Position numbers and translations under genes: made by a program. Below, one piece after another: positions 1 through 64,000 of a stretch of 64,000 bases of DNA; the stretch's first letter is position 1, and every line of letters begins with the position of its first letter. The notes below the pieces were generated by a model. That model saw only the letters and a list, made by a program, of their open reading frames with translations. It was not told the DNA's origin and searched no databases. This DNA comes from Isoetes taiwanensis. Lineage: Eukaryota; Streptophyta; Lycopodiopsida; Isoetales; Isoetaceae. The stretch covers positions 186,001 to 250,000 of the forward strand of contig JAJEKV010000281.1 in NCBI GenBank assembly GCA_021234155.1, given 5' to 3'.

Positions 1-965
1 CATGTAGAGCGGGGATACTTTTAAGTTTGTGTCAAATATTGCTTCCCGACATAGCAAAGGACGCCGAATTTCATCACAATGAGAAATCGGGAGAGGTTGA
101 AGACGAGGATTCCGGACCTAATAAGAATCAATGAGGAAACCAAAAAGAAGGGAAGGAAATGGATAACGACTCAGAAAACAAAGACGCAGAAAGCGTAAGA
201 ATGATCTCTACAGGTAACTTGATCTACATATCTTACATTTTTTTGTACATCTAGTATCCAAGTTAAAAACTGTAAAATAATATGGATAGTAGTAGACGAA
301 TGTAGATGATTTGTGTAAATGTACTGGTCATTGAATCCGCATCAGCTCGAATCTGAGCCATAATGATGCCTTGCTGAACCGAATGATGAAGCTCAAGAAG
401 ACAAGGATTTTCCCGGGATCTTTGCCCGAAATGGAGTGTTATTTATTTGAACAAGATGTCTTTGGACATGGATGTGGGAAAATTTTCCAACCGGCATGTG
501 GATATGTATGCCAGGTACTGGACTTTGAACTTGTTCATTTGTATGTGTAAGTCAAGTTAGTAATTTTATCCTTTTCAACTTGTTATAGGTATCTGCAGCT
601 CTGTGTTCCAGATGATAAGAAGGCCGACATCTGGTTCTTCCCACCGGACAGCCTTCATGGAATTTTGCATGGGCCAAGGCGTTTAAAAAAGATAAATCTA
701 TGGCAGCCTCCGAGCGTGGAAGAGATATTGTAAAGGTAGCTCTTACAGGGATAAATTGGCTGAAGTGCAGATGGATCATGATTCCAATGCTATGTAGAGT
801 TACTGAACATCACACTTTGGCCATCTTCAACATGGCACTTACTAAGAGTAAGAACACCATCAACATTCAGATCTTCAATTCTGCCGAGGACATTGACGTT
901 GACATGCTTGCACTTAAGAGGTATTTTGTATTTCACATCTTTATATTATAAAATTATTATATTAT

Positions 966-1545
966 AAAATTATAGCGTGTGTCTTCAATGGAGCCCTAAA
1001 TCGGACGGTCGAGGATTTGATTGACGAATGGTGGAGATGATGTGTGCGTGTCTTCAACTAAAATTTCATCTTGACTATGGCTTCAATATGAAAGGGAAAA
1101 GGAAAAAGGAAAAGGAAAAACGATGAAAGGGAAAAGGGAAAAGGAAAAGGGGAAGGGAAAAGGAAAAACGATGAAAGGGAAAAAGGAAAAGGAAAAGGGA
1201 AAAGGGAAAAGGAAAAGGGAAGGAAAAGGAAAACCATGGAAGGGAAAAGGGAAAAGGAAAAGGGAAAAGGGAAAACGATGAAAGGGAAAAGAGAAAAGGG
1301 AAAAGGGGAAAAGGAAAAGGGGAAGGGAAAAGGAAAACGATGAAAGGGAAAAGGGAAAAGGAAAAGGGTAAGGGAAAAGGAAAAACGATGAAAGTAAAAT
1401 TATAGCGTGTGTCTTCAATGGAGCCCTAAATCCGACCACGAGGATTTGATTGACTTTTAATGGTGGAGATGATGTGTGCGTGTCTTCAACTAAAATTTCA
1501 TCTTGACTATGGCTTCAATATGAAAGGGAAAAGGAAAAAGGAAAA
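966..1545 (+). repeat. Direct duplication of Helitron 5' segment, 430-bp offset
   Basis: About 120 bp starting TATAGCGTGTGTCTTCAATG at 971 recurs at 1401, and each copy runs directly into the polypurine array. The copies differ by small indels near 1010-1030 and 1436-1460. The first array block was therefore duplicated together with its non-repetitive leader. Confidence 0.9.
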
Positions 1546-3240
1546 AGGAAAACGAAGGAAAGGGAAAAAGGGAAAAGGAAAGGGAAGGGAAAAGGAAAAC
1601 GATGAAAGGGAAAAGGGAAAAGGGAAAAAGGAAAAAAGGAAAAGGGAAGGGAAAAGGAAAACGATGAAAGGGAAAAGGGAAAAGGAAAAGGGAAAAGGGA
1701 AAACGATGAAAGGGAAAAAGAAAAGGAAAAGGGAAAAGGAAAAGGGGGAAGGGAAAAGGAAAAACGATGAAAGGGAAAAGGGAAAAGGAAAAGGGGAAGG
1801 GAAAAGGAAAAACGATGAAAGGGAAAAGGAAAAAGGAAAAGAAAAGGGGAAGGGAAAAGGAAAACCATGAAAGGAAAAGGAATAGGGAAAAGGAAAAGGG
1901 GAAGGGAAAAGGAAAAACGATGAAAGGGAAAAGGGAAAAGGGAAAAGGAAAAGGGGAAGGAAAAAGGAAAAACGATGAAAGGGAAAAGGGAAAAGGGAAA
2001 AGGAATAAAAGAAAGGTAAGAGGAAAAAGGAAAGAGAAAGAGAAAAGGAAAAAGGGAAAGATAAAAGGAAATAGAAAAAGGAATAGAATAGGCGAGGGGG
2101 AAAGGAAAAGGAAAAAGGGCACCACGAGAAGGGTAAGAAGTAAGGGTGAGAAAAGGAGAAAAAGGTAAGGGAAAATAAGAAAATGTTGCAAAGTCCATGG
2201 GAAAAAGGAAAGTAAAAAGAAAAAGAGAGGGGGAAAAGGGCAAAAGAGAACTTGGGAAAAGGGAACGAGAAAAAGAGAAAAAAGGAAAGGGCGTGAAAAA
2301 AAGGGAAGAGAGAAAGGGTGAAGAACGAGAAAAAGGGAAGCAAAAAGAGCATCGAGAAAAAGGAAGAGGGAAAGGATGGAAAAAGGAGGAAAAGGGTGGG
2401 GGGAAAGTAGAATAGACAAAGGGTAGGGAGCAAGGAATAGGAAAAGAGGAAAAGAGGAAGGAGAAAAGGGCACGAGAAAAAAGGGAAGAGGGAAAGGGTG
2501 AGGAAATAGAAAAAAGAAAGGGAAAAAGAGTATGGGAAAGGGAAAAGAAAAAAGAAACAAGAAAGGAGAAAGTGGAAAAGGGGGAAGAGGATGGGGAAAG
2601 AAGAAACAAAGGTACATAAAAAAGGTTGGGAAAAGGGAATGGAAAGAGGCATATGAAAAGGGAAAGGGAATGGGAAAGGGAAAATATAAAGGAAGGGGAA
2701 AGAGAAAGGAAACGGAAAAAGGGAACAGCGCAAAGCAAAAGGGTGGGGAAAGTATGAAAAGGGAATGGAAAGTTGAAAGGAAAAGGGAAGCGAAAAAGGG
2801 AGAAGGGAAAGCAAAAAGAGCATGCGGAAAAGGGGAGAGAGAAATGGGAAAAGAGATGGGGAAAAGGGCACGTGATCAAGAGGAAGAGGGTGGGGAAAGG
2901 AAGAAAAGGGCACATGAAAAGGTAAGCAAAAGAGAACGAAAAAAATGCATGAGAAACGGGAAAGAGAAAAGGAAAAGGAAAAGGAAAAGGAAAAGGAAAA
3001 GGAAAAGGAAAAGGAAAAGGAAAAGGAAAAGGAAAAGGAAAAGGAAAAGGAAAAGGAAGAGGAAGGGAAAAAGGAAAGGGAAAAAGAGTAGTGGAAAAAT
3101 GGGAAGAGCAGGGAAAGATAAAAAGGAAGGGAAAAAGCTGATAAGAAAAAGAGAAAGAAAAAAGGGGAAGGGGAAAGGGAAGGCAAAGGGGGGGGGGGGA
3201 GAAGGGGGTTAGAAAAAAAAAGGAGAATAAAAAAAGAAAG
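1090..3240 (+). repeat. Polypurine GGGAAAAGG array
   Basis: About 2.1 kb of nearly uninterrupted purines on the + strand. Between 1119 and 1990 it is organised in units of about 45-65 bp, each punctuated by AACGATGAAAGGG. A pure (AAAAGG)n hexamer run of about 15 copies lies at 2966-3058. The long open frames here (KGKRKKEK or FPFPFSLS translations) are composition artefacts. Confidence 0.95.
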
Positions 3241-3964
3241 AAATTAAAGGTTCCTAATTTATGCCCAGCAAGGCTGGGTACCATTACTAGTCTCCTTTTA
3301 TTAATATTGAGTAGATTGGATACCATGTTAGCAGCTTTTTTCATTCATTTGCTACAAAATAGATCTGGACTTTTGCAGGCTCCACATCCTCACTATGGCA
3401 CGCGGTTGTGTCGAGTGTCCCACTTTTTTGAATCATGGACAAAATCCTTCACCAGTTGTGAAGATTCATAAGTGTCCACAGCAGAAAGATGGGGATTCAT
3501 GTGGCCTCTATGTTGCAGCTTATATGCAGAAGTTTGTAGACACAATCGTGTGTGGTAAAACTACCAATGTGAGTGTCTCACTTCTTTTGTCTTGCAAACA
3601 AATGGATGCAGCAATACAGAAATCTTCCAACTACCAACATAATCTTATGATAGGCGATTTCAGCAAGGTATGCATATACTGCTGTGAGAAAAATCCAGTT
3701 GATTATATGTGCCAGGCTTTCATGGCAAGAAATCTGGAAAAGGTTCAAAAGTTAGGAGAGCCTTCGACAGGAAAAAAGCAAAGGAAATAAATATCCGGGA
3801 GGAAAGCAATGAGGGAGGGACGGAAGGAAGGAAGGGCCAAAGTTGGAACGGAATGAAGGGAATAGGATAAAATGTTATGTTTTGTTTTGTTTTTCTTTTG
3901 AATCATCCTCCTTTTTAGCTTCTGCTGCATAGGTGATCTCTGTCAGCTGTCAAGATAATTAATA

Positions 3965-3993
3965 CTAGAAACGCTTGCCCGGCGATGCCGGGC
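3965..3993 (-). mobile_element. Helitron 3' terminus (element B), minus strand
   Basis: On the minus strand the sequence reads GCCCGGC-ATC-GCCGGGC (3977-3993), eight bases, then CTAG (3965-3968) followed by T. This is a canonical Helitron 3' end with a perfect 7-bp stem. The body should extend to higher coordinates. A possible 5' end is the A|TCTAATATAATGG reading on the minus strand at about 5291, but this is weak. The 3' hairpin differs from that of elements A, C, D and E. Confidence 0.65.
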
Positions 3994-4220
3994 ATTAATC
4001 ATGGCGCATGGAATAGTATATATTGTGGAATGCGTAGGGTGAATGAAATGTATAGGGTGGATGAAATGTATAGCCTGGACGCGGATGGCATGTATAGATG
4101 GAATGGAATATGTAGATATGTTAGAGTGCATGCATGCATTTTTTTATTTACTCATAGGACTTTGATTTTGGGAAAGATCTAGACCCATGTAATGATAGAA
4201 TTTGTGTGTGTATGAGATAC

Positions 4221-4312
4221 GTTTGCATATGTGTTAGATGTAGATGGATGTGCATGGAATCATGAAGTTTGCATGTGTGTTAGATGTAGATGGATGTGCA
4301 TGGAATCATGAA
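4221..4312 (+). repeat. 46-bp tandem duplication
   Basis: Two adjacent 46-bp copies (4221-4266, 4267-4312) differ at one position, so the duplication is recent. Confidence 0.9.
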
Positions 4313-5348
4313 CTGGCTAATCATACTTTAGAGTGTGGAGACTCATTTATGTCAATGGTAGAATCAATAATACATAACTGAATGATACAACTTTATAAGT
4401 CATTGTGCATGCCGTAACTCTATGTGTCATCATTGAGCATAAATAAATACTATTGTAGATATAAAAATATACATTGAACTAATTCAGATTTTGCTCGCAC
4501 ATAGGGTTGGTATTCGACTACGACTTTAAGACATAGACTTTAATAAAACATTCAAATGATTTTGCCATGTCATAAATTTGTCATTTTCGTGTATAACAGT
4601 CTTGTAGAAGTTAAAATAAAATACCAATGTGGTGTTGCTCTTAAGGACAACAAATATTGGCTAGCTCTAAATAGAATGATAAAAATGCCCCTTCCTAAGA
4701 TGTCGCCATGTGGATCTCAATTTGTTTTTTCATTTCCTTTCTCTTCGTGGACGATAAAAACTCTGTTCTTTTTCTTTCTTGTTCTATGTGTCCTACGTGG
4801 CTTTATTATGTTTCCAGGGTGGAATCATTCCCCTAAAAGCTATAGCTTAAATTAACATTAATGCTACGCCCTCAAATACATAACACACAGAAAAGTACTT
4901 ATGGAAGACGTGTGCCTAAAAATGGAAAACTAAGTTGCAATATAAGATGCCACCATTCTAATTGTAGTAGCAAGCATGATCTATTTGTTTCAATGCTATG
5001 GATTAGTGGCTAATGCAATCAAAATTACCAAGGTTATTCAAGCACAACACCTTCATTATGATGGAAGGTCAAAGAAGTCATTAGCTACAACATTTTTCCC
5101 GATAGAAATCATCTTATTTCATTATTAAACACATGAAGTTTAGTGCTATAATTATGTTTACTTGGCTCATTCTCCAAAAGCCAAAAAGTTCTTCATTTCT
5201 ACAATAACATCATTCTTGTGACAATTGTTCGTGTTATGGTGATGGACAATTACAATCAACCCACAATATTTAAAATGCCATTATATTAGATAAAGTACAT
5301 GTCAAAGAACATGCAACAAAGCATCATCTCCGCAAAACATGTGCTAGT

Positions 5349-5484
5349 ATTGTCTTGATTCCTTCCATGTCACATAACAATGCATAGAGTATGCATGTGA
5401 TCCCAGATCACATGCTATTGTCTTGATTCCTTCCAAGTCACATAACAATGCATAGAGTATGCATGTGATCCCAGATCACATGCC
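5349..5484 (+). repeat. 68-bp tandem duplication
   Basis: Copies at 5349-5416 and 5417-5484 differ at two positions. Each contains an inner palindrome around GTGATCCCAGATCACATG. Confidence 0.9.
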
Positions 5485-5807
5485 AAGCAAGAGAAGAGCT
5501 ATATTAAGAACAGGATTTAAATGATGGGATCTGTAAAGCAATATTAGAGCTCACAACATATACAAAATGCACATGATTTAGTTCTTATAACATCACAAAT
5601 GTCCACAGCAAGAAATGGTACATGTCCACATAGCTAAGCTATGAGAAATTCTATAACATCACAACAATATCATTATTTTAGCATAATCCTTTCCATTCTA
5701 CATTGGTTAGAACCAAATGTTTAAGGTGTATGCATTCGTTTAATTGGCATTTATTATTGTATTCCCATCAGCTTTAGCATTTATATCACCAGTTAGATAA
5801 CCTCATA

Positions 5808-5829
5808 TGGCCTAGTTCAAATTATATCA
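5808..5829 (+). repeat. 22-bp direct repeat flanking Helitron C (left copy)
   Basis: Matches 8853-8874 at 21 of 22 positions and abuts the left end of Helitron C exactly. Confidence 0.8.
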
Positions 5830-7020
5830 CTATAGTTAAGTGCCCAGCGTTGCTGGGATCATCTGGGGACATGTAAATGGTGCTGGGCATCCTTTGGGTA
5901 CTTGTAAATGTTCGGAACATGTAAGTGTTGATGGGCATTACATTTTTATACCACTTGTTTTGGGGTGGGAGGGGGCACCATTGTGGGTTCATGGGAGGGA
6001 ACACCCTTCTTGTTCATTTCTTGTTGATTTGATGTTGTGATGCTATGTAAATAGAATGTCTTAGAATAGTTGTGTACAAATGAGTAGTCTACCGTACTCC
6101 TTTTGTATGCCCTTTTGCTTTTTTATCATGTGAAATGTACAACCCATATTGTTCAAGAGCCATCTAAATTTTGTGCTAAATTTTGTGCACATCTTTGACA
6201 TCTTTGCTGGGTTAGTATCTTGTTGAGTGTCATGTTGTATCATTTGAGGATTAGTTGGACGTCTCCCTTATTTTATCTCCCTTATTTTATCTAGCATTTG
6301 GGGATTCATACTTTTCTTTAATTTTGAAGATTAGTGGGATGTCTCTTATTTTATCTAACGACTTTATCTTTTGATTTTTTAAGGAGTGCTTGACAAAAGT
6401 CTCTTGTAATCTTTGTCATTGACGTCTTAGAGCAAGATTATGCACATTCTATTTCAAAACTTACAAAATTTAAATATTCAATAACCTTGTTGTCATCAAA
6501 TCAATCTTGGATGCAAAAAATGGATCTAAACAGTAGTATTCCATGAACACCTTAACATAGAGACAAAACACAATTTTGGGACTCCTGACATGTGCCTAAT
6601 TTAGCAAAGAATGAATTAAGATTGAGAAGATTAAGTGCAAGGCCTAGTTCTAATAAATGACTTTTTTGTTCTTCTGCTAGGGGGATGAAACTCCCAACCT
6701 GTGTATAATACATAGAATCAAGAAAAAAAATTAACTTGTGTAACAGAGAATGAATTAAGACTGAGAAAGATTAAGTGCAATATATTTTTTGTTCTGCTCA
6801 GAAGATAAAACTCCAAGAACCAACTGTGAGAAACTGGATGTGTGTCAGATACTCAAATTCTTCATGCCATTCTTGATCTATTGTTGGATCCACTCCAAGT
6901 AGCAATTTTTCAAGAAGTTTGTAGCCTATAAATGCTATGCTAATAATTTGTGCAATATGATGAACCAACTGCAGATGTTTGTTGAGTGAGCAAAGGCATG
7001 GCCCAAATCTTTCTCTAGAG

Positions 7021-7316
7021 CTGAAATGATCGTCGTCGGGTTAAATAGTCCTCTTGAGAGAGAAGAGATTATATATGCACCTAGTTTGAGAAGCCAAAAG
7101 CCACTGGTTGGAACTGTTCTGCAACACAATCCACTGGTTTTGTCCGAAGGCCAAATAATGATTTCAACATGCATTGGCAACCTTTTCAAACACTGTTTTG
7201 ATGCTGCGAAAGAATGCAGAGATCCAGAAAATCATAATGACACAACCATATATGTTGAGTATGCCCTATTTGGTAAAGCTCGGTTCCTTCCATACTTGCA
7301 AAAAATATTATGAGTA
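7021..7316 (+). other. Unrecognised ORF inside Helitron C
   Basis: An open frame of 95 codons (from ATG 7026) ends [20 protein letters not shown] then stop. An 84-codon frame also runs on the opposite strand at 6935-7189. I recognise neither. The complexity looks coding rather than random, so it may be a captured exon, but strand and family are undecided. Confidence 0.25.
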
Positions 7317-7388
7317 TCTTCCAGAAACATAGAAGAAATAACAAAGCAACATAACTCTGTTGGACTATGGCACCTTTCTTTTTTGTAC

Positions 7389-7498
7389 CTTGTTAGGTGA
7401 ACACAAAGTGTTGCCTTCCTATATACTTTCTTCACAGATGCTTCTGTAATAAGATCTAGTAAGGAAACTGGCTGCCAACCACACTCTGGCCAAAACAC
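7389..7498 (-). pseudogene. Captured J-domain exon of an auxilin-like gene
   Basis: On the minus strand an acceptor (TTGCAG) precedes an exon reading [17 protein letters not shown], then [13 protein letters not shown], then a GT donor at 7388. This matches the start of plant auxilin-like J domains (clathrin-uncoating co-chaperones that recruit Hsc70), where the sequence is VLWPECGW...YRKATLC-HPDK. The HPD motif, which is essential in J proteins, is destroyed: the codons after His read Leu-Thr, consistent with a one-base loss. The rest of the domain is absent. It sits in Helitron C, so it is a captured, non-functional fragment. Confidence 0.75.
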
Positions 7499-8377
7499 CT
7501 GCAATAATGCAAATTCCATTCATGAAATCCTTATTACTAACAATATTGCAGCTTGCATATGACGTACATATTGGACTCTTTGTTGCAGCGGGCATGCAAG
7601 CTTCTATTATACCCTGATTTGCAACATTGAAATCATTTATGCATAAACAAATAACTAATATTTTAAGCACATGCAAAAATAAACTTATCTGGTTACAAAG
7701 CATACAAAGTACAAAGCAGACATAGTACAAAGCATGTTCATATGGCTTGAAAGAAGTAGCAAACTACAAAACATATCCCTAGAAATGGAATAGAGGATTG
7801 AAACCTAGTTGCAGAGATTTACAAAACCTGTCTAGAAATAAGGGCGTTGGTGTAGCTGCTTCTTATAACGCTTCTTGTTGCTAGAGTAATACTCCCATAT
7901 TCTCATCAGGTGAAAGAATCCTCAGCTTGTCATCCTCTAGCTTCTTCTTGGTGGTTTCCCCATGAGCCCTTACCCTCCAGGGAATCAATATGAGCTGTAG
8001 ATGGTATATTTGACATCGGGAAGCGATTCATGAAATGTTCCGCATCTAGGCTGATATCTAGGCTTCCAACTGTACTGATATCTAGGCTTCCAACTGTACT
8101 GATGGCAAGGCTTTCATGATTATGAAAATAAAACGCATTGATAAAATGGAAATTTGAAATCGAGGAATAAGAAATGATAAAACCACAATGATGTAGAGAA
8201 GGAAAAGTAGGGCAAATGATGCATACTGAAACTTCTGAGATGGACCATGGCAATTATACATGCTGCAGAATTTGTTTAGCAAGATCGAGCCATGAACAAC
8301 AAATTCTGTGGCCACCTCTTAGGTCCATACATGGTCGGAAGGCCTGAGATAGAAGATTTTTGAATTTTTGAATATAC

Positions 8378-8562
8378 CATCAAAGCAGCAACCTCGCACC
8401 TAAGCAGAACCACTGCATCATTGCCAAGATCTGTCGTGCATAGCCAACCGGGCTTCAAAAGATCTGCAAAACCTAAATAGAAGGATGAATAACTGTTTCT
8501 AGCTCAATTTCAGTTAACCCAAGCTCAAGAAGCCTCGAAATCCTCTGCTTCAGTGAATACAT
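8378..8562 (-). pseudogene. Two exon-like segments, family unknown
   Basis: On the minus strand an ATG at 8562 opens MYSLKQRISRLLELGLTEIE. After an acceptor-like TTTTGCAG, a second segment (to 8378) reads LLKPGWLCTTDLGNDAVV and then LLRCEVAALM before a GTATATTC donor. The phases look plausible and the composition is protein-like, but I do not recognise the family. They could be the 5' exons of the gene that donated other parts of Helitron C. Confidence 0.35.
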
Positions 8563-8852
8563 GTTTCAAATTTCAATCTGCTGCAAAAATAGAAGGCTTT
8601 AGATATTCCATTGCCAATATTGCAAACAGAGCAGAGCTTTCTGCAAAAAACGGCTGCCCTCGCAGACCCTAAAAACGGTGTGTTGTGTGTGGCATCATCG
8701 AAGGTAACGCTAACCCTAGAAAAAAAAAAAAAAAAAACATGTTGTGTTAAAGAATCTGACGTGGCATCATCTCCTCCGTTGACTTGATCAAATCTGGGCC
8801 ACCCAAATTAGGGCTGGGTCCAACACTTACACAATAACATTATAATATAAGA

Positions 8853-8874
8853 TGGCCTAATTCAAATTATATCA
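8853..8874 (+). repeat. 22-bp direct repeat flanking Helitron C (right copy)
   Basis: Partner of 5808-5829, one mismatch, directly adjoining the Helitron C 5' TC. Confidence 0.8.
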
Positions 8875-9716
8875 TTCATCTATCATTGGACTGCAGGCGC
8901 TATTTATACTACTTTAGGAAATACCTTCATATCCAAAATATCAAGGACCGAGCATAGCAGGCTCTCACCTAGCTTTTGAAACCTGCAATGCTAAGGAGCT
9001 GCTCTAAGTTCTTGAGCTGGAAAAGAGATAAATAATTTTTCTAAGCTGTAGCACAAATTTAATGTCATACATTCTGGTAGCTGCAACTTCTTTTTCAAGC
9101 ATGTCTATTTTACATTCCAAATTTAAAACGTGCCACATTCTATTATAAGTATATGTCAATGTGAATTCATAGAATGTGATAAGTTCGCATGGTAACGGCT
9201 TGAGATTGTTGCCTATATGCTCTTACAGATTGGCATATATGAAATAATAAAAGATGCGTGTTTATTTCTGTATTGTTCAATTCTGGATTTACAGGTGTTG
9301 CATCAAGCACTTGCAGTACTTTCCAGAAGTTTGAAATTGGTGCACTAATAATCATTAGAAGCTTGCATAATCAAATATATAGCTTTTTAAGATGGCACAA
9401 ACGCAACATGAAGTGCATCCATGAAAGAATTGCTGTAAGCAAAGCAGGCAGTGCCTTAGTTGAATTGTGTTAGTTTGGTTTGTAATTCTATGATGGAAAT
9501 CTGGGAATGAAGGGTTCACATTAGTGGTTTTATGATAGAAAGATGGGACTGAAGCTCAAGATGTCAAAGTTAGTGATCAGACCAGTCCGTTTTGAAGAGG
9601 GCACTTCCTTAGACATTATGGTCATGCTGAGAGACTAATCTTAGTTTTTACTTTAGCGCTTACTCTGCTAAAGAGAAGTAGCAGGCGATGATTCTCTAAA
9701 TCTTTTATGGCAGGGG
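8875..9716. other. No gene seen
   Basis: Unique-looking AT-rich sequence. The small ORFs on both strands near 9167-9473 overlap each other and resemble nothing I know. Confidence 0.5.
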
Positions 9717-10404
9717 CCCATTATATATATTGCTTGTAATCTGCAACATAACCTCAATGAATAAACTATTAAAGCGACCAAAATAATTTGTTTCTATAAG
9801 AAGAATTGTTGGTATTCAAAAAAAAGTACGAAGTCATTGCATCACTGCAACTTGGATCTCAAAAAACTGTAGATCTGACAATAGGCCTCAGAGAAAAGAG
9901 TGGCTTTGATTACTTCCAGACCTTGCAAAATTGAAATGCAAATCTAATGCAACAATAAGAATGACCATGGCAAACAAAAAATAATAAACTTACCAACTTC
10001 AGTGGCAATTCAAGAGATGTATTCAGAATCTATTCTCTCGTATTTGATAATGGGAAGAGGCCCATTATATGGATTGCGTGTGATCTGCAACATAACCTCA
10101 TAATCTCAATGAATAAGCAACTGTTAAAGCCACCAAAATAATTTATTTCTATAAAAAGAATCGTTGGTATTCAACAAAAAGTACCTAGTCATTGCCTTAT
10201 TGTAACGATCTCTAAAAATTGTAGAACTGACAACAGGCCCCAGAGAAAACAATGGCTTGAACTACTACTCCAGACCTTGCAAAAATGAAATGCAGATATA
10301 GCGCAACAATAAGAATGACCATGGCAAACAGAAACTAATAAACTTACCAACTTCAGTGGCAATTCAAGAGATGTATTCAGAATTTATTCTCTTGCATTTG
10401 ATAT
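9717..10404 (+). repeat. 344-bp imperfect tandem duplication
   Basis: CCCATTATAT at 9717 recurs at 10061, and the two copies stay alignable over about 340 bp, for example CAACAATAAGAATGACCATG and TTCAAGAGATGTATTCAGAA in both. Divergence is visible, so it is older than the other duplications here. No coding potential. Confidence 0.9.
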
Positions 10405-12354
10405 GTGTTAGATGCAAGACTTTGCATGCCCACGAATTATTGTCCACAATTCCAAAACCATGAATAGAAATGAAAAAATGAATGATAATAAATAAAGACA
10501 TAGCAAACCTGTAATAGAATGAAACACATCTACCTAATTCTGCTTCCTTTCCGCTTCAAACTTGGGATATGCAAAAGTTCAAACGGAGCTCGCTTATTCA
10601 CCATGGGAAGTTGTTTAAAAGCTCCCTCGGCGCCATGGCTGCCGTCAAGAAAAAAAGAAAGCTGCGAGACAAAGTAACGGCAAAGCTCAAAGAGCCATAA
10701 CTGGAAGCAGAAATTTGAACAAAACAATTCTGGAAATCACATCTTGCATTTGCTTCAGTTCTGTTGTCTTGGGTTCAATGTGGAAGAGTAATATAAAGCA
10801 GCAACTATTTTTGAAGACAACCCTTTCTTAATATGGAATAAAAGAATGAAATGGTGCAAATCTAATACTTTCGTCATGAAGATAACATTGTGTGCTTCGT
10901 CTACTCTCCCTAATCACCTTCATGAGTGTGAACTGTAAAGCAAAGTGAGTGCCATTACACAAAGAGTCCCCTGTAAGTACAAAAAATTCAAATCCAAAAT
11001 GGAAGAACATAATAAGAAAAAAGAGAGAAATAGCTCCAGGCCTTGAGAATCTAGCAACGCTGTTACTCTAGTTCCTGATATACATGCATGTCAATCAAAG
11101 AATTACTAACAAATGCTAGTTATCAGAGTTTAAATGACATGATTTTATCTGTCAGGAATAATAAGATGTAGATAATGTCTTTCTGCTAGCTAACTACATA
11201 AGAGCTCTTGTAAAAAAGAAATGTTTTTGAGAGGTACTTGCTAGCTTCCAGATCGTTCTTTTAAAATAATTGCAGCGGTGCTTGATGCTAAGGCTGGAAA
11301 GGAGAAGAAAGACCTGGCATTGGCGGATGGTTCAGTTTGCTTACCCAGTCTGTATGTAAATTGCAAAAGCCCTTAAAATCTTGTTTCTTCCTCATCAACT
11401 AACCAAAGATGCCTCTCCTTGACCTGCTGCATATCGAGATGCAGATAAAATTGCTGCGTTTAATTTAATCCACAACTACAAAATTAGAAGCCATGGAAGA
11501 ACGAACCTGAGTACCTTAAGCTTGGAGCATCCGATACGATGCCTCCTCTAGTTCTAACGGATCTGCAGAGGCATCTGCATCAAAAATCTGGGTCCCTCCC
11601 TTTGAAAGCAAACTCTTTTGAGATCAGTTCCAGAAGCAATAGAAGCACAACTCAAAAGCCTTGAATCCTGAGGAAGAACTATCATCTTTAGTGTGAGCAA
11701 GAACCGACCAAGTGAGGTGCCCAAATACATTTTCTACCTGTTCAGTTGCAGATGCATTTCTGAGAGAGCCGTGTCCTTCGAAAAACACTGAGTAATCATG
11801 AGAAAAAGTTCGTTTCTGAAACGAAAAAAATATAAATGTTAGATTTCAGCAACAACATCGTGGAGGAGCTGTGTAGTACTCACTTTGTCCAAAACCGTTC
11901 CAGGTGAGGCCTCCAGAGGAGAATAGTAGAGCAAATTCTGAGGCGCCGAGGAGAATAGTACACAGGACAAATTTCATAAGAAAGCTTGACATCCCTCATC
12001 TAATTTGCATTCAATGCCGGCGCCTTCTTTCAAATCCTTTGCATTCAATTTAGGCCTCGCAGACATCTCAGACATGTCTGGAAAGGCTGAGCGTACAGCA
12101 TAAGGATAATGTGGACGACTAACTGGACGGTAGGGATAGTGAACGACAGGAGGTGTTGGTTGGATCACACTCATCCCGCGTTTTGGTCCACTGTTGAAAA
12201 GTATAGTTTTCTTAGGTCCACATGTTCTTTATTCAGAGATTTCAAAAAAACCTACATGTAGATCTGTGGAGGTGTGGTTTTACTAACTAACGGTGTTGTT
12301 TTTTAAGTGGACAAGGAACGTCCACTGTTATTTTTTTAAGGAGTTTGTGGTTTT
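10405..12354. other. No firm gene; one exon-like segment
   Basis: At about 11270-11358 (+) a frame after an acceptor-like TTGCAG reads VLDAKAGKEKKDLALADG and ends shortly after. At 10635 a 21-codon ORF starts MAAVKKKRKLRDKV. Neither can be assigned to a family. The remainder holds no recognisable gene or repeat. Confidence 0.35.
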
Positions 12355-12640
12355 TTTTTTTTAGGACGGTGTGGTTTTTAAGGAGGTATGTTTTTGTTAA
12401 AAGAACCGTGGTTTTTTTTTGAGGTAGTGGTGTTTTTAAGGAGGTGTAGTTTTTGGAGGTGTGGTTTATAAGTAAGTGTAGTTTTTTTTAGGGAGCTGTG
12501 GTCTTTGCTTTTAGGACGTGTGGTTTTTTAAGGAGGTATGTTTTTTGTTAAAGGAACTATGGTTTTTTCTTTTGAGGTGGTGATGTTTCTAAGGAGGTGT
12601 AGTATTTGGAGGTGTGGTTTATAAGTATAGTTTAAGAAGG
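12355..12640 (+). repeat. Degenerate GGAGGTGTGGTTTTT array, duplicated block
   Basis: Short GT/T-rich units such as AGGAGGTGTAGTTTTTGG are arranged in two related blocks (about 12360-12483 and 12510-12636). The same order of sub-motifs occurs in each, at an offset of about 152 bp. Confidence 0.8.
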
Positions 12641-13036
12641 TTTTTTCTAAAGGATGTAATGGTTCTCTAAAGGGGTGTGATATTTTAAGGTTCTTTATAG
12701 CCAATTTTGTAAGCATCATTATACAATCATTGCACTGCTCCCATCCATAGGACACCCCATATAGTATTCATGTTGTCATTACATGCCATGTGTAAAAATG
12801 CAATATCTCATCTATTGTCCCTCTACCCCTCATGCTTATAGAAAACTAAAATGCAAAGGCATTATTTAAGATCCCAAAATTGAATTGAATTGAATTTAAC
12901 TTTAACATCCATGGGGACTAACAAGTCTATCGATCGGTGAGGAGAGAGTGTATGTGCGCATGCAGGAGTGTATGTGTGTGTTGTGGGGGGGGGGGGATTG
13001 TGTGTGTTTGTTTTGTGTGTGTGCATGCGTAAGCGC

Positions 13037-13164
<128 letters not shown>

Positions 13165-13210
13165 TATTTATGTCTATGGGAGGCCTAAAAGACCTATTAG
13201 ACAATCCCCT

Positions 13211-14950
13211 TTAAACATCTTCATAAAATAATAGATGAGTTTCCGAATCCTCATCTAGCTCATCACTCTCACTCAAAATATCTGAGTTATCAATATTAAC
13301 AACAGCTTGAGATTCCAAACAAGCATCTCTATGATGTAGAAGATCTATCACATATCTTCCTAACACATCCCCCTCTAGTGTGAAAAGATTTGGGAGATCT
13401 ACATGATTAATCCCATATTTATCTCTTAACACCGCATAGGCCATACATCGAAGTAACACATGGTCTTCATCTTCAACCTGGTTTGTGCTACATAACTTAC
13501 AGTATCTTTGGTCTCTTGGTATAACATGCCCCCATCTCCCCACCTCTATACCTAGGTGATGTGAACTAAGGCGGACCCTGCAAAGAGTGTGTCTCTTCTG
13601 TATTGAGATGTTTTCCTGTAAGTGCATAGCTAGTAACAAGCTCGGGTTTATCCCCTGTTTGTATAAAATCATCTTTGTCTTAGGCTGCGACCATAATTTT
13701 CTGTGTATCTTATAAGATATCCATTGTCTTAGATCTGAAATTAAGGCCACTTCTTCCCATTGTATATCCCATTTTCTAAGCCAATTCTCCACATCATGTA
13801 GTATTCCCTTTTCTTTACTTGATGTCAAAGCCTTATATACAACATGAGAGTCATCCAATGATAACACTCTCTTAAGATACGTGATACATCTCAATATGGC
13901 TTCTCCCTCAAGAGGTAAAAGTCCACTTTCCGTCAACATCATGGGATAAGGAGTTTGGGCTTTAACCCCTAGCTCCAATCTCAGAAATTTCTTCAAGACC
14001 TGCTCCATATCATCCCATAAGCATTGTGGGAGACTTGCTCCCCATATCTCACACCCATACAAAACCACACTCTGTACTAGTGACTGATAAAGCTTTACCT
14101 TAAGTTTCCAAGACCAAAGATGAGATCTTCGACACATGCTCTGTAGCGCATACAATGCCCTGTACCCTCCATCAATTCGCTTCGATATGCATGCATTCCA
14201 TCTATGATTCCTGCTGAAAATCAGACCCAGGTATTTATAAGAATCACACATATTTACAGTATTTCCCTTATAGCTGAAAATGGACTCCTGCCTGAGAGTG
14301 CCCACTGTCATAATGTTCGACTTATCCAAGTTTACCTGCATGCCAGTTTGGTCACAAAAGACCGCCAAACTATTCAGATGTTGTTGCATGTGATCTTTTG
14401 AACGTGCAAATATCACCACATCATCTGCATACATCAGCAGCTGTAGAACATATCCATGTATCTCAGTGCCACCCGGACAATTATCATGGAGCCATGCCTC
14501 TAAACTATCTATGAACAAACCAAACAGCGTTGGGGATAAAGGGCAACCTTGTTTCACCCCAATATTGCTCTCCACACAATCTGAGATCTCCAAAGAAAAG
14601 GGGTGGGATAGTTGCACAAGTACCTTTTCGTATAGAATCTGGACTGCATCTTTAAACTCCCGTGGCACATTAAGCTTCTCAAGCCTTTCCCATAGCTGTA
14701 CCCGAGGAACCTTATCGAAGGCTTTCTTGAAGTCAATGAAAGCTATATACACTGGTTTCTTGGTCCCTTTGACACTGTCAAATACCGTTTTCAGCACCAG
14801 CAAATGATCTAAAGTAGATCTGCCTGGCCTAAAGCCTGCTTGTGTCTCTGCTCTTTTATGATTAAATTCAGCCCATATGCTTATTTGCTTTTCTACGATG
14901 GACTCTATTCCTGCACCAATCAGATGGGAAACCTTGCTCCATAGCGAGGT
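13211..14950 (-). pseudogene. LINE reverse transcriptase and C-terminal domain
   Basis: The ATG-initiated part is 530 codons (14803 to 13211), but the reading continues upstream to about 14935 through ISIWAEFNHKRAETQAGFRP and STLDHLLVLK. Motifs in order: YIAFIDFKKAFD (first catalytic Asp), GVKQGCPLSPTLF, LMYADDVVIF (catalytic YADD), and MQVNLDKS. Near the C-terminus is RYCKLC-(x8)-DHVLLRC, a CCHC-like zinc finger common in LINE ORF2. The conserved stretch between PSDW and the WAE region (normally with a KKGD...NYRxI motif) is missing and the frame changes there, indicating an internal deletion of a few tens of codons. Confidence 0.85.
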
Positions 14951-16431
14951 TAAGCATGCGCGTAATCAACGGGACAATGCTCGGTCCAGCCCATTTTAAA
15001 TGCTCTGCACTGAGGGAATTCAAGTCTGATGCTTTACAATTAGCCAGGGCTGATATACCAGCAGTTACATCCTCCTCCTTGAAGGTCCAATTCGAGCTTA
15101 TGCTACTAGTGCAATCCATTCCTGTGCTATGATACAGACTCACTACATGTTCCCATAAAGCTCTTGCATCTAGCGGAATTTCAGCCTGCCTGTTCTTCTT
15201 AAGCCCATTCCAGAATAGTTTTGGTTCTTCCAAGTATCTCTGGCATAGGATTTGTTGCCTTTGGCTGATGTATCTTCTCTTCTTACCCCTTACTACTCGC
15301 TTATAGCTCTGTTTATACTGTGCTTTAAGGTGTAAGTCACATTTTTTCCATTGATCTCTAGCATCTCGACATTCCTTATCATACCATGCCTTGCATGGCA
15401 GCCCTTTGCAAGCTCTCTGTGAAGTGAATATTTCCTTTGCTGCCTCGTCCAGAATCTTGATTATTTGCTGATTTATGGTGTTTAAATCTTCATCCCAATG
15501 CAGCTTACTTATCTTATCTTCCACACATGTACGGTATTGTGTCCGGAGGTATGGTTTCAAGTGATACCGTGTTTGCCTAACCGTGTCCTTCAAAACTGGC
15601 TGCTTAACCTTTATGTTAACAAATAACGGGCTATGATCAGATTCAAGCTCCTCCTCGCCTACTGTAAAATCAACCAAATCATGTAACGAGTTTTCTGCTA
15701 TGGCTACATAATCAACTGTACTCCTTGTTCTACAAGTGTTCTTTACTGTCTGTGGAAATCTGTCCAATCCATTACAAATAAGCAAACCTGCACTACTACA
15801 CAAACAAAGGAACTGTCTACCGCTCTTTGTGACAATCAAGTCCTTCGAAATTCTACTCCTCCCTGTTAATTGCATGTCACAATCATCCATCTCTTCTAAC
15901 CAAAGCGGATTCTTGTTACCTGTGTATGTCGCAGCCTGCAGATTACCAATCCGGCCATTAAAATCCCCTGCCAGAATTACCTTGCCTCGTTCTTGGAAGT
16001 ACATAATATCCTGTTCAAGAGCAAAAAACATATCATCATTAGATGTATCAATTTTCGAGTATATTTTGGTGTGCCTGGGTGCAAAATAACAAATTGCCAT
16101 GTAAAAAGGAACGTGTGATCCTCCTATTTCCAACCAAATGTACTGTCCATTTTTATCCTTTCTAATGCCTGTAATTACATCTTTATAGGCTGGCCGAATA
16201 AAGCATGCAATGCCGCCATTGCCCATGTCTGTATTTTTAAATCTTGCATTTTGCACAGAGTAGATCATTTCAAAACCATCAATTTCTGGAAGTGCATACA
16301 AATCATTCTCCTTAGTTTCTACGAAGCAAATAGCATCCACCCTCTCTAGAATTTTGCACATGCTAAGAGTCTTATCGATTGTTAATCGATTGATATTCCA
16401 GATTGCGACTCTTAGTCCTCCCGCAAATTCC
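14868..16431 (-). pseudogene. LINE apurinic-type endonuclease domain plus RT N-terminus
   Basis: The frame is open upstream of the first ATG (16361) and begins LRVAIWNINRL, which carries the Asn that opens EEP-type endonucleases. FVETKEND follows with the metal-binding Glu, then AGDFNGR, STVDYVAIA and SDHSPLF, the usual order for LINE endonucleases that nick target DNA. The linker contains CKAWYDKECRDARDQW and FWNGLKK, then HLKWAGPSIVP and EQGFPSDW of the RT N-terminal region. The frame then breaks off in VHRRKANKHMG-stop. This is the end of the open frame, not of the domain. Confidence 0.85.
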
Positions 16432-16455
16432 TATTCAAATAGGAATTTGAATAGG

Positions 16456-17004
<549 letters not shown>

Positions 17005-19868
17005 TGGCTCAAACATGCCACCTAGGCTCAAACATGCCAAGGTGGCTCAAACATGCCACCAAGGTGGCTCAAAAATGCCAAGGTGGCTCAAACATGCACC
17101 AAGGTGGCTCCAACATGCCAAGTTGGCGCAAACATGCCACGTGGGCTCCACCATGCCATCTAGGCTCCAACATGCCAAGGTGGCTCACAACATGCCACCT
17201 AGGCTCGAACATGCCAAGGTGGCTCAAACATGCCACCTAGGCTCCAACATGCCACCTATCCAACATGCCACTATGGTCTAATATGCTATCTAGGCTCCAA
17301 CAATCCACCTAGGCTCTAACATGCCAAGGTGGCTCAAACATGCCACATGGGCTCCAACATGCCACCTAGGCTCCAACAGGTGGCTCAAACATTCCACGTG
17401 GGCTCCAACATGCCAAGGTGGCTAGGCTCAAATATGCCAAGGTGGCTCCAACATGACACCTAGGCTCCAAACATGACAAGGTGGCTCAAACTTGCCACTT
17501 AGGCTCCAACATGCTCCAACATGCCACGCTGGGCTCCAACATGCCACCTAGGCTCCAACTCTGCCAAGGTGGCTCAAACATGCCACGCGGGCTCCAACAT
17601 GCCACCTAGGCTCCAACATGTCAAGGTGGCTCAAACATGCCAAGGTGCTCAAACATGACACCTAGGATCTAGCATGCCACCTAGGCTCAAACATGCAAAG
17701 GTGGCTCAAACATGCCACGTGGGCTCACCTAGGCTCCAACATGCCAAGGTGGTTCAAACATGCCATCTGCGGGCTCCAACGTGCCATCTAGGCTCCAACA
17801 TGCCAAGGTGGCTCAAACATGCCAAGGTGGTCCAAGCATGCCACCTAGGCTCAAACATGCCAAGGTGGCTCAAACATGCCATGGCTCCAACATGCCACCT
17901 AGGTTCCAGATGCCAAGGTGGCTCAAACATCGCACATGGGCTCAAACATGCCAAGGTGGCTCAAACATGCCACGTGGGCTCCAACATGCCACCTAGGCTC
18001 AAACATGCCACGTGGGCTCCAACATGCCATCTAGGCTTCAACATGCCAAGGTGGCTCCAACATATCACCGGGCTCCAACATGCTCAAACATGCCAAGGTG
18101 GCTCAAACATGCCACGGACTCGGGACATGCCACCTAGGCTCCAATAACATGCCACCTAGGCTCCAATAACATGCCAAGGTGGCTCAAACATGCCACCTAG
18201 GTCCAACATGCCAAGGTGGCTCAAACATGCCACCTAAGCTCTAACATGCCACCTAGGCTCAAACATGCCACATAGGCTCAAACATGCCAAGGTGGCTCAA
18301 ATATGCCATGTGGGCTCCAACATGCCACCTAGGCTCCAACATGCCAAGGTGGCTCGCATGCCACCCTCGAGCCCAACATGCCACCTAGGCTCTATGCCAC
18401 ATAAAATCCAACATGACACCTAGACTCCAATATGCCACCTAGCCCCCAACATGCCACCCTAGGCTCCAACATGCTAACATGGTGAAACATGCCATGGGCT
18501 CAAACATGCCACCTAGGCTCGACATGCCAAGGTGGTTCTAACATGCCACATAGGCTCCAATATGCCACCTAGGGACCTAACATGCTAAGGTGGCTCAAAA
18601 CATGCCACCTAGACTCCAACATGCCACATAGGCTCCAACATGCCAACGTGGCTCAAACATGCCACTTAGGCTCCAACATGCCACCTAGGCTCAAACATGC
18701 CAGGTGGCTCAAACATGCCACCTAGGCTTCAACATGCCACCTAGGCTCCAACATGCCAAGGTGGCTCAAACATGCCACCTAGGCTCAAACATGCCAAGGT
18801 GGCTCAAACATGCCACCAAGGTGGTACCAAGGTGGCTCAAACATGGCACCAAGGTGGCTCCAACATGCCACGGTGGCTCCAACATGCCACGCTGGCTCTA
18901 ACATGCCATGCGGGCTCCAACATGCCAAGGTGGCGCAAACATGCCACGTGGGCTCCACCATGCCACCTAGACTCCAACATGCCAAGGTGGCTCACAACAT
19001 GCCACCTAGGCTTAAATATGCCAAGGTGGCTCAACACATGCCACCTAGGCTCCAACATGCCACCATGGCTCTAACATGCCACCTAGGCTCAAACATACCA
19101 AGGTGGCTCAAACATGCCACGTGGGCTCCAACATGCCATCTAGGCTCCAATATGCCAAGGTGGCTCAAACATGCCACCTAGGCTCCAACATGACACGGTG
19201 GCTCAAACATGCCACGCGGTGCTTCAACATGCCACCTAGGTTCCAACATGCCAAGGTCGCTCAAACATGCCACGTGGGCTCTAACATGCCACCTAGGCTC
19301 CAATATGCCATCTAGGCTCCAACATGCCAAGGTGTCTCAAACATGCCATGTGGGCTCTAACATGCCAAGGTGGCTTTAACATGCCACCCACGCCAAGCAT
19401 GCCAAGGTGGCTCCAACATGCCACCCAGGCTCCAACATGACAAAATGGCTCAAACATGCCACCTAGGCCCCAACGTGCTCAAACATGCCACGTGGGCTCC
19501 AACATGCCACCTATGCTCCAACTTCCCAAGGTGGCTCAAATATGCCACGCGGGCTCCAACATGCCACCTAGGCTCCAACATGCCACCTAGGCTCCAACAT
19601 GCTCAAACATGCCACGGGCTCCAACATGCCACCTATGCTCCAACATGTCAAGGTGGCTCAGCATGCCAAGGTGGCTCAAACATGCCACCTAGGCTCCAAC
19701 ATGACAAGGTGGCTCAAACATGCCAAGTTGGCTCCAACATGCCACCTGGGCACCAACATGCCACCTAGGCTCCAACATGCCAAGGTGGCTCAAACATGCC
19801 ACGTGGACTCCAACATGCAACGTGGGCTCCAACATGCTAAGGTGGCTCAAACATGCCACGCGGGCTCC
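17005..19868 (+). repeat. 19-bp minisatellite, long array (about 145 units)
   Basis: The basic unit is GGCTCMAACATGCCA followed by AGGT or CCTA. The two unit types (GGCTCAAACATGCCAAGGT and GGCTCCAACATGCCACCTA) are interleaved irregularly, with many one-base and partial-unit variants such as CACGTGG, CACGCGG and CATCTAG endings. Because 19 is not a multiple of 3, apparent ORFs cycle through frames and are not genes. Confidence 0.97.
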
Positions 19869-20217
19869 GGAATAGAGATTCGATTTTTTTCCATGTCGCT
19901 CGAATGACGAAATTACCCCGGCGACCAAGTTATACCGGCCATTTTTGCAATGAAAGAAACATCTAACCCTCTACATGGCAAGATTCCACGCCCACCTCTT
20001 GGGTCAATTGACTACGAACGTGTTGGACATGAGCTACTTTGGCGCTTTTGGAGAAGGGGTGGTCTTCTGCCTACGAAACTTGGTCCCCAGGGTAATGTCG
20101 ACGTTTTGAGTCCATTGACGTACGGGTTCTGGTTGAGTGGGAGAGTTGCCCGTCCGCGGGCGTGAGCCTTCAGAGAGAACCTTTGGGGCTTAACCGCTTA
20201 GGAAGGGTTTAAGGGGT

Positions 20218-21095
20218 CCATCTTCCTCGGCGCCAACACCCTCCCTTTACGCGGATGACATTGCAGGCAAGATCCCCGCCGAACCGACCAGGATATGGCC
20301 TCCAAACATAAACCTTGTGTATTGCTAGGTTATTGAAGGGTTTACGTTATGGAGGTCGAGTTTTAGTTGGTTGCACTTTGGGACATGGTCGAGAATTTGT
20401 AATTGAAAATGCGAAGCAATAGGAACTGACAAAATGGGGTTTGGATTTATCCTCCTCCAAGTGTGGCAATTAGAAGTCAAGAGCTTTTGCAAAGTAGCAA
20501 AATTGTTCTGGGATCATTAGGGATGGCCAATAGATTCAAAATCTATTATTTCAGTTGCAAATGGCTCATCATGTATATTTAGAAAAAGGTACATCTAGTT
20601 AGTAGTTATCCAAGAAAATGACTATGTTTTAACCTCTCAAACGCAAAACCCCGTATGTTGGTAGGTTATTGTAGGGTTTTACGCCGCATACTAAAACGCG
20701 GGTCGCTTTTGGATAAATAAGCGCACCTTTTCCAACATGCATGCGGAGCCATAGCAACCGAATAACAGTAGTTTGGATCTATTGGCCATACCAATGATCC
20801 CAAACAATTTTGCTACTACAAAAGGTGCTCTTGACTTCTAATTGCCATAATCGGGAGGAGGATAAACCAAACCCTATTCCGCTGGCCTTATATGCTTCGC
20901 ATTTTCAACCGCAACTGTAACCATGTCCTGCGTGCAACCGACTAAAACTCGACCTCCATAACGTAAACTCTTCAATAACCTAGCAACACACGTGGTTTAC
21001 GCTGCTGATGCCATATCCTAGTCGATTCGACTGTGATCTTGCACAATGTCATCAATGTAGAGGGAGGGTGTTGATGCCGAAGATCTGGCCGGATA
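20218..21095. repeat. Imperfect inverted repeat, arms about 350 bp
   Basis: The left arm (about 20218-20575) and right arm (about 20733-21095) are reverse complements with moderate divergence. Matching pairs include CAACACCCTCCCT with AGGGAGGGTGTTG, and CGTTATGGAGGTCGAGTTTTAG with its complement at 20942-20965. Also paired are GGATTTATCCTCCTCC and GGAGGAGGATAAACC. The loop (20576-20732) contains another copy of the TAGGTTATTGTAGGGTTT motif seen inside the arm. The arms lie between the two oppositely oriented minisatellite arrays. Confidence 0.85.
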
Positions 21096-21382
21096 GGGGA
21101 AACCGAGGTCTCATGAGGGGGCATTGGCATTTGGCCTGAGAGGAGCGCCGGCAGGAAAGGTTGCCTCAACAACCTTTATGAGGTCCTGCTCTCCGGGGTC
21201 GGCCTCTCCCCTCTGGTGAGGAAGCGCCAAGAAAGTCGGCTTTTGGTTCGATTTGGGGAAGGGTGTCAAGAAGATCCCTCTATTCTATCCCTTGCCAAAC
21301 TCCTCTACCAAAAATTCCAAAGGTTATCATATTTCTTGCATAAAGTCCTAGTCATCATGTCCATGTCACCACCATCTAGCCA

Positions 21383-22196
21383 TGTCACCCAAAATTTGCC
21401 AACACCACCCAATGAAAAGACCAAAGATGGACATCTTTTCATTTTTGGCCTAGTCAAAACTTGGCCTTGCTTACTTGGCATGCCATGTCACCATTTGGAG
21501 TGCCTAGGTGGCATGCTCGAGCCACCTTGGCATGTTGGACCGTAGGTGGCATGTTGGACCCTTAGCGGCATGTTGGAGCCACCTTTGGCATATTTGAGCC
21601 TAGGTGGCAAGTCTGAACCACCTTGGCATGTTGGAGCCTAGGTGGCATGTTTGAACCACCTTGGCATGTTTGAGCCTAGGTGGCATGTTTGAGCCACCTT
21701 GGCATGTTGGAGCCCATGTGACATGTTTGAGCCACCTTGGCATTTTGGAGCCCATGTGGTGTGTTTGAGCCACCTTGGCGCATTGGAGCCCATGTGGCAT
21801 GGTTGAGCCACCTTGCATGTTGGAGTCTAGGTGGCATGTTTGAGCCACCTTGACATGTTGGAGCCTAGGTGGAATGTTGGAGCCACCTTGGCATGTCAGA
21901 GCACATGTGGCATGTTTGATCCACCTTGGCATGTTGGAACCTAGGTGGCATGTTTGAGCCATATTGGCATGTTGGAGCCATGTTGGCATATTGGAGCCTA
22001 GGTGGCATATTTGAGCCTAGGTGGCATATTTGAGCCTAGATGGCATGTTTGAGCCACCTTGGCATGTTGGAGCCTAGTTGACATGCCACCCAAAATTTGC
22101 CAACGTCACCCCATGAAAAACCAAAAATGTGCATCTTTTCATTAGTGGCCTAGTCAAACCTTGCTTACTTGGCATGTCATGTCACCAATTGGAGGG
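21383..22196 (+). repeat. About 115-bp direct repeats bracketing the short array
   Basis: CACCCAAAATTTGCCAAC starts copies at about 21389 and 22087. Each continues through ATCTTTTCATT, GGCCTAGTCAAA, TTGCTTACTTGGCATG and CATGTCACC. The satellite block 21500-22079 sits between the copies, so array and flank were probably duplicated together. Confidence 0.85.
21500..22079 (-). repeat. Same 19-bp minisatellite, opposite orientation
   Basis: About 30 units, reading TTGGAGCCTAGGTGGCATG and TTTGAGCCACCTTGGCATG on the + strand, which is the reverse complement of the 17005-19868 array. Confidence 0.95.
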
Positions 22197-22199
22197 CCA

Positions 22200-24990
22200 C
22201 ATCTTTTCCATGCTCTTTTGCTGGTGTCACAAGTGAGTCTCTTTAATGTGTCTTGAGAGCAGTCCCATATGAATGCCTATTGGGAGAATCTTGAGAAGGT
22301 TTATACAGATATGATTATGGGGCCTCCCTACATGCATGAGGTTAGGACCTTGTAGTTGATCGGGAATTAATATCAACAATTGACTAAGTAGTTGCAATAA
22401 CATGTATGAGGACCTCCCGAAATTTAAGGATGTGAGAATATATAAGTCCATCGGGAGGATGAGTGACCTCCACATGTGGCACCAAAGAGAGACCTCTTAT
22501 TTTGTTGATCTATCATTATTTTTCATGCAAAGACAAGTCCCGGTTGTTGGTATTCTCTCGATGCATAACGGATAATATGATTGGTGTTTATTAGACATCA
22601 AAGATGCTGATTTCTCATCGAGAAAGAAAAAGACTTTGGTCTTTTAAAATTTTATTGTCTTTGTAGCAAGCATATTGTCGTTATAAGGGGAAGAAAAAAT
22701 GTTGTCTTAGGCTCTCCAACAATTGAAGAGACTATGCCCGTGATATAGATTCTAGAACCAGATATCTAAGAGAGTAACACTCTTTGCAGCAAGAATAGGT
22801 TGGATTACATTTACAAGGCCAAATATTTGAAGAGCAATCTGGACGGTCTTTAAGCAGATAGTGCCCTTATGCTCCTTCTCCGCCTTGTAAGAATTGCCTT
22901 TATTGCAAAAGAAAACGCCATGGGAGATCTATCAAATCTTCTCCTGTAAACTCAGCTTGAGTTGAAGAGGGAGTCGGACAGATTAAATGAAGGATGCCCT
23001 AAGGAAGAATCATGATTGGTTTAAAACATGTAACAATGGTTCTAAGCATGGGAGCAGGAAAGGGTGATCCAATTATTGCGATGAAAGAAAAGAAAAAGAA
23101 CCAAAGGTTTATTTACATTGACCCTTGTCTCAATGCGGCTTAGTTTGATACAAAATCATCGCCATTGGTCATTACCCAAAGCATTTCGGAATTTTGATAT
23201 GGTGAAATTTTGCCGATTTTACATAGATGAAACATAATCAAATTGGACTCACGAGATTAACAACTCAAGAAATTTAACAACTCCCCCACGAAGTCGTGAT
23301 TTTGTGAATTGCTCCATTACATGTCTTGAGAAACTCGAAGTCCTAAGGCATAGGGCAATTGGGGGATTTTTAACTCATTGGGGATATAATTCGACTATTG
23401 AGAGTGTAAGCATGGGACGGGCCAACAATTAGGTCAACATAATTGACGGGCCAGTTTGTTTCCTCTAGTGTTTTAATTTAATATGGAAAATATGCAGGCC
23501 ATATGGCCATGGCCAATATAGCAAGGGTATACACGTAGCGCATGTCCTGGCCATTTTATATGGCGTGAATATCGCAGGACCCATGGTGTCACATGTTGAA
23601 ATGAAAATAAGAATTAAACTATGCAGTGAAAAATTAGCGCAGATAGATGGCCCAGATCTCGGCAGAGGTGGACGGCCGAGATTGCAATCTTCGTGGTGTC
23701 ATCCTATTGGTTGGACTAAAGAAATGGACGGTCCAGATTTTGAAAAAATAGACGGCTAAGATGGCGATCCTCTTGGTTTCATCCTATTGGTTAACTTTTC
23801 CCAGCCAGCGCCAGCATGCACACAACCATGGCGGCATCCGGACGTAAGCAGTATGGAGCAAACATCCATGGCGGTAGAAACAGTGGCGGAACACACATTC
23901 GGCAGCTTTGGCAAATCAAGCAGCCTATGGCGATGGCAAATCTTTGGTAGCTATGGCGATGGCAAATCTTTGGTACCGTGGCAATGGCAAATCCGATAGG
24001 TTTTGTTATGTTCTTAGAGGCTTGTTTTTCGTTTATTTTCTAAGCTTTGTTTCTCTCGAATCCAAACTCGAAAGCATAACATTTTTCAGGACTAGGAAGC
24101 TTGATCGTGAGCCGGAAGCAGATTATTTTGCTTGGGCTTGAAGGGTTGCGCACTTCTTTGAATGCAATCGATGGAGCAATTCGCGTGATAGCGTTAGAAT
24201 AGCCGATTCATTTACGCTTTGCTATCTTTGGAGCAACAGAATCTAAATAGCTGCCCGGGTGGAATAAGCCGGTTTGTCATTTTATCCTTAGAATGATCCG
24301 CTTTTAGAAGTTTACAGATCTATGGGAAGCCCCAAAACTAGTTGGACGATTCCATTCACATGGGCGCAGCCCGATTTATTCCCTGTTAGCTCATGCAAAG
24401 TATGCCAAAGCGGCATTTTTTCTGAAGTTGAAGAGGCGGTACCGTCTTCAACATTCATCTCATCAAATGGGTTCGATTAATGCATTCTCGTATGTTATTT
24501 GCCCGGTATTGGCGTCCATTCCTTTGAATTGTTCGATTCTTGCAATCCGCAATATAAGTCTTTTATAACACAAGCTCCGCACTACCTTACGTTTCTTCAA
24601 TCCAACCCCATCCGATTTTGTTCTAGGCGTTTTCCATTTGGTACAAAAATCCCGCCCACAAACAGGGGCTTCCTTTGCATTTGGGTTCTTATAGTTTCAA
24701 TTGGTTTTGGGTCGCTATAAACAAATCCGCTAGTCAAGGCCTAAAACCGCAGTTCGTTTCCCCGCAAGACAGTCTAATGAGACCTAACAAAGATCCGTTG
24801 TGCTATTATCATTCGGTCTTTTCTAGTAATCTTTTCCCTTTGATTCTTTTGTGTCATTCTAACAAACAAGTGACAACTTTCGGGCGGCATCTAGTTGGGT
24901 GAGATGGCAGCAGGTATGATCCATTTGGGTTTCTTTTGTCTTGCATATAAACCTTTTTTGCTTCCCGTACTAACGTTTTTTTTTTTTTCA
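22200..24990. other. Unassigned; decayed repeat-like sequence
   Basis: No recognised domain. 23650-23795 contains two related blocks (GGACGG/AGAT...ATCCTATTGGTT). 23895-23998 has three copies of GGCGATGGCAAATCTTTGGTA-like units. The small ORFs in this stretch are unsupported. Confidence 0.5.
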
Positions 24991-24991
24991 A

Positions 24992-25092
24992 GGGCGGCTT
25001 TGATGAACACTAGCTATGGCGCTTTGATGAACACGACTATGGCGGTTTGATAAACACTAGCTATGACGCTTTGATGAACACCGGCCTATGGC
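24992..25092 (+). repeat. About 25-bp minisatellite, four units
   Basis: Units of the form CTTTGATGAACAC followed by TAGCTATGGCG repeat four times with small indels. There is a T-run just before. Confidence 0.85.
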
Positions 25093-25468
25093 GGATGTCG
25101 GATGCCTTTTATGTGGCTTTCGGTAGATAATGGTTTAACCGTAGTATACAACTCCTTTATGTTCCACAAAATAGGGAATGGAAGCCGTGGTGAATCTAAA
25201 ATATAACTCTATGTCATCTTGAAATGGGTGTTGCCTCTATGAAGCCCGGGGACATAGCATTGCATGCTTAAACCATCTCACGCCAAGAGGTTTGATCAAA
25301 GCCAATTAGCAGTCAATTGTGCTACATTGTTTTTAACCTTAACCATTAATTCAATTCTTTTGAACCTTAACCATTGAATGTTTTAATCTAATGTTAAAAC
25401 TTAGATTGCAATCTATTACTATGTATAAATGAGAATGGAGATAACACGGTGCCTTATGGACTTGTTTG

Positions 25469-25479
25469 GGTTCGATTCC
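25469..25479 (+). promoter_or_regulatory. Pol III B-box match, possible SINE remnant
   Basis: GGTTCGATTCC fits the B-box consensus GGTTCGANNCC exactly, and a T-run follows within 10 bases. I do not see a convincing A box at the right distance, so a tRNA-derived SINE is only a possibility. Confidence 0.3.
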
Positions 25480-27136
25480 CAAAAAGGTTTTTTTACAATA
25501 AAAAGATTAATATAAAATTCATAATATATTAGCTTTTTAAATTGTGGTTTATAGTAATTTTTATTTTAATGTGTGCCATGTGTCAACATTTGATTTGATA
25601 GAAGACATATTAAAAAAACAATACCTTCTTTTTCTACATGTAATAATAATGCTTTTTGTATTTCAAAAGTATGCCACATGTCCATATTTGATTAGCTAGA
25701 ATAATGTTTTTTTATTTAAAAAGTATGCCACGTGTCAATATCTCATTAGTTAAACAACCACATTAGAAACACACATTTTTTCTACGTGTTATAATATTTT
25801 TTTTTACATGTCTTTATTTTAGAAAAACTATAGCTAGATTTCAATAACACATGTAGGGTTTAAGAAATAAAAAAAAGACCATCGTGATTTTTTTTTTTTT
25901 TATTTTGCAAAAACAACACTTGAAACAAAGATGTCCATATTGCGAAAAAAAAAAGAACACTTGAAAACATCAATTTTCTATTTCCTACGTGTTATTTTCT
26001 TTGTAGTGTTTTATTTCTAGTGTTGTAATTTAATTTTTCAGGTGTAGTAAAATTAAAACCTACACGTGCTATTTTAAAGATAAACAACGCATGGTTCCGC
26101 CAAAAAACAACAGTGAAGGAAAAAAGTACACGTTGACAAAAATTCACAAAAACTATGTCAATTTTTTCTACGCGTGGATTTTTCTGCCAAAAAACCACTG
26201 TCTCTTTGTGCAAATCCGGATAAACAGGCCACGTGGACTTTTGGGGCCATTTTGGTGTTGTTTTTGGCATAAAACAACACTTCCGTACAACTAAAAAACA
26301 ACTGTGGACCAAAAATTGGGGTCAGTGTGGATGTTTGGCATGTCTGGAGAGGAATTGTCATCAATGCCTTGAGAAAGAGGAACGAAGGAGGAATAGCTTG
26401 TTTGGGACATTTGGCTGTAAGGCTCAAATCCTGTCATGTCTGAAAAAGAGGCAAAGCAAAAAGAAGATTAAAAACTAGGCTTGCTCTATTCTACAATGAA
26501 AACTTTAGAATATGCACAGCAACGTCAATAAACAGTTGAATGGAACATCAATGACAATGTCAAATGCCATGGAAAATTTCAGCATTAGAAAATAGGAAAA
26601 CCATGTGCATCCTAATTCAATGAGATTGATGCATGAGACACAGAAAATCAATCATCATAAGCATATTTGGAAAATACAATGAGCCAAATCTGAGGAATAC
26701 ACACAATAAAACTCCTGTTTAGAACCCTACGAATTTGAAGAACACTGACCTCTTTCAAAAAAATTCACAGAAAGGCAATGGCGCTAGCAGAGAATTTCGA
26801 TGGAGGAATTCCGATGGAGGGAAACAACAGGAATTTGCATGCTCTTGTTTTGGCAACACCGATCCATCCTTCCAAGTTTTACGGCCAAGAAGCCTTCCGA
26901 TTGGAGGATAGTTGCAGTCGTATTATGTTCCAGGGGATTTCCCCCGGAAGAAAATGGGACTCCCAGTTCGTACGGAATGAGTATGGGACATGTCTCATTT
27001 CATTGTGTGGAAAAACAAGTTCATTTTTTTTTCTGATGTGGCGGAAAGTTATTCGGTGAAAAATGAGACACTTCGGTAGTGGAAAATCACCCTAAGTGTA
27101 TCCCGCAGGGGGGTTCGAGTAAGACGCAAAAGGGAA
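25480..27136. other. AT-rich, no supported gene
   Basis: Three diverged copies of a GCCACRTGTCMAYATTTGATTAG motif occur at about 25573, 25672 and 25727, roughly 55-100 bp apart. ORFs at 26778-27059 (93 codons, + strand) and on the minus strand at 25992-26427 show no family I know. Confidence 0.5.
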
Positions 27137-27172
27137 GGGAACGCCGCATGCGGCGTAACATGCGGCGTTCCC
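27137..27172. other. Perfect 14-bp stem hairpin
   Basis: GGGAACGCCGCATG (27137-27150) pairs perfectly with CATGCGGCGTTCCC (27159-27172) across an 8-base loop. The left arm extended by four loop bases is itself a self-complementary CGCCGCATGCGGCG, so alternative folds exist. Function unknown. Confidence 0.9.
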
Positions 27173-27780
27173 TGGCACGTAACCCAAAGCACTCCAAAAA
27201 TAAAAGAGAAGATGTATCAGCTCATGGCTGAATATGAATTTTTAGTTATGCGGGTGAATCCTTACAGAAAAGAAATGAACTGTGTTTAAGGAATAGCCTA
27301 TACTTTAAGCATGGCTGAATCTGCCAAAATATGTATCTGTGAAAAGAAACTTTTTGAATACAAATTTGGAATGTCGGATGTTACATGTAAAAAAGCTTCT
27401 CTATGTAGCTTAGATCACATGCTTCTGGTGTGAATTGCTTCTTGTTTAAAGTATTATATTCTAGACCGAATGTAATCAATTAGTTATGGAACTGTGGATA
27501 CCTTCATACCTTTCTTTTATGACTCTGCAAAAATCACCTCAGATGGTATACGATAATATGAGGAAGAGACTCATGAAAGGTATTTTGACACATGCCCTCC
27601 TGGACATATACCTGAGAGGGTGGCATGTTAAACAACAACATGATTCATTCAACAACAAAGGAAAGGTGATTGCAGGCAAATCCAAGGAAGGTGGACTATG
27701 ACATGGCGGGAACCAAATCTGAACACAAATAGGATGGCGAAGGTGGTAGACTCGGGAGAAACCCAGGACAAAGGGTGACA
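27173..27780. other. No gene seen
   Basis: Short ORFs only. The sequence just before the MULE-like element (27700-27780) appears to continue on its far side (29385 onward), so the element interrupts another repeat. Confidence 0.5.
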
Positions 27781-27789
27781 GGTAAGTAA

Positions 27790-29375
27790 CAGAGTAAAAA
27801 TTAAGGACACTCAATATTTTTTATGTTATTATCCATGGGCGATTATTTGGTATTTCTAGATTTTTTTTAATTAATATGTGGGCGATTTTTTTTCGAAGAG
27901 AATTTATCCTAATCTTAGTGGGCGATTTTATTTGCTTCACGGGTTATATTTTGTCACAACTCCAGAAATGCATGTTATATTTCAAAAGCGCAGCAAAGGA
28001 AACCAAATATCACAGCATTGAGCACTTCACATGTGATATGCTCTACTTTTGATAGTTTTGATAAGGTCTCCAAATTTCCTATGATACTCCTCTTCTAAAG
28101 TAAAGGGTAGGAACGTATGCTTGACCAGTTACAACCCAATCTGGATTAGTCGAATGGTCCAAGAAAAACCTAATTCCCCTCATGAGGCATTATATATATC
28201 ACGTATTCCCTCATGGTTACATATTCGAGATAACATGACAAAAGTGACATGGAAAAAAATGTTGGTGACAAGTAGGCATGTACGAGATAACATGATTGTA
28301 AAAATGTTGGTTTCGGCGTATGTTAAAGAACATAACTTGCTATGAGATATAGGCATTGGAAAGATGAAAACACACATAGAAGAATCATGATAAGAGACAA
28401 AAATGTAAAGACTATTGTACTTACCCTTTATATTCATGGATGTAATAATATTTCTACTCCCGTGTGAGGCATGAATGTAAAATTGGACACTGGTGACGTA
28501 GACATTGAACATTTGAGGCCCTTTGACCCTGAGACTAACACACAACACTGGCACTGCCCTTTAGGCCCTACCCATTCACGAGACATTGCTTGTTGTTGTT
28601 GTATGATTACTAACACCACATTGCTTGTCGGTTCCTATCTTGACATTCACATTATAAAATGGCCTCTCAGCGTTAAAATTGTCCTAATCCGGAGTTATGC
28701 GGAGTTTCAATGGATGAAAAAACAGTTCTGCACATGAAAAAACAAGACAATGCAAAAGCACTCTCATACTTGTAACTTTCTTCACGAAGTTTCCAGAAAT
28801 TTAAGATCCTTCACGAAATAATTAAGCAATGGGGAGATCATCTTCAATCCTAAACTTGAACCTGCTAATTTGGAATGCCAAATGACACTAAAACCAAATA
28901 AGCTTCAATGAAAAAAGCATGTAGTGCTATTTGGATTCACTATGGAAGCCTACAATGGGCCTCCAGAAGATGAAGCCCTAAAAAAATCTCCGAGGTAATC
29001 CAATATGGGGTTACGAAATTTCAGCTACGAAATCTGCCCAAATCTCTGAAGCCTTAAGCCCTAATTCGAGATTTCTTAATATGGGCATGGTGATAACGGG
29101 TGATGGTATCACCTCATCAATATTTTTTTTATTTTGGGCGATTCCCTTTTCATACAAATGTTTTAAAATCATATATGGGCTAATCCTATTTTACTATGTC
29201 GATAAAAAAATTACGATGTGGGCGATTTCTTTCTCCGCAAAGATAAAAAGAATCAGAAATGGGCGATTGCAAGCCCGCGAAGTGCAAAACGGATCCTACT
29301 AATCTATCAAACCCTAATTGAAAAATATTAAAAAAAATAGCCAATTGGCGATTAATCGTCCTTAATTTTTACTCT
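27790..29375. mobile_element. MULE-like non-autonomous DNA transposon
   Basis: Terminal inverted repeats AGAGTAAAAATTAAGGAC (27791-27808) and its exact complement (29358-29375). They are flanked by a 9-bp direct repeat GGTAAGTAA (27781-27789, 29376-29384), with one extra C on the left. A 9-bp target duplication is typical of Mutator-like elements. No transposase ORF. The interior carries several TGGGCGATT motifs. The right subterminal palindrome (GGCGATTAATCG) recurs at 38925-38938, marking a related end. Confidence 0.8.
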
Positions 29376-29384
29376 GGTAAGTAA

Positions 29385-30179
29385 ATAGATGACAAAGCGG
29401 CGCCATGTTGTACAGACACATGGACAGAAAGATAAAAAGAGAATGGACGATATGCAGACGACAAAATGACAAAATATCGAGGGGGACATAACATTGGACT
29501 GGTAAGCTGGACCACTGCAAATCCAGAACACAAAAAAGGCTACAAGATCACTAGAGTAAAAGGTGGACGGGACAAGCTACGGGACAGAGAGGCTAAGCCT
29601 CCGCCGTACACCAGGATAGCGAGGGCTAGACCCACCAGCTGGTAACCTGGACCACTAAAAACTCGTTGATACCTGGAGAGCAAAATCTAACATCTATCGG
29701 GGTATGAAGAATACCCCAATTGTCAAAAAGGAGAATGGGGCAAATTATGGACTGAGGGATATAACCCCCGCCATAGGCCAGGATAGCGTCGGCCCGGCCC
29801 CCAACTGGTTCCCAGATCACCAAAATGACAGAAATGCAGAAATGCCTAAATGCTTAAACGCATAAATGCATAACTAATACGGTAGGCAACTACCGAACTA
29901 ATTGGCTCAGAGAGGGTCACCCCCGGCCAATCGACGAAGATGAAATATGAAAGTATATCGGGAAGAGAGGATCGAATAATAAAAGGAGACGGGCGGAATA
30001 ATTAATGATTAGGGGCAATTCAAAATTCAAAATTCAAAATTAAAACAGTGATTTCAAAAAGACCGTTTATAAGGATATAATATATACATCTTAAGGAAGT
30101 ATTACGGCTACATTACCAGAGGGATTCTAGCACGATAGTCCAGTCAAAAGCCACCGCAGAGTTTTTGCAATCAGAAACT
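29385..30179 (+). other. Probable retroelement leader with internal duplication
   Basis: Two imperfect copies of about 60 bp (29602-29660 and 29768-29826) share CCAGGATAGCG, a GG(C/T)-rich core, CTGGT and a final ACCAAAA/ACTAAAA. The region leads into a gag-like ORF without other ORFs, so an untranslated leader is the best guess. LTRs and primer-binding site were not found. Confidence 0.4.
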
Positions 30180-30405
30180 ATGGCCGATAACACCAACAGC
30201 AGCCAGCAGAAGAGAGCAGATGGAGCGAAGGCGCCAGTGAGCCAACAGGATCTTAGGGACTTCCTGGCACAGATGGACAAGCAGTTAGAATCGAAAATTC
30301 CGAGCATGGATGCACTCAACGCACTGGCGGAAACATGTAATCGTAATAAATTAGCCATTTCCAATATGGACGTGAGGATAGGAGAGGTGGAGAGGACGAG
30401 ATTGA
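30180..30405 (+). pseudogene. Gag-like coiled-coil ORF cut by CACTA insertion
   Basis: From ATG 30180 the frame reads MADNTNSSQQKRADGAKAPV then QQDLRDFLAQMDKQLESKI and a charged helix ending GEVERTRL. It is hydrophilic with predicted coiled coil. At 30406 a CACTA element begins. Beyond its far end (37754 onward) a shifted frame reads KKILQRLVELEK, which would extend the same coiled coil. This looks like a structural (gag-type) protein of a retroelement, but no zinc knuckle is visible, so assignment is tentative. Confidence 0.4.
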
Positions 30406-31394
30406 CACTACAAGAGGATGTGGGATATAGTGTCAACCTTTGTGACAAGCCGCAGATCTTGTGTCAATTTTGTGTCAAATGCTACTATCTTGACACAAAC
30501 TGTTTGTGTTGTGTAAAAAATGTGTCTTTATAGCGTCAAATTTTTCATCAAAGCAATGACTTCCCTTTGTCAAAATTTTAGCACTATTTGAGCAAGTTAT
30601 TGCAACAACTTCTGTACAATATTATAGCTAAGTTGTGACAATCTTTTCTTAAAACTTATAACAAAATGTTATCCGAAATTTCATCTAATATTTCAACGGA
30701 ATTTTGTGGAGCATTTGTCAACTTTATATCTCAATTTAAGTGGGTTGTTGCAACATTTTTTAAGCAATATTATAATTAAGTCACTAAAGCGCTTGCCCAA
30801 TACTTTCATACGTCATTAAACCTATAATATTGCAGCAAGGGTTATTACTTGGAATAATCCAAGAATGATGTGAATACCCAAGAACTAGTCAGACGAAGGA
30901 AAATATGTAATGGTAAAGGGTACCTGGCAAAATGAAGAAGGGAGCAAAGCGATAAAGAAGATAAGACAATGCTCAACATAAAATTATGTATACCATAGTA
31001 GTTATAGCAATAGGATTAACAATGCTGATTAATCATATGATACATGCTCACTTAGATCATGCTCAATGTCCTCTATCTCATCATCATCTAGATATAAATG
31101 AAGAGCCAAACCTCTAATTGCTTCAGAATGATCATGTACATGTCCGGTAATCTCTTCATCTTTAATATAATCCTCATCATGACCAGGAATGGCTATTGGC
31201 GAATTACATGGAGACCGGAGCAGATAAGTTGTTTCTTTATCAACCTCCTGTGTAAGTGCCAATGGTGAATCTAAAGGAACATGCTCATCGGTATCGGAAC
31301 ATGCTCATTATCATGTTTGGGTAGTCTGCAACGAATTTACTTTATGGTAGTAATAGTTGCTAATTAGGTGATAGTAGAAGCGATGTTACGCAGT

Positions 31395-31594
31395 AGCACT
31401 TCTTATGGTACATCATTATCCTAGCAATCAAATTGGCAAGAAAAAAGATGATGAAAAAGTGAACAACTCAAAGATATGTTTCAAACATAAATATAGCACT
31501 TCTTATGGTACATCATTACCCAGCAATCAAATTGGCAAGAAAAAAGATGATGAAAAAGTGAACAACTCAAAGATATGTTTCAAACATAAATATG
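31395..31594 (+). repeat. 100-bp tandem duplication
   Basis: AGCACTTCTTATGGTACATC starts at 31395 and 31495, and the copies are nearly identical. Each encodes a stretch ending in SKICFKHKY, but there is no other sign of a gene. Confidence 0.9.
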
Positions 31595-31872
31595 GTGTGA
31601 GAACTTACCTGGTTCGCCACCAATAGATTAAATCTTGATTCATCCTTCGTTCACGTTTCCACATGCATGAATGACACCCTGTGAGCCAACAGTATTTTCT
31701 CAAAATGACTAGATAATGAAAAACTTTCTAATATTCTTGTTGAGTATAAGGTCCCCATTATGGTATAAGGTATCATTACCCCAACAATGAAATCAAGAGA
31801 AACAAAAAATGACTCTAGCAGATAATGAAGTGAACCTTTCTAACATTAGCCATTACACACCATTACACACCA

Positions 31873-33724
31873 TCTTATATTATAATGTTATACCGTAAGT
31901 AGTGCATCGAGCCCTAATTTGAATGGCCGAGATCTTATAGATGCATCCGAAGGCCTAGATTTATTGCACGACTTACCAACACTGTGATTGGTCATGCTTC
32001 GATCTCTTAAGGGGAAAGGGTAAATGAAAAAGGGGAAAAAGAAAAGGGAAGTGGAAAGAGAGAATGTGAAGTGCAAAAAGGCATGGGGAAAAGGGAAAAG
32101 GGTGGGGATAAGAGAAGCGAAAAAGGCATGGAAAACGAAAAAGGGAAAGGGAACCTGGGAAAAGGGCACGAGGGAAGGACGAAGAGATAATTTGAAAAAG
32201 GTAAATGGAAAAGGTTGAAAAAAGGAGAAAATGTAGGAGAAAAAAAGCATGGAAAAGGGGAGGAGAAAAAAAGCATAGGAAAAGGAAGGAGCATGGGAAA
32301 AGGGGGAAAAAGAGAAGCATTGAGGAAAGAGGAAAAAGGAAGGGACAAATGGCATAGGAAAAGGGAAAAACAAAAAGAGAGGGAAAGGGAAGGGAAAAAA
32401 CACATCAAGAAAAGGGGAAGAGTGAAAGGTTGGAAAAATAGGGAAAAGGGAACGGACAAGGGGGAACAAGAAAAGGGTGGGGAGAGGGGAAAAGAAAAGG
32501 GGCATAGAAAAAGGGAAAGTGAGAAGAAAGAAAAAAGAAAGGGAAAAGGGGAAAAGGGAACCTAGGTAAAGGTCACACGGAAAAAGAAAGAGGGAAACGC
32601 GAAAAGGGAAGGGGGGAGGGCACGAGAGAAAAGGGAAGAGGAAAATGGTGAAGAAAGGGAAAAAAGAAAAAAGGGAAAAGAAAAGGGGCAAGAGAGAAAG
32701 GGTGGGGAAAAGAGGAAAATGGGTCTAGGTAATAAGAGAATAAAACAAATGTGCAAAACGCATGGAAAAAGGGAAGAGGAAAAGGAAAGGAAGGGAAAAA
32801 GTGCACAGGAAAAGGATCGGCAAAGGTGGAAAACGGAAAGAAAAAAATCCATCAAGAAAAGGAAACGGAAAAAGGGAAGGGAAAGGGAAGCGGGGGGAGT
32901 GATGGAGGGGAGGGAAAAGGAAAAAGGACATGAGGGAAAGGAAAAGAGAAAAGAAAAAGGAAGGGTTGAAAGAAAGGGAAAATTGCAACGGGAAGAGGGA
33001 AAAGGGTGGGAAAAGGAGGAAAAGGAAGCACGGGAAAAATAGAAAGAAGAAAAGGGTAGGAAAAAGGGCATGGGAAAAGGGAAATAGAAAAGAAAAAAGA
33101 ATGGAAAAGGGGGGAAAGAGAGAGAGGCACGGGAAAAAGGAAATGAGGAAAATGGAAAAGGGGAAGAGAAAAGGGGAACATGGAAAAGGGAAAGAGGGAA
33201 AGGGTGAGGAGATGAAAAAAGGGAAGGTAAAAAGGGCATGGAAAACGGGAGGGAGAAAAGAAAAATGGAAGGGAAAGGGCACACAAAAAAGGAGGAAAAG
33301 AGTGGGAAAAGGAGGAAAAGAGAAGGGAAAATAGGCATGGAAAAGGGCGAAAGAGTAAAAGGTTGAGAAAAAGGGAAGACATGGAAAAAGGGTGGGGAAA
33401 AGAGAAGGCATAAAAAAAGAGAAAGGGGAAGGGAAAAGGGCAAAGAAAAAAGAGAAGAGGGAAAAGGTGGAAAGGAGCAAAAGAGAAGGGAAAAAGGTTA
33501 TCGGGAACAGGGAAGGGGGAAGGAAAGGGATGGGAAAACAAGGAAACATGTGAGAAAGACGAGAAAAAAAAAGGAAAAGAAAAAAAAAAGTAGAGAAAAT
33601 AAGAAAAAATGAAATGCGGGATAGAGCAAAAGGGAAAAGGAAAGGGATAGGGCTTTTCTCACTGCATCCCAAAGCATTTACAGGCTCTCAACTTATGCGC
33701 AGCAATGCTGGGCACCATTACTAG
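31873..33724 (+). mobile_element. Non-autonomous Helitron D
   Basis: 5' end A|TCTTATATTATAATGTTAT at 31873, followed by GAGCCCTAATTTGAATGGCC. 3' hairpin GCGCAGC-AAT-GCTGGGC (33697-33713, one mismatch), then ACCATTA and CTAG (33721-33724) followed by T. The 3' terminal 14 bases ACCATTACTAG|TxG match Helitron A closely. Most of the interior is a polypurine array on the same strand as in A. No replication gene. Nested in the CACTA element. Confidence 0.8.
32009..33652 (+). repeat. Polypurine array, less regular than in Helitron A
   Basis: About 1.6 kb of GGGAAAAGG/GAAAAAGGG units with recurrent GGCATGGAAAA or GGCACGAGAAA interruptions every 30-60 bp. Open frames across it are composition artefacts. 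Confidence 0.95.
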
Positions 33725-33725
33725 T

Positions 33726-35140
33726 TGGTTCTATTGCCTAAGAACCAATAATCAGACCATCATAGTGAATATAAAATATTTGGTTCTATTACATACCGTT
33801 ACTACATGTCATTGGCTCCATTGGTTCTAAGAAGCTGACATATGAAGTGAACCTTCCTAATACATTATTACACATCATTTTTCATATTACATAAAAAAGG
33901 AATATTTACACCATACACGTTGGTACAAATAATGTACCAACGCAAGCAATTTTGCTTGGTAAGTAATTGGCGATCTAGCTAGGGCTCGCCAAGCTCCGAG
34001 CCAGGCACTTATTTGACCATGGGAACTTACTTGAAAGATATTAATTGTAATATGGAAAGAAGGATTGTTATTAAAATAAAACCAAGGGTGGAGATTTATT
34101 AGAATCTAAGGGCTAAGAACAAAAGCCCTATTTCGAATTGAAAAGGCATGAAGGCAAAGAAAAGGGGTTACGGTTGAAAGGAGGAGAACGAACGGAGGAG
34201 CGGATATAGGAGAACGGCGAGCGGATCTGGAAGGGCAGAAATGGATCAGAGAAAGAGGCAAACCAGGCAGGAAGCATTTAAGGGAAGTGGCCGACCAGAT
34301 AAGGTGCAGACATAGCAGATTTAGGGAGGCCGACCATTATTCTGTTAGAGAGCAGGAAGAGTAGAAGCATATCAGAGATTTCGAGGAAGCAAATCCGACC
34401 AGACCAGTGCAGAACCATGGAGAGTCACCAGAAGATCTGATAATTTTATGGTCGTTGGTTGTGGCTATTAAGAGATAAGTCTATCCATTATTCTGTTATG
34501 CAAATCTGAACTATGTATATTATTCTTGTTTATTATCAAGCTTGTTGTGATGCATTTCCGTTACTGTTAGATTATGGCTTGATTGTGAGATAAAACTGGT
34601 GGATATTTGGTTTATTCATATTGAATATACTGCCGATAACTCTGTTTGTTCTCAGATTATTTGTTATGAATAGCATACTCTGAATAGTTAATCATTAATG
34701 CTGCATTCCATTACGATGTTAATTGTTGTCACTGGTTTTGAAAATGATTTATTGCCCTTGCCTAAGAGGTTAGAAAAAACTGATTTTATTCTGTTGTGAA
34801 TGTGTATTGATTGACATAGTGTATATCTTATTACCTGGTTTGAAGCTGTTCAATCCCGCCACTAAATAACCGGTAATTTTTCTACTCTGAACATAATGAC
34901 GAATGCAGGGAAGCTAGTGCATGAATATCTTAAGATGTTCCTGGGTATTACCAATTAGATATTTTATATTGCCTTAACCTGGGTAGGACTTCAATGTCTG
35001 TCATCTACACACGAAAACCCTTTACAGTCTCTTACAAGGAGGAGAGAGAGTATCAGACACACCACTTATGATTGGACTGCGAGATTAGATGGCTGAATGT
35101 TTAAAGAACCTTTAGAGGACTGACAACCTTCTACATTACC
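33726..35140. other. CACTA interior, no supported gene
   Basis: Follows Helitron D. A purine-rich stretch at 34080-34440 could be transcribed leader, but I see no ORF or domain. Confidence 0.45.
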
Positions 35141-35205
35141 ATTTGTGTCCTTGCTTTCTCATATTTTGTTATTTGCTATTGATTCTCTTTCGGCCGATTC
35201 TATTG

Positions 35206-35735
35206 AAAATGCAGTTCCAAGATTGGGGTTCAATGCCGACGGATGATATGATTCAAGAAATATTGGATAAAGGGGGATATGAAGCTTTTAAAAAGAGAAT
35301 GGTAGCAAAAGGCTTCGTCCCGAAAAAGGTCAGTAAATTTGATTAAAAACTATGTTACAAATCTATGTTTTAGAAATAGAGATTTATGTTTTAGAAATCT
35401 ATGTTTTAGAAATAGAGATTTATGTTTTAGAAATCTATGTTTTAGACTGAGGATAAAGCAAGAAAAGAGTGTTAGACGGCTGATGTGGAGCAGGTTTTTG
35501 AATTTATATGTTTCTTTCTTTCAGCATAAGGCTCTCGATTATGTCAAGGGAAAAAGGGATTATCTTCAAGGCCAAGTCAAAAATGGAGAATGAAATTAAG
35601 ACTGTACGTTTATTTGCTCAAGCCAGTCATCTTTTAACTATCGAACCTCTAATTCTTGAGATTTTGCAGCCAACCATATGCTACGTTGATAGTGAATCTG
35701 ACGAGGAAGAGAAGAAAGAGGTAAGAAAGGGTTTA
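35206..35735 (+). other. Exon-like segments of unknown gene, inside CACTA
   Basis: From ATG 35208 the frame reads MQFQDWGSMPTDDMIQEILD, then YEAFKKRMVAKGFVPKK, up to a GTCAGT donor at about 35329. After a TTTCAG acceptor (about 35524), HKALDYVKGKRDYLQG follows. After a TTGCAG (about 35670) comes PTICYVDSESDEEEKKE and a GTAAGA donor. These could be parts of a CACTA-encoded accessory protein or a captured host gene. I do not recognise the family. Confidence 0.35.
35362..35446 (+). repeat. Minisatellite in intron, about 37-bp unit
   Basis: CTATGTTTTAGAAAT and AGAGATTTATGTTTTAGAAAT alternate about 2.5 times between two exon-like segments. Confidence 0.9.
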
Positions 35736-35925
35736 TTTTTAACTAGTCTGGTTTTATTATGCTTGGAGTCATGTGGTTTTGTTATCTTTTAAGTTTTGAA
35801 ATTTTAATGACTTAGGTGGCATGATTATAGTGAGCAACCAATCCTTGATTAAGATATTATAGGCATGCTAAAATGATTGTGTTTTAAGGGAGATTGTAGA
35901 CAGGCCAAACATGCAGTACATATAT

Positions 35926-36612
35926 TCTAGAATGGGACTCGCAAGAAACCAACAAACCGCCCATAGATAGGCTTCTCATTCATCTCAGCAGATTTTCTAC
36001 AATGGTGGACAGTGGGTAGCCGCACACATGCGAACTACCCACGAAAAATAAAGGGAAAATCCAATTATATCATTTGGACCCCAAAAAAATACAATGCTAA
36101 TAGATGAGTGGTGATGTACTGCGAAAGCTTATCAGGGATTAAAAACCCGCCCGGGTTTTCGGAGGAAAACCCTAGTGATAAACCTTCGCAAGGGGCTTAG
36201 ACAAGCGTAAAGGCATAGAATCGCTCCCAAAACCCTCGCATGGAGAAGTCGAAGCGGATGCTCGCCAGCCCGTACTGCACATCACCAACACAACAAATGA
36301 GAAAACATAGCGAGAATAGCATCACCCGGTAGGGTGGAAAAATATGATAAACGTAACTTGTACAAAATATAATAAACAAAAGAAGGGGGGGGGGAGGGTG
36401 GGTTCAAGAGAATAAGGGCTACGAGAGAAGAGGAAGCCCGATGAGTCGTGGATCAGAAACGCGCCTGAAATAGTCGAATTCCAACCGAAGCGGGCATGCC
36501 GCCGCGCATGCATGCATGACATGCATGCTCGTCGTCCCATTCTAGAATGGCGTCCGATGTCTCGGATCGATCGCGATTCTAGAATGGGGACTCGCAAGAA
36601 ACCAACAAACCG
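35926..36612 (+). repeat. Direct repeats TTCTAGAATGGG...ACAAACCGC
   Basis: About 36 bp at 35926-35961 recurs at 36572-36608 with one extra G. Nearby, CAAGAGAATAAGG plus a CGAGAGAAGAG-like tail occurs at about 36403 and 36764. These indicate local segmental duplication. Confidence 0.8.
36120..36190 (-). ncRNA. Structured-RNA candidate, copy 3
   Basis: The outer arms TGCGAAAGCTTATCA (36120-36134) and TGATAAACCTTCGCA (36176-36190) are complementary except for two G-U-type positions. On the minus strand the core reads GGGTTTTCCTCCGAAAACCC (a hairpin) and then GGGTTTTTAATCCC. The core matches copies at 48254-48340 and 51594-51680, while the arms do not. No known RNA family recognised. Confidence 0.5.
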
Positions 36613-37829
36613 CTTGGAGCTACCGGAGAACTTCCTTACAAACTAGGATCGAGGGCGAAGGTCACGGGGGACGAGGCCAAAAGGCCGGTAAAGGATAGCA
36701 AGAAAGATACGCCAAATTGGCTAAACCAGGCAGGAAGAAGCCCCTCCCCTGCCTGGAAACAATTCAAGAGAATAAGGTACTGCTGAGAGAAGAGTTGTCT
36801 TTAAATTTGAGAAGTTTGATATGTCTTAAATGTGGCTAACATGAGAACAAGGGAGAATGCAGCGGAGAGAAGAATGGCATCGATGAAGGCATCTGTTGCA
36901 GTCCACAACATGAAGAGGACCGTGGAGATGGAGAAGATTAAACTATTACCTTCATGATAGTCTCTGAAATTTAGTTCTTTCAGCATGTAATTTTTGCCTA
37001 TGAGCATTGTTAAAACTTTATAATGATTATGAATAAAAAAATCAGTCAACTTTCTGTACCATCTTCTTGCAATTTGGAAAAAAGCGTTCTGTTTACTCGA
37101 AATAAGGGCAATTTTGAGAGAGATGCTATTAGCAAAATATCTTGGTTGTGTTTGTAGGTGATTGATTATTTTTTTGTCGTAACTTTCTTGTTTCTTTTAT
37201 TACTAGATTTGACACAAGACTTGACTCATTAGATGATGCAAAGTAGAAAAACTTGAGCCTTAAAATTTATTGTGTCCTTTCACACAAGACTTGACTTAAT
37301 AGGAGTGCAACGTTGAACAGTTTTTGAGTTTTAAATTTGATGCAATTCTAGAAAGTAGATTCAATTATGTTTGTTATTAGCTTGTCACAATTTTGTTGAA
37401 ATATCAATAATTATATCCCACAACTATTTACTACAATTGTGTTACTATGATGCCAAATGCTTGATAGTATATTGGTAATAAACTTGTTATAATGTTCATA
37501 ACAATATCAATGCCATCTTGACACATCGTCGTTGCAGTGTTGCTAGAAATTGCCTTTGCGTCTAAATTTGTGACAAATGAACATGACACAATCTTGTCAT
37601 AATAGTTGACGCTCCGGTGACAACTTTGTGGCAAATGAATATGTCAGCATAGTGACAAGGATGTGACAATAAATGGAGTTTAGAAGATCCCATTTGTGTC
37701 AACAATTTCGACGTAATACCTGACGATATGAGCACCTTTCTCTTGTAGTGTGAAGAGGAGAAATAAAAAATTCTACAAAGGTTGGTTGAATTAGAGAAAT
37801 AAAATGTTGAGGTTAGATGCATGGGAGTC
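36613..37829. other. CACTA right part and flank, no gene
   Basis: To 37750 this is the CACTA right region with subterminal TGTCA motifs. 37754-37829 could continue the gag-like coiled coil. No complete ORF. Confidence 0.5.
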
Positions 37830-38463
37830 ATTTGATAGGATAAAGCCACATATATTGGAATATGAGGAGCAGAGTAGTCTCCAAAGTCTTCAAAGAAGGA
37901 GTATGTTTTCGACCATATTGACTTGTACTTGGGGATGCCACTAGAGAAAGTGGGCTATCCATAAATTGTTGCACATTATCAGGCTTTGTCACTGGAGGTG
38001 ATTGGTTGGGCATTTTGAACATCTTCATCTTGCATAATTTTGGGAACAAGTTCTTCAGTGTTTGTGTTTGCAAGGGCTTCCTTTGGAACTATAACAGAAG
38101 CTTGTTGTTCTGCTTGAATAATTGGAGGATTGGGTTGCATGCGATCATGCTGAATGAGAGGAGATATTGGAGGATGAAGGACTTGCCAGGGGCCTTGACA
38201 CCAAGAAGTTGGAGATACGTCTTTCATATTCCAGAAGGTATCTTCAACAATTAATGTAACATCTCGGGAGAGGAAAACCTTCTTGGTAAGGGGGTTGTAC
38301 ATACGATATGCCTTGGCAGACATACTGTAGCCAACAAAGATACATTTGATACTATGGTCCTCCCATTTTCTTCGTTTTTATTTAGGTACATGCACATATC
38401 AAATACAACCAAACACTTTTAGATGGGATAGTATTGGTTGCTTTCCAATCCAAGCTTCATATG
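37830..38463 (-). pseudogene. Ty1/copia integrase C-terminus and linker, fragment
   Basis: On the minus strand the reading starts YEAWIGKQPILSHLKVFG and continues SIKCIFVGYSMSAKAYRMYN then PLTKKVFLSRDV. These are hallmark segments of copia integrase (KxPxEAW...L..LRVFG and the KGYR.Y.P...K...SRDV box). The acidic/proline linker toward RT follows with frame changes. The fragment ends at 38463, where a CACTA-like terminus starts. No RT of this copy is present. Confidence 0.8.
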
Positions 38464-38909
38464 CACTACAAGACGATAGACATTTTTCATCACTTTAATA
38501 TCACCTAAAATTTCAAAAAGTATTAAGTGATATAGATACAATGACACTACCATTGACAAGATTCTACCATCTATAGTATAATTAGCATCGTCATAAATTT
38601 GATCAACAATTATATCAATACTAATTAATGACAATATATGTGTTACTAATAGTGTCATGAATAATATCACATATTGCATCAACTTTACCATCATTTATTA
38701 ATCCAATGGTACTAATGACAATATAAGTGTAATAGCTTATGCCAGTTACAGTATCATCAGCTTCATTTATAGTATCACATATTCGCAATTATATCAGTGC
38801 TAGCATATGGCGCTATATGTATTGATAATAGCATCATGGATAATATTTCGACTTACATCACTCTTAATATCAATACTTGTTGTAATTTTGATACTGATAA
38901 TATAAATGC
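38464..38909 (+). mobile_element. CACTA-like terminus, far end not found
   Basis: CACTACAAGACGATAGAC at 38464 resembles the TIR of the 30406-37750 element and breaks the copia integrase frame exactly. The following AT-rich sequence repeats ATATCA/ATGACA motifs. A matching TCTTGTAGTG followed by ATG was not found in the window, so this is a truncated element or a solo end. Confidence 0.5.
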
Positions 38910-39189
38910 AGGGTATAAAAGAGTGGCGATTAATCGCCAAAAGGCAATTTTCTAGGGATATTCAAGAAAAAAGTGGCGAAAGATTATAAGGGATGATTTT
39001 TCATGGGAAAAAAAAAATAGCCATATAAAAGGGGGCAAATTTCGTAACATCTGAAATATCGCCGAGTGAATCTGCAGGACGGTGATCACAATCGCCTTCT
39101 CTATAGACGAATCAGCAAGCTCTAAAATCGGCAAATAGCCATGTCTTGCCCACCGATGGTTCTTCTGCTGCAAAAAATCGCTGCCTATA
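38910..39189 (+). mobile_element. Terminus related to the MULE-like element
   Basis: AGGGTATAAAAGAGTGGCG followed by ATTAATCGCC aligns with the inverted right end of the 27790-29375 element (AGAGTAAAAATTAAGGACG then ATTAATCGCC). The opposite end was not identified. Confidence 0.45.
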
Positions 39190-40560
39190 GTGGCTTTCTT
39201 GTTATGCTTTTGTTCAAGTGGAGATAGGCTAGATTGGACCGATGCTTCGCGTCTGCTGGATAGCCTGAATTTGCTGCTCTATGTTCCCACAGCAAGAGGT
39301 ACAAGGCTAACCTCCTATGTCGGATTTGCATGTGGTTTTGAGCCCTATTATTGTGTGTGTATCCTTTCTAGAAAATAAGTTAAATCCATATCTGGATGTT
39401 TTTGCAGGGACCAACATGCTGTTATAGAAGGGTCACTACCTATTTGATTGGGTTCGATCTATCTACCTTCAGCATATTTGGCTCTATTTTTATGACAATC
39501 TCTATTTTCCATTTATTTGCTAACATTTATGTCCTTTTGTATCTCTGCGATGTTATGCACATAGTATCATTGTGTGTTATTTGCAGGAAAACCGAGACTT
39601 TGGACTGCTAATCAAGAAGTGTTGTTCCTCTTAGCAAAACATACATCAAGAACATGTCTGTGATCAACACTATATCTGTATTTTACTGTTGGTACATCTC
39701 TCGAAAATGTTGTTACCAGGTACTGTAGCTGCATTAGATTTTCATAGGTTTTGCTATAAAAGTATGTATAATCTGCTAACTGTTGGTATCCAATGCAGCA
39801 TAATTGATGCATTTGCTGGCAAGCTTAACAAAGGTTCATGGTCTGCTATACACAGATCTAATTACACACACAAGTAGTAGTATATGCTCCTTTAGGTAAA
39901 TAAGCTATTAGATTATTTTGCTGTCAAGAAGCGATAGATATGACTATTAGAATAAACTATTGTCTCATGCACAGGAAATTTGTTTAATTTTGATTTCTCT
40001 ATCTTTTAATATTTGAATAAGTAATGCTTTCTAATGGATAGAAGTAACGTCTTAGTGGCTGATACATCGTAAGTTTACTTTCATAAATAGATATTTTTCT
40101 AGCCTAGATCTCAAACACCATGTTGTCTATGTAATGCAACAAGTATCATTGCTTTTGAGCTTGAATGGGTCTCTTGTATGGAAGATACTACTAAAGTTAT
40201 CGGTGATCGAGAATACATCTTTTCAGATAATATTGAAAACCTCGTTTGTAATGCAATTGCTGAGAAATATCAGATTCAAGTTCACATCATACTGTACTAA
40301 CTTAGACGTGTTGTTTTAACGTTGCTATAATCCATGTTAATTAACCATTAAATTATTATTTTATTATCCACTTTGAAGATAGATCACAGTTTTTGAGGAA
40401 ATGCAGAAGCAGACTGTAGAATATCTTGATAACCTATTAGAAGATCCTTCCATCGGCAATTGAAATTTTACAGACAGGTCGCTCAGGGAACACACATAGA
40501 ATTATTTTAGAGATTATCAAGAAAGTTATAATGCAATACACTCTCTAGGCCACAAAAGTT
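39190..40560 (+). other. Exon-like fragments of unknown gene(s)
   Basis: Several short frames are bounded by TTGCAG or TGCAG acceptors. At about 40136-40299 one reads IIAFELEWVSCMEDTTKVIG and then REYIFSDNIENLVCNAIAEK. At about 40391-40460 VFEEMQKQTVEYLDNLLEDP is seen. Composition is protein-like and splice signals are plausible, but I cannot name a family. Proximity to a MULE-like end raises the possibility of captured exons. Confidence 0.35.
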
Positions 40561-41357
40561 TTGTTGCAGGCTTTCATTGGTAAGAACAAAGTCTTTTATT
40601 CTTACAAGGCTGATCCTTACAGGATTGTTTAAATGAAACTACAACACTCAGCGATCGTGAAGTCTTTACACAAGGCTTCCCTCAGGATCCCACCATATAT
40701 TGGAAGATGGTCTGGGAAGCCTAAATGTAAGAGGGGGTGTTACCATATGTGATACCATTTGTGTGGTGAAAGGGACGATTATTGTAGCTAAGAACCCATG
40801 TCTTCACCTGGCGATATTCTTTTATTGAAGGTTGTGAATGTGCTACATTAAACCTCATGGTTGATTGCTATACTTATTGCTGAGCTCTTTCTTCTTGCTG
40901 TATTTTCCTAAAACTGGAACTTAAACTTTGATTTTCATTACTCTATAGCCCTATCTTGATTCTATGGAAAAAGAAGTCAAACTTATATAGCCTTGCAATA
41001 AGGCTTCTTAAAATTAGGATATGCATTAAGATGAGGCACACTTTTGCAAGGCATACAAAATTTGTATTACTCAAATTTGCCAAATAAAATTGTTAGTGGT
41101 CGAAAAAAGTTCAAATTTAGCCAAGTATAATTATGCATTAAGAATTACTTCTAAGCAAATTTAGCCAAATAGAAATGCAAAATTCTCCTTTTTTTTCAAG
41201 TTTAGCCAAACGTAATCTTAGTGCTAAAATTTTGAGCTCCTTAAAATTTACCCTGTATAAATGTTAATGCTTATGACAATTGTAATATCATTTGTAATGG
41301 CAATACCTTCTTCAAACTCCCATAGACAAAGTACACAAAATATATTATAGAATAGAA
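40561..41357. other. No gene; ends in (TAGAA)n tail of LINE-2
   Basis: AT-rich, with three TTTAGCCAAA motifs (41118-41210). The final bases before Helitron E, TATAGAATAGAA, continue as TAGAATAGAATAGAATAG after it at 47035, so they are the distal part of the LINE-2 tail. Confidence 0.6.
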
Positions 41358-42383
41358 TCTATATATAATAATAAAGGAGTTTTGTGATAGTCTGTGCAGC
41401 ATCTTGGCCGTTGACTTTTTTTAATCTGTTTTGATCCGTAGATTTAGCGGTTTTGTTTTGCGCGCACTTTGTAATAGCCATTGCATTGCAACAACCACCG
41501 GAGCTATGGTGATGCCTTTCCTTTCTCGATTTGGTGTCGATGGTAAGTTCTTAAACATTTTCCCCTGAGTTGCTTATGGCCATTTCGATTTGGTGCCGGT
41601 GATGAGTTCCTAAGCATTTTCCCCGTTCGATTTTTTAAAGGTATTTTCGTCCCTTCATTGCACGGTTTCCTTGGGCGTCTTCTTTTTGGATCTGAGTTGA
41701 TGCCATTGAGCGGAAGTCGGATGGCAAGTTTGCAGTTTGATCTCTTTGTGGCTGCCTCAAAATTGGTTTGCATCCCCGTTTTGGCTCGACCTTTTCTGGT
41801 AGATGCTCTAATTCGGCTATTCCATTTTTCAACAGTGGTTTGTGCTTTTCAAATTTTCATTTTTCGTGGTCCTGCAAATCCACCGAGAAGTGCAGAACAA
41901 GAGCAGAGTCGGGCATTTTGTAGGACCTATTTTTGTTTTGGGCATTTATGGAACCTAGATTTATGGCACAGAGTCGGCCGTTTGTGGAATCTATTTTTAT
42001 TTGGGCCTCTGTTCTACGGATTTCCAACCAGTTAGGATATGTACATTAGGGCATTGGTGGAGAATTACAATGGACTGCAAATCCAGGTATTTTCTTGGCA
42101 GCATTTAAAATAATTTAAATGCGCAGCTCATATCTCCAAGATGAGCAATAAAGATTTTACTTCTGGCCTTAGAATGCTCATTGAAAAATGCAAAGGCCAT
42201 TTGGCCATCAATATCACATTACAATCAAAGGCAAAACCGTATCATGCTGATGAATCTTTTTACCTATGCAGAGCACAACTTTCTTCTTTTTCAGACAGAA
42301 GGAGCAGGGCACGTTTGATGCAATCTAAACTCTTATGCATTCAGTGACAAAGTTCTACTGTATAGCAGACACGACTTAAAGAC

Positions 42384-43146
42384 ATGGAAAGAATATTTGT
42401 TGCTGTTTGCGTGAGGCCAATCATAAAGCAAGACAATGATATAAATAACCCTTGGAAAGTGGATGAAAATACTATTTCCTTGTGCAATTCATATGGCATA
42501 CCTGTTCCTTCTTCTTCTTATACTTTTGGTAAGAGCATATCATTTAATCCCTATGCTAACTTATAGTGATTACTTCTAATGTTCAGTGTTCATGCAGATC
42601 ATGTTTTTGGTACAAAGGCCAGAAATGCAGAGGTCTACAACATCCATACAAAGGAAGTAATTGCTTCTGCAGTACGAGGTTTTAATGGTAAAAGACACAT
42701 GTTAAAAAGACTGGGTTTTTAAATTGTTTGCAAACTGACGACGTACATGCACTAAAGTATATTAAGCAAGAGTTGTATCGTCTATTACAAAGCATATATT
42801 TCAAAAACTTAGGTTTCTCATACATAACCAATGTTAGTGAAATGTCTTTATTAAGCTTTTGCTGTTGGACAGGCACAGTGTTTGCACATGGACAGACGAG
42901 TAGTGGGAAAACCTATACAATGCAGGGATCAGGAGATGTTCCTGGTATTATTCATCTAGGCGTCCGTGATGTCTTTTACAGCATAAAGAATGTACGTACA
43001 TTCCTGCCAGCATATTATACACATGCCATGATGGAGATTTGCATGCCATAAGCATATTGTTTTGTCAATAAAACTTCACAGATCTCTGGCAGGGAGTTTC
43101 TGACCCATGTCTCTTACATGGAGATTTATAATGAAGATGGAGTTAG
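42384..43146 (+). pseudogene. Captured kinesin motor N-terminus (kinesin-7/CENP-E-like)
   Basis: Four exons with intact GT-AG introns, in phase: 42384-42528 (MERIFVAVCVRP...), 42598-42687 (DHVFGTKARNAEVYN), 42873-42991 (FAHGQTSSGKTYTMQGSG, the ATP-binding P-loop, then GIIHLGVRDVF) and 43082 onward (REFLTHVSYMEIYNED). Kinesins are microtubule motors; MERI- starts with this P-loop variant and VSYMEIYNE are typical of plant kinesin-7. Homology stops at about 43137, just before the expected INDLL, where the sequence changes to unrelated DNA. Position 9 reads Cys where Arg is usual. Only about the first third of a motor is present, so it cannot be functional. Confidence 0.85.
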
Positions 43147-43702
43147 ACTCTCAAGGCCAAGTCGTTGATCACACTTACAAGTGAGCCACTGAACATGAGC
43201 GTGGGTGCTTCGTGTTTGAATCGACTTTGAGTTGGAGGTAGGTGACAAGTTTGATCATAAGATAACTTCTGTTCTCAGATCCAAACCTAGAGTTCGTGTA
43301 CAAGCCCTGACTAAAAGATAGTTTGCAAGCATAATCTCAGGCTTTATGCCATGCCGTAGCCTACCCATCCTCTGCAAAAATGGAACATTTAATCCTTGCC
43401 ACGGCTCTAAGCATCCAACTATTTGATTATGGATGTTTCTTCTGTTCCTAACACTTGTCTACTTCTTCTCTATTCTCCTGCTCTAACCAACCGTGGTATA
43501 TAGGGGTTGTCTCTTTGAATACCCCAATAACACCTGAAGCCTGCTTGATTGGGTTACCACATATTTGTTTAATTGTCTTAGTAGTGCCATAAGTGTCAAG
43601 ACACGGTTCAAGCTCTTTTCTTATTTGATCTCCTTGGAAATGACATACTTAATGTGGATCGGGATCCATGGAAGACTCAAAAAAATGTTGCCATCTTTGA
43701 AT

Positions 43703-44180
43703 TTAGCTCCAGATCTTTGAGGGATTATTTGTTGGATTCTCTGGCTTTAGAAACAGAACATAAACTCTAGCCCATACACGACCAAGAAGATCTACAATAC
43801 ATGCATAATGATGCATGCATGCATCGCTGCATGCATACAACACACTGAAAACAAACGTAACATGGCTTGGCTTTACACCTTGTGTTGTCATATGTCGGAA
43901 CAACAGCCCGTGAGCCTTTGCACTCTCGCCATATTGAGCATATCCTGAAATTATTAAACTCCACGACACGACATCTTGTGTGGACAAACAGTCAAAAAGT
44001 GAGCACGCATTATTCATGCTGCCACATTTGGGATACATTTCAATAGCAGCACTATTAACAAAGATATTAACAACAGGCCCAGCTTTTATCATGTGTGTAA
44101 GATGTGACAATGTAAAATGCCCTAGACATTTATTCATGGTGAAGACTGGGACACTAAGGCACTTTGACCAATAATTTTTG
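43703..44180 (-). pseudogene. Captured PPR-protein fragment
   Basis: The minus-strand frame (144 codons from 44137) carries IFVNSAAIEMYPKCGSMNNA, DVVSWSLIISGYAQYGE and GVKPSHVTFVFSVLYACSDA, then ACIVDLLGR. These are the S-, L- and P-type repeats of plant PLS-class PPR proteins, which bind organellar RNA for editing or processing. Between YACSDA and HYACIVDLLGR about 25 residues of the usual repeat are missing, at a run of ATGCATGC repeats (43802-43836). No targeting peptide, E or DYW domain. Confidence 0.8.
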
Positions 44181-45339
44181 GCCTCTACATTAGGCTTTAC
44201 TTTTTACAAATTCATTACTTCAGTTCTCACAGCTCTATTACATATTTAATAATGCATGTTTGCTGCTATATTTTCCGTGTTCTTTGGATAAAGTTGAAAA
44301 ATGAGGTATGTCCTTGCAATCTCGATCTCCTTGTGCACATGTAAATTCTGATTGTGAAAATGGAATTTAACGAGGACATCATGAATTGAAATTCAGTTTG
44401 CTATGTTTACAAACCGTGGCAACATTAAAAAAAAAAAAAAAAAATGAAACGTTGTCTTTTGAGGTTGAAATCTTATGCAAGTGAAGGGAACTTGTGTATT
44501 AGTTCCTTAGAAGATTAGTCACAAAGGATGTTCTAGGTCTGACACAAATGTTGAGCGAATAATTAGAGCGAATGCTTGATACACAAAAATTGGAGCCTTT
44601 GATAATGGTCATGGTAAGAAATATCATGCTAATGCCAAGGAACTCCCCAACGCCGCCTCAAGCTCTCTGCATGAAAAATGGGAGATCATCCGATTCTACA
44701 CATAGTTGCTATCCAAAGAGTTGGACTTGTACATGCGGTCATGTTAGGCGGGATCTTTGGGGCATCAACGAGAAATTCTAGGGGGCTTAGTAATCCCGAA
44801 GTACGCAACTAACTATAAAGGCTACCTCAATTCTCTGCATGGGTGTTGCAAGACATTCAAGCAACAACATGCAATATAACATAAGATCAACAACAGAAAG
44901 TTAGTCCACATCCTCAGAAACGGCACCAATATTCAGAGCATGGAGATGGATCATGGTCACACACTTGATGCTTTGATTAAGTTCATTTATTTCGATCGCC
45001 TAGGGTCTCCGCCTAATTAAGTTTTAAGAGTGGTCAACTCATGATGCAGTCCATACTACGGACAGTAGGGAGGATCCAATCCAATAAATACCTGTCTGCT
45101 GATTTCCCTGCTTGCTAGGCAACAAAGAAATGTGAAACATCACACTCCATTCATAAGGTGTCTTTTGTTTCAAGGATCCCTTACCTTCTGATAACCAGGT
45201 TCTTGCCATCTCCCAGTGTTAGAATGTGATCAAAATAATCTAAAAACTTCTACAAAATGCGCGATTGGCCTTTTTGAAGCCACCCCATTTCCTCAAATAT
45301 CTTTGCATCATTGGGGAAATAAGGCGTCAATATGCGACA

Positions 45340-45640
45340 AGTTTGTTACATGCATGTGGCAAAGATAGTTAGCATAGAGCAAGGCGGTGGCTCCAAGCAC
45401 CACATGACCGCGTTTCTTTATTGATATGTATGCTAGAAGTGGGAGTGAAATGGGAGCTTAAACGAAGCACACCGTGTCTTGGATGGACCTTTGAACCAAA
45501 ATGCAGTCTCATGGGGCACACTGATTACAGGGTATGCTCAGCATGCTCAAAGCTCTCTTGCTCGAGAATGTTGCAACAGCATGCAGGTTGAAGGCATAAA
45601 GCCTACCAAAGTTACTTTACTTAGAATTTTAAAAGGATAA
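45340..45640 (+). pseudogene. Second captured PPR fragment, opposite strand
   Basis: The clearest part, about 45500-45636, reads NAVSWGTLITGYAQHAQSSL then MQVEGIKPTKVTLLRIL. Upstream in shifted frames are LHACGK and IDMYAR-like segments. It is PLS-class again but differs from the minus-strand piece, so it is a different donor or repeat. It contains stops and frame changes. Confidence 0.7.
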
Positions 45641-45861
45641 AGCAGCATAGAGGAATTGAGAAGGTTGCATGAACAGATCATTGAAAATGGTTTTTCCAAC
45701 AGACACATGTTGAAGTACATAATCATATACCCAGTTTGATTACATTCTCCTTGCCATATAATTGTTAGAGTGACCATCTGGATGCTTAAAAGGATTCTGA
45801 ATGTTGAAAAACAAATCAGGTGTAATAAGGACTGCAATTGATCATTTTTACCCACCTCTCA

Positions 45862-45966
45862 GGTGATCCTGACCTATGTGGTGTTCCGGGAACAATTTGG
45901 GCTGATAAGTACTCTCCTCAAAGTTCTTCTGGCCTAGCATTTCACAAGAAAAAGGTTCCATCTTGA
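45862..45966 (+). pseudogene. Probable captured LRR C-terminal cap exon
   Basis: After a CTCTCAG acceptor the frame reads GDPDLCGVPGTIW and ends at a stop after HKKKVPS. The G-(N/D)-P-x-L-CG pattern is typical of the end of LRR domains in plant receptor kinases. It is short, so the family call is moderate. Confidence 0.5.
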
Positions 45967-47119
45967 TTTTTTATTTCCTTGGTACTCATATGTCAGTTTT
46001 AAAACAAGAATGGTTATTGCAGGTAGTAGAAGTCCGAGCATGGTTGCATGCACAACTGGGCAACCCCTTTGGGGTAAGGATGGAACTTACTGGGTACGGG
46101 GTGTTATTTCTATGGTCTACTTGTTAAACCTAGCTACAATTTAAATTACATCATTGGGCCGACAAAACTACTATGCATCAATGTCAAAACATTCTTCATA
46201 TTTTGGGTGATATTGTTATTGCAGTCATTCAGTATTCAATACGCATGCATATATGTATATCTTGGTTAATATTTTGTATTCTCTCATCTTTAGATGGTGA
46301 CCCAAAATTTCCAGTAAGCTTCTTAGGAAGTGTTTGCAAGTTATAAGCTTAGCAGAGAAAACATTTTGATGCAAATCTAAGCACCTTCAAAAATTCCAGT
46401 AACACCAACCTTGAGTCGTCATATGTCTCATAGGATTTTTAGGAAAGATGAGAGGAGAATTATTATTCATAGTAGTCATTATGCCCAAGGTCCATTATGC
46501 CCAAGGTCCATGACATTGCAAAGCATGATATTGCATTTCCAAGAATGGCAAGGCACAAATAAGGGGGGCATCTTTTGTGAAATGCAGAGCATCACCATTT
46601 GTCCAGTTGAATGCACATCACCTTCACAACAATAAAGATAATCTTATTTTTGAATGCTGTTATAACAATCAACAACATCCTAATTTTAACCACTATAACA
46701 ACAATGCATGACGGCAATAAGTTCATTAAAAACCTAGCTGTACACAATATCTTCTGATAGGTCCAGCTTTTGGCATTGTCCTGTGATGTCATTTATATCT
46801 TCTCATATGCTCTCAGTATGAGATCATGGACTAACTCTAGAGATCTAACTTCGCATAACCCTAGAATCTAATTTGCATAATCCGAATTGACTTCTTGTGT
46901 TTTATAATCTACGTGCTATATACAAAATAATCAAAAGCAAAGGAGGAAAAACCCAATGTTGTCAACCTTTTCTTTATGTTATTTTTTTGGTTTAATCCCG
47001 ACAAAAGCCCAGCAACGCTGGGCACTTTTTCTAGTAGAATAGAATAGAATAGAGATTAACGTCCCTTGTGCCCTCAGGCCCCTGGACTTGTGTAGCATGC
47101 GCGGTTTTGGTTTTTCCCA

Positions 47120-47440
47120 GGGCATAAGCATGCTACACTCTATCAAAAAAAGTACCATTTAGGAACTATAAAAGTACCTAAAAAAGTACCCAACAATGGG
47201 TACGGGGTACTTTTATAATATCTCAATACCTACAAATGTTAAATTGAATGCATTCATTTTGACCTCCAATAGTATTATCTCTATCTTAACCTTGAACATT
47301 GATATGCTTTTGACATTTTATATTGAACTTTTGAATTAGTTTTGACCAAAAGAACAAGAAAATAGTACCCAATCCAAAAGTACCTAGTGCAGGTACTTTG
47401 GCAGGTTCAAAAAATGGTAGGGTGTAGCATGCATATGCCC
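47120..47440. mobile_element. MITE, 321 bp, in LINE-2 3' UTR
   Basis: 25-bp terminal inverted repeats (47120-47144 and 47416-47440) match at 22 positions, core GCATGCTACAC. CCCA occurs immediately outside both ends and may be a 4-bp target duplication. The interior has several GTACC/GGTAC pairs. Superfamily undetermined. Confidence 0.7.
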
Positions 47441-47505
47441 CCCAATATGTTATCCCGATACACATTGTATCCTACATGCTGTTCTGGGTTAAAAACTGTC
47501 ATGAG

Positions 47506-48190
47506 CTAGATTGTCTTGGGTCCTGTGTGCCTTTGCAGCCATGCTTTTGTTGCTTTGTCTGCCCACTCCTCATTCCACTGCCCTTCATTTATTAGGTCAC
47601 TCTGGTTCAATCCCATCTCTCTGGTCCATTTTGCCACATCCTTAAACCATCCACTGCCTATGAGAATATGTGACTTTGCTGACTCAGTGATTGCAATACT
47701 AGACAATTTCCCCTGAAGGTCTCCTGCATTGTCCTTAATCAGGTACCTTATGGTCCTCTCCTATGCTCTCACCTCCATTGGTTTCTGCCCTGTTTCGAGG
47801 ATCATGATTGTCAATGGCGTATTTGTCCGTACCTTAAATTTCTGTTTGTGCCATTGCCTGAGGATTCCGCCTCTTTTTCCCATTTTTTGTCTGTTAAGCC
47901 TGGCCCCCAAGCTTCTGCCCCATATAATTGTGTAGTGGCTACTACTGCACTGAATAAGTAGCATTTGATGTCCCAGTCAATTATTCTGCTTTTGTTGCAG
48001 GAATTCTTCATATTGAAATAGCTTCCTATGGCTGATTGGAACCTCGTGTCTGCACCCTTAGCCCACTTCCCTGTGCCATGTGCATCATACCCCAGATACC
48101 TGTATTCCGTTGCTTCCTCTATTTCTGTTTCCCTATATCTAAAGGGTCTATGCCTATTCTTATGGCGAAAATAACTATCTAGATATACAT
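47506..48190 (-). pseudogene. LINE-2 RT thumb and C-terminal part
   Basis: After the SINE-like insertion the reading resumes RETEIEEATEYRYLGYDAHG, then DWDIKCYLFSAVVATTQLYG and AEAWGPGLTDKKW. This matches the YLG and YG-E-WG landmarks downstream of the RT palm. Several frameshifts are visible. It ends LQRHTGPKTI-stop. Cannot be functional. Confidence 0.75.
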
Positions 48191-48196
48191 ACTTGA

Positions 48197-48426
48197 GGTT
48201 CTAGATAAACGTCAGCAATTACTGAGCCCTCAGTAGTCATTATCTCCGCTTGTCTAGTATCATCATTACTGCAAAGGTTTTTCCCTTGAAAACCTTTCGA
48301 GGCAGGGGTTTTTTAATCCTAGTAGTAATGATTGTACTAGCCCATTGTATGGGTCCCATGACCTATTGGTCTCCGTGGACGTTAAAAAAACTATTCTATT
48401 CTATTCTATTCTATTCTATTCTATTC
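48197..48426 (+). mobile_element. SINE-like element with (ATTCT)n tail, inside LINE-2 RT
   Basis: About 230 bp on the + strand ends GGACGTTAAAAAAACTATTC and then (ATTCT)n up to 48426. It splits the minus-strand RT between GLTINLAK and the YLG region. Its 3' end resembles that of LINE-2 itself (GGGACGTTAATCTCTATTCT on the minus strand at 47064-47045 or so), suggesting it is mobilised by this LINE family. It contains the structured-RNA candidate 48254-48340. No clear Pol III A/B boxes. The left boundary is approximate. Confidence 0.6.
48254..48340 (+). ncRNA. Structured-RNA candidate, copy 1
   Basis: The arms CTAGTATCATCATTACT (48254-48270) and AGTAATGATTGTACTAG (48324-48340) pair at 15 of 17 positions. 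The core has hairpin GGTTTT-tcccttg-AAAACC and then GGGGTTTTTTAATCC. The loop CCCTTG can pair with CAGGGG downstream, which would form a pseudoknot. Confidence 0.55.
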
Positions 48427-49745
48427 TTTGCTAGATTTATTGTTAGCCCAGTTTTTTCACAGAATGTTTCCAGTATTTTTAGTAGTTTGTGCATCCCCTT
48501 ATTTTTTGTGGCCATCATACTCAGATCTTCAACTTATAGCATAATCGGTACCTTGGTGTCTCCTAACGTAGGGGCATATTCTTCCCCCCTGCTGTTCTGC
48601 TATGTAACCCTGTAAAGCATCTATGTATATCCCAAATAAAGTCAGGGATAGTGGGCAACCCTGTTTGAGCCTGTATCACAATCTATTGGCTGTCCTTCTT
48701 GCTCTATCTTCGCATATACCCTATGATATAGTCTTGCAATCGATCTTACCATGTTTCTTGGAGCTTGCATATCTATCAACCTTTGTAATAGCTTCTCTCT
48801 CGGGATGTGTCGAATGCTTTCCTGAAGTCTACAAAACAGCAAATTATCTTTCTTCCCAGTGCTTTGTTCTGTTCTATTAATATCCGAAGGGTTACTAGAT
48901 GGTCTGTGGTTGAGTGTTCTAGCCTGAAACCTGCTTGTCCTTGTGCCCTCATGTTTCCCGCTTCTGCCCAATTCTTTAATTTGCTGTCCAGTGCTTTTCC
49001 GAACCATTTTGCGAAGATGGAGCTCACTATTATTGTCCTATGGTTTCCTGGGTCTTGCCTGCTTCCTGCCTTATGTAGAGGTATGACCCTATTGTATGTC
49101 CACCTGTCTGGAAGTTTTGTATGTATTATGCCGTTGAAAATTTCCGTGACCTCTTTCCCTATTTCTGTTTCAGCACATTTTAGCAATTCCACTATCAGAC
49201 CATAGAGGTCCGGGGCTTTGTGATTAGCCATCCTGTTTAAGGTTACCATTACCTCTTGCATGTTGAAGCATGGTCTATCTGAATCTTGCAGTGTTGGTAT
49301 TGGTACGGGTGATGCCCCTGTCTTATACAATTTCTCCAGGTATTTCTCCCATCCGGCTGCTCCAATACTGTCCTACTCATTCTCTGTTTTCATATTCTCC
49401 CCTCCCTTCCTTTTGAACCCCCTCCAAAACCTTCGGGGCTGTCTCTTCAACAATTTTGCCAGACCCCATTGATGCTGTAGCAAGTTCTTATTCCATTTTA
49501 ACTTCAATAGCCTTAGGTATGCTGTTTTTTCTGTCTGATATATCTCCTTCCCTATGTGCTTTTTGGTTCTTCTTTTTGGTTCCCTGTATTCGTCATCATA
49601 CCACACTGATGCCTTGAAAGCCTTGTTCTTCCTGGGTCTTTTCTTTTTCCCGAATACCTCTGTTGCTACTCTCACCATGATGTCATTGAGGACATTGCCA
49701 TTGTCATCCGCCTTGTGTTTTCCCCATTCCCACTTTCCCATTTCC
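48427..49745 (-). pseudogene. LINE-2 reverse transcriptase, N-terminal part and palm
   Basis: The minus-strand frames read FWRGFKRKGGENMKTENE, ANHKAPDLYGLIVELLK, LPDRWTYNRVIPLHKAGSRQ then PGNHRTI, AQGQAGFRLEHSTTDHL, IICCFVDFRKAFD, QGCPLSLTLFGIYIDALQ and an altered catalytic box near LSMMATKNKG, then KTGLTINLAK. Frameshifts lie between 48776 and 48642 and near the YADD box, which does not read cleanly. It is a normal LINE RT order and an inactive copy. Confidence 0.8.
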
Positions 49746-50982
49746 TCCCTGATTGTTTGTATGAATGTATCTGTATATTTCTAGAACTACTATGGGACAG
49801 AACAGACAAGAATGCTGAAGAAGAGGCAGAACGAAAGCAAATCGACTAAAGCTCAGGCCAAGAATAAAGGCTAGAAGCTATTCATAAGAAATGGCCAAGG
49901 CCTAAACAATTGGGTAACATAGAAGGCCACATACTTACAAAAAATCCCAAAGAAAATATGATCTTAGAGAATATGCACACACCAATGGCAAAGAGAAAAA
50001 GGGCAAAAATATCTATGATGAAATAAGGTTGGAAGATACAAAGCCCAAGGTAAAACAACTTTTCTGCTTACTTCGTTACACCAAAGTAACCATGTATAAA
50101 CACCCAATAAATATAACGTTCGAGCCACAACATCGTAAAGTAACAATCACCATCCAGTACGGTTAAAACAGACTCCATAAAACACTTGAAATATGATGCG
50201 CTCCATCCATTAGTTCACCCAAATTAATTTAACTAAGCATTCAGAAAACACTATGCTTTCGAATCAAATGAGCATTAGAAGACACCATGCTTTAAAATAA
50301 AACCATGTGCTCCAATGTGTTCAACGGAAAGCAAAATATAAAATTATTATGATTGTATGAATAAAGCTGAAAAGGGTAACAAGTAAACATATGTGCATTG
50401 TTGGAGATAAGTAGATTAAAGACACAAAAAAGGAAAACACATGAATGAAGAAAAGCGCAGAGCCGAAAAGACGATTCCTAGGTCTTGCAAGGTCTGGCAT
50501 GTTTCCCGCTTGGCTCCAGGGTTCGAAGTCTGCAAATCCGAAAACAGAGCTCTCATGCAGGTTAAATGAGAACAGGCCGGAAAAACAGACGAAACATGGT
50601 AAAAGGGGTTTTTCATTATCACAGGTCTTTGGGTATGGCTGCCCTCTCTGCCAACAATTTTGGGTCATCAAACCGCCCGCAGTTAAGGTAGCCGAGTACA
50701 TAACCTGGAAATTAAGCGAAACAAGTGCACAAGAGCAGCCAAGGTAGACAGGAGCATTGGCAGAACAAAAATTGATAAAGAAACAAACTCTGAGAAATCC
50801 AACCAGAAACCCAACCATTTTGCAACCTACTTCCTGAGACTTTGTCTCTTATTCAGAATAAAACAAACAATTTCACTTCTCAACCAACAAACAACTGAGT
50901 AGCAAAAAGCAGAACGACTGAACCACAAGAAACCCACCAAAAAATTAGAACAGGTTTATAAATTAGCAAAACATCCTGAGCC

Positions 50983-51582
50983 TTAAGACAGGGTAACCAC
51001 AGATCCATCTAGCCCTATCTTTGGGCCGTTTTTCAAATCGCAAGAGGTTAAATCCGCCATCTCATAGAAGTCTGCAACACTTGGCCCCTCCCTATCCCTG
51101 ATGCAAATTATGTCTTTCCTCTTAGAAATCAAAAACTTACCTCTAGCAATGATGTCTTCGGCTGTTGCGTCCAGGGATTTGAGCGACCGTAAGTGGCTCT
51201 CTAACTCTAGAAAACAGTCCTCCAACTGATTCCAGACATCATACTGTTTCATATTTTCATAATATTTTAAGAGAGGGGCTCTTGCTCTCTTGCTCCTCTG
51301 TTGGATCTCTTCCTGCAGAGAGGAAACCTTGGCCTCCAGAGCCGTAATAATTTCTGCCCTTGAGCTACTCAGATCATCAAACTTAGCCTGCAACCTGCTC
51401 TCCAAAAGGCCACTCAGATTGTCAAACTTCGCTTCCAATCTGCCCTCCATGGCTTGAAGCCATACCGGAACATGCCCAGAGGAATCAGATGCACGTCTCT
51501 TCCCAAACTTTATAGCACCAGACTTCGGGGCCATAGCAAGCAGGCGCCATGGGCATCTCCTTGATAACCAAAACAAGTACAT
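50983..51582 (-). CDS. Coiled-coil gag/ORF1-like protein, 199 codons
   Basis: The best start is probably the internal Met of MAPKSGAIKFGKRRASDSSG, giving about 183 residues. A repeated EGRLEAKFDNLSGLLESRL / LQAKFDDLSSSRAEI segment and SSLQEEIQQRSKRAR form a coiled coil, followed by KYYENMKQYDVWNQLEDCF and a charged C-terminus. It has no zinc knuckle. Size, coiled coil and position after a structured leader resemble retroelement ORF1/gag or a non-autonomous element's single ORF. Family not recognised. It is uninterrupted, unlike most ORFs in this window. Confidence 0.45.
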   Translation of the reverse strand: MYLFWLSRRCPWRLLAMAPKSGAIKFGKRRASDSSGHVPVWLQAMEGRLEAKFDNLSGLLESRLQAKFDDLSSSRAEIITALEAKVSSLQEEIQQRSKRARAPLLKYYENMKQYDVWNQLEDCFLELESHLRSLKSLDATAEDIIARGKFLISKRKDIICIRDREGPSVADFYEMADLTSCDLKNGPKIGLDGSVVTLS

Positions 51583-51593
51583 ACTGATAGCAA

Positions 51594-51680
51594 GCTAGTG
51601 AAACCATTATGGCCGGGATTAAAAAACCTCGCCCTTTCGGGTTTTCGAGGAAAAACCCTGACGATAATGGGACCACTAAC
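51594..51680 (-). ncRNA. Structured-RNA candidate, copy 2
   Basis: The arms GCTAGTGAAACCATTATGG (51594-51612) and CGATAATGGGACCACTAAC (51662-51680) pair except for a short internal bulge. On the minus strand the core is GGGTTTT-tcctcg-AAAACCC, then GAAAGGG, CGAGG and TTTTTTAATCCC. The loop CCTCG is complementary to CGAGG, and CCC-GAAA-GGG is an alternative tetraloop hairpin. It lies just upstream of the coiled-coil ORF on the same strand. Confidence 0.55.
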
Positions 51681-51916
51681 CAATGCTAGGCCCAAAACCA
51701 TAATAGATCTTGTACCCTCATGCTGACTAGCCTTATTGGGTGTAAATACATTACAGCAATGAAGCTGCCAAAAACGAAACATGATTGAATTTGTCTCCTC
51801 GCTTGATCTTCATCTTGTGCTTCGAAACCAAAGCTCACTTCTGAAAAGCCATGCCAACGAAAGGCACACAGCAACCATTTCCCTGCATTCAAAGAAAGAC
51901 AAACCAAAGGCCACCA

Positions 51917-52040
51917 AGGCCATCTAGGCACTAAGGCCTCCATCCAGGCACAAGGGCCTCAACCAGGCACAACGGCCACCAACTAGGCACCAAGCCTTCA
52001 ACTAGGCACCAAGCCTCCAACTAGGCACCAGGCCTCCAAA
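51917..52040 (-). repeat. About 20-bp tandem repeat, six units
   Basis: On the minus strand the units are GGTGCCTAGTTGRAGGCYT with drifting variants (GTGCCTGGTTGAGGCCCTT, GTGCCTAGATGGCC). They are in the leader of the coiled-coil ORF. Confidence 0.85.
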
Positions 52041-52344
52041 CAAAAGTTAGTTTCGAAACAAGTTAAACAAACCGGAGAAGGGTGGGGGGGTGGACCAAAA
52101 CGCAGGAAAAGGAAACGGAGATGCTATGAAGGCTGATGAAGGAAGAAAGGGCCGATAAAGATGCTAAATAGAGCTAGGAAGAAGACAAAATAACTACCTG
52201 CTAACCGAATCATAGTTCTAGAATCTAGTTTTCCTTCTATTCGGTGAAACGAAGGAAAACCTTATTTTTCCTGAAATTGGATTCTTATCCTCCTTTTCTC
52301 TTCCTCCTTTTTCCCCTGTGTTGTCGGCCTGTGTCGTCCCATTC

Positions 52345-53115
52345 CCTTTAAGTGTTAATGCGGTCTATGACTTTCCCTTTTCCCAGTCGGCCAGTCCTGT
52401 AGCCTTAGTCCTACAACTATTTCAACTGCTTGACCATTCATAATTACATAGTCTACTATGCTCTTGCCGTATGCATTTTGACTCGTAAAGTTCCCTGATC
52501 CTCCCCATTTTTGCACTCCATTAGCTATGATTACCCCTGTCGCCGTGCAAACTTCAAGTAGTAATTCGCCTTTAGCGTTGACCTCTGCCTTATCCTCTGT
52601 ATCTCTCTGCCACTCCTGTGTTCTTGCTGTGTATATTATCTGACCATCTATTCCATCAATGTTCGTGCTTTGTGCCTGTTCCTGTCCAGTTCTAGCATTT
52701 AAGTCCCCTACTAGAATCATTGGCCCCTGTTCCTTCCATTTCATCATATTCTCCCCTAGATCCAGCAACTCTAGCTTGTCATTGTTTGGCAGATAGTATG
52801 CTATGATCAGAAATAGGTCTTGTTTGTTTTGCAATTGAATATTCAACACCATGTATCTTTTATTGATATCTGAATGTAATATACATGCGTTGTTAGCTAT
52901 GCTATTCTTTACATAACAGGCCAGGCCTGCTATCTTGAAATCCTTATCTTTCCAGCATGAGAATAGCTGATATCCCTCTTCCTCTGGTAGCCTCTTGACG
53001 TTGTGCTCCCATGTCTCTATTAGACATATTATGTCGCAGCTGTGAGCACCCTCGAGTCTTTCCCCGTCATCCCATGGCTACCCGGTACAGTTCCAGTACC
53101 ATATTGTTAGCGCTT
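52345..53115 (-). pseudogene. LINE-2 endonuclease domain
   Basis: The minus strand reads LTIWYWNCTG (with a stop just after), then CDIICLIETWEHNVKRLPEE with the catalytic Glu, KIAGLACYVKNS, IIAYYLPNND, MILVGDLNARTG, IVDYVIMN, and ends RESHRPH where SDHRP is expected, so one Asp codon is lost. The domain order is that of EEP-type LINE endonucleases. The stop and the lost Asp make it inactive. Confidence 0.8.
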
Positions 53116-53242
53116 CTTCCCTCGAGGTTGATCCTTTGGGGTCTCCGTGTATTCTGTCCCGTTGCCTGTTCTTCTTGGCCTTCCTCTGGTCTTCATTGTC
53201 GAGGTTGGGCCCATGATCCCCGCTTGCGGTGTTCGGTCTTCA

Positions 53243-53797
53243 TCACCCCCGCTTCCGCTTCTTTCTGCTCCTCTGTGCTGATTCCCTTCTAACGTTATCG
53301 CCCTTAGCGCTCCCCCCAGAACTCTGCTCTCCTGCCCCTGCTGTACGGTCATCAGGGGGTTTATGTTTTCCTTCTCCAATTCTGTTATTTTTGCTTGTCC
53401 CCGTGCTCCCACATTCTGTTCCTGCGCCAGAGTGGCCTGTTCTCTTACCTTCTTGTGAAGGTAGACTTTGCCATTCCTGACACCCAGCGTGTATCCCTGC
53501 TTGGTTCAACTCCCTGGCTTTGGCTAACTCCCTGTGCAGCCCTTGTCGCTGCATGACTGTTAGAGCCTCCTGTACCTTGATCCCATTCCTCAATCTGGAT
53601 CCCATCCGTAATATTCTTTCTTTGGTTGCCAAATCCCTCAATGTCAGGTTTATGTGTCTCGACCGCCCTCTCCATTGGCCTGACCGTAATGCCTTGACAA
53701 TGACACTCCTGTGTTCCTTGAATACTGTCTCTATCACTTCTGCAGTCACTTGATATATGTCCTCATTAGGTTTCTCCGCTACTCCAATTAGCTTAAC
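53243..53797 (-). pseudogene. LINE-2 ORF1 (nucleic-acid-binding), 5'-truncated
   Basis: The frame is open upstream of the first Met and starts AIVKLIGVAEKPNEDIYQ at the junction with the copia fragment. WRGRSRHINLTLRDLATKER and LRMGSRLRNGIKVQEALTV resemble the RRM and C-terminal domains of L1-type ORF1 RNA chaperones. A Gly/Ser/Lys-rich tail ends RSRKKRKRG. It overlaps the EN reading frame start region. The N-terminus is missing. Confidence 0.65.
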
Positions 53798-55310
53798 GAT
53801 GGCATGATGCTATGGCTTCTGAATATGATTCTCTCATGAAGAATCGGACATGGACCTTGCAACCACTCCCACCTGGGCGCAAGGCAATTGGTTGTAAGTG
53901 GCTCTTTAAACACAAATTCAAAGCTGATGGATCCATTTATTGTTATAAAGCAAGATTAGTAGCAAAATTCTCAAATCGAAGGGATCGATTACCTTGATAC
54001 CTTCTCTTCTGTTGTCAAAATGACATCCATCAGAACTCTCCTCACACTTGTTGCTGCTCAAGATATGTACATCTATCAAGCTGGATGTTAAGACTGCATT
54101 TCTCAATAATAACTTGGAAGAAGATATCTTCATGAAACAACCTGAAGGTTATCTTCAACCTGGACAAGAGACTCTAGTATGCAAGTTGCATAAGTCTTTA
54201 TATGGCCTCAAACAGTCTCCACGAGCATGGTATCAACAGATTGACACCTTTCTCAAGTCACATAGCTATGAGCAAGGGGAAGCAGATAGTAACATCTATA
54301 TCAAGAAGAGAAACTGTCATATTTTGCTTCTAGCTCTGTATGTGGATGATGCCATATTAGTAAGCAACGACTTTAATTTTTTGAGCGAGTGTAAACAAAT
54401 TCTTGCCAAAGAATTTCAAATGACTGATTATGGTGAAATTGCTTACTGCTTAGGAATCCAAGTCCTAAGAAATCGGAAAAAGAAGACAATTCATCTCAGT
54501 CAACAAAAATATATTGAAGACCTCTTAAAGAAATTTGAGATGGATAAGAGCACGCCAATAAGTACGCCAATGGATATGAATATAAAATTATCCAAAATAT
54601 GTGTCTCCAAAATCCTCAAGAAGAAGAGATCACGAAGAATACACCCTATGAAATGCAGTAGGCAGTCTCATGTATGCTGTTATATGTACAAAACTCGACA
54701 TTGCTCGCGCAATCAATTTTGGGAGTCAATTCTTGAGTAATCCAAGACCTATGCATTAGGCTGCAGTGAAGAGAATTCTTCGCTATCTTCCTGGCACCCC
54801 TAGCTTTGGACTTACATTACAAGGTGGTTCGCTCACACTCGCAGGTTATAGTGATGCTTCTTATGCCAATGATGTTGAAATTCACAAATCTACAACGGGA
54901 GATTATTTTCAACCTGGAAAAAGCACCATCTCCTGGTGCAGTAAAAATCAACCTACAATTTCCTTATCCAGTGTTGAAGCCGAATATATAGCTATTTGCC
55001 AAGCAACAAAAGAAGCTATATGGCTCTGAAGGTTACTTGAAGACATCATGATACCTTCACAAGGACCAGTGTTAATCAAGACTAATAGCACAAGCTGCAT
55101 CAGCATGGCAACTCAACCAAGAATCAATGCTAGATCAAAACATATTGAGATCCAGTATTGTACAGGAAAAGATTCTTGAGAAGAGGATTCAACTTCAATA
55201 TTGCCCCACTGAAGATATTGAGTAGATTTTCTTGCAAAACCTCCACCCAAAAGACAAACTTATTCTATATAAACAAAGCCTGAACATAGAAGACAGTCCG
55301 ACAGGCATCG
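53798..55310 (+). pseudogene. Ty1/copia reverse transcriptase and RNase H, truncated
   Basis: Starts abruptly at AMASEYDSLMKNRTWTL (RVT_2 N-terminus), then GRKAIGCKWLFKHKFKADGS and YKARLVAK. A frameshift leads to SSVVKMTSIRTLLTLVAAQD and another to LDVKTAFLNNNLEEDIFMKQ. LYGLKQSPRAWYQ and LALYVDDAILVS (YVDD catalytic box) follow. After a third shift near 54600, KRILRYLPGTPSFGLTLQ and SISLSSVEAEYIAICQATKE-like RNase H end with a stop at 55027 inside the domain. Gag, protease and integrase are absent upstream, where LINE-2 abuts. Confidence 0.85.
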
Positions 55311-55313
55311 GCT

Positions 55314-55790
55314 AAGGGGGAGTGTTAACGGAATGGGATTCTGCAGGTTATCTGCTGCCTGCAAACCGTCATTATTTTGCCACGTCACCTTAAGCCACAT
55401 AAGCTTGTCCACCTCATTGATCCATGTCTCCAATAGACATGCCTTTTCCAATATATATGTCCTTTTTCAAAAGACATGCCCTCATGAAATTTCATATACC
55501 CTTTCACCTGCTTATAAAAATTGTCCTCTTTTCCATATTTAAAATATAGTTCAACTCAAGCATTGCACAATTACGGGGGAGCCCTTCCAGTCTGCTGCTA
55601 CTGTCTCTCAAGACAAATATGTATTCTCAAATTCATACATGAATATATGATTCCATGTATGATTATATAAGATTCTTGTTTTCTGCCGTATGCATCATAT
55701 TTAATTTCAAGTTCCTTCTCAATTCAGCCTCATCTGCTCATCCAAATTTTTTGAAAGAGGTAATTTTCATCTCATTTCAGCCTCCTACGC
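55314..55790 (+). repeat. Polypurine tract and 3' LTR of the copia element
   Basis: AAGGGGGAG (55314-55322) followed by TGTTAACGG is the standard copia polypurine tract and LTR start. A TATAAAA box lies at 55513-55519, as expected at the U3/R border. The 3' boundary (CA) is not certain, and no second LTR is in the window. Three clustered ATATG motifs lie at 55630-55670. Confidence 0.75.
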
Positions 55791-56000
55791 TTTCCCTTCA
55801 TTGAGGAATCATAATCCTACAAAGACGTTGCTGCTGTCAGAAACATATTGCTTAACCAAACTAATATACAACACATTATGGACTCTAGAAACACGTTATG
55901 AACCATCCCTTTCTATTTGTCTTCAAAATGTAAGAGAAAAGATCATTGAGGAGCGCACATGGTCCGCACATGAATACATTAGTTTTAATCAGAAGCAAAT

Positions 56001-58877
56001 TCAAGGAGAATTTACCTTTAACTGTTGTTCCCTGAGTTTGCTTAGATCCTTGCATATTTCTTCAGAGGTAGGACGGTTCGGAATCTCTTGTTCTATGCAA
56101 CGACGTATAATGATGGCAAGGTCTGGGATGTCCTGTGGGAAAGAAGGCATTTCCCTCCTTTTTAAATTTTCTGCATCTGGTGGTTTGCCTGTAAGGATTT
56201 CTATGCACACAACACCAAAGCTATATATGTCTACCTTCCTTGAAATTTGGGCCCCCTCTTCTTCCATTTCCGGTGCCCGATATATCTTTGTACCTGTACG
56301 GTGCGTGTGGTCACTATGAGTGTGGAAGTCTACCTTACAGGTTCCACAATCTGTAAGTTTGACAATGACGCTTCTATCTTGCATAGTCTTCAGCAAGACA
56401 TTAGCAGGCTTTATATCCCTGTGCACCACGTCAACTTTATGTAAATTGTCTATTCCCTTTGCAATCTGGTACATGATATCAATTGACTCTTTTAAGGTGA
56501 ACGGACTGTTTTGTTGCCTTATCTCTATTAACTTTTTCAAATCTGTATCCATGAGCTCTATTACAAGGGCATATCTGTCACTGCTTTTAAGTTTTCTATG
56601 ATTTGATACTGTATGACCCAATACTTGTACTATGTGGGTCGTAGCTAAGCCATCAATGGTTTTAAATGCATTGTATATTTCATATTCATGTTTAAAATGC
56701 TCAACATGCTTAAACTCTTTGATGGCTACTGGTTGACTGCCCCAATGCGCTTTGCTGACAACCCCATAACCCCCTGATCCCAAATCTGCCCAGTGTGGTA
56801 TTACTAGTTCACTACTAGCAATAAGAGGAATGAGAGGAATTGGTTGTATTACTAGTTCACTATTAGCAATAAGAGGAATGAGAGGAATTGGTTTCCACTG
56901 TTCCCTGAGGCTGCCTAGATCCTTGTATATTTTTTCAAAGGTGGGAAGTTCTTGCATGTGTGGTTCTAGACAACTACGTATAATCATGCCAAGATTGTGA
57001 GGGATGCCTTGAGTTAAACAAGGCATTTTGCCCCCTTCTAGATCTGGTTGCACTCCTGTGAGGATTTCTATGCAAACAAGGCCAAAACTGCACACGTCTT
57101 CCTTCCTTAAGTTTTCGGCCTCCTCTTTTGTCCAAGCTTCAAGGCAAGCAGGTTTACAATAACTATTCCTAAGATCAGTAAGTTTGACAATGAGGCTTCC
57201 ATCCTGCAAAGTATTCAGGAATATACTAGCGGTCTTTATGTCCTTATGCACCGCATTAACTTCATGTATATTGTGTATTCCTTTTGCAATCTGGTACATG
57301 ATATCAATTGACTCGTTTAAGGAGAACGGACTGCTTTTCCTCCTCAACTCCTTCCTGATCTCTATTTTCCTTTTCAAATCTATAGCCATGAGCTCTAGAA
57401 CAAGTGCATCTCTGCGATGTATGTATTTTTTGCCTGATGCCTTTAGCTCTATGCGATCTATTAAATGTATTTGACCTAATACTTGTACTATGTGGGTAGT
57501 ATTTAAGCCATGGGTTCTCAAGGAATGATATTTTTCAAATTCAGAATAGCAATCAGATTGTTTTGGAAACTCTTTAATGGATACTGGTCGATTGCCCCAT
57601 TGCTCTTTGCTGGTGCTGATTCCATAAGCGTGTTCTTCTAAGTTTTTTTCCCAATGAACTCTTATGACTTTTTCCAAACTTTCAAACTCATTAATTTCTA
57701 GTCCTTCTAAATAGGTCAACAACATCTTTTCCTTGAGATCCCATAAACGGTTGCAGATATCTTCAAATGTAGGTCGTTTATGCTGCTCTGGATCTAGACA
57801 ACGATGTATGATAGCTTTAATATCATCATCATTGACACCACTACGATCCCATTTCTGTCGAATGACTAGTTCCCAAAGTCTGCCAAATATATAGACGTCT
57901 GAATCTGCCTGAGTCTGGAGGTCTGTCTGAGTCTGAGTCTGAGTCTGAACTAAAGTACTATCACTTGGCTTAAGATCTATATGGATCACATTATATCTGT
58001 CTGGATATCTCATAGCAGTAGCAATTTGCAACATCATATCTACCCCGTAGCACAAATACTCGTTACGATATCTAGTCTGTTGCATGTACTTCAAAATAAG
58101 AGTCCTTCGTTTTAAATGTCCTGATACGTTTCCTATGTGTAAGCCATGTATGACCCCAAATTCCGTCATACATGACACGACACTTTCTGGGATAATGGCA
58201 GAACGTTCTACTGGAAATTGGCTTTCAACAAATAGAACACTGTCTGCAATAGTTAAGTTTCTATCAAAATCCAAAAGCACGTCCATTACTGGAGCAGGAC
58301 TATACAGGTCCTCTAGCTTTGATAGGTCCTTCGATGCATTCTGCTTTATCAGACTATCCATGAGTTCCTTGTCTTTTTTATAAGCTGCTAGAAGCTGATC
58401 TTGGGCCGTGCGACAATGGGATTCTATTTCATCTTGAAGTTCCTTAAGATCATGTGCTAATAACTTATTCATCATTTTAGAGTAGCCTGCTACACTATCA
58501 ACAATCCAATTAAGCTGACCAATACTCACAAGAAGGGCGCTAACTGAATCCTGCGTTGCACAGCGCTTCAAAAACTCGACGCCACAATTCAAAACGTCAA
58601 TCAGCTTTTCTCCCATTACCATTGACTTCCGCTTTTCGTGTTTTCCAGCTGCCGTTGTTGCCAGTGCCGTTGACTGCCAGTGCGTTTGCACGTAGAATGC
58701 TATAGAAGATAGAAAAGCTCTTAGAATAACACATTGATTAGGACAACACAGTTTGCTGCTGCCACATATTTTCTGGATTTGACGCGGGAGGGCAAGAACA
58801 TCATTAGCCCAATCATCGTAATCATCGCCAGAAGTCTGACCTTGAAACATTGACACAGAATGAACGGAGATGAGCAA
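56001..58877 (-). CDS. Triple-kinase TKL protein (two pseudokinases plus kinase)
   Basis: A 958-codon uninterrupted single exon. Residues about 1-190 are helical and rich in charged residues (AHDLKELQDEIESH), perhaps a helical-bundle regulator. About 195-390 is a degenerate kinase C-lobe with VIHIDLKPSD in place of HRD and no DFG. A QT repeat sits near 311-325. About 400-665 is a second unit with RPVSIKEF but AVHKDIKTASIFL and TDLRN instead of DFG. About 695-950 is a more complete kinase: GSGGYGVVSKAHWG, VAIKEF (Lys720), VVHRDIKPANVLL (819-), TDCGT (DFG to DCG), GTKIYRAPE and DIYSFGVVCIEILTG. Residues 664-692 hold a 16-residue tandem duplication (IPLIPLIANSELVIQ-type). Such tandem kinases act in signalling and, in some plants, immunity; function here is inferred. 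It lies between transposon remnants. Confidence 0.85.
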   Translation of the reverse strand: MLISVHSVSMFQGQTSGDDYDDWANDVLALPRQIQKICGSSKLCCPNQCVILRAFLSSIAFYVQTHWQSTALATTAAGKHEKRKSMVMGEKLIDVLNCGVEFLKRCATQDSVSALLVSIGQLNWIVDSVAGYSKMMNKLLAHDLKELQDEIESHCRTAQDQLLAAYKKDKELMDSLIKQNASKDLSKLEDLYSPAPVMDVLLDFDRNLTIADSVLFVESQFPVERSAIIPESVVSCMTEFGVIHGLHIGNVSGHLKRRTLILKYMQQTRYRNEYLCYGVDMMLQIATAMRYPDRYNVIHIDLKPSDSTLVQTQTQTQTDLQTQADSDVYIFGRLWELVIRQKWDRSGVNDDDIKAIIHRCLDPEQHKRPTFEDICNRLWDLKEKMLLTYLEGLEINEFESLEKVIRVHWEKNLEEHAYGISTSKEQWGNRPVSIKEFPKQSDCYSEFEKYHSLRTHGLNTTHIVQVLGQIHLIDRIELKASGKKYIHRRDALVLELMAIDLKRKIEIRKELRRKSSPFSLNESIDIMYQIAKGIHNIHEVNAVHKDIKTASIFLNTLQDGSLIVKLTDLRNSYCKPACLEAWTKEEAENLRKEDVCSFGLVCIEILTGVQPDLEGGKMPCLTQGIPHNLGMIIRSCLEPHMQELPTFEKIYKDLGSLREQWKPIPLIPLIANSELVIQPIPLIPLIASSELVIPHWADLGSGGYGVVSKAHWGSQPVAIKEFKHVEHFKHEYEIYNAFKTIDGLATTHIVQVLGHTVSNHRKLKSSDRYALVIELMDTDLKKLIEIRQQNSPFTLKESIDIMYQIAKGIDNLHKVDVVHRDIKPANVLLKTMQDRSVIVKLTDCGTCKVDFHTHSDHTHRTGTKIYRAPEMEEEGAQISRKVDIYSFGVVCIEILTGKPPDAENLKRREMPSFPQDIPDLAIIIRRCIEQEIPNRPTSEEICKDLSKLREQQLKVNSP

Positions 58878-59138
58878 TTAACTTGCAAGATTTTTTGCAA
58901 ATACGATTTTTTGCAAATACTACCCTGGAGTGCTTTCGGCTATGGTTGAGATCCAAAATTTGCGGTCTCAATTTTGTCCACAATTTCCGTTCTACATTTG
59001 TGGCCCCACACGGTCACTTGCCTTCAATTACTTCAATTATGTTTACTTCAATTATGTTCTGGATCGATGTCCATTGTTACAAACCACATGTTAAATTGTT
59101 GATTATTTGTATTGACTATTTTGTTTTGTTAGGCCAAG
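58878..59138. other. Upstream region of the kinase gene
   Basis: Probable promoter/5' leader on the minus strand. TTTTGCAAATAC is duplicated at 58893-58921. No clear TATA box could be assigned. Confidence 0.35.
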
Positions 59139-59279
59139 ATGATAAGTCCGGAGTGGGAACAAGTCATCAAGATCCGTAAATATGATAAGGGGAAGGGTGT
59201 TTGGTGGTCAAAATGTGAGTACTGTGATCATGAATACTCAGCGAATTCATGCAAAATCAGAGGTCACTTTTTGGGCTGA
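59139..59279 (+). pseudogene. BED-type zinc-finger exon
   Basis: After a TTTTGTTAG acceptor, 46 codons contain GVWWSKCEYCDHEYSANSCK then IRGHFLG and a stop. The W-x-K-C-x2-C-x(n)-K-x2-H pattern is the BED finger found at the N-terminus of plant hAT transposases and derived host proteins, which bind DNA. Only one of the usual two C-terminal ligands is obvious (H of RGHFLG) before the stop. No downstream hAT catalytic or dimerisation region is seen, so this is a fragment. Confidence 0.65.
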
Positions 59280-60519
59280 GGTTAAACTCATGATAGAGAA
59301 GTTAGAGAGGTTTGATGCTACTATTTACTCGTTTTGTTATGTATATTTCCTCAAAAGACAATGTATTTTGCTTTGTCTGAAGTTTAATAGCATAAATCAA
59401 CTATTTAGATTATTTGAGGTGCAAACTTGTCTGTATTCACTATTTATTTAAAAGTAGAGATGTATTACATGTTATTTATGCATTAACTACAGGAAAAAAG
59501 AAAGTTGAATTTTGGCGAAATAGGTCGGTAAATCGGCAAAAAATCCCTACCTAAGTCGGCCTTCTCCCACCTAGGTCGGCAGGTCGGCTAGGTCGGTGGG
59601 TCAGCCCAACTATGGTTTGATTGAATGCATCGTTTGACCTTAACAAACTGATCCTCTCATTTACAGGCTGAGATTAATCTCAGCCGTTGGATCAAATTGC
59701 GTTACTAGCCCTAACACATTGTGATCCAAGTTTACTTTGTACATTCACAACAGAATTTAAAAACAAGCTAGGATGTTATGCATTCAGATGCATAAAATCC
59801 TAGGAAATTATGCAAGACCATGTATTACAAAATTGTTATACCAACAACAATAATTTTGTAGATTTCAGGTTTTCATATCATTTTTTCATAACATGTTTTC
59901 CGTATTACAAAAAGAATCCAGCAATCCAATGTAATACGAAGCACATATTTTTTTCTGAGATAATATGGAAGGATTGCAAGCAACATTTGAAACCTATCAA
60001 ATACAAAACACATATATTAGTTTTGACAATTAAAACCTGTACTTACTAGTTGAAAGAAAAAGTAAACGTAAATCCTTTGACTGGAGCTCCAAATTGATTA
60101 GTAGGATTTTGTTGGCAAGTAGGATTCTGGGTAGAATTTTGTTGGTGAGTAGGATTCAGTTGGTAAGTGTGATTGGGTAAAAGAAAGCTAGGGTGTCTTA
60201 CATTTGGCCAAATGTAGAGTAAGAGATGTATCACATTTCAAATACATAACCGTTTTTTCAGTATGTACATAATAGCTATATTATGGAATCTTTTTTTTCG
60301 GAACTACTTGCCACGTCAATTAAAACGCAATCATGAAGCGATTTCAATTCACGCTTCTAACCACTCCAAGAAACGCTGAGCGTTAGGAGAATTTCCCACT
60401 TTTCGGCTAAAACTTCGCCTGACTCAGATTTCCCTCCTTCTTGCCGAATTCCTCCAAATTTTAACCCTAAATCACGCAAGAACCATGATGAACAATGAAG
60501 GGAAAATGGCGCAAGAAGA
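59280..60519. other. No gene; short repeats
   Basis: 59518-59610 has GGTCGG/GTCGGC repeats. 60086-60165 has a degenerate 18-bp repeat (TAGGATTTTGTTGGCAAG type), which makes a minus-strand ORF with NPTxQQN repeats. Nothing else is recognised. Confidence 0.5.
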
Positions 60520-63500
60520 TTGCAATATCGGGGGAATGTGACAAAGAAAATGAAGCGTAAGATTGATGAAATTTGCAAATTTATATATGATCGGGTTCAA
60601 GATTTACGTCCATGCAAAAGGAGAGCTTTAGCGGAAAAACCGCTCGGGATGAAAGGTCGCACTTCTTTTTTGAACCTCGCCATTGGAAATCAAAATAAGC
60701 AATTCGGGAAGGATACTATGCTAAAAATATCCGTGAAGGTCCGCAGAAGTGAAACAAGCAAATAGCAATGATAAATTAGCGACTAAGCATTCCCTGTTAT
60801 CAAATGATTGTTGGTGAGAATGGAAAACTCGAGCAAAAAGGAGTAGCCTCCCGAATTCTTCAAGTGCAAAGCAAGAAACCTCACAAAAGCCGCAATTAGA
60901 AGAAAGCGGATGTCATTATCGTGCTAATATGTGGGCACCGGCAGAAGGCAACCCAGGCGGACATGCCAGGAATCAACCAAACGGTTGGTAAATGAGTTTT
61001 GGTTAACCCACACAAAAACTTCTCCAAAGTCTGTGGATGTCGGGAAGAAAAGGACACCTTCCAATCCAGTTTTGGACATGCCCCAGTCGGTTTAAGTCTT
61101 TTTAATCCTCTTTTTTGCAAGCTTGATAGAAGCTAGCTTACAGGCATCCTGGATAAGTTTAGTAATCCTATTTGCATTCCATGCAAGGGATGTATATGAT
61201 ATACATTGAAGTACATCCAACTACAGTAATTCTATTTTTACACTTGGAGGTACCGAGTGAGCTATGTTTAACAGAAAGTACTTGGATGTACTTCCACTTA
61301 CATCCAATGTGTCATAAGGCGTAAAATGTGTTGAAAGTCGCCGTGTGATTATAGTCTTGATTTTTGTAGTTCCCAAGTACATTATAGTACATTTTAAGCT
61401 TTCCGATCTCAAGATAGTTTTGAAAGATAGGGTGATACATAAAAGTATTTAAATGTACTTCCTTCCATAAGAAAAAGTATGAAATACATACATTTGTAAT
61501 CTGATGATGCCGCAGGACTCGGTTACATATTGAGTTTTTATGTACATCCGAACTCTTTTGGAGTACATTATTTATACATTTATACATATCATTTACATGG
61601 TATGTACTATGTTGTGGTAGAGTAGTTGAATGTATATCAAATCATGATCCGAAAGTGCCATAGAACTAATGCAATGTCCGCAACATCTTTGAATTCGTAA
61701 GTAGTTCTAATTTATATCTTACTTATACATGCCGCTTTTTTCCTTAGAGAGTGAATTGTATGAGATGTTCAAAGATGAACATCCCGAAGTGAAGATTAGC
61801 ATCGGAAAGTTCGAGCTGCTTAAGCCTCACGCGTGTGTGAGAAGGTTGAAAGAGAGGAACACATCTTCGCCGCGTGAAGCATGAACAAGCCGATCTATAC
61901 GTAAAAGCTTTTTAGGCCCCGAGGAGCAAATTTCATGCCAATTGTACATGTTCTTGTGGTGTTTGTGCAGCAGATGAGAACAATGGCGCCCGCCAAGCTC
62001 CTTCTAAAACATTTCAAAATGTTGGTGCTATGTGGAGAGCTACTTGGCCGCGGACAAGGAAGGCTTAAGAGTGGCATAGTTTGGACGGTCAAGGGAGAGT
62101 GCGAACTGTGGCATCGAAAAAATATTCAAATCTGTCCCTAAGGAGAAAGAGTCAAGTTTACAAGCACATTGAACGAACCTTCCAAAAGCTGGCACTTCAA
62201 GGAGGTTGAAGCTTGTTACCGAAAAGCGGGACTCGGGTACATTGCTTGACAAGATGTTTCAAAGACCTTTCAAAGTTCACTATTCACAACTTTTCAACAA
62301 GTTGGCGAGCAAACAATTCAGAAATCGATTACAAAATTTGAGGGATGATTCTATTTTGTCAAGAATGGACTTTGCAGAGAACTACACTTTTGACCATTCA
62401 GAAGGTTCGAAACCGGAACATTGGAACAATGACCGGACAACTATTCGGTGCATATAACCATGACGAAAGTCAATGGCGAGCTGAAAAAAAACTGTTCATT
62501 TGTATGTTTCGATGTTATGAAGCATGATGCTTTCTTTGTTCAGTTGACTCAAGAAGCACCATATTTGGATGATGCAAAAAGGTTTTGGCCATATCAAATA
62601 CCATGTCATGTGGTCCGATGGGTGTGTCGCTTTCGGTTTAAGTGTTCTCGAGCCTTTTATTTGAATGTGGCCCAATATTATAACGGTATAAAATTAGGAT
62701 GCAATTGGAATTATTTTGGCTCGGGCCATGGAAAAGGAGAACATGATGGGCGTGTCGCTTTGGAGAAAAGGTTCCCAGCGAGGCGAGCAAAGGAAAGAGA
62801 ATGGTGTTCGATTTTGGGTGCCAACTCGCTTGCACTTTCTTTGAGACAAAAGAAGTGCAAAATGGACAGAGTCATATGGGAGATGATGGCGTAAGACATT
62901 AACAGGGACCCTCGTTCAGATTGTGAGACATTGCCTGGTACTCTAGCTATACATTGTGTGTCTGCTATTAATCCAGCTGACCCAACACTTGTCATGTATA
63001 GATCCCTGTCATGTTTTTGCAATGGTTGCTTGAATTTCAGATGGGGAGAATGTGAGAATCTCGAAAGCATTGTGGTGCGTGGAAGTCGCCTGGCTGGAGC
63101 CTAGTTCGGCCCGTGTCCATTTAACAAGAAGAGCTAGTTGGTTTTTATGCACCGATGAGCAAGAACTATCCGATGTACCCAAATTGGAGACATATTTGCA
63201 TCTTTGCTGCTCCGTGGAATCATGAAAATGTTCCATACCGGCCCTCCTATGCGTGAAGGAGATGCATATTCTTCAGGAAGATGTGATTGACGACTATGGA
63301 AATAGAATGCTGGCTGGTGACAGGGTTATAGCTGGTCATTACTATCAACTGCTACAAGGCACAAAGCACAAGTACAAGTTGTTGGATGACAAAATAGTAT
63401 TGGTACCAGCTGAATATGTAATTGGAGCAAAGTTCACGGATGCGCCAGGTCAAGCATAAGTTGAAGGGGGCACGTCTGATGATATATATGATCACACGAG

Positions 63501-63560
63501 AGGTGCATGACATGCTTATATCAAGCCTACCCGAGATTGTTGAGTGCACATGACTAAGTT
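60520..63560 (+). pseudogene. Decayed transposase-like gene (MDFAENY ... SHGKG type)
   Basis: Read across frameshifts the segments occur in a fixed order. They are FWLTHTKTSPKSVDVGKKR (about 61000), LYEMFKDEHPEVKISIGKFE then LLKPHACVRRLKERNT (61755-61862), and the Cys-rich FHANCTCSCGVCAADENNG (about 61928). Next come ECELWHRKN, SRMDFAENYTFDHSEGSKPE (62360-62430), FDVMKHDAFFVQ, CNWNYFGSGHGKGEHDGRVA (about 62700) and a C-terminal GDRVIAGHYYQLLQGT (63313). This order resembles a widespread transposon-encoded family whose conserved Asp residues in MDFAENY and HGKG-xx-DG suggest a DDE-type nuclease. I cannot name the superfamily. At least five frameshifts or stops; terminal repeats not identified. 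Confidence 0.55.
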
Positions 63561-63600
63561 CTATACAAAGGAACTTTCACATTTGCCATCATCTTTCTGC

Positions 63601-63960
63601 TATGTTGAGAAAACTAGTCGATTCTTCGTAAGTTTTTTTTGTTATTTACTTAATTTTTAATCAAGTGCATTTTGATACTTCAATTTTTTATCACGTAATA
63701 TCTTCTCGTGACCAAGCAAAAATGTATATCGAAAAGTACAAAATGTTTATCAATTGTTGCATGAAGAAGTTAAACTAGTCCGTGTTATGTTGAGAAAACT
63801 AGTCGATTCTTTGCAAGTTTTTTTCTTATTTACTTATTTTTAATGGTGCATTTTGATACTTAAATTTGTTATCACACAATATCTTCTCGTTTCCAAGCAC
63901 AATGTATAAGAAAGTACAAAATGTTCATCAATTGTTGCATGAAGAAGTTAAACTAGTCCT
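63601..63960 (+). repeat. About 186-bp imperfect tandem duplication
   Basis: TATGTTGAGAAAACTAGTCG at 63600 recurs at 63786, and both copies run to TGCATGAAGAAGTTAAACTA. Indels and point changes show moderate age. It lies downstream of the transposase-like remnant and may be part of its end. Confidence 0.9.
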
Positions 63961-64000
63961 GCGGAACTTGTTCTCTTTATAATGGATATCAATAGCTTTT

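Follow-up and report, generated by a model that had tools for sequence, protein, structure and literature searches.

Stem-loops of probable ENE type carried by inserts in a LINE of Isoetes taiwanensis

ENEs form a triple helix with poly(A) and confer stability on the RNA of plant transposons, as described for Arabidopsis Evade (PMC12501189). Elements of this type are known in plant transposon RNAs (PMC12501189, PMC10855403, PMC10078130, PMC12846552). In Evade the ENE depends on its U runs and on the G-C pairs next to them, makes the RNA more stable and the element more mobile, and guards against deadenylation; about 200 ENE motifs had been found earlier, mainly in plants and fungi, and were linked to LTR retrotransposons (PMC12501189). 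A double ENE, or dENE, is known in the rice hAT transposon TWIFB1 (PMC10855403). The cited ENEs are placed in 3′ UTRs or close to the 3′ end. Among the literature matches listed, no title or abstract opening reports an ENE for a SINE or a LINE, which is a weak negative.

The window analyzed here is a stretch of 64,000 nucleotides of I. taiwanensis DNA (contig JAJEKV010000281.1). It is repeat-rich, land-plant-like eukaryotic DNA that includes a Copia-type RVT_2 domain and, by eye, a PPR-like open reading frame. Three copies of a motif reported in the initial annotation were all located, i.e. copy 1 at positions 36120–36190 (- strand), copy 2 at 48254–48340 (+ strand) and copy 3 at 51594–51680 (- strand). 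Their minimum free energies (MFE) are -34.8, -33.4 and -37.6 kcal/mol, respectively. None of the dinucleotide shuffles (300 per copy) folds as stably, and the z values are -5.8, -5.4 and -4.9. The copies are not window extremes in plain stability. Out of 2132 window tiles of 95 nt, 46, 60 and 19 fold equally or more stably than copies 1, 2 and 3; satellite arrays at 17.0–19.9 and 21.5–22.1 kb supply 18 of the 20 top tiles shown. Features of the locus are listed in Table 1.

Table 1. Positions in the window of the three copies, their structural parts and the elements that carry them
Feature	Position	Strand	Basis or remark
Copy 1, weaker relative	36120..36190	-	arms 36190-36176/36134-36120
Host LINE, broken	47035..53809	-	endonuclease and reverse transcriptase fragments; 5′ border from ORF
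SINE-like (LINE-tailed) element with copy 2	48215..48427	+	~210 bp; 5′ border approximate; ends GGACGTTAAAAAAA(CTATT)n
Probable ENE copy 2, whole	48254..48340	+	fold with U runs open; descriptor scan; compensatory changes
Copy 2 lower stem	48254-48260/48334-48340 and 48262-48272/48322-48332	+	
Copy 2 collar	48275-48277/48318-48320	+	
Copy 2 5′ U5 tract of internal loop	48278..48282	+	sequence; descriptor scan
Copy 2 upper stem CCCUUG/CAGGGG and CCU-UUCG-AGG hairpin	48283..48308	+	fold with U runs open
Copy 2 AAAA bulge	48289-48292	+	
Copy 2 3′ tract U6AAU of internal loop	48309..48317	+	sequence; fold
A7 run, candidate cis A tract	48384..48390	+	43 nt beyond copy 2 structure
Insert in LINE with copy 3 and coiled-coil-like ORF	49787..52215	-	~2.43 kb; borders inferred
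183-codon ORF (MAPKSG...), coiled-coil-like	50983..51534	-	start 58 nt beyond copy 3
Probable ENE copy 3, whole including lower stem	51593..51681	-	MFE ENE-like; descriptor scan
Copy 3 collar	51658-51656/51617-51615	-	
Copy 3 5′ U5 tract	51651..51655	-	sequence; descriptor scan
Copy 3 upper stem	51650-51646/51631-51627	-	CCC-GAAA-GGG hairpin on top
Copy 3 AAAA bulge	51645-51642	-	
Copy 3 3′ tract U6AAU	51618..51626	-	sequence; fold

When the U runs are held open, copies 2 and 3 adopt the same rod, composed of outer arms, a collar, a U-rich internal loop, an upper stem, an AAAA bulge and a 3-bp hairpin with a tetraloop. The order from 5′ to 3′ in copy 2 is outer arm, AGG, U5, CCCUUG, AAAA, CCU-UUCG-AGG, CAGGGG, U6, AAU, CCU, outer arm. 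The order in copy 3 is outer arm, GGG, U5, CCUCG, AAAA, CCC-GAAA-GGG, CGAGG, U6, AAU, CCC, outer arm. The apical tetraloop is UUCG in copy 2 and GAAA in copy 3. In both copies U5 is opposite U6AAU with G-C pairs on both sides, i.e. GG/CC below and CC/GG above. G-C pairs flank the U-rich loop of the PAN RNA ENE as well, and the U runs of MALAT1 and MEN-beta are longer than those of copies 2 and 3. The ENE reading does not call for the conserved AAAACC, which is a point against it. The MFE structure of copy 3 is ENE-like, except for two U residues in the 5′ tract that are paired with AA; holding the U runs open gives -35.8 kcal/mol, or 1.8 kcal/mol higher. The MFE structures of copies 1 and 2, computed without poly(A), are two-hairpin junctions, which counts against the ENE reading. 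In copy 2 this junction lies 1.6 kcal/mol below the ENE fold (-31.8 kcal/mol with the U runs open). Copies 2 and 3 display the structural features of ENEs that were looked for in them, and this likeness suggests that they may bind an A tract and stabilise RNA. Nothing found here points to the role in translation, packaging or self-processing raised in the initial annotation.

The Arabidopsis Copia93 (Evade) ENE, as described, is likewise a fold-back stem-loop of a plant retroelement RNA with U-run internal loops and adjacent G-C pairs, however it has four U tracts and lies in the spacer between the ORF and the downstream LTR, whereas copies 2 and 3 have two U tracts and one internal loop each (PMC12501189). 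The hosts also differ from Evade, copy 2 being carried by a LINE-tailed element and copy 3 by a 2.4 kb insert, where it is 5′ of an ORF. The TWIFB1 dENE is also a U-rich internal stem-loop in a plant transposon RNA, where it is described as forming triple helices; it has a double domain and copies 2 and 3 a single domain each (PMC10855403). A second U-rich internal loop in tandem was not found in either copy. The MALAT1 and MEN-beta 3′ triple helix combines a stem-loop having a U-rich loop with an encoded A-rich tract, as the A7 run of copy 2 might be (PMC11411715, PMC10855403). By the same accounts a tRNA-like structure follows there and is cut off, whereas no tRNA was found in the window. 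In gammaherpesvirus PAN RNA the ENE likewise has a U-rich loop and holds poly(A) in a triple helix, a likeness by description (PMC12846552, PMC11411715). PAN RNA is described as a viral noncoding RNA, unlike the transposon-borne copies 2 and 3.

Both strands of the window were scanned with a descriptor of the ENE (U4–7, a G-C-closed upper stem of at least 4 pairs, U5–8, and a G-C-closed lower stem of at least 3 pairs). Only copies 2 and 3 match, with an arm score of 41 each, and copy 1 is not recovered. In 60 shuffled windows the descriptor matches 6 places in total (0.1 per window) with arm scores of 13–22. The descriptor was composed after the copies had been seen, and thus measures rarity and is not an independent prediction. 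The initial annotation knew of no matching family. Rfam indeed gives no family at gathering score in the whole window, however with the U runs open copies 2 and 3 fold as an ENE, known from plant transposon RNAs. At E-values up to 10 the Rfam matches around these two copies are four snoRNA matches antisense to copy 2, far below gathering, and none near copy 3. The ENE is a known kind of element, of which copies 2 and 3 are likely new members.

A covariance model had been proposed from all three copies; it was built from copies 2 and 3 only. The model regains copy 1 with a score of 27.7 bits, only slightly more than the 27.2 bits of copy 2 read antisense as a control. Searched against the window at E-values up to 10, it gives 21 matches, i.e. 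its two sources, copy 1, the antisense of copy 2, positions 59763–59808 (20.1 bits, E-value = 0.04) and 16 weaker ones. ENE half-site patterns were also run on non-plant collections, where two patterns gave 1 and 0 matches in viral contigs and one pattern gave 3 in genome contigs. By inspection, the MFE structures of all four have neither a long outer stem nor an ENE, and the matches are therefore taken as chance. The single viral-contig match is antisense to an open reading frame that is endonuclease-like by eye.

The outer arms are complementary within each copy, as initially noted. The arm pairs formed are 15 of 15 in copy 1, 18 of 20 in copy 2 and 19 of 22 in copy 3, in registers picked once the folds had been seen. 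In the register used 17 of 19 positions pair in copy 2 and 16 of 19 in copy 3; the alternative offsets tried give 3–14 and 3–11. Cross-pairing of arms from different copies yields 7–10 pairs out of 15 (best of offsets 0–4), whereas the matched arms yield 15, 14 and 12 in copies 1, 2 and 3. The arms were also said to be unrelated between copies. This applies to copy 1, whose arms differ, but not to copies 2 and 3, whose arms align without gaps and look homologous. Direct comparison of the contexts of the three copies finds the motif alone in common at E-values below 0.05.

MAFFT alignment of the three copies misplaces copy 1, and pair counts were thus taken from copies 2 and 3, aligned by hand. 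Copy 1 is excluded from the covariation counts and included in the G-U count given below. The 25 collar and arm pairs comprise 11 that are the same in both copies, 5 with double changes, 4 with a single change that are still paired, 4 that are paired in one copy and 1 paired in neither. With 5 upper-stem pairs added, the aligned pairs number 30; the sixth upper-stem pair of copy 2, which has no partner in copy 3, and the apical hairpin are omitted. Twenty-five of the 30 are paired in both copies and 17 are changed, 12 of these still being paired. Two-sided changes with pairing kept are found at 7 of the 30 pairs, a count from two sequences only. Seven or more double changes occur in 121 of 100,000 unconstrained simulations from copy 3 and in 168 of 100,000 from copy 2 (0.12%–0.17%). 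A less stringent count, the altered pairs in which pairing persists (12 of 17), is attained in 3.2% and 2.9% of simulations.

Complementary arms could also be DNA palindromes or remnants of fold-back transposons, formed by insertion into a palindrome or by creation of one, with no role as RNA. The DNA is repeat-rich and has further inverted repeats nearby, which is compatible with such an origin. However a DNA palindrome that decays by transitions gives G-U and A-C mismatches equally. The arms of the three copies hold 57 combinations, i.e. 44 Watson-Crick, 8 G-U, 0 A-C and 5 other, and the 8 to 0 ratio (P 0.004) points to RNA pairing. The compensatory substitutions that separate copies 2 and 3 in their alignable arms, and the conservation of the core between the arms, also argue against a palindrome origin, which is very unlikely. 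The proposed selection on base pairing is thus supported, both by the double changes of copies 2 and 3 and by the mismatches of all three copies. The locus contains a conserved stem-loop with compensated pairs and the build of an ENE, maintained at the RNA level on a single strand and lying in inserts within a LINE.

Another possibility, less likely but compatible with an ENE, is a three-way junction or switch in which GGTTTT/AAAACC and GGTT/AATC hairpins form inside the outer stem. The 5′ U run would be contested by the AAAA in cis and the poly(A) tail, and the RNA would flip between closed and tail-bound forms. The MFE structures of copies 1 and 2 agree with a junction, GGTTTT and AAAACC are retained in all three copies, and one double change falls within the hairpin (A-U in copy 2, G-C in copy 3). 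Yet the MFE structure of copy 3 is ENE-like and forcing the hairpin on it costs 5.1 kcal/mol, the double changes of the upper stem fit the ENE and not the GGTTTT/AAAACC hairpin, and the U6 run is unexplained. An H-type pseudoknot, in which GGGTTTT/AAAACCC is joined by pairing of the hairpin loop with a downstream strand, is very unlikely. The initial annotation raised it for copies 1 and 2, but CCCTTG/CAGGGG belongs to copy 2 and CCTCG/CGAGG to copy 3, and copy 1 has a mismatched version of this second helix. Both helices can be drawn in copies 2 and 3, however the strands in question are the upper stem of the ENE rod. A third loop of 3, 5 and 7 nt would have to span 7, 9 and 7 bp in copies 1, 2 and 3, and would be strained in copies 1 and 2 to judge by the sequence and general stereochemistry. 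The collar and the U6 run also have no explanation in a pseudoknot. Selection maintains the motif as a genuine RNA element, most probably of the ENE type, in unusual hosts.

Copies 2 and 3 are probably ENE-type elements of a nuclear genome that looks plant-like; their U runs would clasp and shield an A tract and so raise the level of element RNA. The two U runs would hold an A tract of the transcript as U-A-U triples. The A tract could be the poly(A) tail; in copy 2 the encoded A7 that precedes the (TTCTA)n tail is a possible alternative. An A7 run is present at 43 nt past copy 2. There is no A run of at least 5 within 380 nt of copy 1 or 560 nt of copy 3, which counts against the ENE reading. 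A clasped tract would be expected to shield the RNA from deadenylases and exonucleases, and shielding may leave more element RNA for transposition. A further idea, doubtful at present, is that the ENE family is an RNA-stability module that moves between unrelated transposons within a genome. In the LINE-tailed element it would clasp the A7 without poly(A), and the conserved AAAA bulge would be a built-in competitor that keeps the clasp closed until the A tract arrives. An ENE in a LINE-mobilised element whose tail is not poly(A) would extend this kind of resistance to RNA decay to the LINE/SINE world, and would raise the question of which A tract is bound. The UUCG and GAAA versions are a compact natural pair for triplex tests.

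The association with mobile elements proposed earlier is supported. The carrier of copy 2 and the insert with copy 3 are both within one LINE. The LINE has a (TTCTA)n tail at 47053–47035; its PF03372 domain is above the cut-off and PF00078 (E-value = 2e-4) is below it. The end of the copy 2 element and the end of the host LINE display 84% identity over 32 columns (E-value = 1e-4), a weak common end of about 9 nt, GGACGTTAA, followed in both by the simple-repeat tail (CTATT)n. Copy 2 is 50 nt ahead of the tail of its element. Searches with four simple patterns found no pol III A or B boxes at positions 48181–48440, and ARAGORN found no tRNA in the window. Of the characters of a tRNA-derived SINE, the carrier thus has the 3′ end of a partner LINE, which is short and mostly simple repeat, and not the A and B boxes. 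From its sequence, the carrier looks like a LINE-mobilised nonautonomous element. Its 5′ part has a possible likeness of 22 nt to the LINE (77%, E-value = 0.27).

With respect to 3′-end placement, copy 2 is near the tail of its element and copy 3 is 5′ of an ORF. The motif had been noted to lie just upstream of a coiled-coil ORF, and copy 3 does end 58 nt before it. This siting is unusual, counts against the ENE reading and is the main oddity of the locus. The distance from copy 3 to the end of the insert is 1.8 kb; possibly the copy 3 RNA stops short of the ORF, or its ENE reaches a distant tail. Every Pfam match of the coiled-coil-like ORF is below its cut-off, and its PDB matches are weak ones to repeat proteins (E-values 0.04–0.08), none convincing. 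The C-terminal half may resemble the gag-like proteins of tyrosine-recombinase retroelements. The insert is flanked by TTCTAGAA at positions 49779–49786 and 52216–52223.

Copy 1 has the GGG/CCC collar and the U4 and U5AAU tracts, and is without a firm upper stem. With the U runs open its value is -29.2 kcal/mol, compared with -34.8 kcal/mol for the junction, and the upper stem and upper G-C pairs are absent. A search of the window shows its core to be 75% identical to that of copy 3 over 68 columns (E-value = 4e-4). The placing of copy 1 in the family is based on the core letters and on the covariance model score, which the antisense control nearly equals. It appears to be a diverged or decayed relative in which the arms and the two U runs persist without a firm upper stem. 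Copy 1 is flanked by direct repeats of 37–38 bp, and TTCTAGAA is found at the insert borders of both copy 1 and copy 3.

Copy 1, the weaker relative of the probable ENE-type RNA motif, is flanked by direct repeats of 37–38 bp (97%) at a spacing of approximately 653 bp, and both repeats end in ATTCTAGAAT. The insert carrying copy 3, a probable ENE-type RNA element, is likewise bordered by TTCTAGAA, at positions 49779 and 52216; this sequence occurs eight times in the window. The coiled-coil-like open reading frame that follows copy 3 may be similar to the gag-like proteins of tyrosine-recombinase retroelements.

Other features of the window include two arrays of a satellite with a 19-bp unit, which are in opposite orientations, and a weaker, similar array upstream of copy 3.

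Positions of repeats, open frames and inserted elements in the window
Feature	Position	Strand	Description
Direct repeats flanking copy 1	35924–35960, 36576–36613		
Coiled-coil-like ORF	50983–51534	-	
Open frame	56001–58877	-	958 residues; putative repeated protein-kinase-like domains, judged by eye
19-bp satellite arrays	17000–19868, 21492–22085		
Weaker array	51920–52039		
Purine-rich stretches	1090–3200, 31888–33690		long, strongly purine-rich (GAAAAG-like)
MITE-like insert	47120–47440		inverted repeat, 26-bp arms (88%); inside 3′ region of the broken LINE hosting copies 2 and 3
Second LINE	13211–16430	-	long ORFs for an endonuclease (PF03372 in Pfam) and a reverse transcriptase (PF00078)
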